Assembly (NCBI RefSeq): GCF_004634385.1
Contig: NZ_CP037895.1
Span: 186,001 to 250,000 of the forward strand
Source of the DNA: Thermaerobacter sp. FW80
GTDB lineage: Bacteria > Bacillota > Sulfobacillia > Thermaerobacterales > Thermaerobacteraceae
Length of the DNA: 64,000 nucleotides
Reading direction: 5' to 3'
Position numbers and translations under genes: made by a program. This document shows positions 1 to 64,000 of this stretch, piece by piece. The stretch's first letter is position 1. Every line of letters starts with the position of its first letter. Below the pieces are notes generated by a model. It was not told the origin of the DNA, did not search any database, and saw only the letters and a list, made by a program, of their open reading frames with translations.

Positions 1-2
1 AC

Positions 3-500
3 CGCTTGAAGGAAGCCGGCCACGAGGTCCAGGTGGCAGCCCCCACCAAGAAGACGCTGCGGACCGTCGTCCACGACTTCGAGCCGGGTTGGGAGACCTT
101 CACCGAGAAGCAGGGCTACAAGCTCGAGGCGGACCTGGCGTTCGCCGACGTCAAGCCGGAGGAGTACGACGGCCTGATCCTGCCCGGCGGCCGGGCACCG
201 GAATACATCCGGCTCAACGAGCACATCCCGCGCATCGTCGGCCACTTCTTCGAGGCGAACAAGCCCGTGGGCGCCATCTGCCACGCGGCGCTGATCTTCT
301 CGCGGGTCCGGGACCACCTCAAGGGGCGGCAGCTCACGGCCTACACGGCCTGCCGGCCGGACGTCGAGTCGCTGGGCGCCACCTACGTGACCGAGCCGCT
401 CCACGTCGACGGGAACCTGGTTTCCGCCCACGCCTGGCCGGATCTTCCGGGCTTCATGCGCGAGTTCCTGCGGCGGCTCGACGAGTACCTGAAGCGGTGA
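3..500 (+). CDS. DJ-1/PfpI family protein, 5' end outside window
   Basis: Member of the DJ-1/PfpI superfamily (class I glutamine amidotransferase-like fold; cytoplasmic deglycase, glyoxalase or protease-type stress proteins). Visible are the PGGRAPEYIR turn and the nucleophile elbow GAICHAA with its cysteine. Comparison with the paralogue at 16534 shows that about 25 N-terminal residues (MAKVLILTGDAVEAL...) lie upstream of base 1; the reading frame is open from base 3. The gene stops at TGA 498-500 and is followed by a strong hairpin. The family assignment is firm; the substrate is unknown. Confidence 0.9.
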   Translation, partial: RLKEAGHEVQVAAPTKKTLRTVVHDFEPGWETFTEKQGYKLEADLAFADVKPEEYDGLILPGGRAPEYIRLNEHIPRIVGHFFEANKPVGAICHAALIFSRVRDHLKGRQLTAYTACRPDVESLGATYVTEPLHVDGNLVSAHAWPDLPGFMREFLRRLDEYLKR

Positions 501-585
501 GGCAGATCGCGCTGAGGCGCGAGGGGGAGCCGCGAGCAGCACGTCGCCTGCGGAGCGGATACGCGGTCGGTCGATGCAGCGCATG

Positions 586-616
586 GGAGGCCCCACCCGA
601 GCCGGGTGGGGCCTCC
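586..616. terminator. 13-bp perfect hairpin between convergent genes
   Basis: GGAGGCCCCACCC pairs perfectly with GGGTGGGGCCTCC around a 5-nt loop. It lies between the DJ-1 gene (rightward) and the DUF1445 gene (leftward), so it may serve both. There is no T-run, as for other stable GC-rich hairpins in this window. A hairpin of the same stem length follows the second DJ-1 gene at 17145. Confidence 0.7.
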
Positions 617-651
617 TGTGCTCGGCTCAAGGCTGCGGTCGCCGTCGACCC

Positions 652-1440
652 CTAGAGCACGGCCAGCTCCTCGTCCTTGCGATCCGTGATGAACATGTGT
701 CCTGGCGCATGGGTGATCATGAACTCCGGCTTGGCGCTCATCGCCACGGCCTGGGGGGTGACCCCGCATGCCCAGAAGACGGGGACCTCCCCCGGCCTGA
801 TCGTCACCGGGTCCCCGAAGTCGGGCTTCGCCAGGTCACGGATCCCCAGCGCCTCTGGGTCCCCGATGTGAACCGGTGCCCCGTGGACTGCCGGGAAACG
901 TGACGTCACCTGCACCGCCCGCACCACCTGCTCCTGGGGGATGGGGCGCATGCTCACCACCATCGGCCCGTGAAAGACACCTGCCGGCGTACACGGACGG
1001 TTCGTGACGAACATGGGGACATTGCATCCTTCTTCGATGTGACGGACGGGGATGCCGGCTTCGAGCAGAGCCGCCTCGAACGTGAAGCTGCAACCGAGAA
1101 GGAATCCGACGAGATCGTCCCGCCAGTAGTCGCGGATGTCCGTCACCTCGGCCTTCAATACCCCGTTCTCCCAGATGCGATAGCGGGGAACGTCGGTTCG
1201 CAGGTCGGCCTCCGGTGCCACCATGCGCGGAACCGGTGAGCCGACGTCTGTCACGTCGAGCAGCGGACACGGTTTGGGATTGCGAAAGCAAAAGAGCAGA
1301 AAGTCGAAGGCGTATTTCTGGGGTAGGATCACCACGTTGGCCTGCGCGTAGCCGGGCGCCAGGCCCGGGGTCGGCCCCGTGTACTGCCCGCGGCGGATGA
1401 CCTCTCGCAGTTCGGGCAGGGACAGATGGCGAACGTCCAC
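652..1440 (-). CDS. ycsI: DUF1445 putative hydro-lyase (YcsI-like)
   Basis: 262-aa protein of the YcsI/DUF1445 family (putative hydro-lyase, related to D-glutamate cyclase). The whole length fits the family, including the EEGCNVPMF and VFHGPMVVSMRP stretches and the C-terminal ITHAPGHMFITD block. It is the last gene of the leftward ycs/pxp operon, as expected from the Bacillus ycsF-ycsG-ycsI-kipI-kipA neighbourhood. A role in pyroglutamate or glutamate-derived metabolism is inferred from this context. The start is a GTG at 1440, with an AGGAG placed too close to decide it firmly. Confidence 0.85.
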   Translation of the reverse strand: MDVRHLSLPELREVIRRGQYTGPTPGLAPGYAQANVVILPQKYAFDFLLFCFRNPKPCPLLDVTDVGSPVPRMVAPEADLRTDVPRYRIWENGVLKAEVTDIRDYWRDDLVGFLLGCSFTFEAALLEAGIPVRHIEEGCNVPMFVTNRPCTPAGVFHGPMVVSMRPIPQEQVVRAVQVTSRFPAVHGAPVHIGDPEALGIRDLAKPDFGDPVTIRPGEVPVFWACGVTPQAVAMSAKPEFMITHAPGHMFITDRKDEELAVL

Positions 1441-1528
1441 TCCTGATCCGCCCCCTCCTCGGCCAGGACACCCTGCGCTCGTGCCTCACCCGTGGCCACC
1501 ACCGTCATGCTGGTATGTCGATCCGCCT

Positions 1529-2305
1529 TCACCCGCCGACCACCTGCGCCAGCGGCACGACCTCCACGCCCGCCTCTTCGAGCGCCCGCCGGATCCGGGC
1601 GACGAAGGCGATCGCCTCGGGGTTGTCTCCGTGTACGCAGATGCTGTCCGCCCGGATGGGGACCTCCTCCCCCGTGATCGCCGTGACCTTGCCCTCGGTC
1701 ACCATCCGCACGGCGCGGGGGATGGCGATCTCCGGATCGTGGATCATCGCATCCGGTCGCGAACGGGGAACCAGCGTGCCATCGGCATTGTAGGCACGGT
1801 CGGCGAAGACCTCCTGGGCCACCTTCAACCCGACCTCCTCGGCCGCCCTGACCATGGCCGAACCGGCCAGGGCGAGCAAGATGGCGTCCGGTGCCGCGGC
1901 CTTGACACCCTCGGCGATGGCCCGGGCGAGCCGGAGGTCCCTCGCCGCCATGTTGTACAGCGCACCGTGGGCCTTGACGTGTTGCAGCGGGCGACCCGCG
2001 GCGCGGGCGAAGGCGGTGAGCGCCCCGACCTGGTAGATGACGAGGTTCTTCACCTCCTCCGGCGCGAGCTCCATGTTGCGGCGTCCGAACCCCTGCAGGT
2101 CGGGATACCCCGGATGCGCCCCGATGCCCACGCCGTTCTCCGCCGCCATCGCGACGGTCCGGGCCATCACCATGGGGTCGCCGGCGTGAAACCCGCAGGC
2201 GATGTTGGCCGAGGTGACGTAGCGCAAGACCTCGGCATCCAACCCCAGCCGGTAGACGCCGAAGCTCTCGCCAAGGTCCGCATTGAGGTCGACCCGCGGT
2301 ACCAT
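1529..2305 (-). CDS. pxpA: 5-oxoprolinase subunit PxpA (LamB/YcsF family)
   Basis: 258 aa, the normal length for LamB/YcsF proteins. It opens with the diagnostic VDLNADLGESFG block and contains CGFHAGDP, GAHPGYPD, VKAHGALYN and the C-terminal CVHGDNP. PxpA works with PxpB and PxpC as a cytoplasmic ATP-dependent 5-oxoprolinase that opens L-pyroglutamate to glutamate. It is transcribed leftward after pxpB and pxpC, so all three subunits are present and look intact. The start is ATG 2305 (MVPRVDLN). Confidence 0.95.
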   Translation of the reverse strand: MVPRVDLNADLGESFGVYRLGLDAEVLRYVTSANIACGFHAGDPMVMARTVAMAAENGVGIGAHPGYPDLQGFGRRNMELAPEEVKNLVIYQVGALTAFARAAGRPLQHVKAHGALYNMAARDLRLARAIAEGVKAAAPDAILLALAGSAMVRAAEEVGLKVAQEVFADRAYNADGTLVPRSRPDAMIHDPEIAIPRAVRMVTEGKVTAITGEEVPIRADSICVHGDNPEAIAFVARIRRALEEAGVEVVPLAQVVGG

Positions 2306-2438
2306 GTCCGTCCCTCCCCCTCGGTAAGCCGTGGCCCCGGAAAACGTGCCCTGGCGAAGTCGGAGACGAACGAATCAGAAGCAAGGGCCGCTGAAGGCGC
2401 AACCGGCGCTGACACGGCCACTCAAGAACGCGGCCACC

Positions 2439-3482
2439 TCACGCGAGGCGCTGCGCCAGGCGCCGCAGCCCCTCCTCCCGCTCCCGGTAGAGCCGGACCG
2501 CCTCGTCGCGGCTCACCGCCGCGAACCGCACCCTGTCCCCCGGCTTGGCCTGGGCGATGCGCGGGATGTCGACGCTGATCACCGTGGCGATCTTCGGGTA
2601 GCCACCCGTCGTCTGGCGGTCGGCCAGCATCACGATGGGCCGCCCGTGTCCCGGCACCTGCACCGCGCCGAGCGGAATCCCGTCGGAGATGATGTCCGCC
2701 GGCCCGGCATGTTCGATCGTCGGCCCGTCGAGGCGACAGCCCATGCGGTCCGCCTCCACCGTGACCACGTACTCGGCGCTCAAGAACGTCGCGACCCCGG
2801 CCGGCGTGAAGTGGTCGTCTTGCGGCCCGAGCACCACCCGCAGGGTGATGGGGCTTCCATAACGGGGGACGAACTCGGCCGGGACGCGCCGGCCGGCGAT
2901 CTGGCGGGCGACCTCCCCCGGCGACGCATCCGAACCATCGGCGTCCCCCCGCCTGCCGCAGACGGCCGCCCGTGGCCGGCGGGTCGTCGCCGGTTCGTCC
3001 GCACGGAAGAGGCCCCCCGCCTCGAGGACATCCCCGGCCTTGAGGGCTCGACCGCCGATCCCGCCGATCCCGCCCCGCAGATAGGTCGAGCGGCTCCCCA
3101 TGACCGGCGGCACGTCGATGCCGCCGGCCACGGCCAGGTAGGCCCGGCACCCCTGCTTCACGCCGCGGAACCGGATCTCGTCGCCCGGTTCCACCGCCAC
3201 CGCCTCCCAGAGCGGGAGCGGCTGGCCGTTCCGCGTCGCCCCCAGGTCGGCGCCCGTGACGGCGATGACCGTCGGGGCCAGAACCCGGAGGGTCGGGCCG
3301 AGCAGGGTGATCTCGAGGCCCGCCGCGTTCTCGTCGTTGCCGACCAGGAGGTTGGCGATCCGGAGGGCGTACTCGTCCACCGCCCCCGCCACGGGCACGC
3401 CGAAGGCCTGGTAGCCATGGCGGCCCCGGTCCTGCACCGTGGTGAGCAGGCCCGGTGCGACGACCTCGAAGACCTCCGCCAT
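2439..3482 (-). CDS. pxpC: 5-oxoprolinase subunit PxpC
   Basis: 347-aa biotin-dependent-carboxyltransferase-like protein (KipA/PxpC, allophanate hydrolase subunit 2 family). The open frame runs further upstream, but homology starts at MAEVFEVVAPGLLTTVQDRG, so ATG 3482 is chosen. Recognisable blocks are GYQAFGVPVAGAVDEYALR, NDENAAGLEIT, a central SEYVVT-like strand and the C-terminal TTGGYPKIATVIS. It pairs with PxpB to form the ATP-dependent part of 5-oxoprolinase. About 107 nt separate it from pxpB, so the two are not translationally coupled. Confidence 0.93.
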   Translation of the reverse strand: MAEVFEVVAPGLLTTVQDRGRHGYQAFGVPVAGAVDEYALRIANLLVGNDENAAGLEITLLGPTLRVLAPTVIAVTGADLGATRNGQPLPLWEAVAVEPGDEIRFRGVKQGCRAYLAVAGGIDVPPVMGSRSTYLRGGIGGIGGRALKAGDVLEAGGLFRADEPATTRRPRAAVCGRRGDADGSDASPGEVARQIAGRRVPAEFVPRYGSPITLRVVLGPQDDHFTPAGVATFLSAEYVVTVEADRMGCRLDGPTIEHAGPADIISDGIPLGAVQVPGHGRPIVMLADRQTTGGYPKIATVISVDIPRIAQAKPGDRVRFAAVSRDEAVRLYREREEGLRRLAQRLA

Positions 3483-3589
3483 CCGCGATGCCCACCTCCA
3501 CCCGTGGGCGATCTCTCGATCCTGCCGCCGCCCAACCGCCCTGACCGTCGCCGAGCCTCCACCCTTTCCCGCCGCCGGTGCGTCGGGAC

Positions 3590-4504
3590 TCAATGTTCGG
3601 CAGCCTTGGGCACGACCTCTACGCGATAGGTGCCCGCCGCCACCTGCTCCGCGATGGCTTCGTACTCGGCCCGCGTCACGGCCCTGAAGCGGACGTAGTT
3701 GCCCGGCTCGAGGAGCACCGGCGGCTCCCGGTAGGGGTCGTAGAGCTTGATCGGCGTCCGCCCGATGATCCGCCAGCCGCCCGGGCTCTCGACGGGGTAG
3801 ACCCCGGTCTGCCTGCCTGCGATGCCCACGGACCCCGCAGGGATCTTGGTGCGCGGCGATTCCAGGCGTGGCGCGGCGATCCGCTCGTCCATCCCGCCCA
3901 GATAGGGAAAGCCCGGGGTGAAGCCCAGCATGTAGATCAGGTAGTCCCGGCCGGTGTGGATGCGGATCACCTCGTCCGCGGAGAGCCCCGTGTGCTCGCA
4001 GACGAAGGGGAGGTCCGGGCCGAACTCGCCCCCGTAGCACACCGGGATCACGGTCACCGTGGGTTGCGGCAGCTGCAGCGCCTCCCGCTGGCGGACGCGA
4101 TCCAGCAGCGCCTGCTCCAGGGCCGCGGGGTCCACCTGCATCGGGTCGAAGTACACGAGCAGCGACCGGTAGGTGGGAACGACCTCCACGATCCCCCGAA
4201 TCGGACGAACCTGCAAGGCCTGGGTCAGCGCTCGCACGCGGGCGTGGATGGCGGGCGCGATCTCGTTGCCGAATTCGACCACGAGCGCCCGATCCCCCGC
4301 GGGCAGGAAACGGACGGGGCGGTCGAATCCCTCGACGCCTTGGGGATGGACGGGACGGCGTCGGGCCTGTCGAGCCGCAGGCCCGGCCCCGCCTGCGACA
4401 TGCCCGCGCGGGCGTGCCGAGGTTTCGGAACGGCCCGCCTGGTCAGGCGGCACGGGGTGGTCCGGGTCGAATCGCGGTGGCAGGAACCCGCTTGGCTGGT
4501 CCAT
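3590..4504 (-). CDS. pxpB: 5-oxoprolinase subunit PxpB
   Basis: 304 aa; KipI/PxpB family (allophanate hydrolase subunit 1, cyclophilin-like). The family core begins at RFLPAGDRALVVEFGNEI and includes the HTGRDYLIYMLGFTPGFPYLGG signature and GGWRIIGRTP. ATG 4504 is preceded by GGGGGAA at good spacing. This leaves an unusual N-terminal extension of roughly 65 residues, rich in Pro, Arg and Gly and unlike the family, so a later start or a recent extension is possible. It lies between the truncated NRAMP gene and pxpC in the leftward operon. Confidence 0.9.
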   Translation of the reverse strand: MDQPSGFLPPRFDPDHPVPPDQAGRSETSARPRGHVAGGAGPAARQARRRPVHPQGVEGFDRPVRFLPAGDRALVVEFGNEIAPAIHARVRALTQALQVRPIRGIVEVVPTYRSLLVYFDPMQVDPAALEQALLDRVRQREALQLPQPTVTVIPVCYGGEFGPDLPFVCEHTGLSADEVIRIHTGRDYLIYMLGFTPGFPYLGGMDERIAAPRLESPRTKIPAGSVGIAGRQTGVYPVESPGGWRIIGRTPIKLYDPYREPPVLLEPGNYVRFRAVTRAEYEAIAEQVAAGTYRVEVVPKAAEH

Positions 4505-4619
4505 GGACGTTCCCCCATCGGCTTGCATCCGTTTGGCGGTTCGACCATGGGGGGATGGTGGCCGTCCCCCGCCCGCCGCCAACGGAACGGCGACCATCCC
4601 ACCCGCACCGGCTTGGGTC

Positions 4620-5405
4620 TCACCGCCGCCACAGGGCGGCCATGCCCTGGAGCGACTGCACGCCCGCATAGGTGGCCAATGCCACCACGAGGACCCCGAA
4701 GGCAGTCATCCAGGCCGGATGCCGGTAGGCTCCCACGATGTCCCGGCGGCGGCACGCCAGGAGCACGGTGCCCAGGGTGATGGGGAGGATCAGGCCGTTG
4801 AGGGATCCGGCCAGGATGAGCAGCGCCACCGGCCTCTCCACGGTGACGAAGAGCAGCGTGGAGGCCGTGATGAAGCCGATGATCCACCTCGCGTGGTGCC
4901 GTTCGATGGACGGGTGCAGCGTCCGCAGGAACGAGACCGACGTGTACGACGCCCCGACCACGGAGGTGATGGCCGCCGCCCAGAGGACCACGCCAAAGAT
5001 CTTGTACCCCAGGATGCCGGCGCCGATCTGGAACGCAGAGGCCGGCGGGTTCTGGGGATCGAGCTTCGCCCCCGCCGCCACGACGCCGAGCACGGCCAGG
5101 AAGAGGAGCACCCGCATGAGGGAGGCCGTCAAGATCCCCGTGACCGAACTCCGCGTGACCTCCGGCAGGTGCTCAGGACCGCGGATGCCCGCGTCCAGGA
5201 GCCGGTGCGCTCCGGCGAAGGTGATGTACCCGCCTACCGTCCCCCCCAAGAGCGTGAGGATGGGGAGGAACGGAACGTGGGTGGGCGCGACCGCCCGCAG
5301 GAGCGCTTCGCCCAGGGGCGGCTTGGTGACCACGGCGACATAGAGGGTCAGGACCAACATGACGACCCCGAGCACCTTGGTGAAGTTGTCCATCGCCCGG
5401 CCCAT
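4620..5405 (-). pseudogene. ycsG: NRAMP-family metal transporter (YcsG-like), N-terminus missing
   Basis: 261 residues corresponding to the C-terminal part of an NRAMP/YcsG divalent-metal-type transporter (family about 400 aa), with several hydrophobic segments such as FLAVLGVVAAGAK and IIGFITASTLLF. YcsG genes sit in ycs/pxp operons, so the context fits. The N-terminal helices carrying the metal-binding motif are absent. The frame stays open only into the end of the IS21 element whose terminal repeat begins at 5415. No remainder of the gene is found beyond the IS at 7846, so the 5' part was deleted, not just displaced. Confidence 0.8.
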
Positions 5406-5484
5406 CTCTGTGCGTGCTAATCGAAAAGTTTACCACCGTGCTAACCTAATTGTTGACCACCCCGGCATCGGATTCAGAGGTTCG

Positions 5485-6261
5485 TCAGTGTGAGACCCCC
5501 TCCTTCCGCAACCGCTGCTGGCTTTCGCGGAACCGGTAGGACTCGCCGTTGAAGAGCAGCACGTGGGACCGGTGGGTGAGCCGGTCGAGCAAGGCCGAGG
5601 TCAAGGCGGCGTCGCCAAAGACCTCGACCCAGCGCGAGAACTCCAGATTGGTCGTGATGAGCAGGCTGCCGCGCTCGTAGCGGTGTGCGCAGAACTGGAA
5701 GAGCAGCGGGCCTGCAGGTCCCAAGCCGAGGTATCCCAGTTCGTCAAGAATGACCAGGTCGAAGCGATCCCACCCCTTGAGGGCCTTGGGCAGGCGGGCC
5801 TCGTTGTGGGCCTGGAGCAGCTCTTGTCCCAGGGCCACGGCCGTGGTGAACCGGACCCGCCAGCCGGCATGGATGGCGGCCACGCCGAGGGCGATGGCCG
5901 TGTGGGTCTTCCCCGTCCCCGTCGGCCCGAGGCAAATCACGTTCTCCCGGTCCTTCACGAAGCTTGCGTCGGCGAGCTGGAGCACCCGGGCCTTCGGGAG
6001 GTCGGGAAGCGCCGTAAAGTCGAAGGAGTCCAGCGTTTTCAGAGCGGGGAAGCGAGCCAAGTGCAGCCGGCGCTGCAACCGGCTTTGCCGTCGTGACTCC
6101 ACCTCGGCCGTCAGGCAGGCGGCCAGGTAGGCCAAGGGGTCCTGGCCGCTCTGGGCGGCGTCCCGGGCCAGTTCGCGGTACGCCTTGCGCAGCCCCGGGA
6201 GCCGTAACTCCCGGGCGTAGAGGTCGATGAGGGCTTCCTGCGTGGCCTTGGCGGCATTCAC
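5485..6261 (-). CDS. istB: IS21-family helper ATPase IstB
   Basis: 258-aa AAA+ ATPase that assists the IstA transposase in target selection. The Walker A motif is GPTGTGKTHTA and the Walker B motif is LVILDELGYLG; a sensor-like TTNLEFSRW stretch follows. The length is normal for IstB. The start codon overlaps the istA stop (ATGA, 6258-6261), showing translational coupling. Intact. Confidence 0.95.
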   Translation of the reverse strand: MNAAKATQEALIDLYARELRLPGLRKAYRELARDAAQSGQDPLAYLAACLTAEVESRRQSRLQRRLHLARFPALKTLDSFDFTALPDLPKARVLQLADASFVKDRENVICLGPTGTGKTHTAIALGVAAIHAGWRVRFTTAVALGQELLQAHNEARLPKALKGWDRFDLVILDELGYLGLGPAGPLLFQFCAHRYERGSLLITTNLEFSRWVEVFGDAALTSALLDRLTHRSHVLLFNGESYRFRESQQRLRKEGVSH

Positions 6262-7715
6262 CGGCGATCCCCTCCCAGCAGCGCGTCATAGCGGGCCGGA
6301 TCGGAAACCCGGACCCGAACGGCGGCCAACCGGTCTGGAACGGGCACGGGCTCGGGTGCCGGACGGGCCAGACGGTTGAGGATCAGCTGGCGAACGGCTT
6401 GGGCGTCAAGGAGCCCCTGGGTAGCGGCTTCTTCCAGCGCTTCGGTCACCACCGCGGCCGGGAACTCCCGGTGCAGGAGCAGGATCTGGGCGAACTCGCG
6501 ATACCCGTCGGGACGCCGGCTGCACAGGAGGTGCTGAACCTGGGCATAGACCGGCGGCAACTTCGTCACGACGGCCAGGTGGGTGGCGGCCCGCGGCTTC
6601 CGGGCCAGGGCCGGGAGGTAATGGGCCAGCTCAAGGCTCGTCTCGCCACGGCCATAAGCCCGCCGATGGGTCGCCACCACACGCTCGCCGTCGGTGACCT
6701 CAATCCGGTCCGTATAGGCCCAAAGGGTGAGCGTGCGCCCCACCCACTCGCAAGGCACCGAGTACCGGTTCCGGTCAAAGGTCACGAGGCTCAGTTTGTT
6801 CACCGTCACGACGTGGGGCCGGGCGGCACGGAAGGGTCGGTCCGGCAGGGGCCGGAGCGCGGCGCGTTCCTGTTCCCAGGCCTCTCCCCGCCGCTGGCGC
6901 TCCCGTTCGCACCAGTCCAGCAGGTGGGCGTTCAGCGCCTCCCAGTCGGGAAAGTCGGGCACGGGGACCAGGGCGTTTCGCCGCACATACCCCACACCGT
7001 TCTCCACCGCCCCCTTCTCGTGGGCCTCGCCGGGCCGGCAGAAGGCGCTGTCGAATAGGTAATGGGCACGGAGGCTGGCGAAGAGGGTGTGCTCCTCCCG
7101 GGCCGGGCCGGCGAGGATCTTGATGACCGCCGTCTTGGGGTTGTCAAAGATGCACTCGTGGGGAACGCCGCCGAGCCAGGCAAAGGCCCGGCAGTGGCCT
7201 TCCAGGAAGGCCTCAAGCCGCTCCGTCGGCGACGCCCAGGCGAAGATCACGCCGCTAGCCCGCAGGCGCAGGACGAACAGGTGGGCGACGGTCCGGCGAC
7301 CCCCAAGCACCACCACTGCTTCGCCCCAGTCGACCTGGGCCGTCTGGCCCCAGGCGGCCGTCAGCGGCAGGAACGGTTCGGGCTGCCGGCCGCGAACTTG
7401 GGCGACGAACCGCCGGACCGTGGACTCACCGCCTTGAAAGCCGTACTCCTCGACCAGCCGCTGGTAGATTCGACGGGCGGTGTGACGCTGCTTTCGCGGG
7501 GCTGTGGCGTCTTGTTCCAGCCACGTCAGGATGACGTCCCGGTAGGGGTCGAGCACGGGGCTGGGCCGTGGCGACGTGAGCCGGCAACGAGGCGGTTCCG
7601 CACTTGCCAGGGCTTTGCGAACCGTCTGGCGGGCCAGTCCGAGCTGCCGGCTGATCTTCCGGATGGACCAACCATCGACGAAGTGGCGCTTTCGGATAAA
7701 CTCAATATCGACCAT
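6258..7715 (-). CDS. istA: IS21-family transposase IstA
   Basis: Transposase of the IS21 type (485 aa from the chosen start). The N-terminal helix-turn-helix (FVDGWSIRKISRQLG) is followed by an rve/DDE integrase core with the acidic triad in QVDWGEA, ECIFDNPKTAV and KGAVENGVGYV. ATG 7715 is preceded by GGAG at 8-nt spacing; an in-frame start 14 codons upstream lacks a comparable site. It is coupled to istB. No interruption is seen. Confidence 0.93.
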   Translation of the reverse strand: MVDIEFIRKRHFVDGWSIRKISRQLGLARQTVRKALASAEPPRCRLTSPRPSPVLDPYRDVILTWLEQDATAPRKQRHTARRIYQRLVEEYGFQGGESTVRRFVAQVRGRQPEPFLPLTAAWGQTAQVDWGEAVVVLGGRRTVAHLFVLRLRASGVIFAWASPTERLEAFLEGHCRAFAWLGGVPHECIFDNPKTAVIKILAGPAREEHTLFASLRAHYLFDSAFCRPGEAHEKGAVENGVGYVRRNALVPVPDFPDWEALNAHLLDWCERERQRRGEAWEQERAALRPLPDRPFRAARPHVVTVNKLSLVTFDRNRYSVPCEWVGRTLTLWAYTDRIEVTDGERVVATHRRAYGRGETSLELAHYLPALARKPRAATHLAVVTKLPPVYAQVQHLLCSRRPDGYREFAQILLLHREFPAAVVTEALEEAATQGLLDAQAVRQLILNRLARPAPEPVPVPDRLAAVRVRVSDPARYDALLGGDRR

Positions 7716-8105
7716 CCCGAGCACTCCTTCGGCCTCCTGTCTCTGGAAGGTCTGCACACCCTCCCAGCATACAGGGGCCAGGTCTCGGGGTGGTCAATTT
7801 TTCGGTTAGCACACCGGGCCATAGTGGGCAACTTTTCGGTTAGCATTCACACATCTCCTTGGATAAGAATAAGAAGATGTAGAAGGCGACCAGCGGCGAA
7901 AGTGGGACGGAATGTAAGGTCTTGCACCGGGTGAGAATGGCCACAATCAGCGCATCACGCTCGTGTCCAGAATACAGGCCCTGCTCCAAATCACGTGTCA
8001 CTATCCGTTACCCGCCCCTTTACGGCCTCCAGGGAAACCCTTCTATCCATGCGGATCCGCTGCACGGGCTGGCACCAAGAAGGGCCATTTCATACCGACC
8101 TTGGC

Positions 8106-8342
8106 CTATGGCCTACAGGGCCAGGCCTGGCGGGCAGCTTCCTCCGCCTGCTGAGCGGCTACATCCACCAGTCCGGGAGCTACGAGTCCAGCCGCCACGG
8201 CGCCGATCACGCAGAACAGGAGTAGAGGGGCGAACCATGGTTGCTTCTCCGGAAATGCCGCGAAGGTCCCACCGGGGTTGGCGAGCATCCCCGCAAGCGC
8301 CCGCAGGACGGGCACGGCTTTGCTTTCGTCGCGGTTGTCCAC
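8106..8342 (-). pseudogene. N-terminal fragment of a Yip1-domain-like membrane protein
   Basis: 78 residues starting at a GTG at 8342 preceded by GGGGGAC. The segment LANPGGTFAAFPEKQPWFAPLLLF followed by a hydrophobic helix (read in two parts here) resembles the start of Yip1-domain membrane proteins, which are usually over 200 aa. The frame closes at 8106 after a single transmembrane segment, so this is probably a truncated remnant. The flanking stretches 7846-8105 and 8343-8607 hold nothing I can recognise. The assignment rests on pattern memory only. Confidence 0.45.
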
Positions 8343-8712
8343 CTGGACGTCCCCCCGTTGTTCGATGATCTGTACCAGTACTATTCCAGTAGAGTATTAC
8401 AATTCCTGCCAAGAAAATGTGTGCTGGGCTCATGCTAACGCCTTTCTGGACGCCCGCCTTTCCTCGCTTGGAGCCGGTCGAACATTAAGAGCCACGGAGC
8501 TGTGCAGTCGGGCTCCAAGGGAGGAAACGCGAGTAAACTCAGAGAAAAGCGGCAACGGTTGTGTCTGTCTCACATCATCACCGGAACAGGTCGAAGGGGG
8601 TGATCACGTGGCTAATACATTGTACCTCAAACAGGTCGTGGAAGAAGTTGTACGGCAGCAGCTTGCCCAACAATTTGGTATACCGTTCAAATCCCGGACG
8701 CTCACTCTTGTG

Positions 8713-8721
8713 TCCGGTGGC
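8713..8721. repeat. Target-site duplication of IS256-a copy 1 (partner 10148-10156)
   Basis: TCCGGTGGC is directly repeated on both sides of the element. It fixes the exact IS boundaries and shows that this copy arrived by simple transposition and has not recombined since. Confidence 0.95.
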
Positions 8722-10147
8722 GGTGACGTCCTAAACTGTCTGTAAACGCGAAGCGGTCTGGGCTACCATCGGTGGCGTCGGAAAACTCGCCCCAGCTGGG
8801 GCACACCGAGGAGGACCCAGACCTATGTCCAGGATACCACCCAGCCAGCAGTTGGCGGAGCTGGCCCGGCAGCTGGCCGCGCAGGCCCGGGAGGGTACTG
8901 AGGTCGAGGACCTGACCCATGCCCTCGTCCGCCTGGGCGCCCGCAAGCTCATCCAGGAGCTGCTGGAGGCAGAGGTCACGGAGCTTTTGGGGCGCGGACG
9001 CTACGAGCGGCGCGAGCCTGGCCAGGAAGGCGCCCGCAACGGCTACAAGCCGCGGACGCTGCGTTGCGCCGAGGGGCGGCTCGAGATCGACGTCCCCCAG
9101 GTGCGGGGCATGGAGGGACTGTGCCAGCCCACGCTGTGGAGGGCCCTCAAGCGGCGGACGGACGTGCTGGAGCGCCTGGTGGTGGAGATGTACGCCCGGG
9201 GCCTCTCTACCCGGGACATCGAGGATGCGCTGGCGGAGCTGGCGGGCAGCGAAGCGCCGCTTTTGAGCCGGTCCACCGTGAGCCGGATCACCGAGGCGCT
9301 CCACGAGGAGTTCGAGGCCTTTGCCCAGCGGGACCTGTCAGGCCTCGACGTGGTGTACCTGTTCGCCGACGCCATCTACGAGTCGCTGCGCCGGCAGGCG
9401 GGCTGCCGTGAGGGCATCCTGGTCACCTGGGCCATCTTGAGCGACGGCAGCAAGGTGCTGGTGCACCTGAGCCTGGGCAACAAGGAGCGCTACGAGGACT
9501 GGCTGGAGCACTTCCGGGATCTGGTGCGCCGGGGGCTGAAGACGCCGCTGACGGTGACGACGGACGGGGCGCCGGGGCTGATCCAGGCGGTGGAAGCCAT
9601 GTGGCCGGAGGCGGAGCGCATCCGCTGCTGGGTGCACAAGATGCGGAACGTGCTGGACAAGGTGCCGGAGGAGGCGCGGCCCGTGCTCAAGCCCTACCTG
9701 GAGGCGATCCGGGACGCACCGGATATCGAGCAGGGCCGGCGGCTGGTGGCCGAGGTGGTGGAGCGGTTCGGGCGGGAGTATCCCTCGGCCATGCGGAGCC
9801 TGCAGGAGGACCTGGAAGCGAGCCTGGCGCACCTGCGGCTACCCGCCGCCCACCGCAAGCATGTCCGGACCACCAACCTGGTGGAGCGCAGCTTCGAGGA
9901 GGAGCGGCGGCGCGCCAAGGTGATCCCGCGGTTTCGGAGCGAGCGGGAGTGCCTGAAGCTAGTCTTCGCCGTGCTGTGGCGGGCGAGTGAGCGCTGGCGG
10001 CGGGTGCAGTTCAGCGAGCACGAACGAAAGCAGCTGGAGCGCTACATCGAGGAGCGGCAACGGCAAAGAGCGGCGCAGAAAGAGGTTTCACCCGCTGCCA
10101 CCGTGGCATGACCCAGACCGCTTTTACAGACAGTTCGGGACTTGACC
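8722..10147 (+). mobile_element. IS256-type element 'a', copy 1
   Basis: 1426 bp with imperfect terminal inverted repeats (GGTGACGTCCTAAACTGTCT at the left; the inverse right end reads GGTCAAGTCCCGAACTGTCT). The 9-bp target duplication TCCGGTGGC lies at 8713-8721 and 10148-10156. It encodes one intact transposase. The same element occurs at 17335, 25043 and 34519. Confidence 0.97.
8825..10111 (+). CDS. IS256-family transposase (type a)
   Basis: 428-aa mutator/IS256-type DDE transposase. The acidic triad is visible at VYLFADAIYE, VTTDGAPGL and NLVERSFEEE, with the family CWVHKMRNVL block between the second and third. The ATG is preceded by GAGGAGG. The protein reads the same as the copy at 25146 wherever I compared them. 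Intact and presumably active. Confidence 0.97.
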   Translation: MSRIPPSQQLAELARQLAAQAREGTEVEDLTHALVRLGARKLIQELLEAEVTELLGRGRYERREPGQEGARNGYKPRTLRCAEGRLEIDVPQVRGMEGLCQPTLWRALKRRTDVLERLVVEMYARGLSTRDIEDALAELAGSEAPLLSRSTVSRITEALHEEFEAFAQRDLSGLDVVYLFADAIYESLRRQAGCREGILVTWAILSDGSKVLVHLSLGNKERYEDWLEHFRDLVRRGLKTPLTVTTDGAPGLIQAVEAMWPEAERIRCWVHKMRNVLDKVPEEARPVLKPYLEAIRDAPDIEQGRRLVAEVVERFGREYPSAMRSLQEDLEASLAHLRLPAAHRKHVRTTNLVERSFEEERRRAKVIPRFRSERECLKLVFAVLWRASERWRRVQFSEHERKQLERYIEERQRQRAAQKEVSPAATVA

Positions 10148-10501
10148 TCCGGTGGCAAGCACGAATTTGACGCGGTATCAGAGGACGAGAAGGTGGTAGC
10201 GTCGATTAAGTCCGCCTCTGGAAGGACGTCCAGCGGACTGCGTCCGGCCGGTAAGATAAACGCGGCTGTGGCAGAGCTGTACTATCTGACTCTCATCGAG
10301 GCTCCTACCCGCTTGCTTGTTCTGACGAACAAGGAGTTTTATGAAATCATGAAGAAGCACCTCGAAGGTAGGCTAGCGCCCGGTATCGACCTAATGTTCA
10401 TTCCGCTCCCCAAGAACGTACAAGAACAAGTAGCTGCGACACAGGCGCTTGCCAGCCGCGAGGTGCAACCTACCCAACGGCGCGGTACGCTGAAACGGTA
10501 G

Positions 10502-10944
10502 GTAGCCGGCAGCACAGTAAGCGGTCGGATTGGCAGACAGGTAAGCTTCAAAGCACCTATTACCTGCATCGCCGCTGTTCGATGTACAATTCGAAGGAGA
10601 GCCAACAGCCTAATGGGCGATAGCCCGAACGATGGTACGATCGATTAGCGCTTATAATCGCACATCGTGTTGCAAGGAAAACCGGTTCGGTGGGATATCT
10701 GCCGCGTTGAAAGGTCTAAGTCGTATAGGCCCATGATCTCCATGACAGCCCCACCTTTCACCATGTACGGAGCTCTCACCTTGGAGTGAGGCCCTCCGTA
10801 AGTGCATCGCGCCCGTCTTCGAGTTAATTATCGCGGCAGCAACATCTGGAGATAGTTGATCGAGTTGAGCTGCTGCAGTTGTGGTCGCTAATAGTGACCA
10901 ACATTGCTAGTATATGCGCTGGCTTCAATCTCCCATAGTGAATG
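10502..10944. other. Non-coding stretch, nothing recognised
   Basis: 443 nt of lower GC between the split orphan gene and the terminator of the fatty-acid operon. Reading frames are short and lack ribosome binding sites. A TATAAT occurs near 10652 but has no -35 box at usable spacing. It may be decayed sequence. Confidence 0.5.
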
Positions 10945-10976
10945 GGCTTGCCGGCCTACAACAAGGCCGGCAAGCC
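10945..10976 (-). terminator. Terminator of the fatty-acid operon
   Basis: A perfect 13-bp stem (GGCTTGCCGGCCT against AGGCCGGCAAGCC, 6-nt loop) lies 23 nt downstream of the acyl-CoA synthetase stop on the minus strand. No T-run follows. Confidence 0.7.
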
Positions 10977-10998
10977 TTACTCGAAGCTGCCCCTCAAC

Positions 10999-12603
10999 CT
11001 ATCCCACCAGCTCCCGCCGCAACGCCACCTTGTTGATCTTGCCAGCGCTGGTCAGCGGCAGTTGCTCAACGAAGATGAAGCGATCGGGGATCCAAAAGCG
11101 GGCGAGTCGCCCTTGTTCCACCGCCGCCGCTAGGTGAGCCCTGAGGGACTCTTCCAGGCCCGCCCTGGCCTCTTCCTTCGCCAGTACCCCGCGGGGCTGC
11201 ACTACCGCCAGGGGCCGCTCTCCCCAGCGCTCGTCGGGCCGGGCGATGACGGCCACCGCGGCCACGTCGGGATGCTCCGAGATCAGCGCCTCCAGCACGC
11301 CGGTGGCGATCCACTCGCCGCCGCTCTTCACGGCGTCCTTCTTCCGGTCCACCACGTACAGGGTGCCGTCGGGGTTCATCACACCCAGGTCGCCGCTGCG
11401 GAACCAGCCGTCCTCGTAGACGCCGCGACTGCGCTCGGGATCCTTGTAGTAGCCGTCCGGCAGCCAGGGCGAGCGCACCAGCACCTCCCCGATGCTCTTC
11501 CCGTCGGCGGGCACGGGGTTGCCGTTCTCGTCCTCCAGCCGGACCTCTACCATGGCCAGGGGCAGCATGTTCGTCCGCAGCGCCTCCCAGGCCTCGGGCG
11601 TGCCCGGCTCGACGCCCCTGGGCACCACCGAGATGGTGGCCGCCAGCTGGTCGGAGCCACCGTAGATCACGCTGTAGGCGATGCCCCGCTCCCGCGCCCG
11701 CCGCGCCAAGCCCGACGGCACCGGGCTGCCGCCGGTGAGGATCTTGTACCCCTTGAGCTCGGCCACGCCGGCCTGGTCGGCCGCCTCCAGCAACATGTGG
11801 AGCTGGGTCGGCACCATGTTGGACCAGGTGACCCCTTCGTCCAGGATCAGGCGCACCTGCTCGGCGGGAGTGGCTTTACCGGGCAGCACCAGCTTGGCGC
11901 CCAGGTAGGGGACGAACAGGGCGGTACCCCACCCGTGGATGTGAAAGAACGGGATGCACGGCATGTACACGTCCCGGCTGCCGGCCGCCGCTCCGGTGGG
12001 ATGGGTGGCCAGGTGGTGCAGGATGCCCAGTGACGCCAGCAGCATGTCCCGGTGCCGGTAGAGCATCCCCTTGGGCCGGCCGGTGGTGCCGGTGGTGTAG
12101 AAGATGGAATACGGATCGGTCTCGCGGACCCGCGCCGCCTCGTCCGGCACTTCGGCCCGGCCCTCCTGGACCAGTTCCTCGTGAGTGGGCGTGCCCGGCT
12201 CGGGCGACTCGTCACCGTCCGTCAGCCAGACCCAGTTCCGGAAGAGCGGCCGCGCCTTGGCCAGCGGCTGCTGAAACCCTTCCCAGACGAACATCCACTC
12301 CACGCCGGCATGCTGGAGGCTGTAGAGGAGGTCGTCGGGCGGAAGGCGGAAGTTGATGGTGTGCAACACGGCCCCCAGCATGGAGCTGGCGTAGTGCAGC
12401 TCCAGGTACCGGTGGCTGTTGACGTCCATGACCCCCAGCACGGTGCCCCGGCCCACGCCTTGCTTCTTCAGGCTCTGGGCCGGCCGCAGCACCCGCTCGT
12501 AGAACTGCCCGTAGGTGAACCGCCGCCTCCCGTAGACGATCTCGGAGTCCGGCCCGTTGTGCAGAGCGCTCTTCAACACCTCGTGGACGACCAGCTCGCG
12601 CAC
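10999..12603 (-). CDS. Acyl-CoA synthetase (AMP-forming, fatty-acid type)
   Basis: 534-aa ANL-superfamily enzyme that activates a carboxylic acid, most likely a medium- or long-chain fatty acid, to acyl-CoA through acyl-AMP. The P-loop-like A3 motif YTTGTTGRPKG, the SGDLG and DRKKD hinge block and the C-terminal catalytic-lysine motif TSAGKINK are all present. The GTG start at 12603 follows GGGGGAG. It is the last gene of an operon with an AidB-like acyl-CoA dehydrogenase and a TetR regulator, which supports beta-oxidation-type use of a fatty or aromatic acid. The substrate cannot be read from sequence. Confidence 0.9.
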   Translation of the reverse strand: MRELVVHEVLKSALHNGPDSEIVYGRRRFTYGQFYERVLRPAQSLKKQGVGRGTVLGVMDVNSHRYLELHYASSMLGAVLHTINFRLPPDDLLYSLQHAGVEWMFVWEGFQQPLAKARPLFRNWVWLTDGDESPEPGTPTHEELVQEGRAEVPDEAARVRETDPYSIFYTTGTTGRPKGMLYRHRDMLLASLGILHHLATHPTGAAAGSRDVYMPCIPFFHIHGWGTALFVPYLGAKLVLPGKATPAEQVRLILDEGVTWSNMVPTQLHMLLEAADQAGVAELKGYKILTGGSPVPSGLARRARERGIAYSVIYGGSDQLAATISVVPRGVEPGTPEAWEALRTNMLPLAMVEVRLEDENGNPVPADGKSIGEVLVRSPWLPDGYYKDPERSRGVYEDGWFRSGDLGVMNPDGTLYVVDRKKDAVKSGGEWIATGVLEALISEHPDVAAVAVIARPDERWGERPLAVVQPRGVLAKEEARAGLEESLRAHLAAAVEQGRLARFWIPDRFIFVEQLPLTSAGKINKVALRRELVG

Positions 12604-12728
12604 CGTGCGCTCCCCCTCTCCGCGTGGTCAGTGATCGCTCGGGCCCGGCCGGCGGGCCGGCCCGTGCGGGCTCCCCGTCGTCGTGTCCCCGTGGTCGTGG
12701 ACCCCTGGTTCCCGAATTGCAGATTTGC

Positions 12729-12742
12729 CAATTGCGCAATTG
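12729..12742. promoter_or_regulatory. 14-bp palindrome between acyl-CoA dehydrogenase and synthetase genes
   Basis: CAATTGC-GCAATTG is a perfect palindrome in an AT-rich island (12711-12755) inside an otherwise very GC-rich 227-nt intergenic gap. ATTGCCAAT-like words repeat around it. It could be an operator or internal promoter region for the synthetase gene. No -35/-10 pair is evident. Confidence 0.35.
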
Positions 12743-12830
12743 CCAATCGAGGCTTCCGCCTCCCCGCCTCCGCCTCGCCTCCCATCCCCCCACCAGCGGG
12801 GTAAGGGCCGCCCCGGGGACCGGCCGGCAC

Positions 12831-14420
12831 CTAGGCCGACCACACCTCCGGCTTGTCCAGCGCCCAGGCCGGGTACTCCTCCCCTAGGAGGAACCGGCGG
12901 GCGTACAGCGCGGCCAAGTTGGCGTAGCGGTCCCCAGCGGTTTCCGCCAGCTTGTACAGGAGGCCCACCTGGGCGGCGTCGGCCAGCCGGGCCGTGGCAT
13001 CCTTGGCGTACCACTGGGCCTCTTCGGGCTTGCTGCCGGCCAGCCGGGCCAGGGTGGCCTCGATGACCTCCCGGGCGGTCCGGGCCTCGGCCGTGCCGGC
13101 CTTCTCCAGCATCGGGATGAACTCGGCCAGGAAGGCCTCGTGGGCCCGCTTCTTGTGCATGGCCTCCAGCAGGTCCAGGGCCTGAATGTTGCTGGGCCCC
13201 TCCCAGATGGGCGTGATCAGCGCCTCGCGGTGCCAGCGGGCCACGGCGTACTCCTCCAGGAACCCGAGCCCGCCGAAGAGCTCCATGGCCAGCCGCGTCA
13301 CCTCGGCGGCGTGGTCGGCGGTGCGGTTCTTGGCCAGGTGGGAGAGGAACCGGGCGTAGTGGTAGCGGGACGTGTAGGGCGGTAACTCGTCCCACGCCTT
13401 CTCGAAGAGGTCGGCGGCGTGGAAGCCCAGCATCAGGCCGCCGGCGATGCGCACGGCCATGTCGGTCAGGTCGCGGCGAATCAGCGGGTGGTCCACCAGC
13501 TGCCGGCCGAAGGAGCGGCGGCGACGCACCCGCTCCAGCACCTCCAGGTGCGCCTTGCGGGCGATGCCCATGCCGGCGATGGCGTTGGCCAGCCGGGAGA
13601 CCGTGAGAACCTCGAGGGTGTAGTAGATCCCCTTCTCGGCCTCGCCCACCAGGAAGGCCTCGCTGCCCCGGAAGTCGACCTCGCCGGAGGGGACGGCGCG
13701 GGTGGCGCTCTTGTCCTTAAGCCGGCGGACGTGGTAGTTCAGCTCGCCGGCCCGGTTCATCCGGGGCACGAGGAAGAGGGCCAGCCCCTTGGGCCCGGCG
13801 GGCGCCCCTTCCGGCCGGGCGGTGACCACGGCCACGTCGGTCAGGCCGGCGCCGCTGCAGAAGTACTTCTCGCCGTCCAGACGCCAGGCGTCGCCGTCGC
13901 GGGTGGCCCGGAGGGTGTTGGCGCCCAGGTCGCTGCCGCCCTGGATCTCCGTCATCCAGGTGGCACCCCAGAACTCGCCGCGGAGCAGCTTGTCCTTCCA
14001 CTCGGCGAACTCCGGGGCGTATTTGTGAATGATGTAGGCGGTCTGGTTGGTGATAGTCAGGATGCAGTAGATGCCGGGGTCGGCCACCAGGTAGCCCAGG
14101 GCGTAGTGGTGGTGCCAGCTCCCGCCCTCATAGGGCGGGCGGTTCATGGGCGCCAGCTCCCGCAGGAGGGCCTCCTGGGCCGGCGACAGGCGCACCCTGT
14201 CCACCCGGTTGCCGTCCAGGTCGTGCATGACCAGCACCGGCGGGGCGTCGTGGTCCACGTGGTAGGCGACCTCGTAGACCTCCTTCCCCGCCAGGGCGCC
14301 GAAGCGCCGCAGTTCCTCCTCGTGGGCGGCGAAACCCGGCCAGTAATGGGCGAGCACGTGGCGCAGGTCCGGGTCCCGCTCCCAGTGGTTCTGCTCGTAG
14401 GCGTAGGACTGGTACCTCAC
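12831..14420 (-). CDS. Acyl-CoA dehydrogenase, AidB-like subfamily
   Basis: 529-aa flavoprotein of the acyl-CoA dehydrogenase superfamily, longer than the usual 380 aa and AidB-like: the FAD/substrate region is WMTEIQGGSDLGAN, and the helical C-terminal domain carries LFGGLGFLEEY and PIWEGPSNIQALD. The extra C-terminal helical bundle after about residue 420 fits the AidB/long-ACAD group. Expected reaction: alpha,beta-dehydrogenation of an acyl-CoA. GTG start at 14420, 3 nt from the TetR gene, so the two are co-transcribed. Intact. Confidence 0.9.
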   Translation of the reverse strand: MRYQSYAYEQNHWERDPDLRHVLAHYWPGFAAHEEELRRFGALAGKEVYEVAYHVDHDAPPVLVMHDLDGNRVDRVRLSPAQEALLRELAPMNRPPYEGGSWHHHYALGYLVADPGIYCILTITNQTAYIIHKYAPEFAEWKDKLLRGEFWGATWMTEIQGGSDLGANTLRATRDGDAWRLDGEKYFCSGAGLTDVAVVTARPEGAPAGPKGLALFLVPRMNRAGELNYHVRRLKDKSATRAVPSGEVDFRGSEAFLVGEAEKGIYYTLEVLTVSRLANAIAGMGIARKAHLEVLERVRRRRSFGRQLVDHPLIRRDLTDMAVRIAGGLMLGFHAADLFEKAWDELPPYTSRYHYARFLSHLAKNRTADHAAEVTRLAMELFGGLGFLEEYAVARWHREALITPIWEGPSNIQALDLLEAMHKKRAHEAFLAEFIPMLEKAGTAEARTAREVIEATLARLAGSKPEEAQWYAKDATARLADAAQVGLLYKLAETAGDRYANLAALYARRFLLGEEYPAWALDKPEVWSA

Positions 14421-14423
14421 GGT

Positions 14424-15164
14424 TCATCCCCCTCGATCCGGCCGGGTGGCGGGCTGCCCCTCGCCGCCGCCATCCGGGCTGGCGACCGAGCCCGTCGCCC
14501 GTTCGTCCGTTGAACGGGCCGATGAACTGGCGGGCGCGCCGGCCGCGGTGATGCGCTCGATAAAGGCCAGTAACTGGGCCTCGCGGTCCGCCCTCGTCCA
14601 TTCCGACAGCGTCAGCACGGCGAACAGGTTGAAGGCGGCGCCCAGGCTCATCATCTGCCAGGCGATCACCCGGGCGGGGACGTCGCGGCGGATCTCCCCC
14701 TGCTCCTGTCCCTGCCGGGCGACGTCTTCCAGGTACCGGGCGTACTTGCGGTAACTCTCGGCCAGGAACTGGCGGATCTCCGGGTCGCTGTCCTCGGAGA
14801 CGGCCTTGAAGAACACCTTCAGGTCCTCGCTGTTCCGGTCCACGAGATCCAGGTAGTCCTGGCCGATGCGCCGCAGGCAGGCCAGGCTCGACGTCTCGGA
14901 CCGGCGGATGGTGTCCCAGCGCCGGAAGATCCGCTGGGTGACGTCCTCCAGCACCGCCAGGAAGAGGTGCTTCTTGGACGGGTAATAGCGGTAGATGAGC
15001 GGCTCCGAGACGCCCGCCTCGGCGGCGATCTCCGCCGTGGTGCTCGACCGGTAGTTGGACCGGGCGAAGACCGACTTGGCCGTGAGCAGGATCTGCTCGG
15101 GCCGTTTCGTTCTCGCTCGCCGCGGGCTGATCTTCGACTCACCCCCCGTCCGGCTCGGACGCAA
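14424..15164 (-). CDS. TetR/AcrR-family regulator of the fatty-acid operon
   Basis: 246 aa. The N-terminal TetR DNA-binding domain is clear: ILLTAKSVFARSNYRSSTT, then IAAEAGVSEPLIYRYYPSKK as helix-turn-helix. The ligand domain is all-helical and FadR/PaaR-like. A low-complexity tail (SSARSTDERATGS onward) is unusual. The TTG start at 15164 gives the expected N-terminus; no ATG is near. First gene of the operon with dehydrogenase and synthetase, so it most likely represses it and is released by acyl-CoA; a candidate operator is at 15228-15247. Confidence 0.9.
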   Translation of the reverse strand: MRPSRTGGESKISPRRARTKRPEQILLTAKSVFARSNYRSSTTAEIAAEAGVSEPLIYRYYPSKKHLFLAVLEDVTQRIFRRWDTIRRSETSSLACLRRIGQDYLDLVDRNSEDLKVFFKAVSEDSDPEIRQFLAESYRKYARYLEDVARQGQEQGEIRRDVPARVIAWQMMSLGAAFNLFAVLTLSEWTRADREAQLLAFIERITAAGAPASSSARSTDERATGSVASPDGGGEGQPATRPDRGG

Positions 15165-15227
15165 GCCGCGGACTGTGTTTGTGGATCATGGAGTCCCATA
15201 ATGACGGTGTCCAGACTGAAAGAAAAA

Positions 15228-15247
15228 GTGAGTGATTACTAACTAAC
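15228..15247. promoter_or_regulatory. Candidate TetR operator upstream of the fatty-acid operon
   Basis: The 20-bp imperfect palindrome GTGAGTGATT|ACTAACTAAC (7 of 10 positions symmetric) lies about 64 nt upstream of the TetR start. Size and layout resemble the operators of Bacillus FadR-type TetR regulators. Inference from symmetry and position only. Confidence 0.45.
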
Positions 15248-15456
15248 GAAATACGTACGAGGGCGTCACAATCCTCCTGCCAACTCTCCACCGTCCCGGA
15301 CAATTCGCGACATGTGCATCATACAGCGGTGATCCACGGGGGTTCCGCTGGCCGGCGCGTAAACGACGAAGGGGATGACAAAGGGAAGGGTATAGGACTG
15401 ATCGGCCGCCACGGCCATCGCCTGTGGCCATGCACGCACGCTCTTGTGCGGTACCG

Positions 15457-16206
15457 TCATGTTTCACGCGCCCAGTCGATCGGCATTAACCGCACAGCGT
15501 GAGAAAGGCTGAGAAGGTCCCAGAGAAAGGGCACATGCTCAAGACCGACGGTGACCAGTACGCGCCCGTCCAGGTATTCTGCGCAGACATCGACGATGTT
15601 GGCGGCCATGCGCAGGTTGCGGGCCTGCCAGAGGCGCGCCTCTTGGACGGGAAGGGCTTGCTGTTGCAGACGATGCTTGACACGGATCACCTCCATCACC
15701 GCGGGATCGAAAAACGCCCGCACGCCGCACTCGGACCGCCGGATCAATTGGAGAAAAACGTCTGTGACCGCCTGCCAGGCAGTTTCCACCGAATCTTTTT
15801 GGGCCACGCCGCAAGAATTGCCACGGGATCCGGCATGGGCTTCGCCGCCGGAACGCTGATTCGATTCGGCAACGTCTTCGTCCCGGTAAGCGTCGATGGG
15901 GCGAAAGGCAATGCCTCTTTCTCGGCACAAGGGCAGGATACATTCCCTGTATTCCACCGGGCCGCAGTAGCCCTCACGTGTGCCGCCGGCCGTGGCCTCC
16001 CAATCTTCCGGGCGAACCTCCCCACATATGCAGTCGGGGTCGAAGGTCAGGATCAACGAACGCAGGATGTTGTAGTCGTAATGGGCGAAGGCCGGGTCCT
16101 TGTGCAGATCGTGCAGGGTCGGCAGGATGGCCACGGTGCAGGTGCCGGCGCTCCCATGGCCACGGTCGCCACGGTTGATCACGCGACGGTCGTCATTATG
16201 GGCCAC
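15457..16206 (-). CDS. TraB/TIKI-like hypothetical protein
   Basis: 249 aa of uncertain function. It has LPTLHDLH near residue 30, then a conserved-looking acidic block CICGEVRPEDWE, and near the C-terminus VTVGLEHVPFLWDLL. The order His motif, Glu, then GxxH resembles the TraB/TIKI/ChaN superfamily (putative metallo-hydrolases). The GTG start at 16206 follows GAGGAGG. No operon partner: its neighbours are the TetR gene about 290 nt downstream and the divergent DJ-1 gene. A central segment (SNQRSGGEAHAGSRGNSC) looks like an insertion loop. Confidence 0.6.
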   Translation of the reverse strand: MAHNDDRRVINRGDRGHGSAGTCTVAILPTLHDLHKDPAFAHYDYNILRSLILTFDPDCICGEVRPEDWEATAGGTREGYCGPVEYRECILPLCRERGIAFRPIDAYRDEDVAESNQRSGGEAHAGSRGNSCGVAQKDSVETAWQAVTDVFLQLIRRSECGVRAFFDPAVMEVIRVKHRLQQQALPVQEARLWQARNLRMAANIVDVCAEYLDGRVLVTVGLEHVPFLWDLLSLSHAVRLMPIDWARET

Positions 16207-16533
16207 GCGTGAAACCTCCTCGCCGGCGATCGGTCTTCTATCTGGTGTAACTCATACGCTAACTCCCAGCAACCTCCAGGCGCGCGAACTCCTAACTTCG
16301 GCCCTTAATCCGCTCCATCTGTTAAGGTTCCATTTTATTACCATACTGCTTGCGATGGCCGTTGTCAGGTCCCTTGACACTTACTGGACAGGCCGAGAAA
16401 GGTGCTGCTAGATTAGTGGACGAGTGCGGGAATGTGCACCCACTACCTCATTTCCCAACCGGCAAGTCAGGTCAATCTCGTCCTCAAACCTCTATTGCAT
16501 CCGCCACTTACACCGCAGAAAGGGTGATCCGGT
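16207..16533. other. Divergent intergenic region, no confident promoter
   Basis: 327 nt between the divergent TraB-like and DJ-1 genes, AT-richer than its surroundings. A TTGACA at 16373 has no -10 box at 16-18 nt, so no promoter is called. Both genes must be driven from here. Confidence 0.5.
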
Positions 16534-17098
16534 GTGGCCAAGGTGCTCATCCTCACGGGTGACGCCGTGGAAGCGCTGGAAGTCTACTACCCCCTGTACC
16601 GGTTGAAGGAAGCAGGGCACGAGGCCCACGTGGCGGCACCGACGAAGAAGACGTTGCGGACCGTCGTCCACGACTTTGAGCCGGGCTGGGAGACGTTCAC
16701 GGAGAAGCCGGCCTACCAGCTGCAGGCGGACCTCGCCTGTCGACGTGAAGCCCGAGGAGTACGACGGGCTGATCCTACCCGGCGGCCGGGCACCGGAATA
16801 CATCCGGCTGAACGAGCACGTGCCGCGCATCGTGGGCCACTTCTTTGAGGCCAACAAGCCCATCGGCGCCATCTGCCATGCCGCCCTGGTGTTCGCGCGG
16901 CTGAAGGGCCACCTGAAAGGGCGAAAGTTGACGGCGTATACCGCCTGCCGGCCGGACGTGGAGTCTCTGGGCGCGTCCTACGTGACCGAGCCGCTGCACG
17001 TCGACGGCAACCTGGTGTCGGCCCACGCGTGGCCCGATCTGCCCGGCTTCATGCGCGAATTCCTGCGGCGGCTTGACGATTTAACCCGTAATCAGTAA
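16534..17098 (+). pseudogene. DJ-1/PfpI paralogue with a frameshift
   Basis: Second copy of the gene at 3-500, highly similar through to the C-terminus (GAICHAALVFARL, VTEPLHVDGNLVS). It starts at GTG 16534 after AAAGGGTGATCC. Around 16739 the reading frame slips: after ...QADLA the continuation VDVKPEEYDG is in another frame, equivalent to loss of 2 nt relative to copy 1 (GCC-TGTCGAC here, GCGTTCGCCGAC there). The catalytic cysteine lies after the slip, so no functional product is expected unless this is a sequencing error. Otherwise undamaged, so inactivation is recent. Confidence 0.85.
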
Positions 17099-17144
17099 CC
17101 ACTGGTGCTTTGCCACCGACGGCAGGCGTCGGGCGATAGCGCAT

Positions 17145-17172
17145 GACCCCCCACCCCAGGGGGTGGGGGGTC
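17145..17172 (+). terminator. Terminator after the DJ-1 paralogue
   Basis: GACCCCCCACCCC pairs with GGGGTGGGGGGTC, followed by TTCC. Same stem length and position as the hairpin after the first DJ-1 copy. Confidence 0.7.
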
Positions 17173-17334
17173 TTCCATGCCGCTTTCCGTAGAACGCAAG
17201 GGGTGGGTGGCAGGCTTCATTGAGATTGGCAATTGCGGTTCGTCGTGCTGACAACATGCACATACTAGCGGGTTACCGTAGGACGGTTCCAACGCCTTGT
17301 CCCTCTTCCTTGGCATTCTGACCTCCCTGAATGC

Positions 17335-18760
17335 GGTCAAGTCCCGAACTGTCTGTAAAAGCGGTCTGGGTCATGCCACGGTGGCAGGGGGTGAAACCTC
17401 TTTCTGCGCCGCTCTTTGCCGTTGCCGCTCCTCGATGTAGCGCTCCAGCTGCTTTCGTTCGTGCTCGCTGAACTGCACCCGCCGCCAGCGCTCACTCGCC
17501 CGCCACAGCACGGCGAAGACCAGCTTCAGGCACTCCCGCTCGCTCCGAAACCGCGGGATCACCTTGGCGCGCCGCCGCTCCTCCTCGAAGCTGCGCTCCA
17601 CCAGGTTGGTGGTCCGGACATGCTTGCGGTGGGCGGCGGGTAGCCGCAGGTGCGCCAGGCTCGCTTCCAGGTCCTCCTCCAGGCTCCGCATGGCCGAGGG
17701 ATACTCCCGCCCGAACCGCTCCACCACCTCGGCCACCAGCCGCCGGCCCTGCTCGATATCCGGTGCGTCCCGGATCGCCTCCAGGTAGGGCTTGAGCACG
17801 GGCCGCGCCTCCTCCGGCACCTTGGCCAGCACGTTCCGCATCTTGTGCACCCAGCAGCGGATGCGCTCCGCCTCCGGCCACATGGCTTCCACCGCCTGGA
17901 TCAGCCCCGGCGCCCCGTCCGTCGTCACCGTCAGCGGCGTCTTCAGCCCCCGGCGCACCAGATCCCGGAAGTGCTCCAGCCAGTCCTCGTAGCGCTCCTT
18001 GTTGCCCAGGCTCAGGTGCACCAGCACCTTGCTGCCGTCGCTCAAGATGGCCCAGGTGACCAGGATGCCCTCACGGCAGCCCGCCTGCCGGCGCAGCGAC
18101 TCGTAGATGGCGTCGGCGAACAGCTACACCACGTCGAGGCCTGACAGGTCCCGCTGGGCAAAGGCCTCGAACTCCTCGTGGAGCGCCTCGGTGATCCGGC
18201 TCACGGTGGACCGGCTCAAAAGCGGCGCTTCGCTGCCCGCCAGCTCCGCCAGCGCATCCTCGATGTCCCGGGTAGAGAGGCCCCGGGCGTACATCTCCAC
18301 CACCAGGCGCTCCAGCACGTCCGTCCGCCGCTTGAGGGCCCTCCACAGCGTGGGCTGGCACAGTCCCTCCATGCCCCGCACCTGGGGGACGTCGATCTCG
18401 AGCCGCCCCTCGGCGCAACGCAGCGTCCGCGGCTTGTAGCCGTTGCGGGCGCCTTCCTGGCCCGGCTCGCGCCGCTCGTAGCGTCCGCGCCCCAAAAGCT
18501 CCGTGACCTCTGCCTCCAGCAGCTCCTGGATGAGCTTGCGGGCGCCCAGGCGGACGAGGGCATGGGTCAGGTCCTCGACCTCCGTACCCTCCCGGGCCTG
18601 CTCGGCCAGCTGCCGGGCCAGCTCCGCCAACTGCTGGCTGGGTGGTATCCTGGACATCGGTCTGGGTCCTCCTCGGTGTGCCCCAGCTGGGGCGAGTTTT
18701 CCGACGCCACCGATGGTAGCCCAGACCGCTTCGCGTTTACAGACAGTTTAGGACGTCACC
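17335..18760 (-). mobile_element. IS256-type element 'a', copy 2 (inactive)
   Basis: 1426 bp with the same ends as copy 1, inverted. The flanks (CCTGAATGC at the left, ATCATGGAA at the right) do not match, so no target duplication survives. The right end abuts the clipped left end of an IS21-type element. The transposase has an amber codon and several substitutions, making this the most decayed of the four copies. Confidence 0.93.
17371..18657 (-). pseudogene. IS256-family transposase (type a) with internal amber codon
   Basis: Same 428-codon frame as copy 1, but the tyrosine of GLDVVYLFADAIYE, codon TAC, reads TAG at about 18124-18126 by a single C-to-G change. The stop falls just before the first catalytic aspartate. 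Other differences from copy 1 include LAEQ for LAAQ, LAKVPEE for LDKVPEE and LEEDLE for LQEDLE. Confidence 0.93.
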
Positions 18761-18866
18761 ATCATGGAATTCCCCACCTCCGCGATCATGGAATTCCCCA
18801 GCGGGACGGGCCTCAGGCAGGGGCAGATCGAATCCGGCCCTCAACCCACACCGGGAGGTTGAGGGC

Positions 18867-20423
18867 ATGGCGCGGAGGTCGTGGACCGTGGTCCAGATTG
18901 TTGACATCTACCTGCATTGGCAGGCAGGCCGTAGCATCCAGGCCATCGCCCGCAGCCTGGGCATCGACCGCAAGACGGTACGCAAGTACATCCGGGTCGC
19001 GTTGGCGGCAGGGTTCGAGCCGGGTGTGGCACGCACACCGGAGCAATGGCGCGCGTTCGTGCGCGAGCGGTTCCCCGGGCTGGAGGATCCCCGCCGGCGC
19101 TCGGACCGTTTCGCCTTGCTCGACCCCTACCGGGACTTCATCCGCGAGGGCCTTGCAACCAACCGGATGAGCACGGTACACCGGCGCCTGGTGGCCCAGA
19201 CGGGCCTGCCCGTGAGCATCGCCACCTTCCGGCGCTACGTGCACGCCACGTTCCCGGAGCTGCTCCTGCCCGCGGCCTCGGTGCCCGTGTGGCGACCGGA
19301 GGTGGAGCCCGGTGAAGAGGCGCAGGTGGATTTCGGCTACCTGGGGCTCTGGCTGGACCCGGTTCGCCAGCGCACCATGCGGGTGTACGCCTTCACCATG
19401 GTGCTCAGCTACAGCCGCCACCTCTTCGCCCGGCTGGTCACACGCCTGGACCAGGAGACCTGGCAGGACGGCCACGTGCGCGCTTTCGCCTTCTTCGGCG
19501 GCATCCCACGGCGCATCGTCCCCGACAACCTCAAGCCCGGCGTGCTCAAGCCCGACCTGTACGATCCCGTGCTGAACCGAACGTACGCCGAGCTGGCCGC
19601 GCACTACGGCTTCCTCATCGACCCGGCTCGAGCCGGCCGCCCGAAGGACAAGCCGCGCGTGGAGCGCGCCATTCCCTACCTGCGAGAGAGCTTCTGGCAG
19701 GGACAGGCGTTCGTCCACCTCGACGCCGCCAACCGGGAGCTGGAGCGTTGGTGCCTCGAAGTGGCCGGGCAGCGCGTGCACGGCACGACCCGCCGCCGGC
19801 CCGTCGAGGTGTTCTGCGCCGAGGAACGCCCACGCCTTTTGCCCCTGCCTGCTACGCCGTGGGAGCCATGGATCTGGACCGTGGCCAAGGTGGCACCCGA
19901 CAGTTACTGCGGCGTCGCCGGTGCGCTGTACTCGGTGCCCTACACCTTGCGCGGTCAGCGCCTGGATGTGCGCCTCACCCCGAAACGGGTGCAGTTCTAT
20001 CGCGGTGAGGACCTCGTCAAGACCCACGTGCGCGGGCCCAAGGGCAGCCGAACCACCGACCCGGCCGACCTGCCGCCGGACCGGGTCGCCTTCTACCAGC
20101 GCACGCCCCCGTGGTGCCTGCAACAGGCCCGCGCCCTGGGACCGTCCGTGTTCGAGCTCGTCCACCAGCTCCTCCAGGGGCATACGCTCACTCACCTGCG
20201 CCAGGCTCAGGGCATCCTCCGCCTCGGCGAGCGCTTCGGCCCCGGGCGATTGGAGGCCGCCTGCCAGCGCGCCCTGGAGTTCGGCGATCCCCGCTACCGC
20301 ACTGTCAAGAACATCCTCGAACGCGGCTACGACCAAGCCTCGGGGCCTCAGCCGACCCCCGCGTGCCGCGGCGACGCCTACCTGCGGGGCCCCGGGGCCT
20401 ATACCCTCACGCCCAGGAGGTGA
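18867..20423 (+). CDS. istA: IS21-family transposase IstA
   Basis: 518 aa, unrelated in detail to the IstA at 6258. It has an N-terminal helix-turn-helix (GRSIQAIARSLGIDRKTVRK) and a DDE core with QVDFGYLG, RIVPDNLKPGV and KPRVERAIPYLRE. ATG 18867 follows GGGAGGTTGAGG. Six nt separate it from istB. Intact, so the element may be active despite its clipped left tip. Confidence 0.93.
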   Translation: MARRSWTVVQIVDIYLHWQAGRSIQAIARSLGIDRKTVRKYIRVALAAGFEPGVARTPEQWRAFVRERFPGLEDPRRRSDRFALLDPYRDFIREGLATNRMSTVHRRLVAQTGLPVSIATFRRYVHATFPELLLPAASVPVWRPEVEPGEEAQVDFGYLGLWLDPVRQRTMRVYAFTMVLSYSRHLFARLVTRLDQETWQDGHVRAFAFFGGIPRRIVPDNLKPGVLKPDLYDPVLNRTYAELAAHYGFLIDPARAGRPKDKPRVERAIPYLRESFWQGQAFVHLDAANRELERWCLEVAGQRVHGTTRRRPVEVFCAEERPRLLPLPATPWEPWIWTVAKVAPDSYCGVAGALYSVPYTLRGQRLDVRLTPKRVQFYRGEDLVKTHVRGPKGSRTTDPADLPPDRVAFYQRTPPWCLQQARALGPSVFELVHQLLQGHTLTHLRQAQGILRLGERFGPGRLEAACQRALEFGDPRYRTVKNILERGYDQASGPQPTPACRGDAYLRGPGAYTLTPRR

Positions 20424-20428
20424 CCGCT

Positions 20429-21214
20429 GTGCAGGTGCATCAGCTCGAGCGCCTGCTCAAGAAGCTCAAGCTGGGGGGCATGCTCGCCACTCTCCAACAG
20501 CGGTTCGAGCAGGCCCAGGGCCAGCAGCTCGGCTACCTCGAGTTCCTCGTGCTCCTGCTGGAGGACGAGATCGCCCGCCGCGACCAGAAGACCCTCGCCC
20601 TGCGCGTGGCCAAAGCCCGTTTTGAGGAGGTCAAGACGCTGACCGACTTCGACTTCCGGGCCAGCCCGAAGATTCCCGCCGCCCTCATCCGCGACCTGGC
20701 TACCCTGCGCTTCCTCCAGCGCCAGGAGTCCGTGCTCATCTGCGGGCCTGTGGGCGTGGGCAAGTCCCACATCGCCCAAGCCCTCGGGTACCTCGCCTGC
20801 CAGCAGGGCTACCGCGTCCGCTACGTCAAGACGCCCCGCCTGCTGGCCGATCTCGGCGGTGGCCGTGCCGACGGCACCTACGACACTCGCCTACGTAGCT
20901 ACCTCGGTCCGGACCTGCTCATCCTCGACGACTTCGGCCTGCAGGCGTTCACCGCCACCCAGTCCGAGGACCTCGATCAGCTCATCTGCGAGCGGTACCT
21001 GCGCCGCTGCACCATCGTCGTCTCCAACCGGCCGCCGCAGGAGTGGTACACCCTCTTCGCCGATCCCGTGCTGGCCGAAGGTGCGCTGGACCGGCTTGTC
21101 AACGCCTCGCACCACGTGCTTATGGACGGGCCCAGTTACAGGCCCCGCAAACGGCCCGGCAGCACCACCACCCTAACCGCCGATCCCACCGGGGAGGTGA
21201 TGCCGTCCGCGTAG
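20429..21214 (+). CDS. istB: IS21-family helper ATPase IstB
   Basis: 261 aa AAA+ protein with Walker A GPVGVGKSHIAQA and Walker B LLILDDFGLQA. The open frame extends upstream inside istA, but the GTG at 20429 has a textbook AGGAGG at 20415-20420 and gives the normal IstB N-terminus (VQVHQLERLLKKLKLGGM). Intact. Confidence 0.93.
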   Translation: MQVHQLERLLKKLKLGGMLATLQQRFEQAQGQQLGYLEFLVLLLEDEIARRDQKTLALRVAKARFEEVKTLTDFDFRASPKIPAALIRDLATLRFLQRQESVLICGPVGVGKSHIAQALGYLACQQGYRVRYVKTPRLLADLGGGRADGTYDTRLRSYLGPDLLILDDFGLQAFTATQSEDLDQLICERYLRRCTIVVSNRPPQEWYTLFADPVLAEGALDRLVNASHHVLMDGPSYRPRKRPGSTTTLTADPTGEVMPSA

Positions 21215-21238
21215 CGAAACAGCCGAGTCGACCCCAAG

Positions 21239-21327
21239 TGGGGCAATCCGTGATCGCCCCACTGGGGAATTCCATGATCGGAGCCGTGGGGAATTCCGTG
21301 ATCGAACCCTGGGGAATTCCGTGATCG
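21239..21327. repeat. Four iterons at the right end of the IS21-type element
   Basis: Four tandem copies of TGGGG(A/C)A(T)TCC(A/G)TGATCG start at 21239, 21263, 21287 and 21310. The innermost is the most diverged (GGGGCAATCC). The period of about 24 bp suggests transposase-binding sites on one helix face every second turn or so. Confidence 0.85.
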
Positions 21328-21404
21328 TCGACAGTACAGCATGATTGAAATATGCATCATGTTTCCCACGACATTGACCGTTCGATCCAAATCCGCTCCG
21401 AGTT

Positions 21405-22829
21405 GGTCACGTCCCGTCAAGTGGTGTGATTTGCGCTCCCCTCGGGTTTGAACGCCTTACATGGCCAGCACCTTCAGGGTTGCTTCGGTTTCATGGAGCC
21501 GCGTAGCCTCATGTGATGTACACGCGTCAATCTTGGCCATCGACTCCAGGCTGAAGTACCGCCGGGACACCAGCCATTCGTCCTGTTGCTCCTCGAGAAG
21601 AGCTCCCAACAGGCGGATGGCGGCGGCCATGTTCGGGAAGATCCCCACCACGTCGCAGCGCCGGGCCAGTTCCCGATTCAGCCGCTCCAGAACGTTGGTC
21701 GAGTGGATCCGCCGCCAGTGCTCGGTCGGGAAGGCCATGTACGCCAGCACGTCCTCCATTGCATCCCGAAGCAGAGCGGCGGCCTGGGGGAATCGCCGGT
21801 CCAGGTTGGCTGCCACGTGTTCCAGCTGCTCCCGGGCGGACTCCAGGTCGGGCTGGGCGAAGATCGTCCGCACCAGGGCCGCCACCATCGGCTGGGCGTG
21901 CTTGGGCACCCGGGCCAGCAGGTTCCGCATGAAGTGCACGCGGCACCGTTGCCAGCTGGCGCCCGCCAGCACCTCGCTGATGGCGCGCTTGAGCCCCTCA
22001 TGGGCATCGGAGATGACGAGGCGAACACCCTTGAGCCCGCGGGCCACCAGGCTGCGGAGAAACGCGAGCCAGAACTCGTACGTCTCGGCGGCGCCCACGT
22101 CAAAGCCCAGCACCTCGCGCTCCCCGGTTCGCTTCACCCCGACGGCGATGACCGCGGCCATGTTCACCACCCGGTGGTCCTGCCGCACCTTGATCGGCTT
22201 GGCGTCGAGCCAAACGTAGGGGTACTCGCCTTCCAGGGGACGGTTGCGGAAGCGCTCCATCCGCTCGTCCAGTTCCGCGCAGAGTCGCGACACCTCGCTC
22301 TTGCTGATGCCGTCCAGGCCCAAGGCCCGGACCAGGTCGTCGACCTTCCGGGTGCTGACCCCCTGCACATAAGCCTCCTGCACCACGGCGACCAGGGCCC
22401 GTTCCGCCCGCCGGCGTGGCTCCAGCAGGCTTGGGAAGTAGCTGCCCTGGCGGAGCTTTGGGATCCGCAGCTCGATGGTGCCCACGCGGGTATCCCAGGG
22501 CCGGGAGCGATAGCCGTTCCGGTAGGTCTTGCGCGTTTCCGTGCGCTCGTACCGCTGAGCGCCAACGAGTTCGCTCACCTCGAGCTCCATGAGCTGTTGG
22601 GCCAGCCAGCGTAGTCCTTCCCGCAGGGCATCGGCTTCCGGCTCCCCCTGGTGTTTGCGTAGAAGCTCGAGAAGTGCCATCCTGAAATCAGCGGTCACCG
22701 GTGAGCGGACCTCCCTTCATGGCGGTTCTTGTCCAACCCGAAGGGGAGCCACCGGTGACCTTTCTTGTCAAGGGCCACCAGGCTCGGGCCCTACAGCCCG
22801 GCGATTTCCACCACCACCTGGGACACTAA
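21405..22829 (-). mobile_element. IS256-type element 'b', copy A
   Basis: 1425 bp; left end GGTCACGTCCCGTCAAGTGG, right end (inverse) TTAGTGTCCCAGGTGGTGG. Target duplication CTCCGAGTT at 21396-21404 and 22830-22838. It appears identical to copy B at 29205 in opposite orientation. Confidence 0.96.
21457..22698 (-). CDS. IS256-family transposase (type b)
   Basis: 413 aa. The catalytic triad is visible in YVWLDAKPIKV, VISDAHEGLK and NVLERLNRELARR, with CRVHFMRNLLARV between. The GTG start is preceded by GGGAGG; an internal ATG six codons on is an alternative. The same protein is encoded at 29336; the 41709 copy is close and the 32755 copy more diverged. Confidence 0.96.
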   Translation of the reverse strand: MTADFRMALLELLRKHQGEPEADALREGLRWLAQQLMELEVSELVGAQRYERTETRKTYRNGYRSRPWDTRVGTIELRIPKLRQGSYFPSLLEPRRRAERALVAVVQEAYVQGVSTRKVDDLVRALGLDGISKSEVSRLCAELDERMERFRNRPLEGEYPYVWLDAKPIKVRQDHRVVNMAAVIAVGVKRTGEREVLGFDVGAAETYEFWLAFLRSLVARGLKGVRLVISDAHEGLKRAISEVLAGASWQRCRVHFMRNLLARVPKHAQPMVAALVRTIFAQPDLESAREQLEHVAANLDRRFPQAAALLRDAMEDVLAYMAFPTEHWRRIHSTNVLERLNRELARRCDVVGIFPNMAAAIRLLGALLEEQQDEWLVSRRYFSLESMAKIDACTSHEATRLHETEATLKVLAM

Positions 22830-23610
22830 CTCCGAGTTCCACAACAAACCGATCGCTAAATACTTGCCGCGTTGCGCCCGAGTGCGCTGCTGCAGTTCAT
22901 CAAAGTAACTATCGCCAAAGTCAACACAAACGAGAAGCCGAACCTCGGCCGCAGAGAAAATGATCTTTTGGAAATCCTCTTGCACTGCCAGTCGACCAGC
23001 TAGCTCACTTTCGCATGCCAACACAAGTCTCTTGATCCACCCGTCGTCATCTACTTCCACCCAGCACAAGTCCCACAGCCACTCACCGTTGTGGTACTTG
23101 CTACGAACATGAAGCCCCTTGCTACGCCCCAGCTCCCCCAGCCCACGGAGAATTGCTTCGGTGGCCATCGACCACTGCCAGCCTGGGTCGGAGGGGCGGA
23201 GAGATAGACTATCAAGGCTCTCTTGAATGGACCGTTGGATCTCATCTGCCGACACCACGGAGTGGGTCCAGCCCGCCACTTCCCACCACCTCCCAATTGT
23301 ATGCAATTCGTCCCAGATACAGCTGTACCTTCCGCGAACGGTATACAAGGACGCGCTAGGCGCGTAAGTTTGCACTTGGTTTTCAAGGACTGGCCCTGGC
23401 GCCTGGTCTGTGCGTCTCCGAGAAAGAGCTGGCGTAATTCGTGGCAGCTTGACCTTTTTGATGAAATTGCCATCCCGGGCGTTCATCGTCTGGCCATGGT
23501 GCATAAGCGAGGAGCGCGGGAGGATCCCCTGCGCCAGGTCCTCACAGAATGATAAAGGCCGAGCCTATCAGGCACGGCCTGCGACCTATCCCAGAGGAGG
23601 TACCCTCAAA

Positions 23611-24949
23611 AGGTGTGTAAATGGCGAAGGCGGTGTACCCTCCTCTTGGTGAACAACGAGGGCTTGGAAGCCCGGAGGGAGGAGAGCCACCGCCATGCAC
23701 CAGCGGACCACGTCGGGGAACCTGACGTCAAGCCCCACCTGGGAAGGACTGCACGAGTGGCTGCGGAACGCGATCCAGGCGCTGATCCAGGAGGCGCTGG
23801 AGGCCGAGGTGACCGAGCTTTTGGGCCGGGTCCGCTACCAGCGGCGTGCCGCCGTCGATGCACCGGCCGGGTACCGGAACGGGTACGGCAAGCCGCGGAA
23901 GCTGACCACCCCCATGGGCACCCTGACCCTGCGGCGTCCCCGGGTGCGGGGCCTCGAGGAGCGGTTCGAGAGCCGGATCCTGCCTCTGTTCGTTCGGCGC
24001 ACGAAGGAGGTCTCGGAGCTGTTGCCGGAGCTGTACCTGCACGGGCTGGCCGAGGGGGACTTCGACCTGGCCCTGCGGGGGCTGCTCGGTGAAGAGGCGC
24101 CGCTTTCCGCCCGGACGGTGGCGCGCCTGAAGGAGCGGTGGCAGGCGGAGTGGGAGGCCTGGCGGACGCGGCGGCTGGATGCGCTGCAGGTGGTCTACCT
24201 GTGGGTGGACGGGGTGTACGTGAAGGCGGGGTTGGAGCGGGAGCGGGCGGCGCTGCTCGTGGCCGTGGCGGGCCTCGTGGACGGCCGCAAGGAGGTGGTG
24301 GCGGTTGTGCCGGGCTACCGGGAGTCGGTGGCGAGCGGGTCGGAGGTGCTGCGGGACCTGCGGGACCGAGGGATGAACGCGCCCAGGCTGGTGATCGGGG
24401 ACGGGCACCTAGGGATCTGGGGCGCGCTGCGCAACGTCTGGCCGGAAGCGGAGGAGCAGCGCTGCTGGAACCACAAGGTGCTCAACGTGCTGGAGCAGCT
24501 GCCGCGCCGGCAGCAGGCCGTGGCCAAGCCCATGCTCCGGGCCATCGCCTACGCCCCGACCCGGGCGGAGGCGGAACGGAAGCGCAAGGCGTTCGAGGCC
24601 TGGTGTCACCGGCACGGCTACGGGAAGGCGGCGGAGACGCTGGGGCGGGACTGGGAGCGCATGGTGACGTTTTACCGGTACCCCAAGGAGCACTGGCGCC
24701 ACCTGCGGACCACAAACGTGGTGGAATCCCCCTTCGCCGCGCTGCGGCTGCGTACGGACGCGGCCAAGCGGTTCAAGAAGGTGGAGCGGGCCACGGCGGT
24801 GATCTGGAAGATGCTCATGGTGGCCCAGACCCGCTTCCGGCGGCTAAGCGCCCCGGAGTTGCTGGCCAAGGTCTACGCCGGGGCGCGGTACGAAGACGGC
24901 ATCGAGGTCGCGGAGAAGGGGGTCGCCGCCTGAGCGCATTTACACACCT
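23611..24949 (+). mobile_element. IS256-type element 'c'
   Basis: About 1.34 kb bounded by AGGTGTGTAAATG at 23611 and its inverse CATTTACACACCT ending at 24949. The flanks (ACCCTCAAA and ATTGACGGA) do not match, so there is no target duplication. One intact transposase. Single copy in this window. Confidence 0.88.
23695..24933 (+). CDS. IS256-family transposase (type c)
   Basis: 412-aa IS256/mutator transposase of a different subgroup from types a and b. The triad is at VYLWVDGVYV, LVIGDGHLG and TNVVESPFAALR, with RCWNHKVLNVL preceding the helical insertion. ATG 23695 follows GGAGGAGAGCC. Intact. Confidence 0.95.
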   Translation: MHQRTTSGNLTSSPTWEGLHEWLRNAIQALIQEALEAEVTELLGRVRYQRRAAVDAPAGYRNGYGKPRKLTTPMGTLTLRRPRVRGLEERFESRILPLFVRRTKEVSELLPELYLHGLAEGDFDLALRGLLGEEAPLSARTVARLKERWQAEWEAWRTRRLDALQVVYLWVDGVYVKAGLERERAALLVAVAGLVDGRKEVVAVVPGYRESVASGSEVLRDLRDRGMNAPRLVIGDGHLGIWGALRNVWPEAEEQRCWNHKVLNVLEQLPRRQQAVAKPMLRAIAYAPTRAEAERKRKAFEAWCHRHGYGKAAETLGRDWERMVTFYRYPKEHWRHLRTTNVVESPFAALRLRTDAAKRFKKVERATAVIWKMLMVAQTRFRRLSAPELLAKVYAGARYEDGIEVAEKGVAA

Positions 24950-25042
24950 ATTGACGGAAGCTCTCCCAGAGTACTGGTACCGTATACCGTTACGCGCTTT
25001 GCGCCTCAACGTGAGGAGTGTGGGCTATCCCCTTGCGCCGCC

Positions 25043-26468
25043 GGTGACGTCCTAAACTGTCTGTAAACGCGAAGCGGTCTGGGCTACCATCGGTGGCGTC
25101 GGAAAACTCGCCCCAGCTGGGGCACACCGAGGAGGACCCAGACCTATGTCCAGGATACCACCCAGCCAGCAGTTGGCGGAGCTGGCCCGGCAGCTGGCCG
25201 CGCAGGCCCGGGAGGGTACTGAGGTCGAGGACCTGACCCATGCCCTCGTCCGCCTGGGCGCCCGCAAGCTCATCCAGGAGCTGCTGGAGGCAGAGGTCAC
25301 GGAGCTTTTGGGGCGCGGACGCTACGAGCGGCGCGAGCCTGGCCAGGAAGGCGCCCGCAACGGCTACAAGCCGCGGACGCTGCGTTGCGCCGAGGGGCGG
25401 CTCGAGATCGACGTCCCCCAGGTGCGGGGCATGGAGGGACTGTGCCAGCCCACGCTGTGGAGGGCCCTCAAGCGGCGGACGGACGTGCTGGAGCGCCTGG
25501 TGGTGGAGATGTACGCCCGGGGCCTCTCTACCCGGGACATCGAGGATGCGCTGGCGGAGCTGGCGGGCAGCGAAGCGCCGCTTTTGAGCCGGTCCACCGT
25601 GAGCCGGATCACCGAGGCGCTCCACGAGGAGTTCGAGGCCTTTGCCCAGCGGGACCTGTCAGGCCTCGACGTGGTGTACCTGTTCGCCGACGCCATCTAC
25701 GAGTCGCTGCGCCGGCAGGCGGGCTGCCGTGAGGGCATCCTGGTCACCTGGGCCATCTTGAGCGACGGCAGCAAGGTGCTGGTGCACCTGAGCCTGGGCA
25801 ACAAGGAGCGCTACGAGGACTGGCTGGAGCACTTCCGGGATCTGGTGCGCCGGGGGCTGAAGACGCCGCTGACGGTGACGACGGACGGGGCGCCGGGGCT
25901 GATCCAGGCGGTGGAAGCCATGTGGCCGGAGGCGGAGCGCATCCGCTGCTGGGTGCACAAGATGCGGAACGTGCTGGACAAGGTGCCGGAGGAGGCGCGG
26001 CCCGTGCTCAAGCCCTACCTGGAGGCGATCCGGGACGCACCGGATATCGAGCAGGGCCGGCGGCTGGTGGCCGAGGTGGTGGAGCGGTTCGGGCGGGAGT
26101 ATCCCTCGGCCATGCGGAGCCTGCAGGAGGACCTGGAAGCGAGCCTGGCGCACCTGCGGCTACCCGCCGCCCACCGCAAGCATGTCCGGACCACCAACCT
26201 GGTGGAGCGCAGCTTCGAGGAGGAGCGGCGGCGCGCCAAGGTGATCCCGCGGTTTCGGAGCGAGCGGGAGTGCCTGAAGCTAGTCTTCGCCGTGCTGTGG
26301 CGGGCGAGTGAGCGCTGGCGGCGGGTGCAGTTCAGCGAGCACGAACGAAAGCAGCTGGAGCGCTACATCGAGGAGCGGCAACGGCAAAGAGCGGCGCAGA
26401 AAGAGGTTTCACCCGCTGCCACCGTGGCATGACCCAGACCGCTTTTACAGACAGTTCGGGACTTGACC
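25043..26468 (+). mobile_element. IS256-type element 'a', copy 3
   Basis: 1426 bp, same ends and orientation as copy 1. The target duplication TGCGCCGCC lies at 25034-25042 and 26469-26477. Inserted 93 nt after IS256-c. Confidence 0.97.
25146..26432 (+). CDS. IS256-family transposase (type a)
   Basis: 428 aa, reading the same as the copy-1 transposase at 8825 in every part I compared, with FADAIYE, TTDGAPGL and LVERSFEEE. Intact. Confidence 0.96.
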   Translation: MSRIPPSQQLAELARQLAAQAREGTEVEDLTHALVRLGARKLIQELLEAEVTELLGRGRYERREPGQEGARNGYKPRTLRCAEGRLEIDVPQVRGMEGLCQPTLWRALKRRTDVLERLVVEMYARGLSTRDIEDALAELAGSEAPLLSRSTVSRITEALHEEFEAFAQRDLSGLDVVYLFADAIYESLRRQAGCREGILVTWAILSDGSKVLVHLSLGNKERYEDWLEHFRDLVRRGLKTPLTVTTDGAPGLIQAVEAMWPEAERIRCWVHKMRNVLDKVPEEARPVLKPYLEAIRDAPDIEQGRRLVAEVVERFGREYPSAMRSLQEDLEASLAHLRLPAAHRKHVRTTNLVERSFEEERRRAKVIPRFRSERECLKLVFAVLWRASERWRRVQFSEHERKQLERYIEERQRQRAAQKEVSPAATVA

Positions 26469-26781
26469 TGCGCCGCCGGCGCCGGACTTCCTGGCGTTCG
26501 ACGGACATGTAGCAACGGGAACGCGGATTCCAGCGCATGATATACCGTCCCTCGGCCACGCCTTTTTCTCCCAGAAGGGCTAGGAGTTGCTTGCTGCTCG
26601 TCCGGCCGGTCTTCTTGTTCACCAGCCATGCTTCGGTGTCGGCCGGACCCGCCTTCGCCAGTGCTAGCTTGCCCCCGCGAACCCCCAAAAGGATTCTCAG
26701 CGGCTGATCCTGCTTATCGTCCCCCAGAAGCTCACGTCGCAACGTGCTGGAAAGAACGACGGCCTTCTGATCCACGGTCAC

Positions 26782-27558
26782 CGCCAGGGTTTCACGCCTC
26801 GTCTGCTTGTTTCCATCTCCTGTCTTACGAATCCACTCGACCGCCCCCGGGGCCTACCTCCCTTGGTTATATGAAGAGAGTCACGCGCCGGCCGAACTGC
26901 TCTGCCTGTACCATCCAGTACAAGCATAAGCATATCGACGGCAGAGCAATGCGAAAAAGGCATCATTGCCCCGCATTTCGTGACTCATCGTCTTGATTGT
27001 CCCCAAGGAGGTGCAACCATGGGACAGATGTTACACACCCCCTCTGCCTGAACTGCTGGCACCGGACTCGGACACCGGGAACCCCGGCTACACGGATCGG
27101 GTTTGCGAAGCACATGCGCTGCTAATGTTCCAGAATGCGGCGCTGGCGTGCGAATTTCCTCGTGTGACTCCTTGATCGCTGGATGCACCCGCACCCCCTA
27201 GCAGAAGATACGGTCCGGTCGGTTCGACGAGGACCGGGCCTTCAAGCTGTGCCTGCAGCTCACAGGACTCCCCTTTCACCGCAACCACCGGCGCAACCCC
27301 GCTCCCGGGTATCCTTCTTGAACCACAAGGTCCGCCCTTAGAGCTTCTTCTGTGGAAGGTTCGTGCCGCCATGTTGTCGTACCATTCGACGGTTGTCGTG
27401 CTCTCCCCATCCTTCATCCCGTGAGACGTACACGGATAGGACCAATGAGGCCCAATGAGCTCCTGGGGCAAATTAGAGGCCTTGGCGGCGGCTACATGGT
27501 TGGCACCGCCCCTCCGTCGAAACAAAGAACCACCTCGCAGCAGGAAGGAGGTGGTTAC
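26782..27558. other. 777-nt region without a convincing gene
   Basis: A minus-strand frame at 27088-27525 (145 codons, with VAPVVAVKGESCELQAQ) has no ribosome binding site and no recognisable family. A strong AAGGAGGTG at 27005 precedes ATG 27019 and a 10-codon frame (MGQMLHTPSA, TGA 27049-27051), which could be a leader peptide or the 5' tip of a deleted gene. The rest shows nothing I can support. Confidence 0.45.
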
Positions 27559-27747
27559 ATGCCCGGCGTAGACGCCCTCGATGTAGACACGCTCAACGAA
27601 CGGGTACGCGAATGGACAGAAGAAGCCTTGGCAAAGTTACGCGAGATGGGGGTACCCTTGATTAATCTCAGGGCCTTACGTTATGCGGAGCTCCCGCCGG
27701 CGGTCGATTTCGGCATGGACTGGGAACCCCAGGCAAAGGCCCGGTAA
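27559..27747 (+). CDS. Small hypothetical protein, 62 aa
   Basis: ATG 27559 sits 8 nt after a consensus AAGGAGGT. The product begins MPGVDALDVDTLNERVREW and continues as an amphipathic helix (EEALAKLREMGV) with an aromatic, acidic tail ending WEPQAKAR. A terminator-like hairpin follows at 27851. This combination argues for a real expressed small gene, though the family is unknown. It could also be the N-terminal part of a truncated protein. Confidence 0.6.
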   Translation: MPGVDALDVDTLNERVREWTEEALAKLREMGVPLINLRALRYAELPPAVDFGMDWEPQAKAR

Positions 27748-27850
27748 CCCTCAAGTTTTCCGTCTCCACGTCATCGCTGCTCCAGCAGGGAGCTGACGCC
27801 ATCGTAAGGCACGTGTTGGCCCACTTTTCCTAAGACCCCGCTCCCCCCTG

Positions 27851-27882
27851 GTGACCGCTCAGGCTTGTGCCTGGGCGGTTAC
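27851..27882 (+). terminator. Hairpin after the 62-aa gene
   Basis: GTGACCGCTCAGGC pairs with GCCTGGGCGGTTAC over 14 bp including two G-T wobbles, loop TTGT, followed by TGCTTCTT. The following 280 nt up to the HEPN-like gene hold nothing recognised. Confidence 0.65.
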
Positions 27883-28162
27883 TGCTTCTTAGCCGCTCGG
27901 CAGCCGGTTAGCCTATGGCCTCCGGTCGCACCGTCAAGGGGCGCCTGGCCCTGCGCGCCAAGGGCTGCCAGCAGCCTGGCGCCTTTTCCAGATGGCGTTC
28001 CTTCCGGCCCTGGTGGGGTACCCAGGTCTGGCGGCCAGCAAAGCGGCTCAGCGAGGCGCGCAACGGGGCGCATTGTGGGCCACAGACAAGGGGGCAGGGT
28101 CCAGCTGGGTGCCGCTCCTTGCACATCAATTCGCACGACAAAAGAACACGCAAATGTCGTAA

Positions 28163-29059
28163 TCATAATCGCTCTTTTAACAACATGTATCGCGCCAATG
28201 CCTGCATTTCAATTACCTCCGAAACACTCAGACGTCGTTTGTACTTGCTTTTACCATGTGCAGCCACCCTATCCCGAATTTCATGGAATTCAACAATCTT
28301 GTTGAAGAGCGTATCCTTCTTCCGAAACCCTAACCGAATATCAGGATCAAAACCTTTGCTCCGAAGAAGTACTGCCAATTTATGAGGCTTAGTCTTGGTA
28401 GGTTCCCCGATAATAGCTTCGATACACTTGAACGCGTTTTGCGCCGCGGATTCGGCTTCCGATACAGAAACGTGCGGCTTGAATTGATCATCATATCCTT
28501 GTACCTGCCAGTCGCAGTGGTCCCATCCTAGCTCCTTAATACTTTGATAAAGATAAAATGCGGATCTCCGGAAATCTTCGTCCCTGAAGCAGCTGTTAAT
28601 CCATGGAAAACATTTTTCAAAAGGAATGCCTGGCACACTGTATGCACGAAAGACCCTTTCGAACTCTTCTATTGCACGAAAGCAGGAGTAGATCTCATCC
28701 AAGCAGTTTTCCAACAACCATTGCTTGCTTAGGGGTACAGTAAGCCGTGATCTAATATCGTGAGGTAGGGGCAATGGAGACAACCCTAATTCTACATGAG
28801 AACAGAAGGCTAAAATAGTGTACACAGCTTGCATGCTTTCCACCATTTCTAGAGCCGTCTCAAATGAGACTGGCCTCCCACAATCCAATACTAGCATTGC
28901 ATAGATGACAGTGCTCCGTGGTATGTCTTTTTTTAAGGTAATCCAGTCGACCCGCGGCGGCTCGTGAAAGGACTTTTCCGTTATCCAAGGTGTGCATTCA
29001 GGTACGCATTCCATCTGTTCCCGAAAACCAAGTATTAGGTAGTAACGACTGTGTTCCAT
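28163..29059 (-). CDS. HEPN-like hypothetical protein, AT-rich
   Basis: 298 aa from ATG 29059 (after GGGGGG), or 308 aa from an in-frame start ten codons upstream that lacks such a site. The C-terminal third is helical with EFHEIRDRVAAHGKSKYK followed by a helix ending EMQALARYMLLKE; RDRVAAH fits the R-x(4-6)-H motif of HEPN domains (Apea-like group). HEPN proteins are often RNases in toxin-antitoxin and phage defence. Base composition is far poorer in GC than every neighbour, which indicates recent transfer. No partner gene is adjacent: an orphan between IS elements. Confidence 0.6.
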   Translation of the reverse strand: MEHSRYYLILGFREQMECVPECTPWITEKSFHEPPRVDWITLKKDIPRSTVIYAMLVLDCGRPVSFETALEMVESMQAVYTILAFCSHVELGLSPLPLPHDIRSRLTVPLSKQWLLENCLDEIYSCFRAIEEFERVFRAYSVPGIPFEKCFPWINSCFRDEDFRRSAFYLYQSIKELGWDHCDWQVQGYDDQFKPHVSVSEAESAAQNAFKCIEAIIGEPTKTKPHKLAVLLRSKGFDPDIRLGFRKKDTLFNKIVEFHEIRDRVAAHGKSKYKRRLSVSEVIEMQALARYMLLKERL

Positions 29060-29204
29060 TGAATTAGCCCCCCGCAGTGCCGGGATCATCGGCGCGTCGC
29101 CGAGATTCTTGACGAGTGGCGCGACATGAGCAGGGCCCCCGGTTATCGCCTATGATTTCGGCAACATCTCAAACAGTGAGATACAACGCGCTAGAGTCGC
29201 CCGG

Positions 29205-30629
29205 TTAGTGTCCCAGGTGGTGGTGGAAATCGCCGGGCTGTAGGGCCCGAGCCTGGTGGCCCTTGACAAGAAAGGTCACCGGTGGCTCCCCTTCGGGTTG
29301 GACAAGAACCGCCATGAAGGGAGGTCCGCTCACCGGTGACCGCTGATTTCAGGATGGCACTTCTCGAGCTTCTACGCAAACACCAGGGGGAGCCGGAAGC
29401 CGATGCCCTGCGGGAAGGACTACGCTGGCTGGCCCAACAGCTCATGGAGCTCGAGGTGAGCGAACTCGTTGGCGCTCAGCGGTACGAGCGCACGGAAACG
29501 CGCAAGACCTACCGGAACGGCTATCGCTCCCGGCCCTGGGATACCCGCGTGGGCACCATCGAGCTGCGGATCCCAAAGCTCCGCCAGGGCAGCTACTTCC
29601 CAAGCCTGCTGGAGCCACGCCGGCGGGCGGAACGGGCCCTGGTCGCCGTGGTGCAGGAGGCTTATGTGCAGGGGGTCAGCACCCGGAAGGTCGACGACCT
29701 GGTCCGGGCCTTGGGCCTGGACGGCATCAGCAAGAGCGAGGTGTCGCGACTCTGCGCGGAACTGGACGAGCGGATGGAGCGCTTCCGCAACCGTCCCCTG
29801 GAAGGCGAGTACCCCTACGTTTGGCTCGACGCCAAGCCGATCAAGGTGCGGCAGGACCACCGGGTGGTGAACATGGCCGCGGTCATCGCCGTCGGGGTGA
29901 AGCGAACCGGGGAGCGCGAGGTGCTGGGCTTTGACGTGGGCGCCGCCGAGACGTACGAGTTCTGGCTCGCGTTTCTCCGCAGCCTGGTGGCCCGCGGGCT
30001 CAAGGGTGTTCGCCTCGTCATCTCCGATGCCCATGAGGGGCTCAAGCGCGCCATCAGCGAGGTGCTGGCGGGCGCCAGCTGGCAACGGTGCCGCGTGCAC
30101 TTCATGCGGAACCTGCTGGCCCGGGTGCCCAAGCACGCCCAGCCGATGGTGGCGGCCCTGGTGCGGACGATCTTCGCCCAGCCCGACCTGGAGTCCGCCC
30201 GGGAGCAGCTGGAACACGTGGCAGCCAACCTGGACCGGCGATTCCCCCAGGCCGCCGCTCTGCTTCGGGATGCAATGGAGGACGTGCTGGCGTACATGGC
30301 CTTCCCGACCGAGCACTGGCGGCGGATCCACTCGACCAACGTTCTGGAGCGGCTGAATCGGGAACTGGCCCGGCGCTGCGACGTGGTGGGGATCTTCCCG
30401 AACATGGCCGCCGCCATCCGCCTGTTGGGAGCTCTTCTCGAGGAGCAACAGGACGAATGGCTGGTGTCCCGGCGGTACTTCAGCCTGGAGTCGATGGCCA
30501 AGATTGACGCGTGTACATCACATGAGGCTACGCGGCTCCATGAAACCGAAGCAACCCTGAAGGTGCTGGCCATGTAAGGCGTTCAAACCCGAGGGGAGCG
30601 CAAATCACACCACTTGACGGGACGTGACC
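29205..30629 (+). mobile_element. IS256-type element 'b', copy B
   Basis: 1425 bp, same ends as copy A, opposite orientation. The target duplication GTCGCCCGG lies at 29196-29204 and 30630-30638. Intact. Confidence 0.96.
29336..30577 (+). CDS. IS256-family transposase (type b)
   Basis: 413 aa, reading the same as the copy-A protein, with WLDAKPIK, ISDAHEGL and NVLERLNREL. GTG start after GAAGGGAGG. Intact. Confidence 0.96.
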   Translation: MTADFRMALLELLRKHQGEPEADALREGLRWLAQQLMELEVSELVGAQRYERTETRKTYRNGYRSRPWDTRVGTIELRIPKLRQGSYFPSLLEPRRRAERALVAVVQEAYVQGVSTRKVDDLVRALGLDGISKSEVSRLCAELDERMERFRNRPLEGEYPYVWLDAKPIKVRQDHRVVNMAAVIAVGVKRTGEREVLGFDVGAAETYEFWLAFLRSLVARGLKGVRLVISDAHEGLKRAISEVLAGASWQRCRVHFMRNLLARVPKHAQPMVAALVRTIFAQPDLESAREQLEHVAANLDRRFPQAAALLRDAMEDVLAYMAFPTEHWRRIHSTNVLERLNRELARRCDVVGIFPNMAAAIRLLGALLEEQQDEWLVSRRYFSLESMAKIDACTSHEATRLHETEATLKVLAM

Positions 30630-30829
30630 GTCGCCCGGCCGGCTGGCGCGCGGCTTATTTAATATTTGAGAGCGTAAGCCAGGCCGTAGCGTTCGACAAT
30701 CTGATGGGCTTCTCCTTGTGTGTGTCCTGTAACCTGGCAATAAGCCTGAGCGAGCGTGGCGGCCGGATCGAGGGATGGCCGGTGATCCGTGATAGACGTA
30801 GCTTCCCCGGAAGTTTGCAAATAGTTTGT

Positions 30830-30866
30830 AAAAAGGCCCCGCGCGCTACGTTCGGCGCCGGGGCCT
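30830..30866 (-). terminator. Intrinsic terminator of the tRNA-Leu locus
   Basis: On the minus strand AGGCCCCG...CGGGGCCT forms a GC stem followed directly by TTTTT. It lies about 30 nt beyond the 3' end of the tRNA-Leu fragment. This is the only clear stem-plus-T-run terminator I found in the window. Confidence 0.8.
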
Positions 30867-30895
30867 ATGCCAGGTAACCCTTGATATGCCTTGTG

Positions 30896-30951
30896 TGCCG
30901 GGGGTGGGCCTCGAACCCACACGGGCTACCCCCAGCGGATTTTAAGTCCTC
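30896..30951 (-). tRNA. tRNA-Leu(UAA), 3' half only
   Basis: Read leftward, the sequence runs from the anticodon stem (GAGGA) through loop CTTAAAA with anticodon TAA, a class II variable arm (GGGGGTAGCCC), a perfect T-arm (GTGGG-TTCGAGG-CCCAC), the 3' acceptor strand CCCCGGC and discriminator A at 30896. No matching 5' strand (GCCGGGG) or D-arm exists within 60 nt upstream, so the 5' half is replaced. CCA is not encoded. This is what remains downstream of an integrase that uses the anticodon loop, or a deletion. The 230 nt to its right (30952-31184) show nothing else. Confidence 0.8.
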
Positions 30952-31184
30952 GAGGGTGCCAGCGGCCTGAGCAAACTACTCCAGCGATTACAGCTGTCGG
31001 TTTCGGAAAACTCCACCAGTGGGGAGGCGCCGCCGTGGAACAAGGGACAGCGTTGCTGGTCAAACGCGATTACCGCCGTTCTGTGTCTTGTCCTTCCAGT
31101 TGGAGGCGCGGCGTTGACCATGAGCCAACTGCATAGGCGAGCGGTAAGTATTTCCCTGGCCCGGGCTAGTTCCCCCGGCCCATA

Positions 31185-32558
31185 TTACTCCACGAACTCG
31201 AACCGTGCCGTGAAGTGGCGTAGCACCTTCGGCTCGTAAGTGAACCGGACGCCCCGCACCCGCTCCCGTCGCCGGTAGACGCGGATCAGGGTGTCGGCCA
31301 CATCCTCCAGGTGCCGGCTCGTGTACACCCGCCGCGGAATCGCCAGGCGGAAGAACTCGAAGGGAGAAGGAAGCTGCCGGCCGGTGGCGGGGTCGCGGCC
31401 CATCATGAGGGAGCCCACCTCGACGCCCCGCACGCCCCCTTCAAGGTATGTCTCGATGGCCAGGGCGTGGCCGGGGAACTGTTCCGGCGGGATGTGGGGC
31501 AGGAATTTCCTGGCATCGACGAAGACCGCGTGACCGCCCACCGGCCACTGGATGGGCACGCCGCCGTCCCGGAGGAGCTGCCCCAGGTACTCCACCTGGC
31601 CCACCCGGTAGGCCAGATAGTCCGCATCCAGCGCCTCCCTGAGCCCCACGGCCATTGCCTCCATGTCCCGGCCGGCCAGCCCGCCATAGGTAAGAAAGCC
31701 CTCATAGGGGACGAGCCGCCCGCAGGCCTTCTCGTACAGCTCCTTGTCCCGGAAGGCGGCCAGGCCGCCGATGTTCACCAGCCCATCCTTCTTGGCGCTC
31801 ATCATCAAGCCGTCGCCGTAGGAGAACATCTCCCGGGCGATCTCCAGGGGGCTCTTGCCGGCGTAACCCGGCTCCCGCTGCCGGACGAACCAGCAATTCT
31901 CCGCATACCGGGCCGCATCGAAGAGCAGGGGAATGCCATGCCGCCGGGCGATCTCGCTGGTGGCCCGGATGTTGGCCATGGAGACGGGCTGGCCGCCGGC
32001 GGAGTTGTTGGTCACGGTCATGATGATGCAGGCGATGTCCTCCGCCCCGTGGTCCCGGATGAAGGCTTCCAGCCTGTCCAGGTCCATGTTGCCTTTGAAG
32101 GGGTACTCGCTCTCCGTGTCCATGGCCTCGGGGGTGACCAGGTCGACCGGCCGGCCGCCGGCCAGCTGCACGTGGGCCCGGGTGGTGTCGAAGAACATGT
32201 TGCTCAGGACGTACATGCCGGGGCGGGTGACGAGATTGGGCAGGACCACCTGCTCAGCACCCCGGCCCTGATGGGTGGGCAGCACGTAGGGGTAGCCCGT
32301 GATCTCCTCGACCACGTCCCGCAGCCGGTAGTAGCTGGCCGCGCCGGCGTAGGACTCGTCACCCCGCATCATGGCCGCCCATTGCTCCTGGCTCATGGCG
32401 CCTGTGCCGGAGTCGGTCAGCAGGTCGACGTAAACCTCGTGGGACCGCAGGGCAAAGACGTTGTAGCCGGCCCGCCGGATGGCGGCCTCTCGCTCCTCCC
32501 GGGAGATGAGCCGGATGGGTTCGACCATCTTGATCTTGAAGGGTTCGCCTCGGGGCAT
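31185..32558 (-). CDS. tnaA: Tryptophanase (tryptophan indole-lyase)
   Basis: 457-aa PLP-dependent beta-eliminating lyase of the tryptophanase/tyrosine phenol-lyase family. Present are [11 protein letters not shown]-like [23 protein letters not shown], the PLP-lysine motif MSAKKDG and [18 protein letters not shown] (Asp where tyrosine phenol-lyase has Thr) and VEVG (Val where that enzyme has the substrate-binding Arg) favour tryptophan, giving indole, pyruvate and ammonia. ATG 32558. No tryptophan permease or leader peptide is adjacent. A TrpB2 gene lies 3.7 kb away across two IS. Confidence 0.88.
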
Positions 32559-32701
32559 GGGGCGTTGGCCTCCCTTTGTGATGCGACCTTCATGATGCTG
32601 CTGTCTCCATCCCGGTGTGGCATACTGCTCACGTTATGCTCTTGTCATCATCCTTAGTGATGCGTCATCCGTCGTGCGTCATCATGCCTCCTCCATGACG
32701 A

Positions 32702-34115
32702 GGCCGTGTCCCGGCAAGTGGTGGAAAAGCGGCTCCCCCTCGGGTTCCATGGGCTTACCTCGCTGCAACAGCCAAGGCGCTTACCGAGTCACTCCCCAAC
32801 GCGTCACCGCCCTTGAGCTTCGCCATCGACGCCTGGCTAAAGTACCGCCGCTGCACCAGCCACTCGTCCTGCTGCTCCTCCAGCAGCGCACCCAGCAGGC
32901 GCAGCACCGCCGCCACGTTCGGGAAGATGCCCACCACGTCGCACCGCCGCGCCAGCTCGCGGTTCAGCCGCTCCAGGACGTTCGTCGAGTGGATCCCCCG
33001 CCAGTGCTCCGGCGGGAAGTCCATGTAGGCCAAAACCTCCTCCGCGGCCTCCCGCAGCAGGCTCGCCACCTGGGGGAACCGCCGCTCCAAGTTTGCCGCC
33101 ACCTGCTCCAGCTGCTGCCGAGCCGAGGCACGGTCCGGCTGGGCGAAGATGGTCCGTACCAGCGCTGCCACCATGGACTGGGCGTGCTTGGGCACCCGCG
33201 CCAGCAGGTTCCGCATGAAGTGCACCCGGCACCGCTGCCACGTGGCGCCTGCCAGCACCTCACCGATGGCTCGCTTGAGGCCCTCGTGGGCGTCCGAGAT
33301 CACCAGCCGCACGCCCTTCAGCCCCCGGGCCACCAGGCGACGTAGGAAGTCCAGCCAGAACTCGTACGTCTCGGCCGCGCCCACGTCGAACCCCAGGACC
33401 TCCCGTTCCCCTGTCTCCCGCACACCCACGGCGATCACGGCCGCCATGTTCACCACCCGTCCGTCTTGCCGCACCTTCACCGCCTTGGCGTCCAGCCACA
33501 CGTAGGGGTACTCGCCTTCCAGCGGCCGGTTCCGAAAGCGCTCCATGTGCTCGTCCAGCTCGGCGCAGATGCGGGAGACCTCGCTCTTGCTCAAGCCCCC
33601 GACGCCCAGCGCCTGGACCAGCTCGTCCACCTTGCGCGTGCTCACCCCGTGCACGTAGGCCTCCTGCACCACGGCCAGCAAGGCCCGCTCCGCGCGCCGC
33701 CGCGGCTTCAAGAGGCTGGGGAAGTAGCTGCCGCGGCGTAACTTCGGGATCTGCAGCTCGATGGTGCCCACGCGCGTGTCCCAGCGCCGGGGGCGGTACC
33801 CGTTTCGGTAGGTAGTGCGCGACGGGGTGCGCTCGTAGCGCTGGGCGCCGATGAGTTCGCTGACCTCGACCTCCATCAGCTGCTGGGCGAGCCAGCGCAG
33901 GCCCTCCCGCAGGGCGTCGACCTCGGGCTCGCCCTGGTACTGGCGCAGCAGTTCGAGAAGTGCCATCCTGAAGTCAGCGGTCACCGGTGGTCCGACCTCC
34001 CTTCGTGCTCGGGTTTGTCCAACCCGAAGGGAAGCCGCCGGTGACCGCTGCTGTCAACGGCCACCAGCCACGCCTAAACCCTGGCCGGAAAGTCCACCAC
34101 TACCCGGGACTTTAA
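32702..34115 (-). mobile_element. IS256-type element 'b', copy D (diverged)
   Basis: About 1.41 kb. Its ends (GGCCGTGTCCCGGCAAGTGG and, inverse, TTAAAGTCCCGGGTAGTGG) are recognisable variants of type-b ends. The 9-nt flanks (CCATGACGA and CTGGAACCA) do not match. An older or distinct lineage from copies A to C. Confidence 0.85.
32755..33984 (-). CDS. IS256-family transposase (type b, diverged)
   Basis: 409 aa, clearly related to the 413-aa type-b transposase but with many substitutions throughout (for example YERTPSRTTYRNGYRPRR) and a different C-terminal tail. Triad at WLDAKAVKV, ISDAHEGL and NVLERLNREL. No stop or frameshift, so still possibly functional. Confidence 0.93.
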   Translation of the reverse strand: MTADFRMALLELLRQYQGEPEVDALREGLRWLAQQLMEVEVSELIGAQRYERTPSRTTYRNGYRPRRWDTRVGTIELQIPKLRRGSYFPSLLKPRRRAERALLAVVQEAYVHGVSTRKVDELVQALGVGGLSKSEVSRICAELDEHMERFRNRPLEGEYPYVWLDAKAVKVRQDGRVVNMAAVIAVGVRETGEREVLGFDVGAAETYEFWLDFLRRLVARGLKGVRLVISDAHEGLKRAIGEVLAGATWQRCRVHFMRNLLARVPKHAQSMVAALVRTIFAQPDRASARQQLEQVAANLERRFPQVASLLREAAEEVLAYMDFPPEHWRGIHSTNVLERLNRELARRCDVVGIFPNVAAVLRLLGALLEEQQDEWLVQRRYFSQASMAKLKGGDALGSDSVSALAVAAR

Positions 34116-34518
34116 CTGGAACCACTTGTACAAAGTTCCTGCCGCCCGGGAAGTCTAAGGATTCTGGTGACCGTGAGCCCAGCTACGGAGGGGTCGCGAT
34201 GCGGTAGTGGCTTATGGCTTTATCGCTTACTAGAGAGACGTGTCGTGATCTGTGCGCAGAGGTCTGAAATTGGGCTTGCCGAGTTCATGGCAACCGCAAG
34301 TCGCTCCGCTTTCTGGCTGTGGAAGTCGCGGTGGGAGCAGGAGCGCACCTTCCTTCGTTCCTTGCTCTCTCTACTCCTGGCTCTCCGTGAGCGCGGGCGC
34401 AGCCAATGCTCGGAGGACTATAAGGCCCGCGAGCAGGTGGCAGCGGGTGCGGCAGCCGTTGGAACGGCCGTGCTGTGGTTTGATCCGTTCGATGCCCTGG
34501 GTGGCACAGTCTCCTCAA

Positions 34519-35944
34519 GGTCAAGTCCCGAACTGTCTGTAAAAGCGGTCTGGGTCATGCCACGGTGGCAGCGGGTGAAACCTCTTTCTGCGCCGCTCTT
34601 TGCCGTTGCCGCTCCTCGATGTAGCGCTCCAGCTGCTTTCGTTCGTGCTCGCTGAACTGCACCCGCCGCCAGCGCTCACTCGCCCGCCACAGCACGGCGA
34701 AGACTAGCTTCAGGCACTCCCGCTCGCTCCGAAACCGCGGGATCACCTTGGCGCGCCGCCGCTCCTCCTCGAAGCTGCGCTCCACCAGGTTGGTGGTCCG
34801 GACATGCTTGCGGTGGGCGGCGGGTAGCCGCAGGTGCGCCAGGCTCGCTTCCAGGTCCTCCTGCAGGCTCCGCATGGCCGAGGGATACTCCCGCCCGAAC
34901 CGCTCCACCACCTCGGCCACCAGCCGCCGGCCCTGCTCGATATCCGGTGCGTCCCGGATCGCCTCCAGGTAGGGCTTGAGCACGGGCCGCGCCTCCTCCG
35001 GCACCTTGTCCAGCACGTTCCGCATCTTGTGCACCCAGCAGCGGATGCGCTCCGCCTCCGGCCACATGGCTTCCACCGCCTGGATCAGCCCCGGCGCCCC
35101 GTCCGTCGTCACCGTCAGCGGCGTCTTCAGCCCCCGGCGCACCAGATCCCGGAAGTGCTCCAGCCAGTCCTCGTAGCGCTCCTTGTTGCCCAGGCTCAGG
35201 TGCACCAGCACCTTGCTGCCGTCGCTCAAGATGGCCCAGGTGACCAGGATGCCCTCACGGCAGCCCGCCTGCCGGCGCAGCGACTCGTAGATGGCGTCGG
35301 CGAACAGGTACACCACGTCGAGGCCTGACAGGTCCCGCTGGGCAAAGGCCTCGAACTCCTCGTGGAGCGCCTCGGTGATCCGGCTCACGGTGGACCGGCT
35401 CAAAAGCGGCGCTTCGCTGCCCGCCAGCTCCGCCAGCGCATCCTCGATGTCCCGGCTAGAGAGGCCCCGGGCGTACATCTCCACCACCAGGCGCTCCAGC
35501 ACGTCCGTCCGCCGCTTGAGGGCCCTCCACAGCGTGGGCTGGCACAGTCCCTCCATGCCCCGCACCTGGGGGACGTCGATCTCGAGCCGCCCCTCGGCGC
35601 AACGCAGCGTCCGCGGCTTGTAGCCGTTGCGGGCGCCTTCCTGGCCAGGCTCGCGCCGCTCGTAGCGTCCGCGCCCCAAAAGCTCCGTGACCTCTGCCTC
35701 CAGCAGCTCCTGGATGAGCTTGCGGGCGCCCAGGCGGACGAGGGCATGGGTCAGGTCCTCGACCTCAGTACCCTCCCGGGCCTGCGCGGCCAGCTGCCGG
35801 GCCAGCTCCGCCAACTGCTGGCTGGGTGGTATCCTGGACATAGGTCTGGGTCCTCCTCGGTGTGCCCCAGCTGGGGCGAGTTTTCCGACGCCACCGATGG
35901 TAGCCCAGACCGCTTCGCGTTTACAGACAGTTTAGGACGTCACC
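34519..35944 (-). mobile_element. IS256-type element 'a', copy 4
   Basis: 1426 bp, inverted relative to copies 1 and 3. The target duplication TCTCCTCAA lies at 34510-34518 and 35945-35953. Intact. Confidence 0.97.
34555..35841 (-). CDS. IS256-family transposase (type a)
   Basis: 428 aa. I see one difference from copies 1 and 3: Ser for Thr in ARGLS(S/T)RDIEDA. Catalytic motifs FADAIYE, TTDGAPGL and LVERSFEEE are intact. Confidence 0.96.
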   Translation of the reverse strand: MSRIPPSQQLAELARQLAAQAREGTEVEDLTHALVRLGARKLIQELLEAEVTELLGRGRYERREPGQEGARNGYKPRTLRCAEGRLEIDVPQVRGMEGLCQPTLWRALKRRTDVLERLVVEMYARGLSSRDIEDALAELAGSEAPLLSRSTVSRITEALHEEFEAFAQRDLSGLDVVYLFADAIYESLRRQAGCREGILVTWAILSDGSKVLVHLSLGNKERYEDWLEHFRDLVRRGLKTPLTVTTDGAPGLIQAVEAMWPEAERIRCWVHKMRNVLDKVPEEARPVLKPYLEAIRDAPDIEQGRRLVAEVVERFGREYPSAMRSLQEDLEASLAHLRLPAAHRKHVRTTNLVERSFEEERRRAKVIPRFRSERECLKLVFAVLWRASERWRRVQFSEHERKQLERYIEERQRQRAAQKEVSPAATVA

Positions 35945-36003
35945 TCTCCTCAACGGATTCCTGAAAGCCTTCGTCGAGAACTCAGCCTACTTCTCCCGAC
36001 TAC

Positions 36004-36037
36004 AAGGCGCCGGCCCGGAGAACAGGCCGGACGCCTT
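36004..36037 (+). terminator. GC-rich hairpin upstream of trpB2
   Basis: AAGGCGCCGGCC pairs with GGCCGGACGCCTT with a single bulged A, followed by CATGTTTGTT. It probably ends transcription coming out of the IS256-a copy 4 region, insulating the downstream operon. Confidence 0.6.
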
Positions 36038-36098
36038 CATGTTTGTTCGTATGCCAACTCGTGCTCCGAACGCGAAAGGTACTGCACCACAGAGGGGA

Positions 36099-36138
36099 GG
36101 GTGCCACGAGAGCGTCCACGGGGACGGCGGAGGCACCC
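36099..36138 (+). promoter_or_regulatory. Structured leader upstream of trpB2
   Basis: GGGTGCC (36099-36105) pairs with GGCACCC (36132-36138), and an inner CGTCC pairs with GGACG. The result is a strong two-stage hairpin 80 nt before the trpB2 start, with no T-run. The arm AGGGTGCCACGAGAGCG loosely resembles the T-box antiterminator word but does not match its invariant GGNACCGCG. It may be an attenuator or leader element; function unproven. Confidence 0.4.
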
Positions 36139-36217
36139 GCTCAGCCCGAAGCTATTCCACCTTCTTCCTCAGCTTTGGTACTTTAAATGAAAGCCAACGG
36201 GCAAGGAGGAAGCACAG

Positions 36218-37576
36218 GTGGTCAAGTACCTGCTGAGCGAAGAGGATCTGCCGCGTTCCTGGTACAACATCGTGGCCGACCTGCCCTTCGAGCTGCCGCC
36301 GCCGATGCACCCCGCCACCGGCCAGCCTTTGCAGCCGGAGGACCTTGCTCCTCTGTTCCCGGCGGCTTTGATCGAGCAGGAGCTGACGACCGAGCGTGAG
36401 ATCGAAATCGCGGAGGAAGTGAGGGAGGTCTACCGCCTGTGGCGGCCGACGCCCCTCTACCGGGCGCGGCGGCTGGAAAAGGCCCTGGGGACGCCGGCCC
36501 GCATCTACTGCAAGTACGAGGGCGCCAGCCCGGCCGGCAGCCACAAGCTCAATACGGCCGTCGCCCAGGCTTTCTACAACAAGGCGGAGGGCGTCCGCCG
36601 TCTCACCACCGAGACCGGGGCCGGGCAATGGGGTAGCGCCCTGGCCATGGCCTGCGCGTTCTTCGACCTGGAATGCAAGGTGTACATGGTCAAGGTGAGC
36701 TACCACCAGAAGCCTTACCGGCGCGTGCTCATGGAAACCTGGGGCGCCCAGGTCGTCCCCAGTCCGAGTCCGGATACCCAGGCCGGCCGGGCCGTACTGG
36801 CGGAGAATCCCGACTCGCCGGGAAGCCTCGGTATCGCCATCAGCGAGGCCGTGGAGGACGCCGCCGGTCGCGACGACACCAAGTATTCCCTCGGCAGCGT
36901 TCTCAACCACGTCCTCCTGCACCAGACCGTCATCGGCTTGGAGGCCAAGAAGCAGCTGGAGCTGGCCGGCGATTACCCCGACGTGGTGATCGCCTCGGTA
37001 GGGGGCGGGTCCAACTTCGCCGGGCTGGCCTTCCCCTTCCTCGCCGACAAGCTCCGGGGGCGCAACCTCCGGGTGATTGCGGTAGAGCCCGAGGCATGTC
37101 CGAGCCTGACCCGTGGGGTTTACACGTATGATTTCGGCGACACGGCCGGCATGACGCCCCTGTTGAAGATGCATACCCTCGGCCATAGCTTCCTACCTCC
37201 CGGCATCCACGCCGGGGGCCTGCGCTACCACGGGGTGTCGCCCCTCGTCAGCGTGCTGTACGAAAACGGGCTCATCGAAGCCCGGGCCGAGCCCCAGACG
37301 GCTGTCTTCAAAGCGGCCGTGGAGTTTGCCCGCTGCGAGGGCATCGTCCCGGCGCCGGAGTCGGCGCATGCCATCAAGGTGGCCATGGACCTGGCCGTCG
37401 AGGCCCGGGAGACAGGCCGGTCGCAGGTCATCCTGTTCAACTTGAGCGGTCACGGCCACTTCGACCTGGGTGCGTACGAGCAGTATTTGGCCGGCAAGCT
37501 TCAGGATTACACCTATCCGCGGGAATTCGTCGAAGAGGCGTTGAAAGATCGGCCGCGAGTTCCGAATACACCTTAA
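36218..37576 (+). CDS. trpB2: Tryptophan synthase beta chain, TrpB2 type
   Basis: 452 aa, longer than TrpB1 (about 400) and typical of TrpB2, with the N-terminal extension [23 protein letters not shown] lysine in [11 protein letters not shown], phosphate-binding GGGSNF, and [11 protein letters not shown]. TrpB2 makes tryptophan from serine and free indole without TrpA. The GTG start at 36218 follows AAGGAGGA. No other trp gene is near, so a stand-alone indole-salvage role is likely, notable beside the tryptophanase at 31185. It begins a run of same-strand genes to 41131. Confidence 0.93.
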
Positions 37577-37611
37577 CGGGCAGGCCGGGGACAGGGATAG
37601 GGGGTGCGAGG

Positions 37612-38577
37612 GTGGGCCACGTGGTGGTCCTGGCGACGGGGGGTACGATCGCATCGATTCCCCGTGAGCACGGCGATTACGTTGCATCGCTGGGCGGCAC
37701 GGAGTTGGTGAGCCGGGCTGGCGAGGTTGGCACCGTTCGGGCGGAGACCCTTTTTGTCAAAGGGAGCTATGCGTTCACGCTGGACGATCTTTACAAAATC
37801 GCCCAAGCAGTCGGCCAGTACCTGCACGACCCAGACACAGACGGCATCGTGATCACGCAAGGGACAGATACGCTGGAGGAGACGAGTTTTTACTTGGCGC
37901 TCGTGCTGGAACGTCGGAAGCCCGTCATTCTCACAGGTGCCCAGCTGCCCGCCAGCGACCCCCACAGCGATGGCCCGCGTAATCTGGCACAAGCCATTAC
38001 AGTGGCCCGCGATCCAGAAGCGGCTTCCTGGGGACCCGTAGTGGTTTTCAACGGCGAGATTCACGCGGCACGGGACGTTCGCAAGGTCGATACAGCCGCT
38101 CTAGACGCTTTCAAGTCCCCGGGGTGGGGACCGGTCGGGCTCGTGGACCGTGGCCACGTCATCAAGGTGCGTACCGTACGGGCGCGCCGCGTATTGCCGG
38201 CGACCGTTCCGCGGCCCGTAGGCTTGGTACGCCTGGCCGTCGGTATGACGGGAGACGACATCCTCCAGGCAGCCGGTGCCGCTGCGGGAGTCGTCCTGGA
38301 GGCCTTTGGGCGGGGGAACGGACATCCCTCCGTGGCTGAAGCCGTCAGGCAACTGGTGGAAGCCGGCGTCCCCGTGGTTGTTACGAGCCGGTGCGTGCAG
38401 GGGTTCGTAGCACCCATCTACGGGGATGGCGGGGGACGCGACTTGGAGCGGGCCGGCGCCTGGTTTGCTGGAGACCTGGCGGGAGAAAAGGCACGCCTCC
38501 TCCTTGGTCTCTTGCTGGCTCATGGCATCAGAGGGGAAGAAGCTCAAGCGTGGTTGGCGGAGTGGGCTATGCCGTAG
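37612..38577 (+). CDS. ansA: L-asparaginase
   Basis: 321-aa asparaginase/glutaminase-family amidohydrolase. The N-terminal nucleophile motif is VVLATGGTIAS and the second catalytic block is ITQGTDTLEET; TGAQLPAS and SDGPRNLAQA follow as expected. No signal peptide, so cytoplasmic. GTG start at 37612, 35 nt after trpB2, so probably the same transcript. It releases ammonia and aspartate from asparagine. All family motifs are intact. Confidence 0.93.
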   Translation: MGHVVVLATGGTIASIPREHGDYVASLGGTELVSRAGEVGTVRAETLFVKGSYAFTLDDLYKIAQAVGQYLHDPDTDGIVITQGTDTLEETSFYLALVLERRKPVILTGAQLPASDPHSDGPRNLAQAITVARDPEAASWGPVVVFNGEIHAARDVRKVDTAALDAFKSPGWGPVGLVDRGHVIKVRTVRARRVLPATVPRPVGLVRLAVGMTGDDILQAAGAAAGVVLEAFGRGNGHPSVAEAVRQLVEAGVPVVVTSRCVQGFVAPIYGDGGGRDLERAGAWFAGDLAGEKARLLLGLLLAHGIRGEEAQAWLAEWAMP

Positions 38578-38703
38578 GCCCCGAAGGAACTACGGCCGAA
38601 TGGAGGGGGTGAGGTCCCACCAGCTTTTCGTGGACAGGGGTTTGTCCTACCGTTCTGGTGTTGCAGGATTTGTTCCGTATCTCGAGATTTCCGTCGGGAG
38701 GGA

Positions 38704-39603
38704 ATGAGGGTGGCTAAGGAGATCTTTGTTGCATTTGGGGTGGACGTTGATGCCGTGGCTGGCTGGTTGGGATCCTACGGAGGAGAAGACTCGCCCTGCG
38801 ATATCTCGCGCGGTATATTCGCAGGAGAAGTTGGTGCCCCTCGTCTGCTAAAGCTCTTTGACAAGTACGGGCTCAAGACGACCTGGTTTATCCCCGGACA
38901 TTCGATCGAGACGTTCCCGGAGCAGATGCAGATGGTGGCGCGAGCGGGCCACGAGATCGGTTTACACGGGTATTCCCATGAGAACCCGACGGCATTGACG
39001 CGGGAACAGGAAGAAACCATTCTGCGTAGGTGCATTGAACTGATCGAGAAGCTGTGGGGGCGGAAGCCCGTTGGATATGTCGCTCCCTGGTGAGAGTTCT
39101 CCAAGAACACCGTCGAGTTGCTATTGAAGTACGGAATCAAGTACGACCACAGCCTCATGCATAACGACTTCCACCCCTATTACGTACGCGTTGGCGATAG
39201 CTGGACGAAAATCGACTACTCTCAGCCGGCCGAAACCTGGATGAAGCCCTTGGTGCGCGGAGAGGAGACCGACCTGATCGAGATCCCAGCTAACTGGTAC
39301 CTGGATGACTTGCCGCCTATGATGTTCATCAAGAAGGCACCGAACAGCCATGGTTTTGTCAACCCGCGTGATATCGAACAACTGTGGCGCGACCAGTTCG
39401 ATTATGTGTACCGGGAATACGATTATGCCGTCTTCGCGATGACGATTCATCCGGACGTCAGCGGGCGCCCGCAGGTCTTGCTGATGCTGGAGCGTCTTAT
39501 TGAATATATCAACCGGCATCACGGGGTGCGCTGGGCTACGTTCGAGGAAATTGCAAACGACTTCGCGCAGAGGTTCCCACGGGTGAAGGCTGCCGCCGAC
39601 TGA
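38704..39603 (+). pseudogene. Polysaccharide deacetylase-like protein with in-frame TGA
   Basis: A NodB/PuuE-like deacetylase read as two same-frame pieces separated by TGA at 39091-39093. Piece one has [22 protein letters not shown] and [14 protein letters not shown] (metal-binding His pair), ending PVGYVAPW. Piece two starts [21 protein letters not shown]. Relatives commonly read APWWEFS here, so the stop replaces a Trp (TGG to TGA). Without it the product would be 299 aa, normal length. ATG 38704 after GGGAGGGA. No other damage, so inactivation is recent or the base is a sequencing error. Confidence 0.85.
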
Positions 39604-39726
39604 GGCCATAACTTCGGTAAGGCGGATATGGGCGAGGGGAACCCGGCCCCAGGCCGGTAGTTCCCCTCGAACCATCTCTGGGGATAAGGCAAGAGGTCCT
39701 GGCAGGGAACAAGTGGGGGAGCGAAG

Positions 39727-40116
39727 ATGTGCCTGCTGTGTAGTGAATTTGCCACGCGGGTTCATTGGTCCGAGCAGGCACCTGCACCAGGCGGTGCCGA
39801 TCCAACCAGGGTCGAGGCGGGTCACGAAGGGGTTGGTATCCGGTTTCGCCAGCGCTACCGGCGGCTGGATATCGTCAACCAATTGTTGCGCTCACTGGGC
39901 TTGACGGTTTACGACTGGAATGGCGCCAAGTACGTGGTCGACGACCACAAGGGAAACGTAACCCTGGTGGACGATCTCGGTGGTATCTGGGGAGTGGTCG
40001 AGACGCGACTGGGCCGGCGGCTGGACCCCCTGGATCCCGAGTGGTTGGAAGTACTGTCGAGACGTCCGGAGAGGGATCGGTCAAGGGGTCAGGTAGTAGG
40101 GGACAGACCAAGGTAG
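39727..40116 (+). CDS. Small CobW-associated hypothetical protein
   Basis: 129 aa starting MCLLCSEFATRVHW, with a CxxC at residues 2-5, then a helical RFRQRYRRLDIVNQLLRSLG and a beta-rich VYDWNGAKYVVDDHKGNVTLVDD. I recall similar small MCL(L/I)C proteins next to CobW GTPases, which suggests a shared metal (zinc) task; this is memory, not a search. The ribosome binding site is GGGGGAGCGAAG. The gene ends 23 nt before the cobW start, so the two are co-transcribed. Confidence 0.65.
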   Translation: MCLLCSEFATRVHWSEQAPAPGGADPTRVEAGHEGVGIRFRQRYRRLDIVNQLLRSLGLTVYDWNGAKYVVDDHKGNVTLVDDLGGIWGVVETRLGRRLDPLDPEWLEVLSRRPERDRSRGQVVGDRPR

Positions 40117-40138
40117 CCCGGTAGTGAGGGATCGTGTA

Positions 40139-41131
40139 ATGTCGGGCGCCTCTCGCATTCCCATCACCTTGGTGACAGGCTTCCTGGGCAGCGGCAAGAC
40201 GACCATCCTCCGGCGTGCCCTCGCGGCATCACCAGGACAAGGCGTGGCTGTGATCATCAACGAATTCGGAGAGGTGGGGCTCGATCATCATCTTGTCCGG
40301 CATGTAGGCGAGAGCGTCACGCTCGTGGGCAACGGCTGTGTCTGCTGTGCCCGGCGAGAAGATCTTGTCAGCGTACTGCGAGATTTCCTGGAGCTCCACG
40401 ACGGGGGCAAGCCGGCACTCAGGCACGTGATTCTTGAAACTACGGGGCTGGCCGATCCTGCGCCCATCCTCTTCACGGTGCTAAACGATCCGTTGTTGCA
40501 GCACCGCTATCGCATCTCTCGGGTAGTGGTGACGGTCGATGCCCTCCATGGGGAGTCCCACTTGGCAGGACACCCCGAAGCGCGAAAGCAACTCGCCGCC
40601 GCCGACGACGTAATCCTTACCAAGACAGACCTGAACCCCCAAACGGAGCACCTGGAGCGGCTGATCAGGGAGATCAATCCCGCCGTTCCCGTGCACCGGG
40701 ACCTTGACATAGCTGAGTTGGCGGCTCTCGTGTTTGATCAAGCCGGTGATCACGTTTGGCGCCGTCTCTTGGCCACCAAAGACGGAGATACAATGTCCGA
40801 ACCTGCCGCGAGGGAAGACCATGCGGCGGATGTGGAATCGCTCTCTTTGGTACTGGATTCGCCCATGGACTGGAATGTATTCGCCGTCTGGCTGAGCATG
40901 CTGTTGCATGCCCGGGGCGAGCAGGTCTTGCGGGTGAAGGGAATTCTCGATGTGGGTGATGGGGCGGTGGTCATTAACGGCGTTCAGCACGTAATCCATC
41001 CACCCGAACACCTGCCCCAGTGGCCGACGGATGGTCACCGATCCAGGATTGTCTTCATCGTTCGGGGCCTTGAGCGCGAGCGACTACTCCAGTCCTTAAA
41101 GACTTTCCAAGCCCGCTTTGGTTCTTTATAA
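40139..41131 (+). CDS. CobW/YjiA-family G3E GTPase
   Basis: 330-aa metal-trafficking GTPase. P-loop GFLGSGKTT, metal-binding GNGCVCCARR (CxCC), Walker B-like ILETTGLADP and the base-recognition TKTD are all present, as is the C-terminal CobW_C domain (VLRVKGILDV, VQHVIHPPEH, IVFIVRGL). ATG 40139 has GAGGGA at good spacing; a GTG five codons upstream is less well placed. The family delivers zinc or another metal to client enzymes; the client here is unknown. Followed by a terminator. Confidence 0.92.
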   Translation: MSGASRIPITLVTGFLGSGKTTILRRALAASPGQGVAVIINEFGEVGLDHHLVRHVGESVTLVGNGCVCCARREDLVSVLRDFLELHDGGKPALRHVILETTGLADPAPILFTVLNDPLLQHRYRISRVVVTVDALHGESHLAGHPEARKQLAAADDVILTKTDLNPQTEHLERLIREINPAVPVHRDLDIAELAALVFDQAGDHVWRRLLATKDGDTMSEPAAREDHAADVESLSLVLDSPMDWNVFAVWLSMLLHARGEQVLRVKGILDVGDGAVVINGVQHVIHPPEHLPQWPTDGHRSRIVFIVRGLERERLLQSLKTFQARFGSL

Positions 41132-41186
41132 GAACGTCCCAAGAGACGCAAGAGAGTGGTGGTTTGGATCGCCCGAGACACGGGAC

Positions 41187-41213
41187 GGCGCCGGCTCGAA
41201 CGGGGCCGGCGCC
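41187..41213 (+). terminator. Terminator after the CobW gene
   Basis: GGCGCCGGC pairs perfectly with GCCGGCGCC around a 9-nt loop, followed by TGCTTTGTC. It ends the trpB2-to-cobW run. Confidence 0.7.
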
Positions 41214-41577
41214 TGCTTTGTCTGTCCGTGAACCGAGTTGTCGTTGGCCTGGATAGAAGGCTTTACTCGTCTGGCCCACTTAAGCCATCCCACCGGTGGG
41301 CGGGGCGGGCCTGCACCTGGGGGATGCGTAGCCAATTCTCACCGGGATGATCACCATGGTTGTGGCTGCTGTAAAGCAGCTCTCCACCTCCACCCTGGCG
41401 ATCCTCACCCCAATCAGCCCGCCCAGCCGGCCGGTTGATGTGGCCGAGGTGGGGCTGGGCCGTATCGAAGGTTGCGGGCTTACTGGTTTAGTGGGAAAGC
41501 AGAGAAATGGGGTTGCCGGAGCGAAGATGCTAGCGTGGAGCGCAGAATAGGCCGTGTGGGCGAGAGTGTCGTCATGG
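41214..41577. other. Non-coding stretch, nothing recognised
   Basis: 364 nt between the CobW terminator and IS256-b copy C. Open frames on both strands lack ribosome binding sites and recognisable motifs. The right edge is the IS boundary, beyond which an IS110 remnant begins at 43004, so this stretch and that remnant were probably brought together by a deletion. Confidence 0.5.
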
Positions 41578-43003
41578 TTAGCGTCCCAGGTAGTGGTGGA
41601 AATAGCCGAGCCATAGGGCTCGGCCCTGGTGGCCCTTGACAAGAAAGGTCACCGGCGGCTCCCCTTCGGGTTGGACGAGTAATAGCTCGAAGGGAGGTCC
41701 GCTCACCGGTGACCGCTGATTTCAGGATGGCACTTCTCGAGCTTTTGCGCAAATACCAGGGGGAGCCGGAAGTCGATGCCCTGCGGGAAGGACTACGCTG
41801 GCTGGCCCAACAGCTCATGGAGCTCGAGGTGAGCGAACTCGTTGGCGCTCAGCGGTACGAGCGCACGGAAACGCGGAAGACGTACCGGAACGGCTATCGC
41901 TCCCGGCCCTGGGATACCCGCGTGGGCACCATCGAGCTGCGGATCCCCAAACTCCGCCAGGGCAGCTACTTCCCCAGCCTGCTGGAGCCCCGCCGGCGGG
42001 CAGAGCGGGCCCTGGTCGCCGTGGTGCAGGAGGCTTATGTGCAGGGTGTCAGCACCCGGAAGGTCGACGACCTGGTCCGGGCGTTGGGCCTGGACGGCAT
42101 CAGCAAGAGTGAAGTCTCCCGGCTTTGTGCGGAACTGGACGAACAGATGGAGCGTTTCCGGAACCGCCCCCTGGAGAGCGAGTACCCCTACCTGTGGCTG
42201 GATGCCAAGCCGATCAAGGTACGGCAGGACCATCGCGTGGTGAACATGGCCGCGGTCATCGCCGTGGGGGTGACGCGAACCGGGCAGCGCGAGGTGCTGG
42301 GCTTTGACGTGGGCGCGGCCGAGACGTACGAGTTCTGGCTCGCGTTTCTCCGCAGCCTGGTGGCCCGAGGGCTCAAGGGCGTTCGCCTGGTCATCTCGGA
42401 TGCCCACGAGGGACTCAAGCGCGTCATCAGCGAGGTGCTGGCGGGCGCCAGCTGGCAACGGTGCCGCGTGCACTTCATGCGGAACCTGCTGGCCCGGGTG
42501 CCCAAGCACGCCCAGCCGATGGTGGCGGCCCTGGTGCGAACGATCTTTGCTCAACCCGACCTGGCGTCTGCCCGGGAGCAGCTCGAACACGTGGCCGCCA
42601 ACCTGGACCGACGATTCCCCCAGGCGGCCGCTCTGCTCCGGGATGCAATGGAGGACGTGCTGGCCTACATGGCGTTCCCGGCCGAGCACTGGCGCCGGAT
42701 CCACTCGACGAACGTCCTGGAGCGGCTGAACCGGGAGTTGGCCCGGCGCTGTGACGTAGTGGGGATTTTCCCGAACGTCGCCGCGGCCCTGCGGCTACTG
42801 GGGGCTCTTCTGGAGGAGCAGCAGGATGAGTGGTTGGTGTCCCGGCGGTACTTCAGCCTGGAGTCCATGGCCAAGATCGATGCGAACCCACCCCGTGAGG
42901 ACTCTCAGCTACACGAGAGTTCGGCAGCACTGAAGGTGCTGGCTGTCTGATCAACCCAACCCGGAGGGGACACGACTTTTCCACCACTTGACGGGACGTG
43001 ACC
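41578..43003 (+). mobile_element. IS256-type element 'b', copy C
   Basis: 1426 bp with type-b ends (TTAGCGTCCCAGGTAGTGG; inverse right end GGTCACGTCCCGTCAAGTGG). The flanks TCGTCATGG and TCCAGCACC differ, so no target duplication. Its right end cuts an IS110 transposase gene whose other part is absent on the left. Confidence 0.92.
41709..42950 (+). CDS. IS256-family transposase (type b)
   Basis: 413 aa, close to copies A and B with scattered substitutions (KYQGEPEVD, ESEYPYLW, GVTRTGQREV) and a different C-terminal tail. Triad at WLDAKPIK, ISDAHEGL and NVLERLNREL intact. Confidence 0.95.
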   Translation: MTADFRMALLELLRKYQGEPEVDALREGLRWLAQQLMELEVSELVGAQRYERTETRKTYRNGYRSRPWDTRVGTIELRIPKLRQGSYFPSLLEPRRRAERALVAVVQEAYVQGVSTRKVDDLVRALGLDGISKSEVSRLCAELDEQMERFRNRPLESEYPYLWLDAKPIKVRQDHRVVNMAAVIAVGVTRTGQREVLGFDVGAAETYEFWLAFLRSLVARGLKGVRLVISDAHEGLKRVISEVLAGASWQRCRVHFMRNLLARVPKHAQPMVAALVRTIFAQPDLASAREQLEHVAANLDRRFPQAAALLRDAMEDVLAYMAFPAEHWRRIHSTNVLERLNRELARRCDVVGIFPNVAAALRLLGALLEEQQDEWLVSRRYFSLESMAKIDANPPREDSQLHESSAALKVLAV

Positions 43004-43433
43004 TCCAGCACCTTCTGGATCCGGTTCAGCTCCCGCGCCCGCTCCCGGATCAACGCCCGCCGATAGCGCACCAGCTCCCGCAGCTCCCGCTGCTCCCGCG
43101 AGGGGACGAAGCTGGGCCGGAGCAGCCCGTGGCGCAGCAGATCACACAGCCAGGCGGCGTCGTGCACGTCGTCCGCCTTGCGGCCCGGGACCGCCTTGAT
43201 GGGCTGCGCGTTGCAGACGAGGAGCTCGAAGCCGAATTTCTCCAGAATGTTGTACACGGGCTTCCAGTACGGGCCGGTGCTCTCCATGGCGACGTGCGTC
43301 ACGCCCAGGGCCTCAAGCCATCGTCCCAGCTCGTGCAGTTCCTTGGTCATCGTCCCGTCGGTGCGGGTCTCCTGCACCTCGGGCGTGTGTACCGTGGCCA
43401 CAAGCCCGCCGCGCGCTCGACGAGGACCTCCAT
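43004..43433 (-). pseudogene. IS110-family transposase fragment
   Basis: Starts at ATG 43433 (MEVLVERAAGL) and then jumps frame to VATVHTPEVQETRTDGT, so the segment carrying the first catalytic Asp (normally GLDVHKD) is lost in an internal deletion. The rest reads as IS110 N-terminal domain (VAMESTGPYWKPVYN, GRKADDVHDAAWLCDLL) until IS256-b copy C truncates it after LNRIQKVLE. Non-functional. Confidence 0.88.
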
Positions 43434-43571
43434 CACTCGGCCCCTCCTTGCAGCGGGCGCGGCAGCCTGCAATCCTGAGACACGACCCCGCGTGCTCCCC
43501 GGAACACCGCCCCGGGGGCGACACACCGTGGTGCTTCCGGCTGCCGGGAGGCCGTCTTTTTTGCGGGCTCG

Positions 43572-43787
43572 TGGCACCAAGCCCCTGCCCAAGCCGAAAG
43601 GGCCCGCTGGGAAGCCGCGGCCTGCGAGATAGAGCGCCATTTCCGGCTCCGGGTGGAGGAGGTCAACCGGCTGATCGCCCGCTACAACCTGATCATGCCC
43701 ATCCCCTGGCGGCAGCGTCGGAAGGTGCAGCCGGAGGCGGAGCTGGCCCGCTTCCGAGAAGAATGGGAGCATCTGAGGCCGGCGTAG
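43572..43787 (+). pseudogene. C-terminal remnant of a DUF1992/DnaJ-C28-like protein
   Basis: An open frame ending at TAG 43785-43787 reads ...EIERHFRLRVEEVNRLIARYN, then LIMPIPWRQRRKVQPEAELA. The VNRLIARYNLIMP stretch matches my memory of the C-terminal end of the DUF1992 (DnaJ homologue subfamily C member 28) domain. No start codon or N-terminal part is present; the IS110 fragment lies just upstream. Probably the stump of a deleted gene. Confidence 0.45.
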
Positions 43788-44124
43788 GTGCGGTCCCGGC
43801 CGGCAGGACGCCTGCAGGATGGGGGCTGGGTCCGGCAGGAACTGCGCCCGCCAGCGCGAATGTTCTTTGCTTGGGTGTCGGACGCTCCGCCCTGTGCGCG
43901 GGTCCGGGGCGCCGGCGCCCGTTCCAAAAATCCAGCGCGGCGGTCCTGGGGGAGCTCGGGGAACCGGGCTGAGAGGGCGCCTAGTCCGGCGCCGACCCCT
44001 GCACCCGATCCGGGTAATACCGGCGTGGGGAACGGTTCACCGCCAGGTGCGTCCGCCACCCCGGCCGGGGTGGCATGCGTTTTCCCCGCCCCGCCTCCGC
44101 CCGCGCGGGAAGGAGGCCCCTGCC
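43788..44124. other. Intergenic stretch with one strong palindrome
   Basis: 337 nt with no supported gene. At 44055-44074 a perfect 20-bp palindrome, GCCACCCCGG|CCGGGGTGGC, is followed by ATGCGTTTTCCCC; it could be a terminator for upstream transcription or an operator for the transporter genes that start at 44125. Confidence 0.5.
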
Positions 44125-44427
44125 ATGAGCCGACACCCGCTGCAGCACGGGTTGCTGGCCCTCATCGGGCTTACGGCCCTGCTCTATTACTTCCTCAGCG
44201 TCCGCGGCGACGCGCTCCTGCCTAAAGGCGCCTCCCTGGTATGGGGGTGGCTCCCCGGCTGGGTGCTGGCCCTGACGGTCCTGCTGGGCGTGGTGAGCCT
44301 GCTCTCCCTCCTCTGGGCCTACGCCCCCTTCGGGGCTTCCGGTCCGGAAGGCCGCACCCCTGCGGATCCGGCCGAACCGGGCGAGCAGCGCCCCGCCGAC
44401 CCCCTCCCGCAAGGTGAGCGGCCGTGA
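44125..44427 (+). CDS. Small two-helix membrane protein, symporter-associated (DUF3311-like)
   Basis: 100 aa, ATG 44125 after GGAAGGAGG. Two hydrophobic segments (LLALIGLTALLYYFLSV and GWVLALTVLLGVVSLLSLLW) are followed by a Pro/Glu-rich cytoplasmic tail. Small proteins of this kind precede sodium:solute symporters, and its stop overlaps the start of the symporter gene by 4 nt. Likely an accessory subunit; with the symporter broken it may be functionless. Confidence 0.6.
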   Translation: MSRHPLQHGLLALIGLTALLYYFLSVRGDALLPKGASLVWGWLPGWVLALTVLLGVVSLLSLLWAYAPFGASGPEGRTPADPAEPGEQRPADPLPQGERP

Positions 44428-45831
44428 CCCTGCTGGTGCTGGCCCTCTACACGGCCGCCATGCTGGCCCTGGGCTACGCGGCGGCGCGCTACACCCAGCG
44501 CAGTCCGGCCGACTACTACCTGGCCGGCCGCAGCCTGGGGCTGGTAGCCTTTCCCCTGACCCAGTTCGCCACCCTGATGAGCGCCTTTGTGTTCCTGGGC
44601 TCGGGCGGCTGGGCGTACCGGCACGGGTTCGCCTGGTACCCGCCCATCGGCATCGAAGCCTTCCTGCGCGTGGCCATGGCCCTGGTAGGCTATCGCGCTT
44701 GGATCCTGGCTCGGCAGCACGGCGCGCTGACCCCGCCCGAGCTGCTGGGCCGCATCACCGGCAGCGAAGCGGTAAGGGTGCTGGTGGCGCTGGTGCAGCT
44801 CTTCTGGTCCGTGCCCTACCTGGCCATCCAGGCCGTGGGCGGGGGGCACCTGCTTAGCGCCCTCAGCGGGGGCGCCATCCCCTACGGCCTGGGAGCCCTG
44901 CTGATGACCCTGCTGTCCGCCGGGGACTGTGGGGCGGCCTGCAGGCGGTGGCCTGGACCGACGTGTTCCAGGGCTTGTTCATCGCGGTGGCGCTCCTGGT
45001 GGCGGTCCCCTACGTGTTCCACGCCCTGCCCGTCGCCGAGCTGACCCAGAAGCTGGCCCGGGAACTGCCCGGCATGCTGCAGCCCCAGGGCGCACAGGGC
45101 TTCTTTACGCCCCGCATGATGTTCAGCTTCATGCTGATGAACGTGCTGGCGGTACTGGCCTACCCGCAGGTGTTCAGAGAAGTACTTCGCCGCCCGCTCG
45201 GCCGAAGCGTTCCGGGCGCTGGCGGTATGGTGGCCGCCGCTGACGGCGGTGGTGGCCCTGGTGCCCGTGCTGCTGAGTGTGGGGCCGGGCCCTGTGGCCC
45301 GACCTGAAGGACGTGGACCAGGTGATCCCCCGGCTGGTGGGTGCCTACGCCCCGGCCTGGGTGGGCGGTGTGCTGCTGGGTGGGGCCCTTTCGGCCATGA
45401 TGTCCACCAAGGACTCCATCCTGCTGACCATGGCCAGCATCCTGGATCACGACCTGCTGCGCCGCCGTGCGCCCGGCCCGGAACGGTCGCTGGCCCGGGC
45501 GCGGGCCCTTACCGGCCTGCTGTTGCTGGCCAGCTACCTTCTGGCCCTAACCCGGCCGCCCTCCATCGTGGATCTGGCGGTGTACTTCATCCAGGGTAAC
45601 GCCCTGCTGGCGCCCGCCTTCCTGGCCGCCCTGTACGGCCGGGTCAACGCCGCCGGGGTGCTGGCCTCGGTGGTGGTGGGCCAGCTGAGCTTCGCCGCCG
45701 CCGAGGCAGGGCTTTTGCCCTCCTTCGGGTTCGCCTCGTTCGTGCCCGCCCTGGTGCTGTCGGGCCTCGCCCTGTGGGCGGGCTCCTATCTGGGCCGGCC
45801 GGCACCCTCTCCGCTGGCCGCAAGGGGGTAG
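44424..45831 (+). pseudogene. Sodium:solute symporter (SSS family) with three frameshifts
   Basis: Read in pieces, the region gives a near-complete SSS transporter: DYYLAGRSLGLVAFPLTQFA at the start, VAWTDVFQGLFIAVALL in the middle, and GALSAMMSTKDSILLTMAS near the end (Na+-site region). The frame changes near 44920-44930, again near 45175 (TTCAGAGAAGTAC), and again near 45290. The total length fits one gene of about 470 codons. Several independent indels show true decay or a low-quality stretch of sequence. It is coupled to the small membrane protein upstream, and only 5 nt separate it from the adenylase gene. Confidence 0.85.
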
Positions 45832-45836
45832 GGAGG

Positions 45837-46916
45837 ATGCGGTTCTACCAGCCCTTCCTGGGCCGGGAAGTGGACCTGGACCAGTGGACCCGCGAGATGG
45901 TCGCCCTGCACTTTGACCCCGACGGGGGCACCCCCTACTGGCTGCGCTGGCAGGAGGAGCGGGGGATCGATGTGCGCCGCGAGGTGCAAGGGTTTGCCGA
46001 CCTGCCCCGGGTCTTCGACCTCTTCGACGGGGACGTGCTGCGCCGCATCCCCGCCACCGACTTCCTGCCCCGGCGCCGGCTGCAGGACCCGAGCCTCCAC
46101 CCGCGGGTGTACGAGACGGGCGGCACCACCGGCGCTCCCAAGCGGGTGGTGATGACCACCTACTGGCGCACCATGGCCGCCTGGACTTCCCACGTGCTGG
46201 ACGGGCTCGGCGTGCCCCGGAGCCTGCACATCCTGGCCCTCATGCCCCCGGGAGGGAACAACAACGCGGGCGTGTTCGTGCGCTACCTGGCCCGGGAGCG
46301 CGGCGCCCTCTCCTATCACGTGAACTTCGACCCGCGGTGGGTGAAAAAGCTCATCCTACGCGGCGCCCACCAGGAGGTGGAGGCCTACATCGCCCACCTC
46401 TTCGACCAGGCGGAAGCCATCGCCGAAACCCAGCCCGTAGGCATGCTGTTCACCACCGGCCGCCTGCTGCAGGAACCGCGCTGCCGGGAGCTGGTGCACC
46501 GCTACGGCATCCGGGTGGTGATGCACGGGGGCGCGGCGCTGGATCCGGATACCTACCGGGTGCTGCGGGAGGAGTGGTACGCGGGCTGCCTCTTCTGCGG
46601 CGAGTGCGGCAATACCCTGATGGGGGTGGCCCCTCAGGACACCCGGAGCCCGGAATCCCGGGAGCATCTGCTGTACATCCCCTGCTTCCCCTACTTCGTG
46701 GTGGAGGCGGTGGATCCCGAGGACCCCTTCCGGGTGCTCCCCTACGGGCAGCGGGGGCGGGTGAAGATCACCGTGCTGTGCGAGGATTTCTTCATCCCTG
46801 GCATGCTGGAGCGCGACGAGGCGGAGCGGGTGCCCGGCCGCGAGCCTTATCCTTGGGACTGGGTGCGCAACCCCATGTCCCCCGAGGCCCTGACCGGCCG
46901 CGAGGGCGTGTACTGA
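45837..46916 (+). CDS. Acid-activating adenylase (EhpF/LuxE-like, ANL-related)
   Basis: 359 aa from ATG 45837, with GGGGG upstream. Nucleotide-binding motif ETGGTTGAPKRVV, then VMHGGAALDPD and LFCGECGNTLMGV, and a shortened C-terminal part that ends at FFIPGMLERDEAERVPG without the usual hinge-and-lysine domain. This matches EhpF/LuxE-type adenylases that activate an acid for reduction instead of CoA ligation. The next gene is an aldehyde-dehydrogenase-like reductase, so the pair probably reduces a carboxylic (perhaps aromatic) acid to an aldehyde. Substrate unknown. Overlapping frames on both strands are shadows. Confidence 0.75.
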   Translation: MRFYQPFLGREVDLDQWTREMVALHFDPDGGTPYWLRWQEERGIDVRREVQGFADLPRVFDLFDGDVLRRIPATDFLPRRRLQDPSLHPRVYETGGTTGAPKRVVMTTYWRTMAAWTSHVLDGLGVPRSLHILALMPPGGNNNAGVFVRYLARERGALSYHVNFDPRWVKKLILRGAHQEVEAYIAHLFDQAEAIAETQPVGMLFTTGRLLQEPRCRELVHRYGIRVVMHGGAALDPDTYRVLREEWYAGCLFCGECGNTLMGVAPQDTRSPESREHLLYIPCFPYFVVEAVDPEDPFRVLPYGQRGRVKITVLCEDFFIPGMLERDEAERVPGREPYPWDWVRNPMSPEALTGREGVY

Positions 46917-46936
46917 CCGCGCGGGGGCGCAAGGGA

Positions 46937-48469
46937 ATGGAATCCTTGCCGGTAGTGCCGCTGTGGCGGGCCGGCCGCCCGTACTACACCCGCCTGCAGC
47001 GGCTGGTGCGGGACGCGCGGGGGGAGCCGCTGGCTTGGGTATGCCAGGCTCCGCCCGCTTTCTACGCCGACGCCCTAGAGGGGGCTGCCTGGGAAGGCTG
47101 GGCGGCGCTGCGGGAGCTGCCCTGGGACCGCCTGCTGGCGGTGCTGAGGGCGGCTTCGCTGCATCTGACCGGCTCCGCCTACGGCGGGGCCGAAGGGCCT
47201 GCGCCCCCGGGCCCCGCCGGGCGCCCGGCCGGGGCCGGCACCCCTTCCCTGCAGGAGCCCGCCCTTCCCCTGCCCGGGACCCGGGCCGCATACGAGGCCC
47301 ACCTCCAGCGGGTAGTCCTGGCCACCGGCATGCCCTACACCTGGGTGCGGGCTTCCTATCAGCACCTGGCCTCGGCCCTGCGCCACCTGGACGAGATCCT
47401 GCAACACCAGGTGCCCGGCGGCAGGCTGGAGCTGCTGGACCATCCCGGCCTCCTCCCCGGCCTGCGCTGGGTCCGCCGGGCCCGGCACCTGGCGGTGCTG
47501 CTGCCGGGCAACGACCCCCACGTGCACGTGTGGTGGTGCCTAGCCCTAGCCCTCAAGTTCCCGCTGGTGCTGAGGCCCTCCGAGGGGGACCCCCTTACCC
47601 CCTGGTACCTGGCGGCGACGCTGTACTCCGCGGGGCTGCCCGGCCCGGCCCTGTGGGTGCTGCCGGGCCCGCGGGAAGAAGGCCTGGAGCTGCTGCGGCG
47701 CGCCCGGCTGGCCCTGGCTTTCGGCGGCCCCCGCCTGGCGGAAGAGGTGGGCCGGCTGCCCGACGCAGGCCGGATCCGGCTGTTCGGCCCCGGCCAGAGC
47801 TCGGCGGCGGTGTCGGCTTCCCGGGCGGACGACCCGCGGGTGCTGGACCACCTGGTGCGGGGCGTCCTGCGGGCCGGAGGGCGGGCCTGCTTCTGCCTGT
47901 CCCGCATCGCGGTGGTGGGCCCGGCCGAAGCCGGCCTCCGCCTGGCCCGCGCCCTGGCCGAGCGCCTGGCCGCCCTCCCCATCCTGCCCCCCACGGACCC
48001 GCGCGCCCGGGTCCCCGCGCTCCCCAAGGAGGAAGCCGATGCCCTGGAGGGGTATATCCGGCAAGGGATGCAGGCCGGCGGCCGGGACCTGACCCGGGAC
48101 CTGGCCGGCCGGCTCCGGGAGGAGGTGGACGGTTGGCACGTCCTGCGCCCCACCGTGGTGTGGATCCCGCCCGGCGCCGAGGGGGACCGCCATCCCCTCT
48201 GGTGCGAACTGCCCTATCCCTACTGCGCGGTCACCGCCGTGCCCCCGGATCCCGACCTGCTGCTGCGCCTGCTGCAGCGCAGCCTGCTGGTGGCCGCCTT
48301 CCTAGACGAGCCCCGGCTGCGGGATGCCCTGTGGGAGGACCCTACCCTCGATCGTGTCTACCTGGAGCGCTATCCCGGGGAGATCGAGCTGATCCGCCCC
48401 CACCACGGCTTCCTGGCCGGCTTCCTGTTCCACACGGGCACGGGGGAGGCAGGGTTTCCCGCCGGATAG
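46937..48469 (+). CDS. LuxC/ALDH-like acyl reductase
   Basis: 510 aa, ATG 46937 with AAGGG close by. Of the aldehyde dehydrogenase superfamily, LuxC/EhpG-like: LAVLLPGNDPHVHVWWCLALALK and LVLRPSEGDPLTP form the nucleotide-binding half, and GGRACFCLSRIAVV carries the likely catalytic cysteine. The N-terminal 110 residues contain a Pro/Gly-rich linker (GPAPPGPAGRPAGAG-like). It probably receives the acyl group from the adenylase 20 nt upstream and releases an aldehyde using NAD(P)H. Very high GC; an overlapping frame of about 520 codons is a shadow. Confidence 0.72.
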   Translation: MESLPVVPLWRAGRPYYTRLQRLVRDARGEPLAWVCQAPPAFYADALEGAAWEGWAALRELPWDRLLAVLRAASLHLTGSAYGGAEGPAPPGPAGRPAGAGTPSLQEPALPLPGTRAAYEAHLQRVVLATGMPYTWVRASYQHLASALRHLDEILQHQVPGGRLELLDHPGLLPGLRWVRRARHLAVLLPGNDPHVHVWWCLALALKFPLVLRPSEGDPLTPWYLAATLYSAGLPGPALWVLPGPREEGLELLRRARLALAFGGPRLAEEVGRLPDAGRIRLFGPGQSSAAVSASRADDPRVLDHLVRGVLRAGGRACFCLSRIAVVGPAEAGLRLARALAERLAALPILPPTDPRARVPALPKEEADALEGYIRQGMQAGGRDLTRDLAGRLREEVDGWHVLRPTVVWIPPGAEGDRHPLWCELPYPYCAVTAVPPDPDLLLRLLQRSLLVAAFLDEPRLRDALWEDPTLDRVYLERYPGEIELIRPHHGFLAGFLFHTGTGEAGFPAG

Positions 48470-48508
48470 GAGGCCCGACGCCCAGGGGCCGGCGGGCGCC
48501 GGGGAGCT

Positions 48509-49261
48509 TTACCACCACATACCCCCGTTGACGTGCAGGGTCTGCCCGGTCATGAAGTCGTGCCGGGCCAAAAACACCACCGCCTCCGCCACTTCCTGAG
48601 GGAGCACCTTGCGGCGGGCCAGCAGGGTGTCCAGGTTTTCGTGACCCAGGAAGCTGCGCTGCTCTAAGTAGGCCACGATGTCGTCGTTCATCCGGGTCTC
48701 CACCGGACCGGGCGCCACCGCGTTGACCAGGACGCCGTAACGGCCCAGTTCCCGCGCCAGCGCCCGGGTCATGCCCAGCAGGGCCGCCTTGGTGGCGGCG
48801 TAGAGCACGTCCACCGTGCCCGCCTCCGCCGCCACCGAGGACACGGTGACGATGCGCCCGCTGCGCCGCTGCTTCATGCGCCGGGCCGCAGCGGCGGTCA
48901 CCAGCAGGGTCCCCCGCACGTTGACGGCCAGCATGCGGTCGATGCGCTCGGGGGAAAGCTCCTCCACCGGCGTGGGCAGGACGATGCCCGCGTTGTTGAC
49001 CAGCAGGTCCAGCGGGCCCACGCGGCGCTCCGCTTCCTCCACCAGCGCCTCCGCCTGGGTGGGGTCACCCAGGTCGCAGGGTAAAAGCTCCACCCGCCGG
49101 CCGCACCGGGCCAGGGCCTCCTGCAGCTCCCGGGCCTCGGCCTCGCTGCGGTGGTAGCTGGCCGCCACCCGCATCCCCTCGGCGGCCAGCCGCTCTACGA
49201 TGGCGCGCCCGATGCCGCGGGCGCCTCCCGTGACCAGCGCCGCCCTGCCCGCCAGCTCCAC
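48509..49261 (-). CDS. Short-chain dehydrogenase/reductase (FabG-like)
   Basis: 250 aa classical SDR: TGGARGIGRA cofactor loop, NNAGIV, the SSVAAEAGTVDVLYAATKA catalytic Ser-Tyr-Lys region, and VAPGPVETRM. GTG start at 49261 after GGAGGAG. Convergent to the adenylase/reductase pair, so not on the same transcript, but it could act on the same aldehyde/alcohol or on a 3-oxoacyl thioester. The substrate is not deducible. Between Gly-rich motif and tail (HDFMTGQTLHVNGGMWW) nothing is missing. Confidence 0.88.
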   Translation of the reverse strand: MELAGRAALVTGGARGIGRAIVERLAAEGMRVAASYHRSEAEARELQEALARCGRRVELLPCDLGDPTQAEALVEEAERRVGPLDLLVNNAGIVLPTPVEELSPERIDRMLAVNVRGTLLVTAAAARRMKQRRSGRIVTVSSVAAEAGTVDVLYAATKAALLGMTRALARELGRYGVLVNAVAPGPVETRMNDDIVAYLEQRSFLGHENLDTLLARRKVLPQEVAEAVVFLARHDFMTGQTLHVNGGMWW

Positions 49262-49393
49262 GCCGACTCCTCCCGCCCTGCTAGCCCCGGCCTTGCTCCT
49301 TACACATTCCGACGATCTCGACCACTCAGTCGGGGCGATGCCGACTACACGACCTCGGCGCTCCAGAGGGCTGCGCGGGGCTTCCTCCGCGGT

Positions 49394-50521
49394 TCAGGCC
49401 GCAGCCTGGCGCCTCGGTCGCTGGTGCTCGACCCAACAACCCACAGCCCACGTGAAGCCCAACAACTCTCGCGCGACCGCGGTCACCGCCACCGCGTGCG
49501 GCTTGCCCCGTGCGATTCTGCGCGGGTAGCGGCGGCACAGGCGCTCCTGTGCCTTCCACGCCATCCGTTGCACCTCTGGCGGGTGCCTCTCGTAGCGCTG
49601 CCGAATCTTCGCCTTGCGCGCTGGCGGGTAGCGGTAGGACCACGCCCCATTCACCAGCACCCGGCGCAGGTGCGCGTTCCCCGTCTTCGTGATCGCACCC
49701 CGGCGCCGCCGTGCCCCGCTGGAGTACTCGCTGGGCACCAACCCCGCATAGGCCATCAGTTGTCCCGCCCGGGCAAACCGCAGGAACGACCCCACCTCGG
49801 CCACGACCGTGACCGCCACCGCCTGGCCCACTCCGCGCAACGCCTGCAGAGCCTGAATCACCGGCGCGTGCACGCTGGCCGTGGCCTGCTCATGGATCTC
49901 CGCCTCTAGGCGCTTGAGCCGCTCCTCGATCTCGTCGATGGTGTGCACGTGCTCCCGCAAGACCCGCTGCAACACCGGATGCCCTCACTGCAGCCCCTCC
50001 AGCCACTCCCGGTACCGGCGTGACCACCGGCGCACACCCTGCGGCGGCCTGATCCCGTGCCGGAGCAGGAACTTGCTGAGCCGGTTGCGCGCACGTAATA
50101 GATCCTGCTTGGCATCCTCCCGGGCCCGCCCCAGGTCGCGCAGCGCCTCGTCCTCCTCGTGCGGTACCCATACTGGAGTCAGCTCGCCGGCCCGCAGCAG
50201 CTTCGCCAGGCGCACGGCATCCCGGCGGTCGGTCTTCACCCGGTCCCCGGGGCGCGTAGGCGTCAGCCCCGGGGCCACCACGATGCACGCGATCCCCAGC
50301 GAAGCCAACAGGCGTTGCAGCCCGTAGCCCGTCGGACCCGCCTCGTAGCACACCAGAAGCTGCTCCTTGGGCCCGAGCTGCTCCATCAGCTTGCGCACGG
50401 CCTCCGGGCGGTGCGGGATGGTCCCCCAGTACCGCCCGCGACCGCCATCGCGATCCGCCACCCCGACCGCGATCGTGTCCTGATGGACGTCCAGGCCCAC
50501 GAACTTCGTGAGATCCTTCAT
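49394..50521 (-). pseudogene. IS110-family transposase with in-frame TGA
   Basis: Starts at ATG 50521 (MKDLTKFVGLDVHQDT, first catalytic Asp present) and reads through CYEAGPTGYGLQ and KTDRRDAVRLAKLL to ...EWLEGLQ, where TGA (49985-49987) interrupts. The same frame continues GHPVLQRVLREHVHTIDE, with the C-terminal transposase_20 domain LRGVGQAVAVTVVAEVG and YAGLVPSEYSSG. The stop sits where a Trp or Phe codon is expected, so TGG to TGA is likely. Element ends are not identified. Confidence 0.88.
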
Positions 50522-50641
50522 GGTACCGGCCCCTTTCGTATGTGGCTCTGCGCGAAGGCAGGCACCTTCAGCGTAACCCACGCACCTGCGAAACGGGGCC
50601 GGCCTCGTTCATTGTGACTAGGGCAAGATCCATCGCCGCGG

Positions 50642-51970
50642 TTAGAACGGGGTGCGTAGGGCAACGAGCCCACCCAACAGCAGCAGTGTGGCAACGCTCC
50701 AGAAGATGGCGTCTATGCCAGCCAGATGCAGCACCATGCCGACGAGCGCCGGCACGAGCAGCTGTCCAAGACGGTTGCCGCTCAGGCGTAAGCCCAGTGC
50801 TAGTCCACGTATGTGCCGGGGAGCACGGGAGGCCACCCAGGCCATGGTGAGCGGCTGGCCTAACCCCAGTCCCAGGCCAGCCACCGCCATCAGCCCCACC
50901 AGCGCCAACGGCCACCCTACCCAGGGCATCGCTGCCAAGGCAGCGGCAGCGGCCAGGGCGCTGCCGGCTAGCAATGTATGCATGGGTACAGTCCGCGTCA
51001 ACCAGCCCATGACTAGGCGGGACAACAGGGACGCGGCGCCGCGTACAGACAGCAGCAGTGCCACGAATGTGACCGGGAAGCCCCTCTCTTCTCCCCATAC
51101 GGGCAGGTAGGCGACCAGCACATCGATCGATGAAAGCACGGCCAGGCTGGTCAACATGGCGGCAGCTACGCCCGGAGAACGCAACACATCCAACACCCCG
51201 GCGCGGACGGGGTCTTCACGGACGGGAGTCCCCTTTGCAGGGCGGGTGACCGCATCGCCGGCCTGCGCTGGAGCAGTGCCACCCCGACGTCTGTGCATGC
51301 CAGGATCACCACACCACTGCAACGCGGTCACCAACCCGATGGTCGCCGACACAGCAAAGACGGCCCACGTCCCGCCGGCGTGCGCCATTAGCCACCCGGC
51401 AAGCGCGGGACCGACCAGTTGGCCCACCGACACCGCCACCGTGTAGCTCCCTACGCGGGCCCCGTGGGCACCGGGTTCGCTGCGATTGGCCAGCATGGTC
51501 TGCAACGCGACGGTGTTCAGCAGGTGACCGAAACCCAACAGGGCATGCGCCACCGCCACTGCCCACGCGTGGCGCATCAGGGCGATGCCCACGCATGCCG
51601 CTGCCACCAAGGCAGCACCCAACGCGATCACCGGCGTTTCGCCGATGCGGTCCACCCATCGCCCGGCCGGGATGGCCATTACCAGCGAAAGCGCCGCAAA
51701 CGAGGAGGCGATTAAGCCCAGCTCCCAGGGTTGGGCGGCCAACTCCAACGCCTTGTAGGTAACAGCCGGCCGGGCGGCGTAGACGGCCAGTTGGATCAGT
51801 ACCGTGCCCGCCAACAGGTGGAGAAACCAGCCTGGCAATCGTGTGGTTAGGGCGGCAGGTCGGTGCATCACGGTCCGCCAGCGGCTGAGTACGCGATCGC
51901 CGGGCGTCTCGGGGCCGGTGGACGCGGTGAACGCGGATCGCGTGATCGGCGTGGCGAGGCTATCGTCCAT
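50642..51970 (-). CDS. MFS transporter
   Basis: 442-aa major facilitator with 12 likely helices; the loop GRWVDRIGETPV corresponds to the MFS A-motif, and a charged central loop (GDPGMHRRRGGTAPAQAG) separates the halves. Its ATG at 51970 overlaps the stop of the PrpB-like gene, making it the last gene of the tricarboxylate operon. It probably exports or imports a pathway acid; the direction is not deducible. Confidence 0.88.
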   Translation of the reverse strand: MDDSLATPITRSAFTASTGPETPGDRVLSRWRTVMHRPAALTTRLPGWFLHLLAGTVLIQLAVYAARPAVTYKALELAAQPWELGLIASSFAALSLVMAIPAGRWVDRIGETPVIALGAALVAAACVGIALMRHAWAVAVAHALLGFGHLLNTVALQTMLANRSEPGAHGARVGSYTVAVSVGQLVGPALAGWLMAHAGGTWAVFAVSATIGLVTALQWCGDPGMHRRRGGTAPAQAGDAVTRPAKGTPVREDPVRAGVLDVLRSPGVAAAMLTSLAVLSSIDVLVAYLPVWGEERGFPVTFVALLLSVRGAASLLSRLVMGWLTRTVPMHTLLAGSALAAAAALAAMPWVGWPLALVGLMAVAGLGLGLGQPLTMAWVASRAPRHIRGLALGLRLSGNRLGQLLVPALVGMVLHLAGIDAIFWSVATLLLLGGLVALRTPF

Positions 51971-52880
51971 GGTCGAGTGGCCATCCCTCCCGCAGAGGGG
52001 GTGTGCCGCCGCCGGGAACGAAGGCGCCGTCCCAGGCTACCCAGCGGCTGTAATGGTTGAGCTCGTACAGCTCGCGCCGGGTGAGCATCCGGTCGAGCCA
52101 GCCCACCTGGGTACCGTGGCGGGCCAGGTCCTCCAACAGCTGCCGGGCGGTATGCAGCATCGCACGGTAGACGGTAACAGGGAAGATCACGGCCGCGTAA
52201 CCCCACGCGCGAAAACGCTCCAGCGGCAGCAGGGGGCTTTTGCCGAACTCGGTCATGTTGGCGATCAGCGGTACGCCGGGCAGCGCCTCGGCGAAGCGGG
52301 CGAACTCCGCCTCGCTCTGTAAGGCCTCGGGGAAAACGGCGTCGGCTCCGGCCTCTACGTACAGTCGGGCGCGCTCCACGGCGGCGTCGAAGCCTTCCAC
52401 CGCGCGGGCGTCAATACGGGCGATGAGATAGATGTCCCCTGCCTGGCGCCGGGCTTCCACGGCGGCCCGAATCTTGGCCGCGGCTTCGCCGGCGTCTATC
52501 ACCCGTTTACCCTCCACGTGGCCGCAGCGCTTGGGGAACTCCTGGTCCTCCAGGTGGATACCGGCTACTCCCGCGCGGATGAAGTCGCCCACAGTGCGAA
52601 TCACGTTCAGGGCGTTGCCGTAGCCCGTATCGGCGTCGGCTATCACGGGCAGAGACGTGGCCTGGGCAATCTCCCCCGCGCGGCGAACCGATTCGGTTGC
52701 AGTCACCAGTCCGATGTCGGGCAGGCCGTACACCTGGCTGGCGATCACCGAGCCACTGACGTACACGGCCGAATAGCCCGCGCGCCTGGCGAGTTCGGCG
52801 ATGATGGGGTCGGGCACGCCGGGAATGGCCACCGCAGCCCCGGGCCGCAACAGGCGACGCAGGGTCTCGGCGCGCGTCAT
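51960..52880 (-). CDS. prpB: Isocitrate lyase/PEP mutase-family lyase, methylisocitrate lyase-like
   Basis: 306 aa from ATG 52880 (GGGGGGAGG upstream at 8 nt; another ATG two codons earlier is too close to it). Metal-binding DADTGYGNALNV and the catalytic loop LEDQEFPKRCGH with its cysteine are typical of PrpB-type lyases, which cleave 2-methylisocitrate-like tricarboxylates to succinate plus a 2-oxoacid. PAVEGFDAA-like RAVEGFDAAVERARLY and EALQSEAEFARF follow the family. Within this operon it is the natural last catabolic step. Oxaloacetate decarboxylase or dimethylmalate lyase relatives cannot be excluded. Confidence 0.85.
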   Translation of the reverse strand: MTRAETLRRLLRPGAAVAIPGVPDPIIAELARRAGYSAVYVSGSVIASQVYGLPDIGLVTATESVRRAGEIAQATSLPVIADADTGYGNALNVIRTVGDFIRAGVAGIHLEDQEFPKRCGHVEGKRVIDAGEAAAKIRAAVEARRQAGDIYLIARIDARAVEGFDAAVERARLYVEAGADAVFPEALQSEAEFARFAEALPGVPLIANMTEFGKSPLLPLERFRAWGYAAVIFPVTVYRAMLHTARQLLEDLARHGTQVGWLDRMLTRRELYELNHYSRWVAWDGAFVPGGGTPPLREGWPLDHGR

Positions 52881-52966
52881 GGTCATCTCCTCCCCCCGGA
52901 TGATTGCGGCTTTCACTCAACCGGGCCCCGTCCCTCCGTCTCCGGAACGGAGCCCGGTTGAGCGAA

Positions 52967-54463
52967 TTAGGCAGCCGTGGGGATCCTGTGGCGCCGCGTC
53001 ACCGCGTCCAGCAGCACCAAGCCCACACCGGCCGCGAGAAAGGCGGCGCTGATGGGCTTGTCCACCAGTACGCTCCAATCCCCGTTGGAAAGCAACAGGG
53101 CTTGGCGCAGGGACTGCTCCATCCGAGGCCCTAGGATGGCCCCCAGCACCAGCGGCACCTGGGGGATACCCAAGGCCCGCATGCCGTAGCCCAACAGACC
53201 GAATACGAACAGCATGATTACATCCGCCAGGCTGCCGTGGAGAGCGTAGGCACCCACGGCGGCAATGGCAATGATTAGTGGCATAAGAATGCGCACGGGT
53301 ACGTCGAGGATTCGCGTGAATATCCCGATCAGCGGCAGGTTCAGAATGAGCAAGATGACATTGCTTACGTACAAGGCCGCGATGGTTCCCCAGATCACGT
53401 CCGGGTGGTCGATCATTAGCCGTGGGCCTGGCTGGATGCCGTACATCATCAGAGCAACCAGGAGCACAGCGGTGGTGCCCGACCCAGGCACGCCCAGCGT
53501 GAACATGGGGATCATCGCCCCGCCCGTGGCGGCATTGTTAGCCGTCTCAGAGGCCGCCACACCCTCGATGGCGCCACGGCCGAAACGTTCCGGCTGCCGC
53601 GAGACGCGCTTCTCCAGCGTGTATGCCATGAGCGAGCCCAGCGAGCTACCCGAGCCAGGCAGGATGCCGGCCAGAAATCCCACCACGGATCCGCGAAGGA
53701 TGGCTGGCCACGAACGGCGCCAGTCTTCGTGGTCGGGCCAGAGGCGTCCGCGAATGCCCAGGCGTTCTGCTGCGCCACCCTGCCGGTGACTGACGTGCCA
53801 GAGCACCTCGCCTACCCCGAAGACGCCCATCAGCAGCAGGATTTCGTCGATCCCGTCCAACAGTTCATCGATCCCCAGGGTTAGGCGCGGTGCACCGGTC
53901 TGTAGGTCAGTGCCCACCATGGCCAGCACCAGACCCAGCGCCACCGCCGCCAGGCCCTTGAGCAGGTCATCACCCAGCAGGGCCGATGTGAACAGCAGCG
54001 CCGCCAGCATGAGGGAGAACATCTCGGCTGGGCCGAAGAGCAAGGCGTACTGGGCGATGGACGGAGCCAGAAAGGTCAGGCCGACCACCGACAGGGTGCC
54101 GCCGATGAAGGAGCCGATGGCGGAGATGGCAAGGGCGGCGCCGCCCTTCCCCTGCTTGGCCAGCTGGAACCCGTCCACGGCGGTCATCATTGACGATGCC
54201 TCGCCGGGGACATCGAGCAGGATGGAGGTGAGCGAGCCTCCGTACATGGCGCCCAGGTAGACGCCCGTCATCATAATCAGGGCGAACTCCGGACGCAGGG
54301 CGAAGGCGACCGGGATCAGCAGGGCCACTGTGGTAGATGGTCCCAACCCTGGAAGGATGCCCACGATCGTGCCCAAGATGCAGCCGATCAACGCCGAGAG
54401 TAGGTTGGCCGGCTGCAACGCAACCTGAAACCCTTCCAGCAGCAGTGAAAGGGCTTCATTCAC
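52967..54463 (-). CDS. tctA: Tripartite tricarboxylate transporter, large membrane subunit TctA
   Basis: 498 aa, the normal TctA length, with about 12 hydrophobic segments. Family signatures are GILPGLGPSTTVALLIP, YLGAMYGGSLTSILLDVPGE and the repeat-half GFLAGILPGSGSSLGSLMAY with FTLGVPGSGTTAVLL. The GTG start at 54463 overlaps the tctB stop by 4 nt. Inner-membrane channel for a tricarboxylate delivered by TctC. Confidence 0.95.
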   Translation of the reverse strand: MNEALSLLLEGFQVALQPANLLSALIGCILGTIVGILPGLGPSTTVALLIPVAFALRPEFALIMMTGVYLGAMYGGSLTSILLDVPGEASSMMTAVDGFQLAKQGKGGAALAISAIGSFIGGTLSVVGLTFLAPSIAQYALLFGPAEMFSLMLAALLFTSALLGDDLLKGLAAVALGLVLAMVGTDLQTGAPRLTLGIDELLDGIDEILLLMGVFGVGEVLWHVSHRQGGAAERLGIRGRLWPDHEDWRRSWPAILRGSVVGFLAGILPGSGSSLGSLMAYTLEKRVSRQPERFGRGAIEGVAASETANNAATGGAMIPMFTLGVPGSGTTAVLLVALMMYGIQPGPRLMIDHPDVIWGTIAALYVSNVILLILNLPLIGIFTRILDVPVRILMPLIIAIAAVGAYALHGSLADVIMLFVFGLLGYGMRALGIPQVPLVLGAILGPRMEQSLRQALLLSNGDWSVLVDKPISAAFLAAGVGLVLLDAVTRRHRIPTAA

Positions 54464-54936
54464 AGCCCCAACCCCCCCGGCAACGCGATGTGCAGCACTT
54501 TCGCAAACAGAACGTAGAGCAGGGCTGTGGCACTGACGCTTACCAGCAGCGATTCCAGGTGGCGCCGTCCACCCATGACGTAGAGCATGTACGAGACGGC
54601 CAGGACATTGGCGGCCACGAAGCCCACTTTCGCCAGCAGAACGATGTAGATCACGAAGCCGCCCGCGAAGAGGACAACAGCCGTCACGTCCCCCAAGTCC
54701 GCGGCTTCGTGGTGGGCGGCGCGCAGGCCCCGTACTAGCAGAAGCAGGCCCAATCCCACCATGGTTACGCCCAAGGTCATGGGAAAGGTCCGCGGGCCAA
54801 GGGCATCGACAAGGCCCTCGGGCTGGAAGATGCGGCCGGCTTGTTGGACCGTCAGCATGCCCAGCAGGACCATCGCCAGCCCCGCGGCAACGTCCTTCGA
54901 CCTCAGCCGCCCCATGCGCATGAGCCTCCCCGTCAC
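54460..54936 (-). CDS. tctB: Tripartite tricarboxylate transporter, small membrane subunit TctB
   Basis: 158 aa with four hydrophobic segments (LAMVLLGMLTV, FPMTLGVTMVGLGLLLLV, VVLFAGGFVIYIVLL and the C-terminal helix) and the GPRTFP motif of the family. It overlaps tctC and tctA by 4 nt each, so the three are translationally coupled. MRMGRLRSKD (ATG 54918 region) is an alternative start five codons inside. Confidence 0.92.
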   Translation of the reverse strand: MTGRLMRMGRLRSKDVAAGLAMVLLGMLTVQQAGRIFQPEGLVDALGPRTFPMTLGVTMVGLGLLLLVRGLRAAHHEAADLGDVTAVVLFAGGFVIYIVLLAKVGFVAANVLAVSYMLYVMGGRRHLESLLVSVSATALLYVLFAKVLHIALPGGLGL

Positions 54937-55946
54937 TTGACCTGTCCAACGGCCTTCAGCAGCTCTTCGGCGGCAGCGGCTTCCTCTTGCAGGCTCTGCT
55001 TGAAGGCCTCACTGTCCAGGTAGGCGTCGTACCAGCCGTGGCGCTCGAGGATCTGCTTCCACGTGGGCGTCTGCACCATCTTCGCGAACGTCTCATTCCA
55101 GAAAGCCAGCGCGTCGGCGGGCATATCGGGGGGGGCGAACACGCCGCGCCAGTGCGCGATCTCGATGTCGTACCCTAGCTCCTTCCAAGTCGGAGCATCC
55201 ACGCCCTCTACCCGCTCGGGGCTCGAGATGGCCAGAATGCGGACCTGACCGCTTTGATACTGCGGCAGTGTTTCAGACAGGCCGGTCGAGATCACCGCCA
55301 CGTGGCCGCCCAACAGCTGGGTCATTAGGTCGCCGCCGGAACGGAAAGACACGATGTTGATCTGCGCCGGGTCAATGCCCGCGGCCTGGGCCATACGCAG
55401 GATGTTCATCTGGTCGTTGCTGGGAACGGTGCCCACGCCGAAGGTAATGGCCTTGGGATTGGCCTTCAGGGTGTTTACCACGTCCTGGACCGACTGGTAC
55501 GGCGAATCGGCGCGCACGGCCAAAACCACCCAGTCGGTGACCAGCCGGGCCACGGGCGTGAAGTCGTCCACGTCCAGGTCGGTAGTACCGATAATGGGGT
55601 TTAGGTATATGCGGTTGGACTCAGTCAACAGGGTGTACCCGTCGCCCCGCTTCTCGTACAAGTACGCACGAGCCGGGTTGCCGCCACCGCCGCCCATGTT
55701 CTTGATCGTCAGCGTGACAGGCAACAGCTTTTCCTTGGTCAAGGCCTCCTCGATGGCCCGAGCCAGCAGGTCCAAGCCACCGCCGGGGTCACCGGCGGCT
55801 ACCAACTCGATGGGCCGCTCGGGGTAGCGGGACTGTTGCGGTGCAGCCTGGTCCGATCCCTCATCCACCGCTTGGCCACACGCTGTGACGACCAAGGTCA
55901 GAGCCAGCAAGGTGATCCACATCAAGCGCCAAGGCCGCCGCTGCAT
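54933..55946 (-). CDS. tctC: Tripartite tricarboxylate transporter, solute-binding lipoprotein TctC
   Basis: 337-aa Bug/TctC-family extracytoplasmic receptor. The signal peptide ends in the lipobox VTAC (Cys 23), so it is a membrane-anchored lipoprotein as expected in a Gram-positive-type cell. RYPERPIELVAAGDPGGGLDLLAR is the start of the binding domain; DDFTPVARLVTDWVVLAV and GVGTVPSNDQ follow. Ligand likely a tricarboxylate or related acid, given the downstream enzymes. ATG 55946. Confidence 0.94.
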   Translation of the reverse strand: MQRRPWRLMWITLLALTLVVTACGQAVDEGSDQAAPQQSRYPERPIELVAAGDPGGGLDLLARAIEEALTKEKLLPVTLTIKNMGGGGGNPARAYLYEKRGDGYTLLTESNRIYLNPIIGTTDLDVDDFTPVARLVTDWVVLAVRADSPYQSVQDVVNTLKANPKAITFGVGTVPSNDQMNILRMAQAAGIDPAQINIVSFRSGGDLMTQLLGGHVAVISTGLSETLPQYQSGQVRILAISSPERVEGVDAPTWKELGYDIEIAHWRGVFAPPDMPADALAFWNETFAKMVQTPTWKQILERHGWYDAYLDSEAFKQSLQEEAAAAEELLKAVGQVK

Positions 55947-55986
55947 ACTCTTACCCCCTCTGACATTCTGGTTGGGGCGCCGGATC

Positions 55987-57438
55987 CTACGGCACCTTGG
56001 GTGCCAGATACGGAATCAGTGCCGCCACGTCGGCCTGCTCCTCGCAGGCTAGCACCCCGTCCCGGACGGCTAAGGCTGCCTCACGTCCCACCACCGGCGC
56101 AGCGAGCCGTTCGTATTTGGCCATCACCTCCTCATAGGAGAGCGGGTTGTTCCGGCTGCCTCGCGCATGGGTCACGCGGCGGCGATAGCATCGGCCGTCT
56201 TGCGTGACCAGTGTCAGCTCCACGGTGTGGCGCCCCTCCCGCCCCAACCGGTCCAAGTTGGGATCGGGAACCACGCGGATCCGTGACACCAGAGCCAGGA
56301 TCCGGGGGTCGGCCAGCCGGTCTTCCGCGAACTGCTCCACAAACAGGGCGCGGTCCACCAGTAACGCGGCCAGGGTGTAGGCCAGGTTCATCTGGGCAGC
56401 CAGGATGCCGTTGGGTTGATAGGGCCAGCCCACGTGGTGCCAGGTGGCGGTGGTGCAACGGACCTCAATGTGGTCTACGTCCTCCGGACGCAGATCCGGT
56501 CTTTCTGCCAGAATCGAGCGGAGGGCGTCGATACTAGTGTGGTTGCTCCCACAGCATGGGTAGGCCTTGATCTGTACGCCCAGGAGCATCCATCGACTTC
56601 CAAGGTCAGCCAGCACGTCGGAAACGTCCTCCACATCGGCCAGGGCACGCGCAAAGCCGCCGTACGGCGATTCCAGGACGTTCGGCGTGCCGGTGAGGCC
56701 ACGAGCGGCCAGCAGGGCCGCCACCACGCCAGCGCGGGCGGAGAACCCCGCGTGCACGCGCTTGACCATGGCCCCATACTGGGCCGCCATCAACGCTCCG
56801 CCACCCGATCCCGCGATGCCCAGCGCGTGCGCGGTGGTCTGCGGGTCCAGGCGGAGCAAGCGCGCGGCCGTGGCGGCCGTGGCAAAGACCCCCGTATTTG
56901 GGCTGGGGTGAAAGCCTCGAGCCAGCTGCCGCGCGCCAGTAACCATCCCGATGCGCGAACCCACCTCCATGCCCACCGCCAACGCTTGCAGGAGTTCGTG
57001 CCCATCCACGGGGATGGGTGGCACCTCGGGCCGGCTACGGTCACCGCGGGCGGCGGCCGCCCGCAACTCCACCATGGCGAAGGCGGCTGGCAATACCTGG
57101 GATGCTAGGTGGATCACGGCCACCGGGTGCACGTCGTCCATCTCGAAGGCGTGGATGTAGGTACCGTGGACCAGGGCGGCGTCGGCAGCGGAAGTGCGGA
57201 AGCCTCCTGCTCCCCAGAGGCGTACCTCCGGCCGTGATGCCTCGGTCCGTACGAAGTCGGCGACGATGCGACCCCACGGCGTGGTGGGGCCGAATAACGC
57301 GCAACCGATGCCGTCCAGTGTGACGAGCTTCACGGTCGCAACGACCTCGTCGGGCAGATCGTCCACGCTAGCGGTGGCGCACCACTCCGCCAGCGGCTGG
57401 GTTACACGCTGCCAGCCCCCCTTGGCGGCGGCCGTCAT
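55987..57438 (-). CDS. MmgE/PrpD-family dehydratase
   Basis: 483 aa; family of 2-methylcitrate dehydratase (PrpD), cis-aconitate decarboxylase and MmgE. Recognisable are GIGCALFG near the N-terminus, HGTYIHAFEMDDVHP, ALGIAGSGGGALMA and KAYPCCGSNHTSIDAL. The frame extends upstream, but ATG 57438 has GGAGAGGAG and overlaps the LeuD-like gene by 4 nt. Proposed role: removes water from a 2-alkyl-citrate or related tricarboxylate. Not distinguishable from cis-aconitate decarboxylase by eye. Confidence 0.9.
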   Translation of the reverse strand: MTAAAKGGWQRVTQPLAEWCATASVDDLPDEVVATVKLVTLDGIGCALFGPTTPWGRIVADFVRTEASRPEVRLWGAGGFRTSAADAALVHGTYIHAFEMDDVHPVAVIHLASQVLPAAFAMVELRAAAARGDRSRPEVPPIPVDGHELLQALAVGMEVGSRIGMVTGARQLARGFHPSPNTGVFATAATAARLLRLDPQTTAHALGIAGSGGGALMAAQYGAMVKRVHAGFSARAGVVAALLAARGLTGTPNVLESPYGGFARALADVEDVSDVLADLGSRWMLLGVQIKAYPCCGSNHTSIDALRSILAERPDLRPEDVDHIEVRCTTATWHHVGWPYQPNGILAAQMNLAYTLAALLVDRALFVEQFAEDRLADPRILALVSRIRVVPDPNLDRLGREGRHTVELTLVTQDGRCYRRRVTHARGSRNNPLSYEEVMAKYERLAAPVVGREAALAVRDGVLACEEQADVAALIPYLAPKVP

Positions 57439-57959
57439 GGCGTCTCCTCTCCTTCGACCATGGGGTCGGGGTACTGCCCGTGCCGCGTGAAGTACTCTAC
57501 CAAACCGCCTGCCATCAGAATCCGGCGCATGAAGGCGGGCAACGGCCGCCCGTGGATCACGCCGCCCCGGGTAAGGTTGCGGACGGTGCCGGCCGCGAAG
57601 TCCACCTCCACCTCGTCGCCGTCGGCGATGCCTTCTGGCGCCGCCTCCAGCAGCGGTAGGCCCACGTTGATGGCATTGCGGTAGAAGATGCGGGCGAAAG
57701 AGGCGGCTACCACCCCAGCGACCCCCGCCAGCTTGATTACCACTGGCGCAGCCTCCCGAGACGACCCGCAACCGAAGTTCTGACCGGCTACAATCAGGTC
57801 GCCAGGCCGTACCAGCGAGCCGAAACCGGGTCGCACATCTTCCATCAAATAGCGGGCCGCCTCGGACAGGTCGCGCACGCTCTGCTTGCGAGCCGCGGAA
57901 ATGATGTAGTCTGTGTTGATGTCATCCCCGAACACCCAGGCGCGGCCGCGGGCCCTCAT
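57435..57959 (-). CDS. LeuD-like small subunit of an isopropylmalate/homoaconitate-type (de)hydratase
   Basis: 174 aa, the length of archaeal/thermophile-type LeuD/HacB subunits. GDDINTDYII at the start and the swivelling-domain loop NFGCGSSREAAPVV are diagnostic, with FARIFYRNAINVGLP. Overlaps the LeuC-like gene and the PrpD-like gene by 4 nt each. With the LeuC-like subunit it forms a [4Fe-4S] enzyme that isomerises or hydrates a tricarboxylate. Whether it serves leucine synthesis or this catabolic operon is decided by context in favour of the latter. Confidence 0.9.
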   Translation of the reverse strand: MRARGRAWVFGDDINTDYIISAARKQSVRDLSEAARYLMEDVRPGFGSLVRPGDLIVAGQNFGCGSSREAAPVVIKLAGVAGVVAASFARIFYRNAINVGLPLLEAAPEGIADGDEVEVDFAAGTVRNLTRGGVIHGRPLPAFMRRILMAGGLVEYFTRHGQYPDPMVEGEETP

Positions 57960-59245
57960 CGCGCCATCGCCTCCTCGCGAAGCACGGTTCGAGGATCGGT
58001 GATGCACCCTGTGAGCGCAGCCGTCGCCACCGCGGCCGGCGAGGCCAGGAAGACCTCGGCCTCGGGGGTGCCCAGGCGTCCTTTGAAGTTGCGGTTGCCG
58101 GAACTGATCACCCGCTCGCCGGGTGCCGGGAGGCCAAAGCCCGACGCGGCGGTGCAGCCGCTGCAACCGGGCACGCCGATGACGGCGCCCGCCTCCATCA
58201 AGTCGGCGATCACACCCTCCGCCAGGCAACGCCGGTACACCTCGCGGGAAGCCGGTGTAACGTATAAACGCACTCCCTTGGCCACCCGGCGACCGCGCAG
58301 AATGCGAGCGGCCTCGCGCAGGTCTTCGTACCGTCCGTTGACGCACGTGCCGATGATGGCCACCTGCACTGGCAGGCCGGCGTAGGCTTTCAGAGGGTGG
58401 ACGTTATCCGGCCGGTGTGGCGCGGCGACCAGGGGCTCCAGCTGATCCAGGTCCAGCTCGACCACGCGGTCGTAGCGGGCGTCCGGATCGGGAGTGAAGA
58501 CCTGCCACGGCCGGCGTGTGGGTCGCTGGCGGAGCCATTCCGTCAGCACCGCGTCACAGGGGAAAAGGGCCGCCTTGGCGCCCATCTCCATGGCCAGGTT
58601 CGCCAGCGTCATACGCTCGCCCACACCCAGGTGTGCCAGGGCCGGACCGTCGAATTCCAAAGCCTTGTAGGTGGCGCCGTTGGCGGTCAGCGCCCTCAGC
58701 AGGGCCAAGGCCACATCCTTGGCATATACGCCCGCGCGCAGGCGCCCTCGCAGGATCACGCGCACGGAGGACGGCACCTTCAGCCAGATGCGGCCGGTCT
58801 TCATGACCACCGCTAAATCGGTGGAACCGACCCCGGTCGCGAACGCGTGGAAGGCCCCAAGGGTGGTGGTATGGGAGTCCGTCCCCACCACCACGTCGCC
58901 GGGCACCACGTGGCCCCGCTCGGGAAGTACTTGGTGGCAGATGCCCTCGCCGACCTCAATCACCTCGATGCCCTGCTCCCGAGCAAAGGTGCACATGTCA
59001 CGCTGCACCTGGGCCGCCAACGGAATATGGCTCGACGGGGCGTGGTCGAAGACGAACTTAATCCGCTCGGGGTCAAATACCCGCTCCGCACCTAGGCGGA
59101 CGAACACGTCGGTAACCAGGGGTCGGTTCCCGTCATGGGCCATGCACACATCCACCGGGCAGACCACCAGCTCGCCGGCCTCCACAGTCCGGCCCACCTT
59201 GGCGGAAAGCAGCTTTTCGGCCAACGTCTGTCCCATGATGCTCAC
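57956..59245 (-). CDS. LeuC-like large subunit, aconitase-family (de)hydratase
   Basis: 429 aa [4Fe-4S] protein of the LeuC/HacA group. Cluster cysteines are seen in IIGTCVNG and GVPGCSGCTAASG, with GTDSHTTTLGA and RVISSGNRNFKGRLG. GTG 59245 or ATG 59236 could start it; GGAGG lies upstream of both. Stop overlaps the LeuD-like start, and its own start overlaps the stop of the DRE-TIM enzyme gene, so the block is tightly coupled. Proposed role: rehydration of the alkene produced by the PrpD-like enzyme, or direct isomerisation. Confidence 0.92.
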   Translation of the reverse strand: MSIMGQTLAEKLLSAKVGRTVEAGELVVCPVDVCMAHDGNRPLVTDVFVRLGAERVFDPERIKFVFDHAPSSHIPLAAQVQRDMCTFAREQGIEVIEVGEGICHQVLPERGHVVPGDVVVGTDSHTTTLGAFHAFATGVGSTDLAVVMKTGRIWLKVPSSVRVILRGRLRAGVYAKDVALALLRALTANGATYKALEFDGPALAHLGVGERMTLANLAMEMGAKAALFPCDAVLTEWLRQRPTRRPWQVFTPDPDARYDRVVELDLDQLEPLVAAPHRPDNVHPLKAYAGLPVQVAIIGTCVNGRYEDLREAARILRGRRVAKGVRLYVTPASREVYRRCLAEGVIADLMEAGAVIGVPGCSGCTAASGFGLPAPGERVISSGNRNFKGRLGTPEAEVFLASPAAVATAALTGCITDPRTVLREEAMAR

Positions 59246-60540
59246 CTCGCCTCCTCCTCACCATCCACGGCCGCCCAGAGGCTGACCAGTTCCTCATCGC
59301 TCAGCTCACCACCCTTGGACAGGGTTTGCGATTCCAAGCAGCGAGCTAGGCGTGCCAGCCGGGTGCGCAACGCGGGGTCGTCGATGCCTTCTGGCCAAAG
59401 GCCTAGGGCGCCTAACCGAGCGCGCAAGGCCGCCTCGCCCGAGTACTTGCCCAACGGAAACCGGCGGGTGTTGCCCACCTGCTCGGGAGCTAGGGCTTCG
59501 TAGACCATGGGATGCCGCAGTACGCCCAGCACGTGGGCGTCCAGCTTGTGTGCGAAGGCGTCGCGGCCGGCTACGGGATGCCAGGGCGGAAGCTGCAGGC
59601 CGAACTCCGCAAAGGCCTGGCGCACCAGGGGTGTTAGCCGCGCCAGCTCGATTCCTGTCTCGGCTCCGTACAGCAATTCCAAGACAACCGCAAGCTGTTC
59701 TAGCGGCGCGTTGCCGGCCCGTTCTCCCAGTCCGCCCAGTGTCGCGTCGGCGCTGGCCGCCCCTGCACGTACACCAGCCAGGGTGTTAGCCAAGGCTAGG
59801 CCGAAATCGTTATGACAGTGGATGTGCACGGGGACCCCACTCCACTCGCGCACTTGGGACACAAGCTCCGCGAAGACTTCCGGCGTGGCGGCGCCTGCCG
59901 TATCCGCCACCGTGACCCTTTCGGCGCCCGCATCGACCACGGCGCGGTAGAGGTCGCGCAGAAAGGCCGGATGGGCGCGTGTGGTGTCGGTGGGGCTGAA
60001 GCGGACATGACACCCGCGGCCGACGGCGTAGCGGACGGCTTTTGTCGAGTGCTGGAGCATCTGACGGCGCGTCGTACGCTGCACATAGGTCAGGCGCAGG
60101 TCTGAGGCCGGGAACATCAGGACCACCCAGTCCACGCCCGTGGCCAGCGCCCGATCGATCTGCTCCCGCCAGTCATCGAGGAAGACCTGTACGATGGCTT
60201 CCGTCACCACTGTGTGTCCGTCGGGGGTACGCAGGGCGGCACCACTTATCCAGCGCGCGAACGTCTCGTCGGCGGTGGACCGCCCTGGGTAGCCTACCTG
60301 CAGGTGCCGGACGCCCGCCGCGACCAGGGCCCGCGCTAGGCGGCACTTGGCCTCGAAGTCGAGGTTTACCCCAGCCGCTTGCTCGCCTTCGCGCAGGGTG
60401 CAATCGTTGATGATCACCGGGCGTGCCATAGGGCCGGTGGATCTCCCGGGGCCACCGAAGGCCCGTGGGCACAGCCACGCAGGGCCCCACTCGTCTATGG
60501 CGGGTGCAGTTGTGTCGGGGGAACGTGCGCTGTCCGTCAC
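59242..60540 (-). CDS. Homocitrate/isopropylmalate synthase-family enzyme (DRE-TIM metallolyase)
   Basis: 432 aa from GTG 60540, which has GGAGGTGG at ideal spacing; homology begins about 37 codons in at MARPVIINDCTLREGEQAAG (ATG 60429, weaker site). Catalytic N-terminal Arg-Asp/Glu motif DCTLREGEQ, the metal-binding HIHCHNDFG and GGLGERAGNA are all present; LQVGYPGRS is unusual where relatives have G-x-P. The C-terminal LeuA regulatory domain is absent, so feedback control is unlikely. Predicted to condense an acyl-CoA with a 2-oxoacid, or to run in reverse. First enzyme gene after the regulator. Confidence 0.88.
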   Translation of the reverse strand: MTDSARSPDTTAPAIDEWGPAWLCPRAFGGPGRSTGPMARPVIINDCTLREGEQAAGVNLDFEAKCRLARALVAAGVRHLQVGYPGRSTADETFARWISGAALRTPDGHTVVTEAIVQVFLDDWREQIDRALATGVDWVVLMFPASDLRLTYVQRTTRRQMLQHSTKAVRYAVGRGCHVRFSPTDTTRAHPAFLRDLYRAVVDAGAERVTVADTAGAATPEVFAELVSQVREWSGVPVHIHCHNDFGLALANTLAGVRAGAASADATLGGLGERAGNAPLEQLAVVLELLYGAETGIELARLTPLVRQAFAEFGLQLPPWHPVAGRDAFAHKLDAHVLGVLRHPMVYEALAPEQVGNTRRFPLGKYSGEAALRARLGALGLWPEGIDDPALRTRLARLARCLESQTLSKGGELSDEELVSLWAAVDGEEEAR

Positions 60541-60556
60541 GGGTCCACCTCCACGT

Positions 60557-61207
60557 TCAATCGCGGATCGCCTTGTGATAGGCATTGAGGATGTGTTCCT
60601 GCATGGCCGCCCGGGCCGCTTCGGCATTCCGCTCCTGTAGCGCGGCCAAGATTCGCTCGTGCTCGCGAAAGGCCTCCCAGGGTCGACCAGGGCTGGCGAT
60701 GGTACGGGCACGGTAGCGGTCGATCATACCCTCGATAGAGCGCAAGAGATTGGGAATGTAGGTAAGCCCGCTGAAGGCGACGAGGCGTTCGTGGAAGCGC
60801 TTGCCCAACATGTCGACGGTATCGAGGTCACCGGCTCGGGTCGCCTTGTTCAGCTGCTGCATGATGGATTGCAGCTCGGCGATGCCCTCGTCCGTGATGC
60901 GTTGCGCTGCGCGCAAAGCGCACAGCCCCTCCAACGCGGCCCGGGTTAGATACAGTTCCTCGATGGCGACCTTCGACAGTCCGACAACCTCGCAAATCCC
61001 CGTGGGTAGGCGGCTAACTAATCCCTCTTGCTCCAGTAACAGCAGCGCCTCACTGATCGGGGTGCGGGAGATACCCCACTGTTCCGCCAGCTGGCTGGCC
61101 ACCAGGCGAGTACCCCTGGGCAGCTCGCCTTGGAGAATCCCGTCGCGCAAGCGCTGGTAAACCTGCTGCCGTAGGGTGTGGAGATTGAAAGCGGGCCGTT
61201 GCGGCAT
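60557..61207 (-). CDS. GntR-family (FadR/FCD) regulator of the tricarboxylate operon
   Basis: 216 aa from ATG 61207 (GGGGAGGG at 9 nt; a GTG seven codons upstream is possible). N-terminal winged helix with LVASQLAEQWGISRTPISEAL and LEQEGLV; C-terminal all-helical FCD domain with ELYLTRAALEGLCALRAAQR, the metal-ligand-like FHERLVAFSG and RARTIASPGRPWEAFREHERIL. FCD members sense organic acids with a bound metal. First gene of the operon, 16 nt before the DRE-TIM gene, so probably autoregulated. A candidate operator is at 61323. Confidence 0.92.
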   Translation of the reverse strand: MPQRPAFNLHTLRQQVYQRLRDGILQGELPRGTRLVASQLAEQWGISRTPISEALLLLEQEGLVSRLPTGICEVVGLSKVAIEELYLTRAALEGLCALRAAQRITDEGIAELQSIMQQLNKATRAGDLDTVDMLGKRFHERLVAFSGLTYIPNLLRSIEGMIDRYRARTIASPGRPWEAFREHERILAALQERNAEAARAAMQEHILNAYHKAIRD

Positions 61208-61322
61208 CGCATGGGCCCTCCCCGTCACAACAGCCCGCCGTTAAGCGGCACGAGCACGTGCCCCTAACGGCTCACGCACAGCGCACCGCGCGACCCATGC
61301 CGCACGGAGATGTAAACACGCG

Positions 61323-61349
61323 TGCATGCTACGTGTCTCATGCTGCATG
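61323..61349. promoter_or_regulatory. Candidate GntR operator/promoter region
   Basis: An AT-richer stretch upstream of the regulator contains TGCATGC...CATGCTGCA, an imperfect inverted repeat over 27 bp, about 115-140 nt before the start. CATG words repeat at 61325, 61340 and 61347. No convincing -35/-10 pair was found. Low-certainty inference from symmetry and position. Confidence 0.3.
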
Positions 61350-61575
61350 TATTGTGTAGAATTCTGCACGAGGGGGCACTTCCCTGCCGAACGTGGCTAA
61401 CGCACCAGCAAGGATCGCGGTGCCACGCCAATAGGATTTTCTCCTCCGCGTCACTCCGTTCGCCGCTGCGGTCGTCGCGGCGGGGCTGGCCGGTTTCGCC
61501 GGATTGCCCGCCCCCTGGCTGGTCGACCCGCTCACGCCTGCACCCTACTACTAGCACTTCCGGGCCATCACGCCG

Positions 61576-61900
61576 GGAAGCTTGCTGGTCCTTCTGACCC
61601 GCAAGGCGCCGCCCGTGTTGCGGAGGCCGTAGCCCACCTGCGGGCCCTGTAAGAGGCACTTGACCGCGGGCCGGCTGGCCGCCGCGGACCGGTTCCTCTC
61701 CCACCTCTCGTGATCCAGGAGACGCTGAACGTGCTACAGTACGCGGAGGCCTTCGGGCTAGACCCCCGGGAGGCGGCGGAGGCGGTGCTCTCGCTCGTCC
61801 AAGCTCGGGAGATGGACTACGAGGAGCGGGCGTGCGTGGTGTTCGCACTGCAGCGCCAGGCCTCCGGCGAAGCGCCGTTCCCCGACGCGGGGCGCGTACG
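61576..61900 (+). pseudogene. Decayed PIN-domain (VapC-like) protein
   Basis: Pieces in different frames follow the order of a PIN toxin: SLLVLLTRK near 61578, then RVAEAVAHLRAL interrupted by TAA near 61650, then VIQETLNVLQYAEAFGLDP and AVLSLVQAREMDYEERACVV up to about 61850. At least one frameshift and one stop are present, and the C-terminal catalytic acid region is not found. No antitoxin gene is adjacent. The assignment is by motif order only. Confidence 0.5.
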
Positions 61901-62039
61901 GCGCGGCATGGACGGCATCACGCGGCACCAGGGGGGCGCGGCCTCGCACCGCGCGGGCATCACGGCCGGCGTTGTCCTGGCACGGCGACGAGGGGGGGCC
62001 ATGGAGGTCCGACGCGTCCGGCGTCAGAGGGCAACTTCT

Positions 62040-62627
62040 TCGACGCGCGCTCGCCCACTGGGCCGAACGCTGGGCATCCAGACGGTAGTCGCCCGGGGGA
62101 GACTCCGCCCACGCCCCCCTCGGTAGGCCGATGGTGTTGAAGACGCAGCCCACGCCGTCGGGCACGGCGCGCCAGAACGCCTCGGCCGGCCGCCACGAGA
62201 AGACAGCCCTCGTTTGGAGCAGGGATCGGTGAGGCGGTTCAGCACCATGGTGAAGACAGCCTCGGCCACGTCGAAGGCCAGCTGGCGATCTTGCAGGAGG
62301 GCTTCGAAGGCCTTGTCCAGTTCGGCTTCGCGCCACAGCCGTTCGAAGATCAGCGCGGACCCCACTGCTTGGACCAGCGGACGTTCAGACGTTTGGCCTG
62401 TTCTTCGAGTCGACGCCAGGTACTCTGGGAGAAGCGGGCCAGGTTCTCGATGAGGGCATCGAGCCGGCCGTCCTGGAGGTCCTCCAGCCGCCCCAGAGTG
62501 GCAACGACCCGCTGGCGGACGCGGCCGCCCTGACGCACGCTTTCGACGAGCTGGAGGTAGGTGCGGGTGGAGCCGTCTTTGTTCTTGAAGGTCTTCTGGC
62601 GGATGAATATGGCACAACCATCATAGT
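62040..62627 (-). pseudogene. IS1634-like transposase remnant
   Basis: Read leftward from 62627: FIRQKTFKNKDGSTRTYLQL, then VRQGGRVRQRVVATLGRLED and ARFSQSTWRRLEEQAKRL in one frame; SALIFERLWREAELDKAF and VAEAVFTMVLNRLTDPCSK in another; a third frame may continue the catalytic domain. This is the N-terminal region of an IS1634/IS4-type transposase broken by at least two frameshifts and missing its C-terminal half. It lies between the PIN remnant and the IS1182 element. Confidence 0.75.
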
Positions 62628-62694
62628 ATCACAACCAATCGTCTACAAGATCTTATCCGAAAAACGTGGCACTACATTTTTGACCCAAAAGAAC

Positions 62695-62742
62695 CGCCGC
62701 CCCATGGAAACCCCTTGATTCATCCGGGTTTCTGGGGCGGCG
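62695..62742. terminator. 17-bp hairpin upstream of the IS1182 transposase
   Basis: CGCCGCCCCA-GAAACCC pairs with GGGTTTC-TGGGGCGGCG; the left arm has two extra bases (TG). No T-run. It lies 180 nt before the transposase start, where it could block read-through transcription from outside the element. Confidence 0.6.
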
Positions 62743-62921
62743 TGGCACCGAGAAGGGCCGCTAACTGTCAAACCCGAGTCATGAGGTCTCTGAAAAACCC
62801 CTTGGCTTTTTCGGCAAGGAGTGGAGCCTGTTTCGCGAACCCAGGTATTTCCGCAGGATTGCAGCCACGGGAGGTTAAGTGAAGGCATCGGTTGGAATTC
62901 GCCATTGCCTGAGGTGTTCCT

Positions 62922-64000
62922 ATGGCCTACAACTTCCGCCCGGTGAACCGTGACCAACTGTACCTGCTCCCACCGAGCCTTCGCGACTGGCTGCCTGAGG
63001 ATCACCTGGCTTGGTTTCTGATCGACGCCGTCGAGCAGATGAACCTGCGGGCTTTCTACGAGAAGTACCGCGTCGACGGCTGGGGTGGAGAGAGTTACGA
63101 CCCGACCATGATGGTGACGCTCCTGCTGTACGCCTACTGCGTCGGCGAACGGTCGAGCCGGCGGATCGAGCGGTTGTGCCTCGAGGACGTGGCCTTCCGG
63201 GTGATCACCGCCAACCAGAAGCCGGATCACGTGACCATCGCCCGCTTCCGCCAGCGCCATGAGCGGGAGCTGGCCGAGCTGTTCACCCAGGTGCTGCGGC
63301 TGTGCCGCGCGGCGGGGCTCGGGAAGGTGGGCGTGGTCGCCCTTGACGGGACGAAGATGAAGGCCAACGCCTCGCTGGCGGCCAACCGAACCTACGATGC
63401 GATTCGCCAGGAAGTTGAGAAGATGCTTCGGGAGGCGGAGGCCACGGACCGGGAAGAAGATGAGCGGTACGGCCCCGGGCGTCGTGGGGACGAGTTGCCG
63501 GAGGAGCTGCGCCACCGTGCGAGCCGGCTGGAGCGGCTGAAGGCGTGCAAACAGCGGCTGGAGGAAGAGGCGGCCCGGGAAGCGGCCCGGCAGCAGGCCC
63601 GCATCGAGGAGCGGAAGGCGCAGGAGCAGGCGACCGGCAAGAAGCGGCGGGGGCGCAAGCCGAAGGCGCCGGATCCCTCGGTGGATCCGGCGGCGAAGGC
63701 GAACGTCACGGACCCGGACAGCCGGATCATGAAGACCCGGCAGGGCTTTGTGCAAGGGTACAACGCCCAGGCGGTGGTGACCGAAGACCCGCTCATCGTG
63801 GCCGCGGCGGTGACGCAGGACGCCAACGACGTGGGCCAACTCCACCCGATGCTCCAGCAGGCGCAAGCCAACCTGCGGGCCGCGGGCGTGGACAAGCCCA
63901 TCCGGGCCGTCGTCGCCGACGCGGGGTACTGGAGCGAGGCGAACGTGAAGCAGGCACCGGCGGATGGGCCGGAACTGTTCCTGGCGACGAGTAAAGAGTG
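62922..64000 (+). CDS. IS1182-family transposase, 3' end outside window
   Basis: Open from ATG 62922 to the window edge (359 codons so far). N-terminal domain MAYNFRPVNRDQLYLLPPSL, then LPEDHLAWFLIDAVEQM and FYEKYRVDGWGGESYDPTMM; the DDE-type core begins with VVALDGTKMKANAS (first Asp), and AVVADAGYWSEAN carries the second. A charged, Glu/Arg/Lys-rich coiled insertion (residues about 150-240) separates them. The third catalytic residue lies beyond base 64000. No ribosome binding site of note. Confidence 0.92.
   Translation, partial: MAYNFRPVNRDQLYLLPPSLRDWLPEDHLAWFLIDAVEQMNLRAFYEKYRVDGWGGESYDPTMMVTLLLYAYCVGERSSRRIERLCLEDVAFRVITANQKPDHVTIARFRQRHERELAELFTQVLRLCRAAGLGKVGVVALDGTKMKANASLAANRTYDAIRQEVEKMLREAEATDREEDERYGPGRRGDELPEELRHRASRLERLKACKQRLEEEAAREAARQQARIEERKAQEQATGKKRRGRKPKAPDPSVDPAAKANVTDPDSRIMKTRQGFVQGYNAQAVVTEDPLIVAAAVTQDANDVGQLHPMLQQAQANLRAAGVDKPIRAVVADAGYWSEANVKQAPADGPELFLATSKE

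Follow-up and report, generated by a model that had tools for sequence, protein, structure and literature searches.

An orphan tRNA-Leu(UAA) 3' half in Thermaerobacter sp. FW80 and its proposed origin as a relic att core

The tRNA fragment and its surroundings

The window analysed here is a stretch of 64,000 nucleotides from Thermaerobacter sp. FW80 (C1:186001-250000), whose genome of 3.04 Mb is represented by three contigs. A part of a tRNA gene lies in this window between mobile-element debris and a metabolic gene. The features of the locus are:

17189..30984, no strand: IS elements and debris absent from the syntenic locus of a congeneric genome (G001), delimited by flank matches to L044, with the tRNA fragment at the right edge
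29196..29203, no strand: left target-site duplication of the IS, gtcgcccg, perfect 8 bp
29204..30629, plus strand: IS256/Mutator-family IS with a 413-aa Transposase_mut protein, a bystander
30630..30637, no strand: right target-site duplication of the IS, gtcgcccg, perfect 8 bp
30659..30829, minus strand: remnant of a DnaD/HTH_36-type replication initiator, C-terminal piece to the stop codon, 64-68% over about 40 aa to the Rep of C2
30830..30866, minus strand: intrinsic terminator 3' of the fragment, hairpin and UUUUU, -25.3 kcal/mol, z=-4.0
30830..30894, minus strand: 3' flank of the fragment, unlike the host tRNA-Leu(UAA) flank and homologous to the tRNA-Leu(CAA) flank of a sister-genus genome (G004) by local and anchored alignment
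30895..30949, minus strand: orphan tRNA-Leu(UAA) 3' part, an att-core-like identity block (54/55), with neither an ARAGORN call nor a 5' half
30985..31132, plus strand: decayed membrane-protein gene, presumably DUF2512-like, frame broken, common to the G001 locus (81% to G001:C1:585915-586067)
31185..32558, minus strand: tryptophanase-type beta-eliminating lyase (Beta_elim_lyase, E=1e-85)

The 55-bp block 30949-30895 is identical at 54 positions to C1:926889-926943, which lies in the sole intact tRNA-Leu(UAA) gene of the genome. It opens with three nucleotides of the anticodon stem (the GGA of its 5' strand), runs through the anticodon loop, variable arm, T arm and 3' acceptor strand, and closes one base past the discriminator (30896). 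The only mismatch is a C to G change in the variable arm. This agrees with the initial annotation of an orphan tRNA-Leu(UAA) 3' half, and tyrosine integrases that target tRNA genes use segments of this size and position. The 56-nt 3' segment expected in an intact tRNA-Leu(UAA) gene was indeed found there, with a shared block of 55 bp. Searching the genome with an 89-nt query containing the fragment gave one other near-identical site, again C1:926889-926943 (98%, E=3.4e-21). Identity to the corresponding tRNA of congeners is 95% and 93%, and thus below the 98% to the host's own gene.

Since neither ARAGORN nor Rfam calls a tRNA gene in the window, the fragment is not a functional gene. The sole Rfam hit in the window is a TPP riboswitch at 43938-44048 on the plus strand (58.9 bits, over the gathering score). 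The D-arm and 5' acceptor strand, reported as missing at the outset, are indeed absent: the alignment score for a decayed 5' half upstream of the fragment was below background, and genome-wide the 5' half matched only the intact tRNA-Leu genes with UAA and CAA anticodons. At C1:1085872, a match of 30 bp was rejected as a second orphan, as it is accompanied by no tRNA call and looks like ordinary GC-rich sequence.

The terminator with a T-run noted earlier behind the fragment is genuine, as none of 200 shuffled sequences equalled the folding energy of 30866-30830. A simple terminator scanner made no call at this position, probably due to a bulge in the hairpin. Together with the fragment, the terminator also lies downstream of the tryptophanase gene on the same strand, and it may now end the transcript of that gene. 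The 3' flank was compared with other tRNA flanks. Its local alignment with the G004 tRNA-Leu(CAA) flank scored 26 (shuffled 7.6 +/- 1.5, 0/1000), and the same flank ranked first among 251 tRNA flanks in an anchored comparison with a score of 25.5 (mean 1.8, sd 4.4). The other top matches were the flank of tRNA-Leu(CAA) in G024 and, at rank 3, that of the native tRNA-Leu(UAA) in the congener G002, which has 7 bases beyond the tRNA end in common with the fragment flank and a similarly placed terminator. The G004 tRNA-Leu(CAA) with the fragment-like flank is an intact gene, and no integrase was recognised behind it on its contig. A flank that follows one leucine tRNA in one genome and another elsewhere fits an arm travelling with an element.

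About 10 bases behind the fragment, at about 30876-30885 on the minus strand, the flank contains the motif ATCAAGGGTT. In many phyla, ATCAAGGGTT(TAC) is strongly over-represented 0-35 nt past tRNA gene 3' ends (L095-L330). The motif was found behind tRNA genes in at least 120 viral-contig stretches compared to 8 for the reversed motif, a clean control, and its longer form in at least 116 genome-contig stretches; a second control pattern with 36 matches resembles a tRNA start and is a poor control. A convergent tyrosine-integrase gene often follows 50-130 bp beyond the motif. According to a home-made and therefore rough integrase profile, a tyrosine integrase lies beside the motif in 24/35 viral and 14/59 genome cases, compared to 4/33 and 0/20 for tRNAs without it. 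Many copies form the first arm of a terminator-like hairpin; ATCAAGGGTT may be an integrase arm site, a terminator motif, or both. Its presence in the fragment flank was not accepted as proof of an integrase arm because 45/59 genome cases have no integrase within 1.6 kb and many copies are terminator-stem-like. A literature search for the string found no paper containing it.

The remnant of the replication initiator (30829-30659) begins a few bases past the fragment terminator. The reference Rep (C2:34068-35270) has an HTH_36 domain and adjoins parB on C2, a plasmid contig of 77.6 kb. The neighbouring IS256-family element has further copies in the genome that are 98-100% identical at the matched end. 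With its perfect target duplication, it landed cleanly within the Rep-remnant DNA and at a later time. Two other IS copies, at 17335-18760 and 41577-43003, lack the matching target-site duplications present at the other full copies of the window, which suggests recombination or deletion beside them. The insert further contains an AT-rich ORF of 308 aa (28163-29089, minus strand) with a composition clearly unlike the surrounding high-GC genome. It has no Pfam or PHROGs match and is likely foreign.

Comparison with the syntenic G001 locus shows on which side of the fragment the additional DNA lies. Window positions 16503-17188 and 30985-31132 match G001 L044 8672-9377 and 9916-10068, respectively, and between these flanks 13.8 kb are found here compared to 538 bp in G001. 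The extra block lies left of the fragment and the G001-like sequence right of it. For the 35 bp that separate the fragment from the latter (30950-30984), an anchored extension of the backbone homology scored below shuffled sequences. For this reason, a candidate secondary attB match near the junction, G001 GTTACAGTCC against window CTTAAAATCC (7/10), was dropped.

tRNA-Leu(UAA) as an integration target

The intact tRNA-Leu(UAA) gene, called by ARAGORN at C1:926860-926944 on the plus strand, is located on the same replicon as the fragment, on the opposite strand and about 710 kb away. Its locus is syntenic on both sides in four congeneric genomes (G000, G001, G002 and G003), and the same genes resume 150-240 bp downstream. 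Based on this synteny, there is no island at the intact gene today.

Nevertheless, the gene probably carried an element in the past. In G004 (contig C243), a tyrosine-integrase gene lies directly behind tRNA-Leu(UAA) in convergent orientation (L047 3806-5080), with a disrupted frame; about 67 bp separate its stop codon from the tRNA end. In the host, the sequence flanking tRNA-Leu(UAA) is homologous to this integrase arm (z about 12.5) and not to the flanks of G001, G002 and G003. About 100 bp of the G004-type arm are kept here (L010 18945 onward), while the element is gone, and the translated flank contains what appear to be the last integrase codons (IPTRHQN compared to IPSRYQD in G004). The arm homology and this integrase-codon trace indicate that the host gene was probably once occupied by a G004-type element. 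This documents that elements integrate at tRNA-Leu(UAA) in this thermophile lineage.

An integrase tied to the fragment itself was not found. The statement that the window contains none can be extended, as there is none within 600 kb of the fragment, and a tblastn search with the integrases of relatives against 26400-31300 gave nothing significant. An integrase at C1:869899 falls in the 710-kb interval between fragment and intact gene, but adjoins tRNA-Ser and tRNA-Arg genes. No second junction was found, and phage, plasmid and viral-contig collections yielded no complete element with the fragment core and flank, only ordinary tRNA-Leu matches or nothing.

Origin of the fragment

The fragment is probably a relic att core, either an attP or an attP-derived junction, of a decayed plasmid- or phage-like element that targeted tRNA-Leu(UAA). 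It reaches the tRNA 3' end and starts in a known crossover region. Beyond the tRNA end, its near-identity to the host gene gives way to non-homologous sequence, as in an attP. The combination of 54/55 identity with an unrelated flank is expected of a core kept in step with its target by a recombinase, and not of an old diverged copy. Such an element would carry a copy of the tRNA-Leu(UAA) 3' half, with the anticodon loop as the crossover site of its tyrosine recombinase. Once integrated, it would complete the tRNA with its own copy, and the adjoining arm could supply a new terminator. The element would now be dead and its integrase lost, leaving the core, the terminator-bearing arm and a scrap of the replication gene in a block that IS elements later filled and split. 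Element DNA would then lie 3' of the tRNA piece, to the left in the window.

The start at the anticodon stem, the match to the G004 tRNA-Leu(CAA) flank, the Rep remnant, the additional DNA on the left side and the integrase at the same tRNA in G004 together make this origin fairly probable. Against it stand the lack of an adjoining integrase, of a second junction and of a complete element with the fragment arm. Since no integrase adjoins, the fragment is classed as a proposed relic and not as an intact element. Furthermore, the likeness of the G002 native flank (rank 3/251) means that the fragment flank may be ancestral and native, and the short Rep match (about 40 aa) could be independent debris. 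Both the att-core nature of the fragment and its former membership of one element with the Rep scrap are inferred; the route of this DNA away from the tRNA gene would have been IS recombination, secondary-site insertion or rearrangement. A specific form of the second route is that an element with the tRNA-Leu 3' half in its attP was inserted by its integrase at a non-tRNA site beside the gene we take to be DUF2512-like, so that the right edge of the 13.8-kb block would be the integration junction. This is a rather improbable proposal. If true, it would have left a hybrid of tRNA half and backbone whose terminator now ends the tryptophanase transcript.

A different possibility is that the fragment remains from an additional tRNA-Leu(UAA) gene that had a terminator of its own, came as phage or plasmid cargo or as a genomic duplicate, and lost its 5' half by deletion. 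The complete 3' end with a good terminator and the location in mobile debris are in line with this, and phages do carry tRNA-Leu genes, which match the fragment stretch at 80-84%. However, foreign cargo fits poorly with 98% identity to the host gene and a non-homologous flank, whereas some native flank would be expected for a genomic duplicate. In both cases, a random break would coincide with the anticodon stem by chance only, in roughly 1 in 10 cases by our estimate. A truncated copy is therefore considered unlikely, although it deserves some weight.

The fragment could also be the displaced native half (attR), pushed with its old terminator to the far end of an element at the native tRNA-Leu(UAA) and later moved by about 710 kb through rearrangement. 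The present host tRNA flank is element-derived, so that the original flank is missing, and the common 7 bases and terminator placement of the fragment and G002 native flanks point in the same direction. However, the fragment flank is far closer to the G004 tRNA-Leu(CAA) flank, and Rep scrap instead of native sequence follows past the terminator. In addition, the native downstream genes still adjoin the intact tRNA, which would limit the moved DNA to about 120 bp. The fragment also has the opposite orientation and lies farther away than the 200 kb that Islander allows (PMC4383910). Displacement of the native half thus appears quite unlikely.

That the adjacent IS256 element broke a tRNA gene, as had been put forward as the alternative, is very unlikely. 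The IS lies only a few hundred bases from the fragment in an IS-rich region, but its perfect 8-bp target duplication indicates a clean, later insertion that did not break the tRNA. Moreover, the break point is about 320 bp from the IS end and the fragment 3' end about 265 bp, an orphan 5' half is absent genome-wide, and leftward the next IS copy that lacks a duplication (17335-18760) is 12 kb off.

An island running rightward from about 30952, as originally suggested from what is textbook geometry for a displaced 3' half taken alone, can hardly be upheld, because the right side is common to G001 and the extra DNA lies on the left, no integrase is near, and no rebuilt same-strand tRNA lies to the right, so that only an inversion reversing the block could rescue it. 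The full tRNA predicted for the island's other end likewise finds no counterpart, as the intact gene lies about 710 kb off and on the other strand, at a conserved, island-free site.

A relic att core therefore remains the reading that we prefer. The broader proposal of an integration scar retains support from the integrase at the same tRNA in G004 and the footprint at the host gene, while the rightward geometry does not. An isolated tRNA 3' half followed by a good terminator does not necessarily lie at an island's far end, since the arm of an element can bring a terminator, and the foreign side can only be told by comparison with a relative.

Comparison with known systems

Anticodon-centred crossovers account for about half of the islands in Islander (2083/3919), where tRNA and fragment must be 2-200 kb apart and have the same orientation (PMC4383910). 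The orphan fragment resembles the Islander tDNA fragments in that it is a 3' fragment starting from the anticodon with an intact cognate tRNA on the same replicon, and this tRNA is a target of such integrase elements in the sister genus. It differs in its opposite orientation, its distance of 710 kb, the lack of a tied integrase and the extra DNA on the other side. Because of orientation and distance, the pair fails the Islander filters for island ends.

The G004 element on C243 uses the same tRNA, and its arm matches the native tRNA flank of the host. The orphan fragment is, however, followed by a different sequence.

Integrative plasmids and temperate phages, e.g. pSAM2-like elements, have attP sites with tRNA cores at the anticodon loop. 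Compared to these, the fragment has neither an integrase nor an excisionase, and its site is degenerate and probably inactive. The likeness, from general knowledge of such elements, is a tRNA 3' half of 50-60 bp followed by non-host DNA, with a replication gene nearby. The orphan fragment thus represents an ordinary kind of genomic scar for which no new mechanism is needed.
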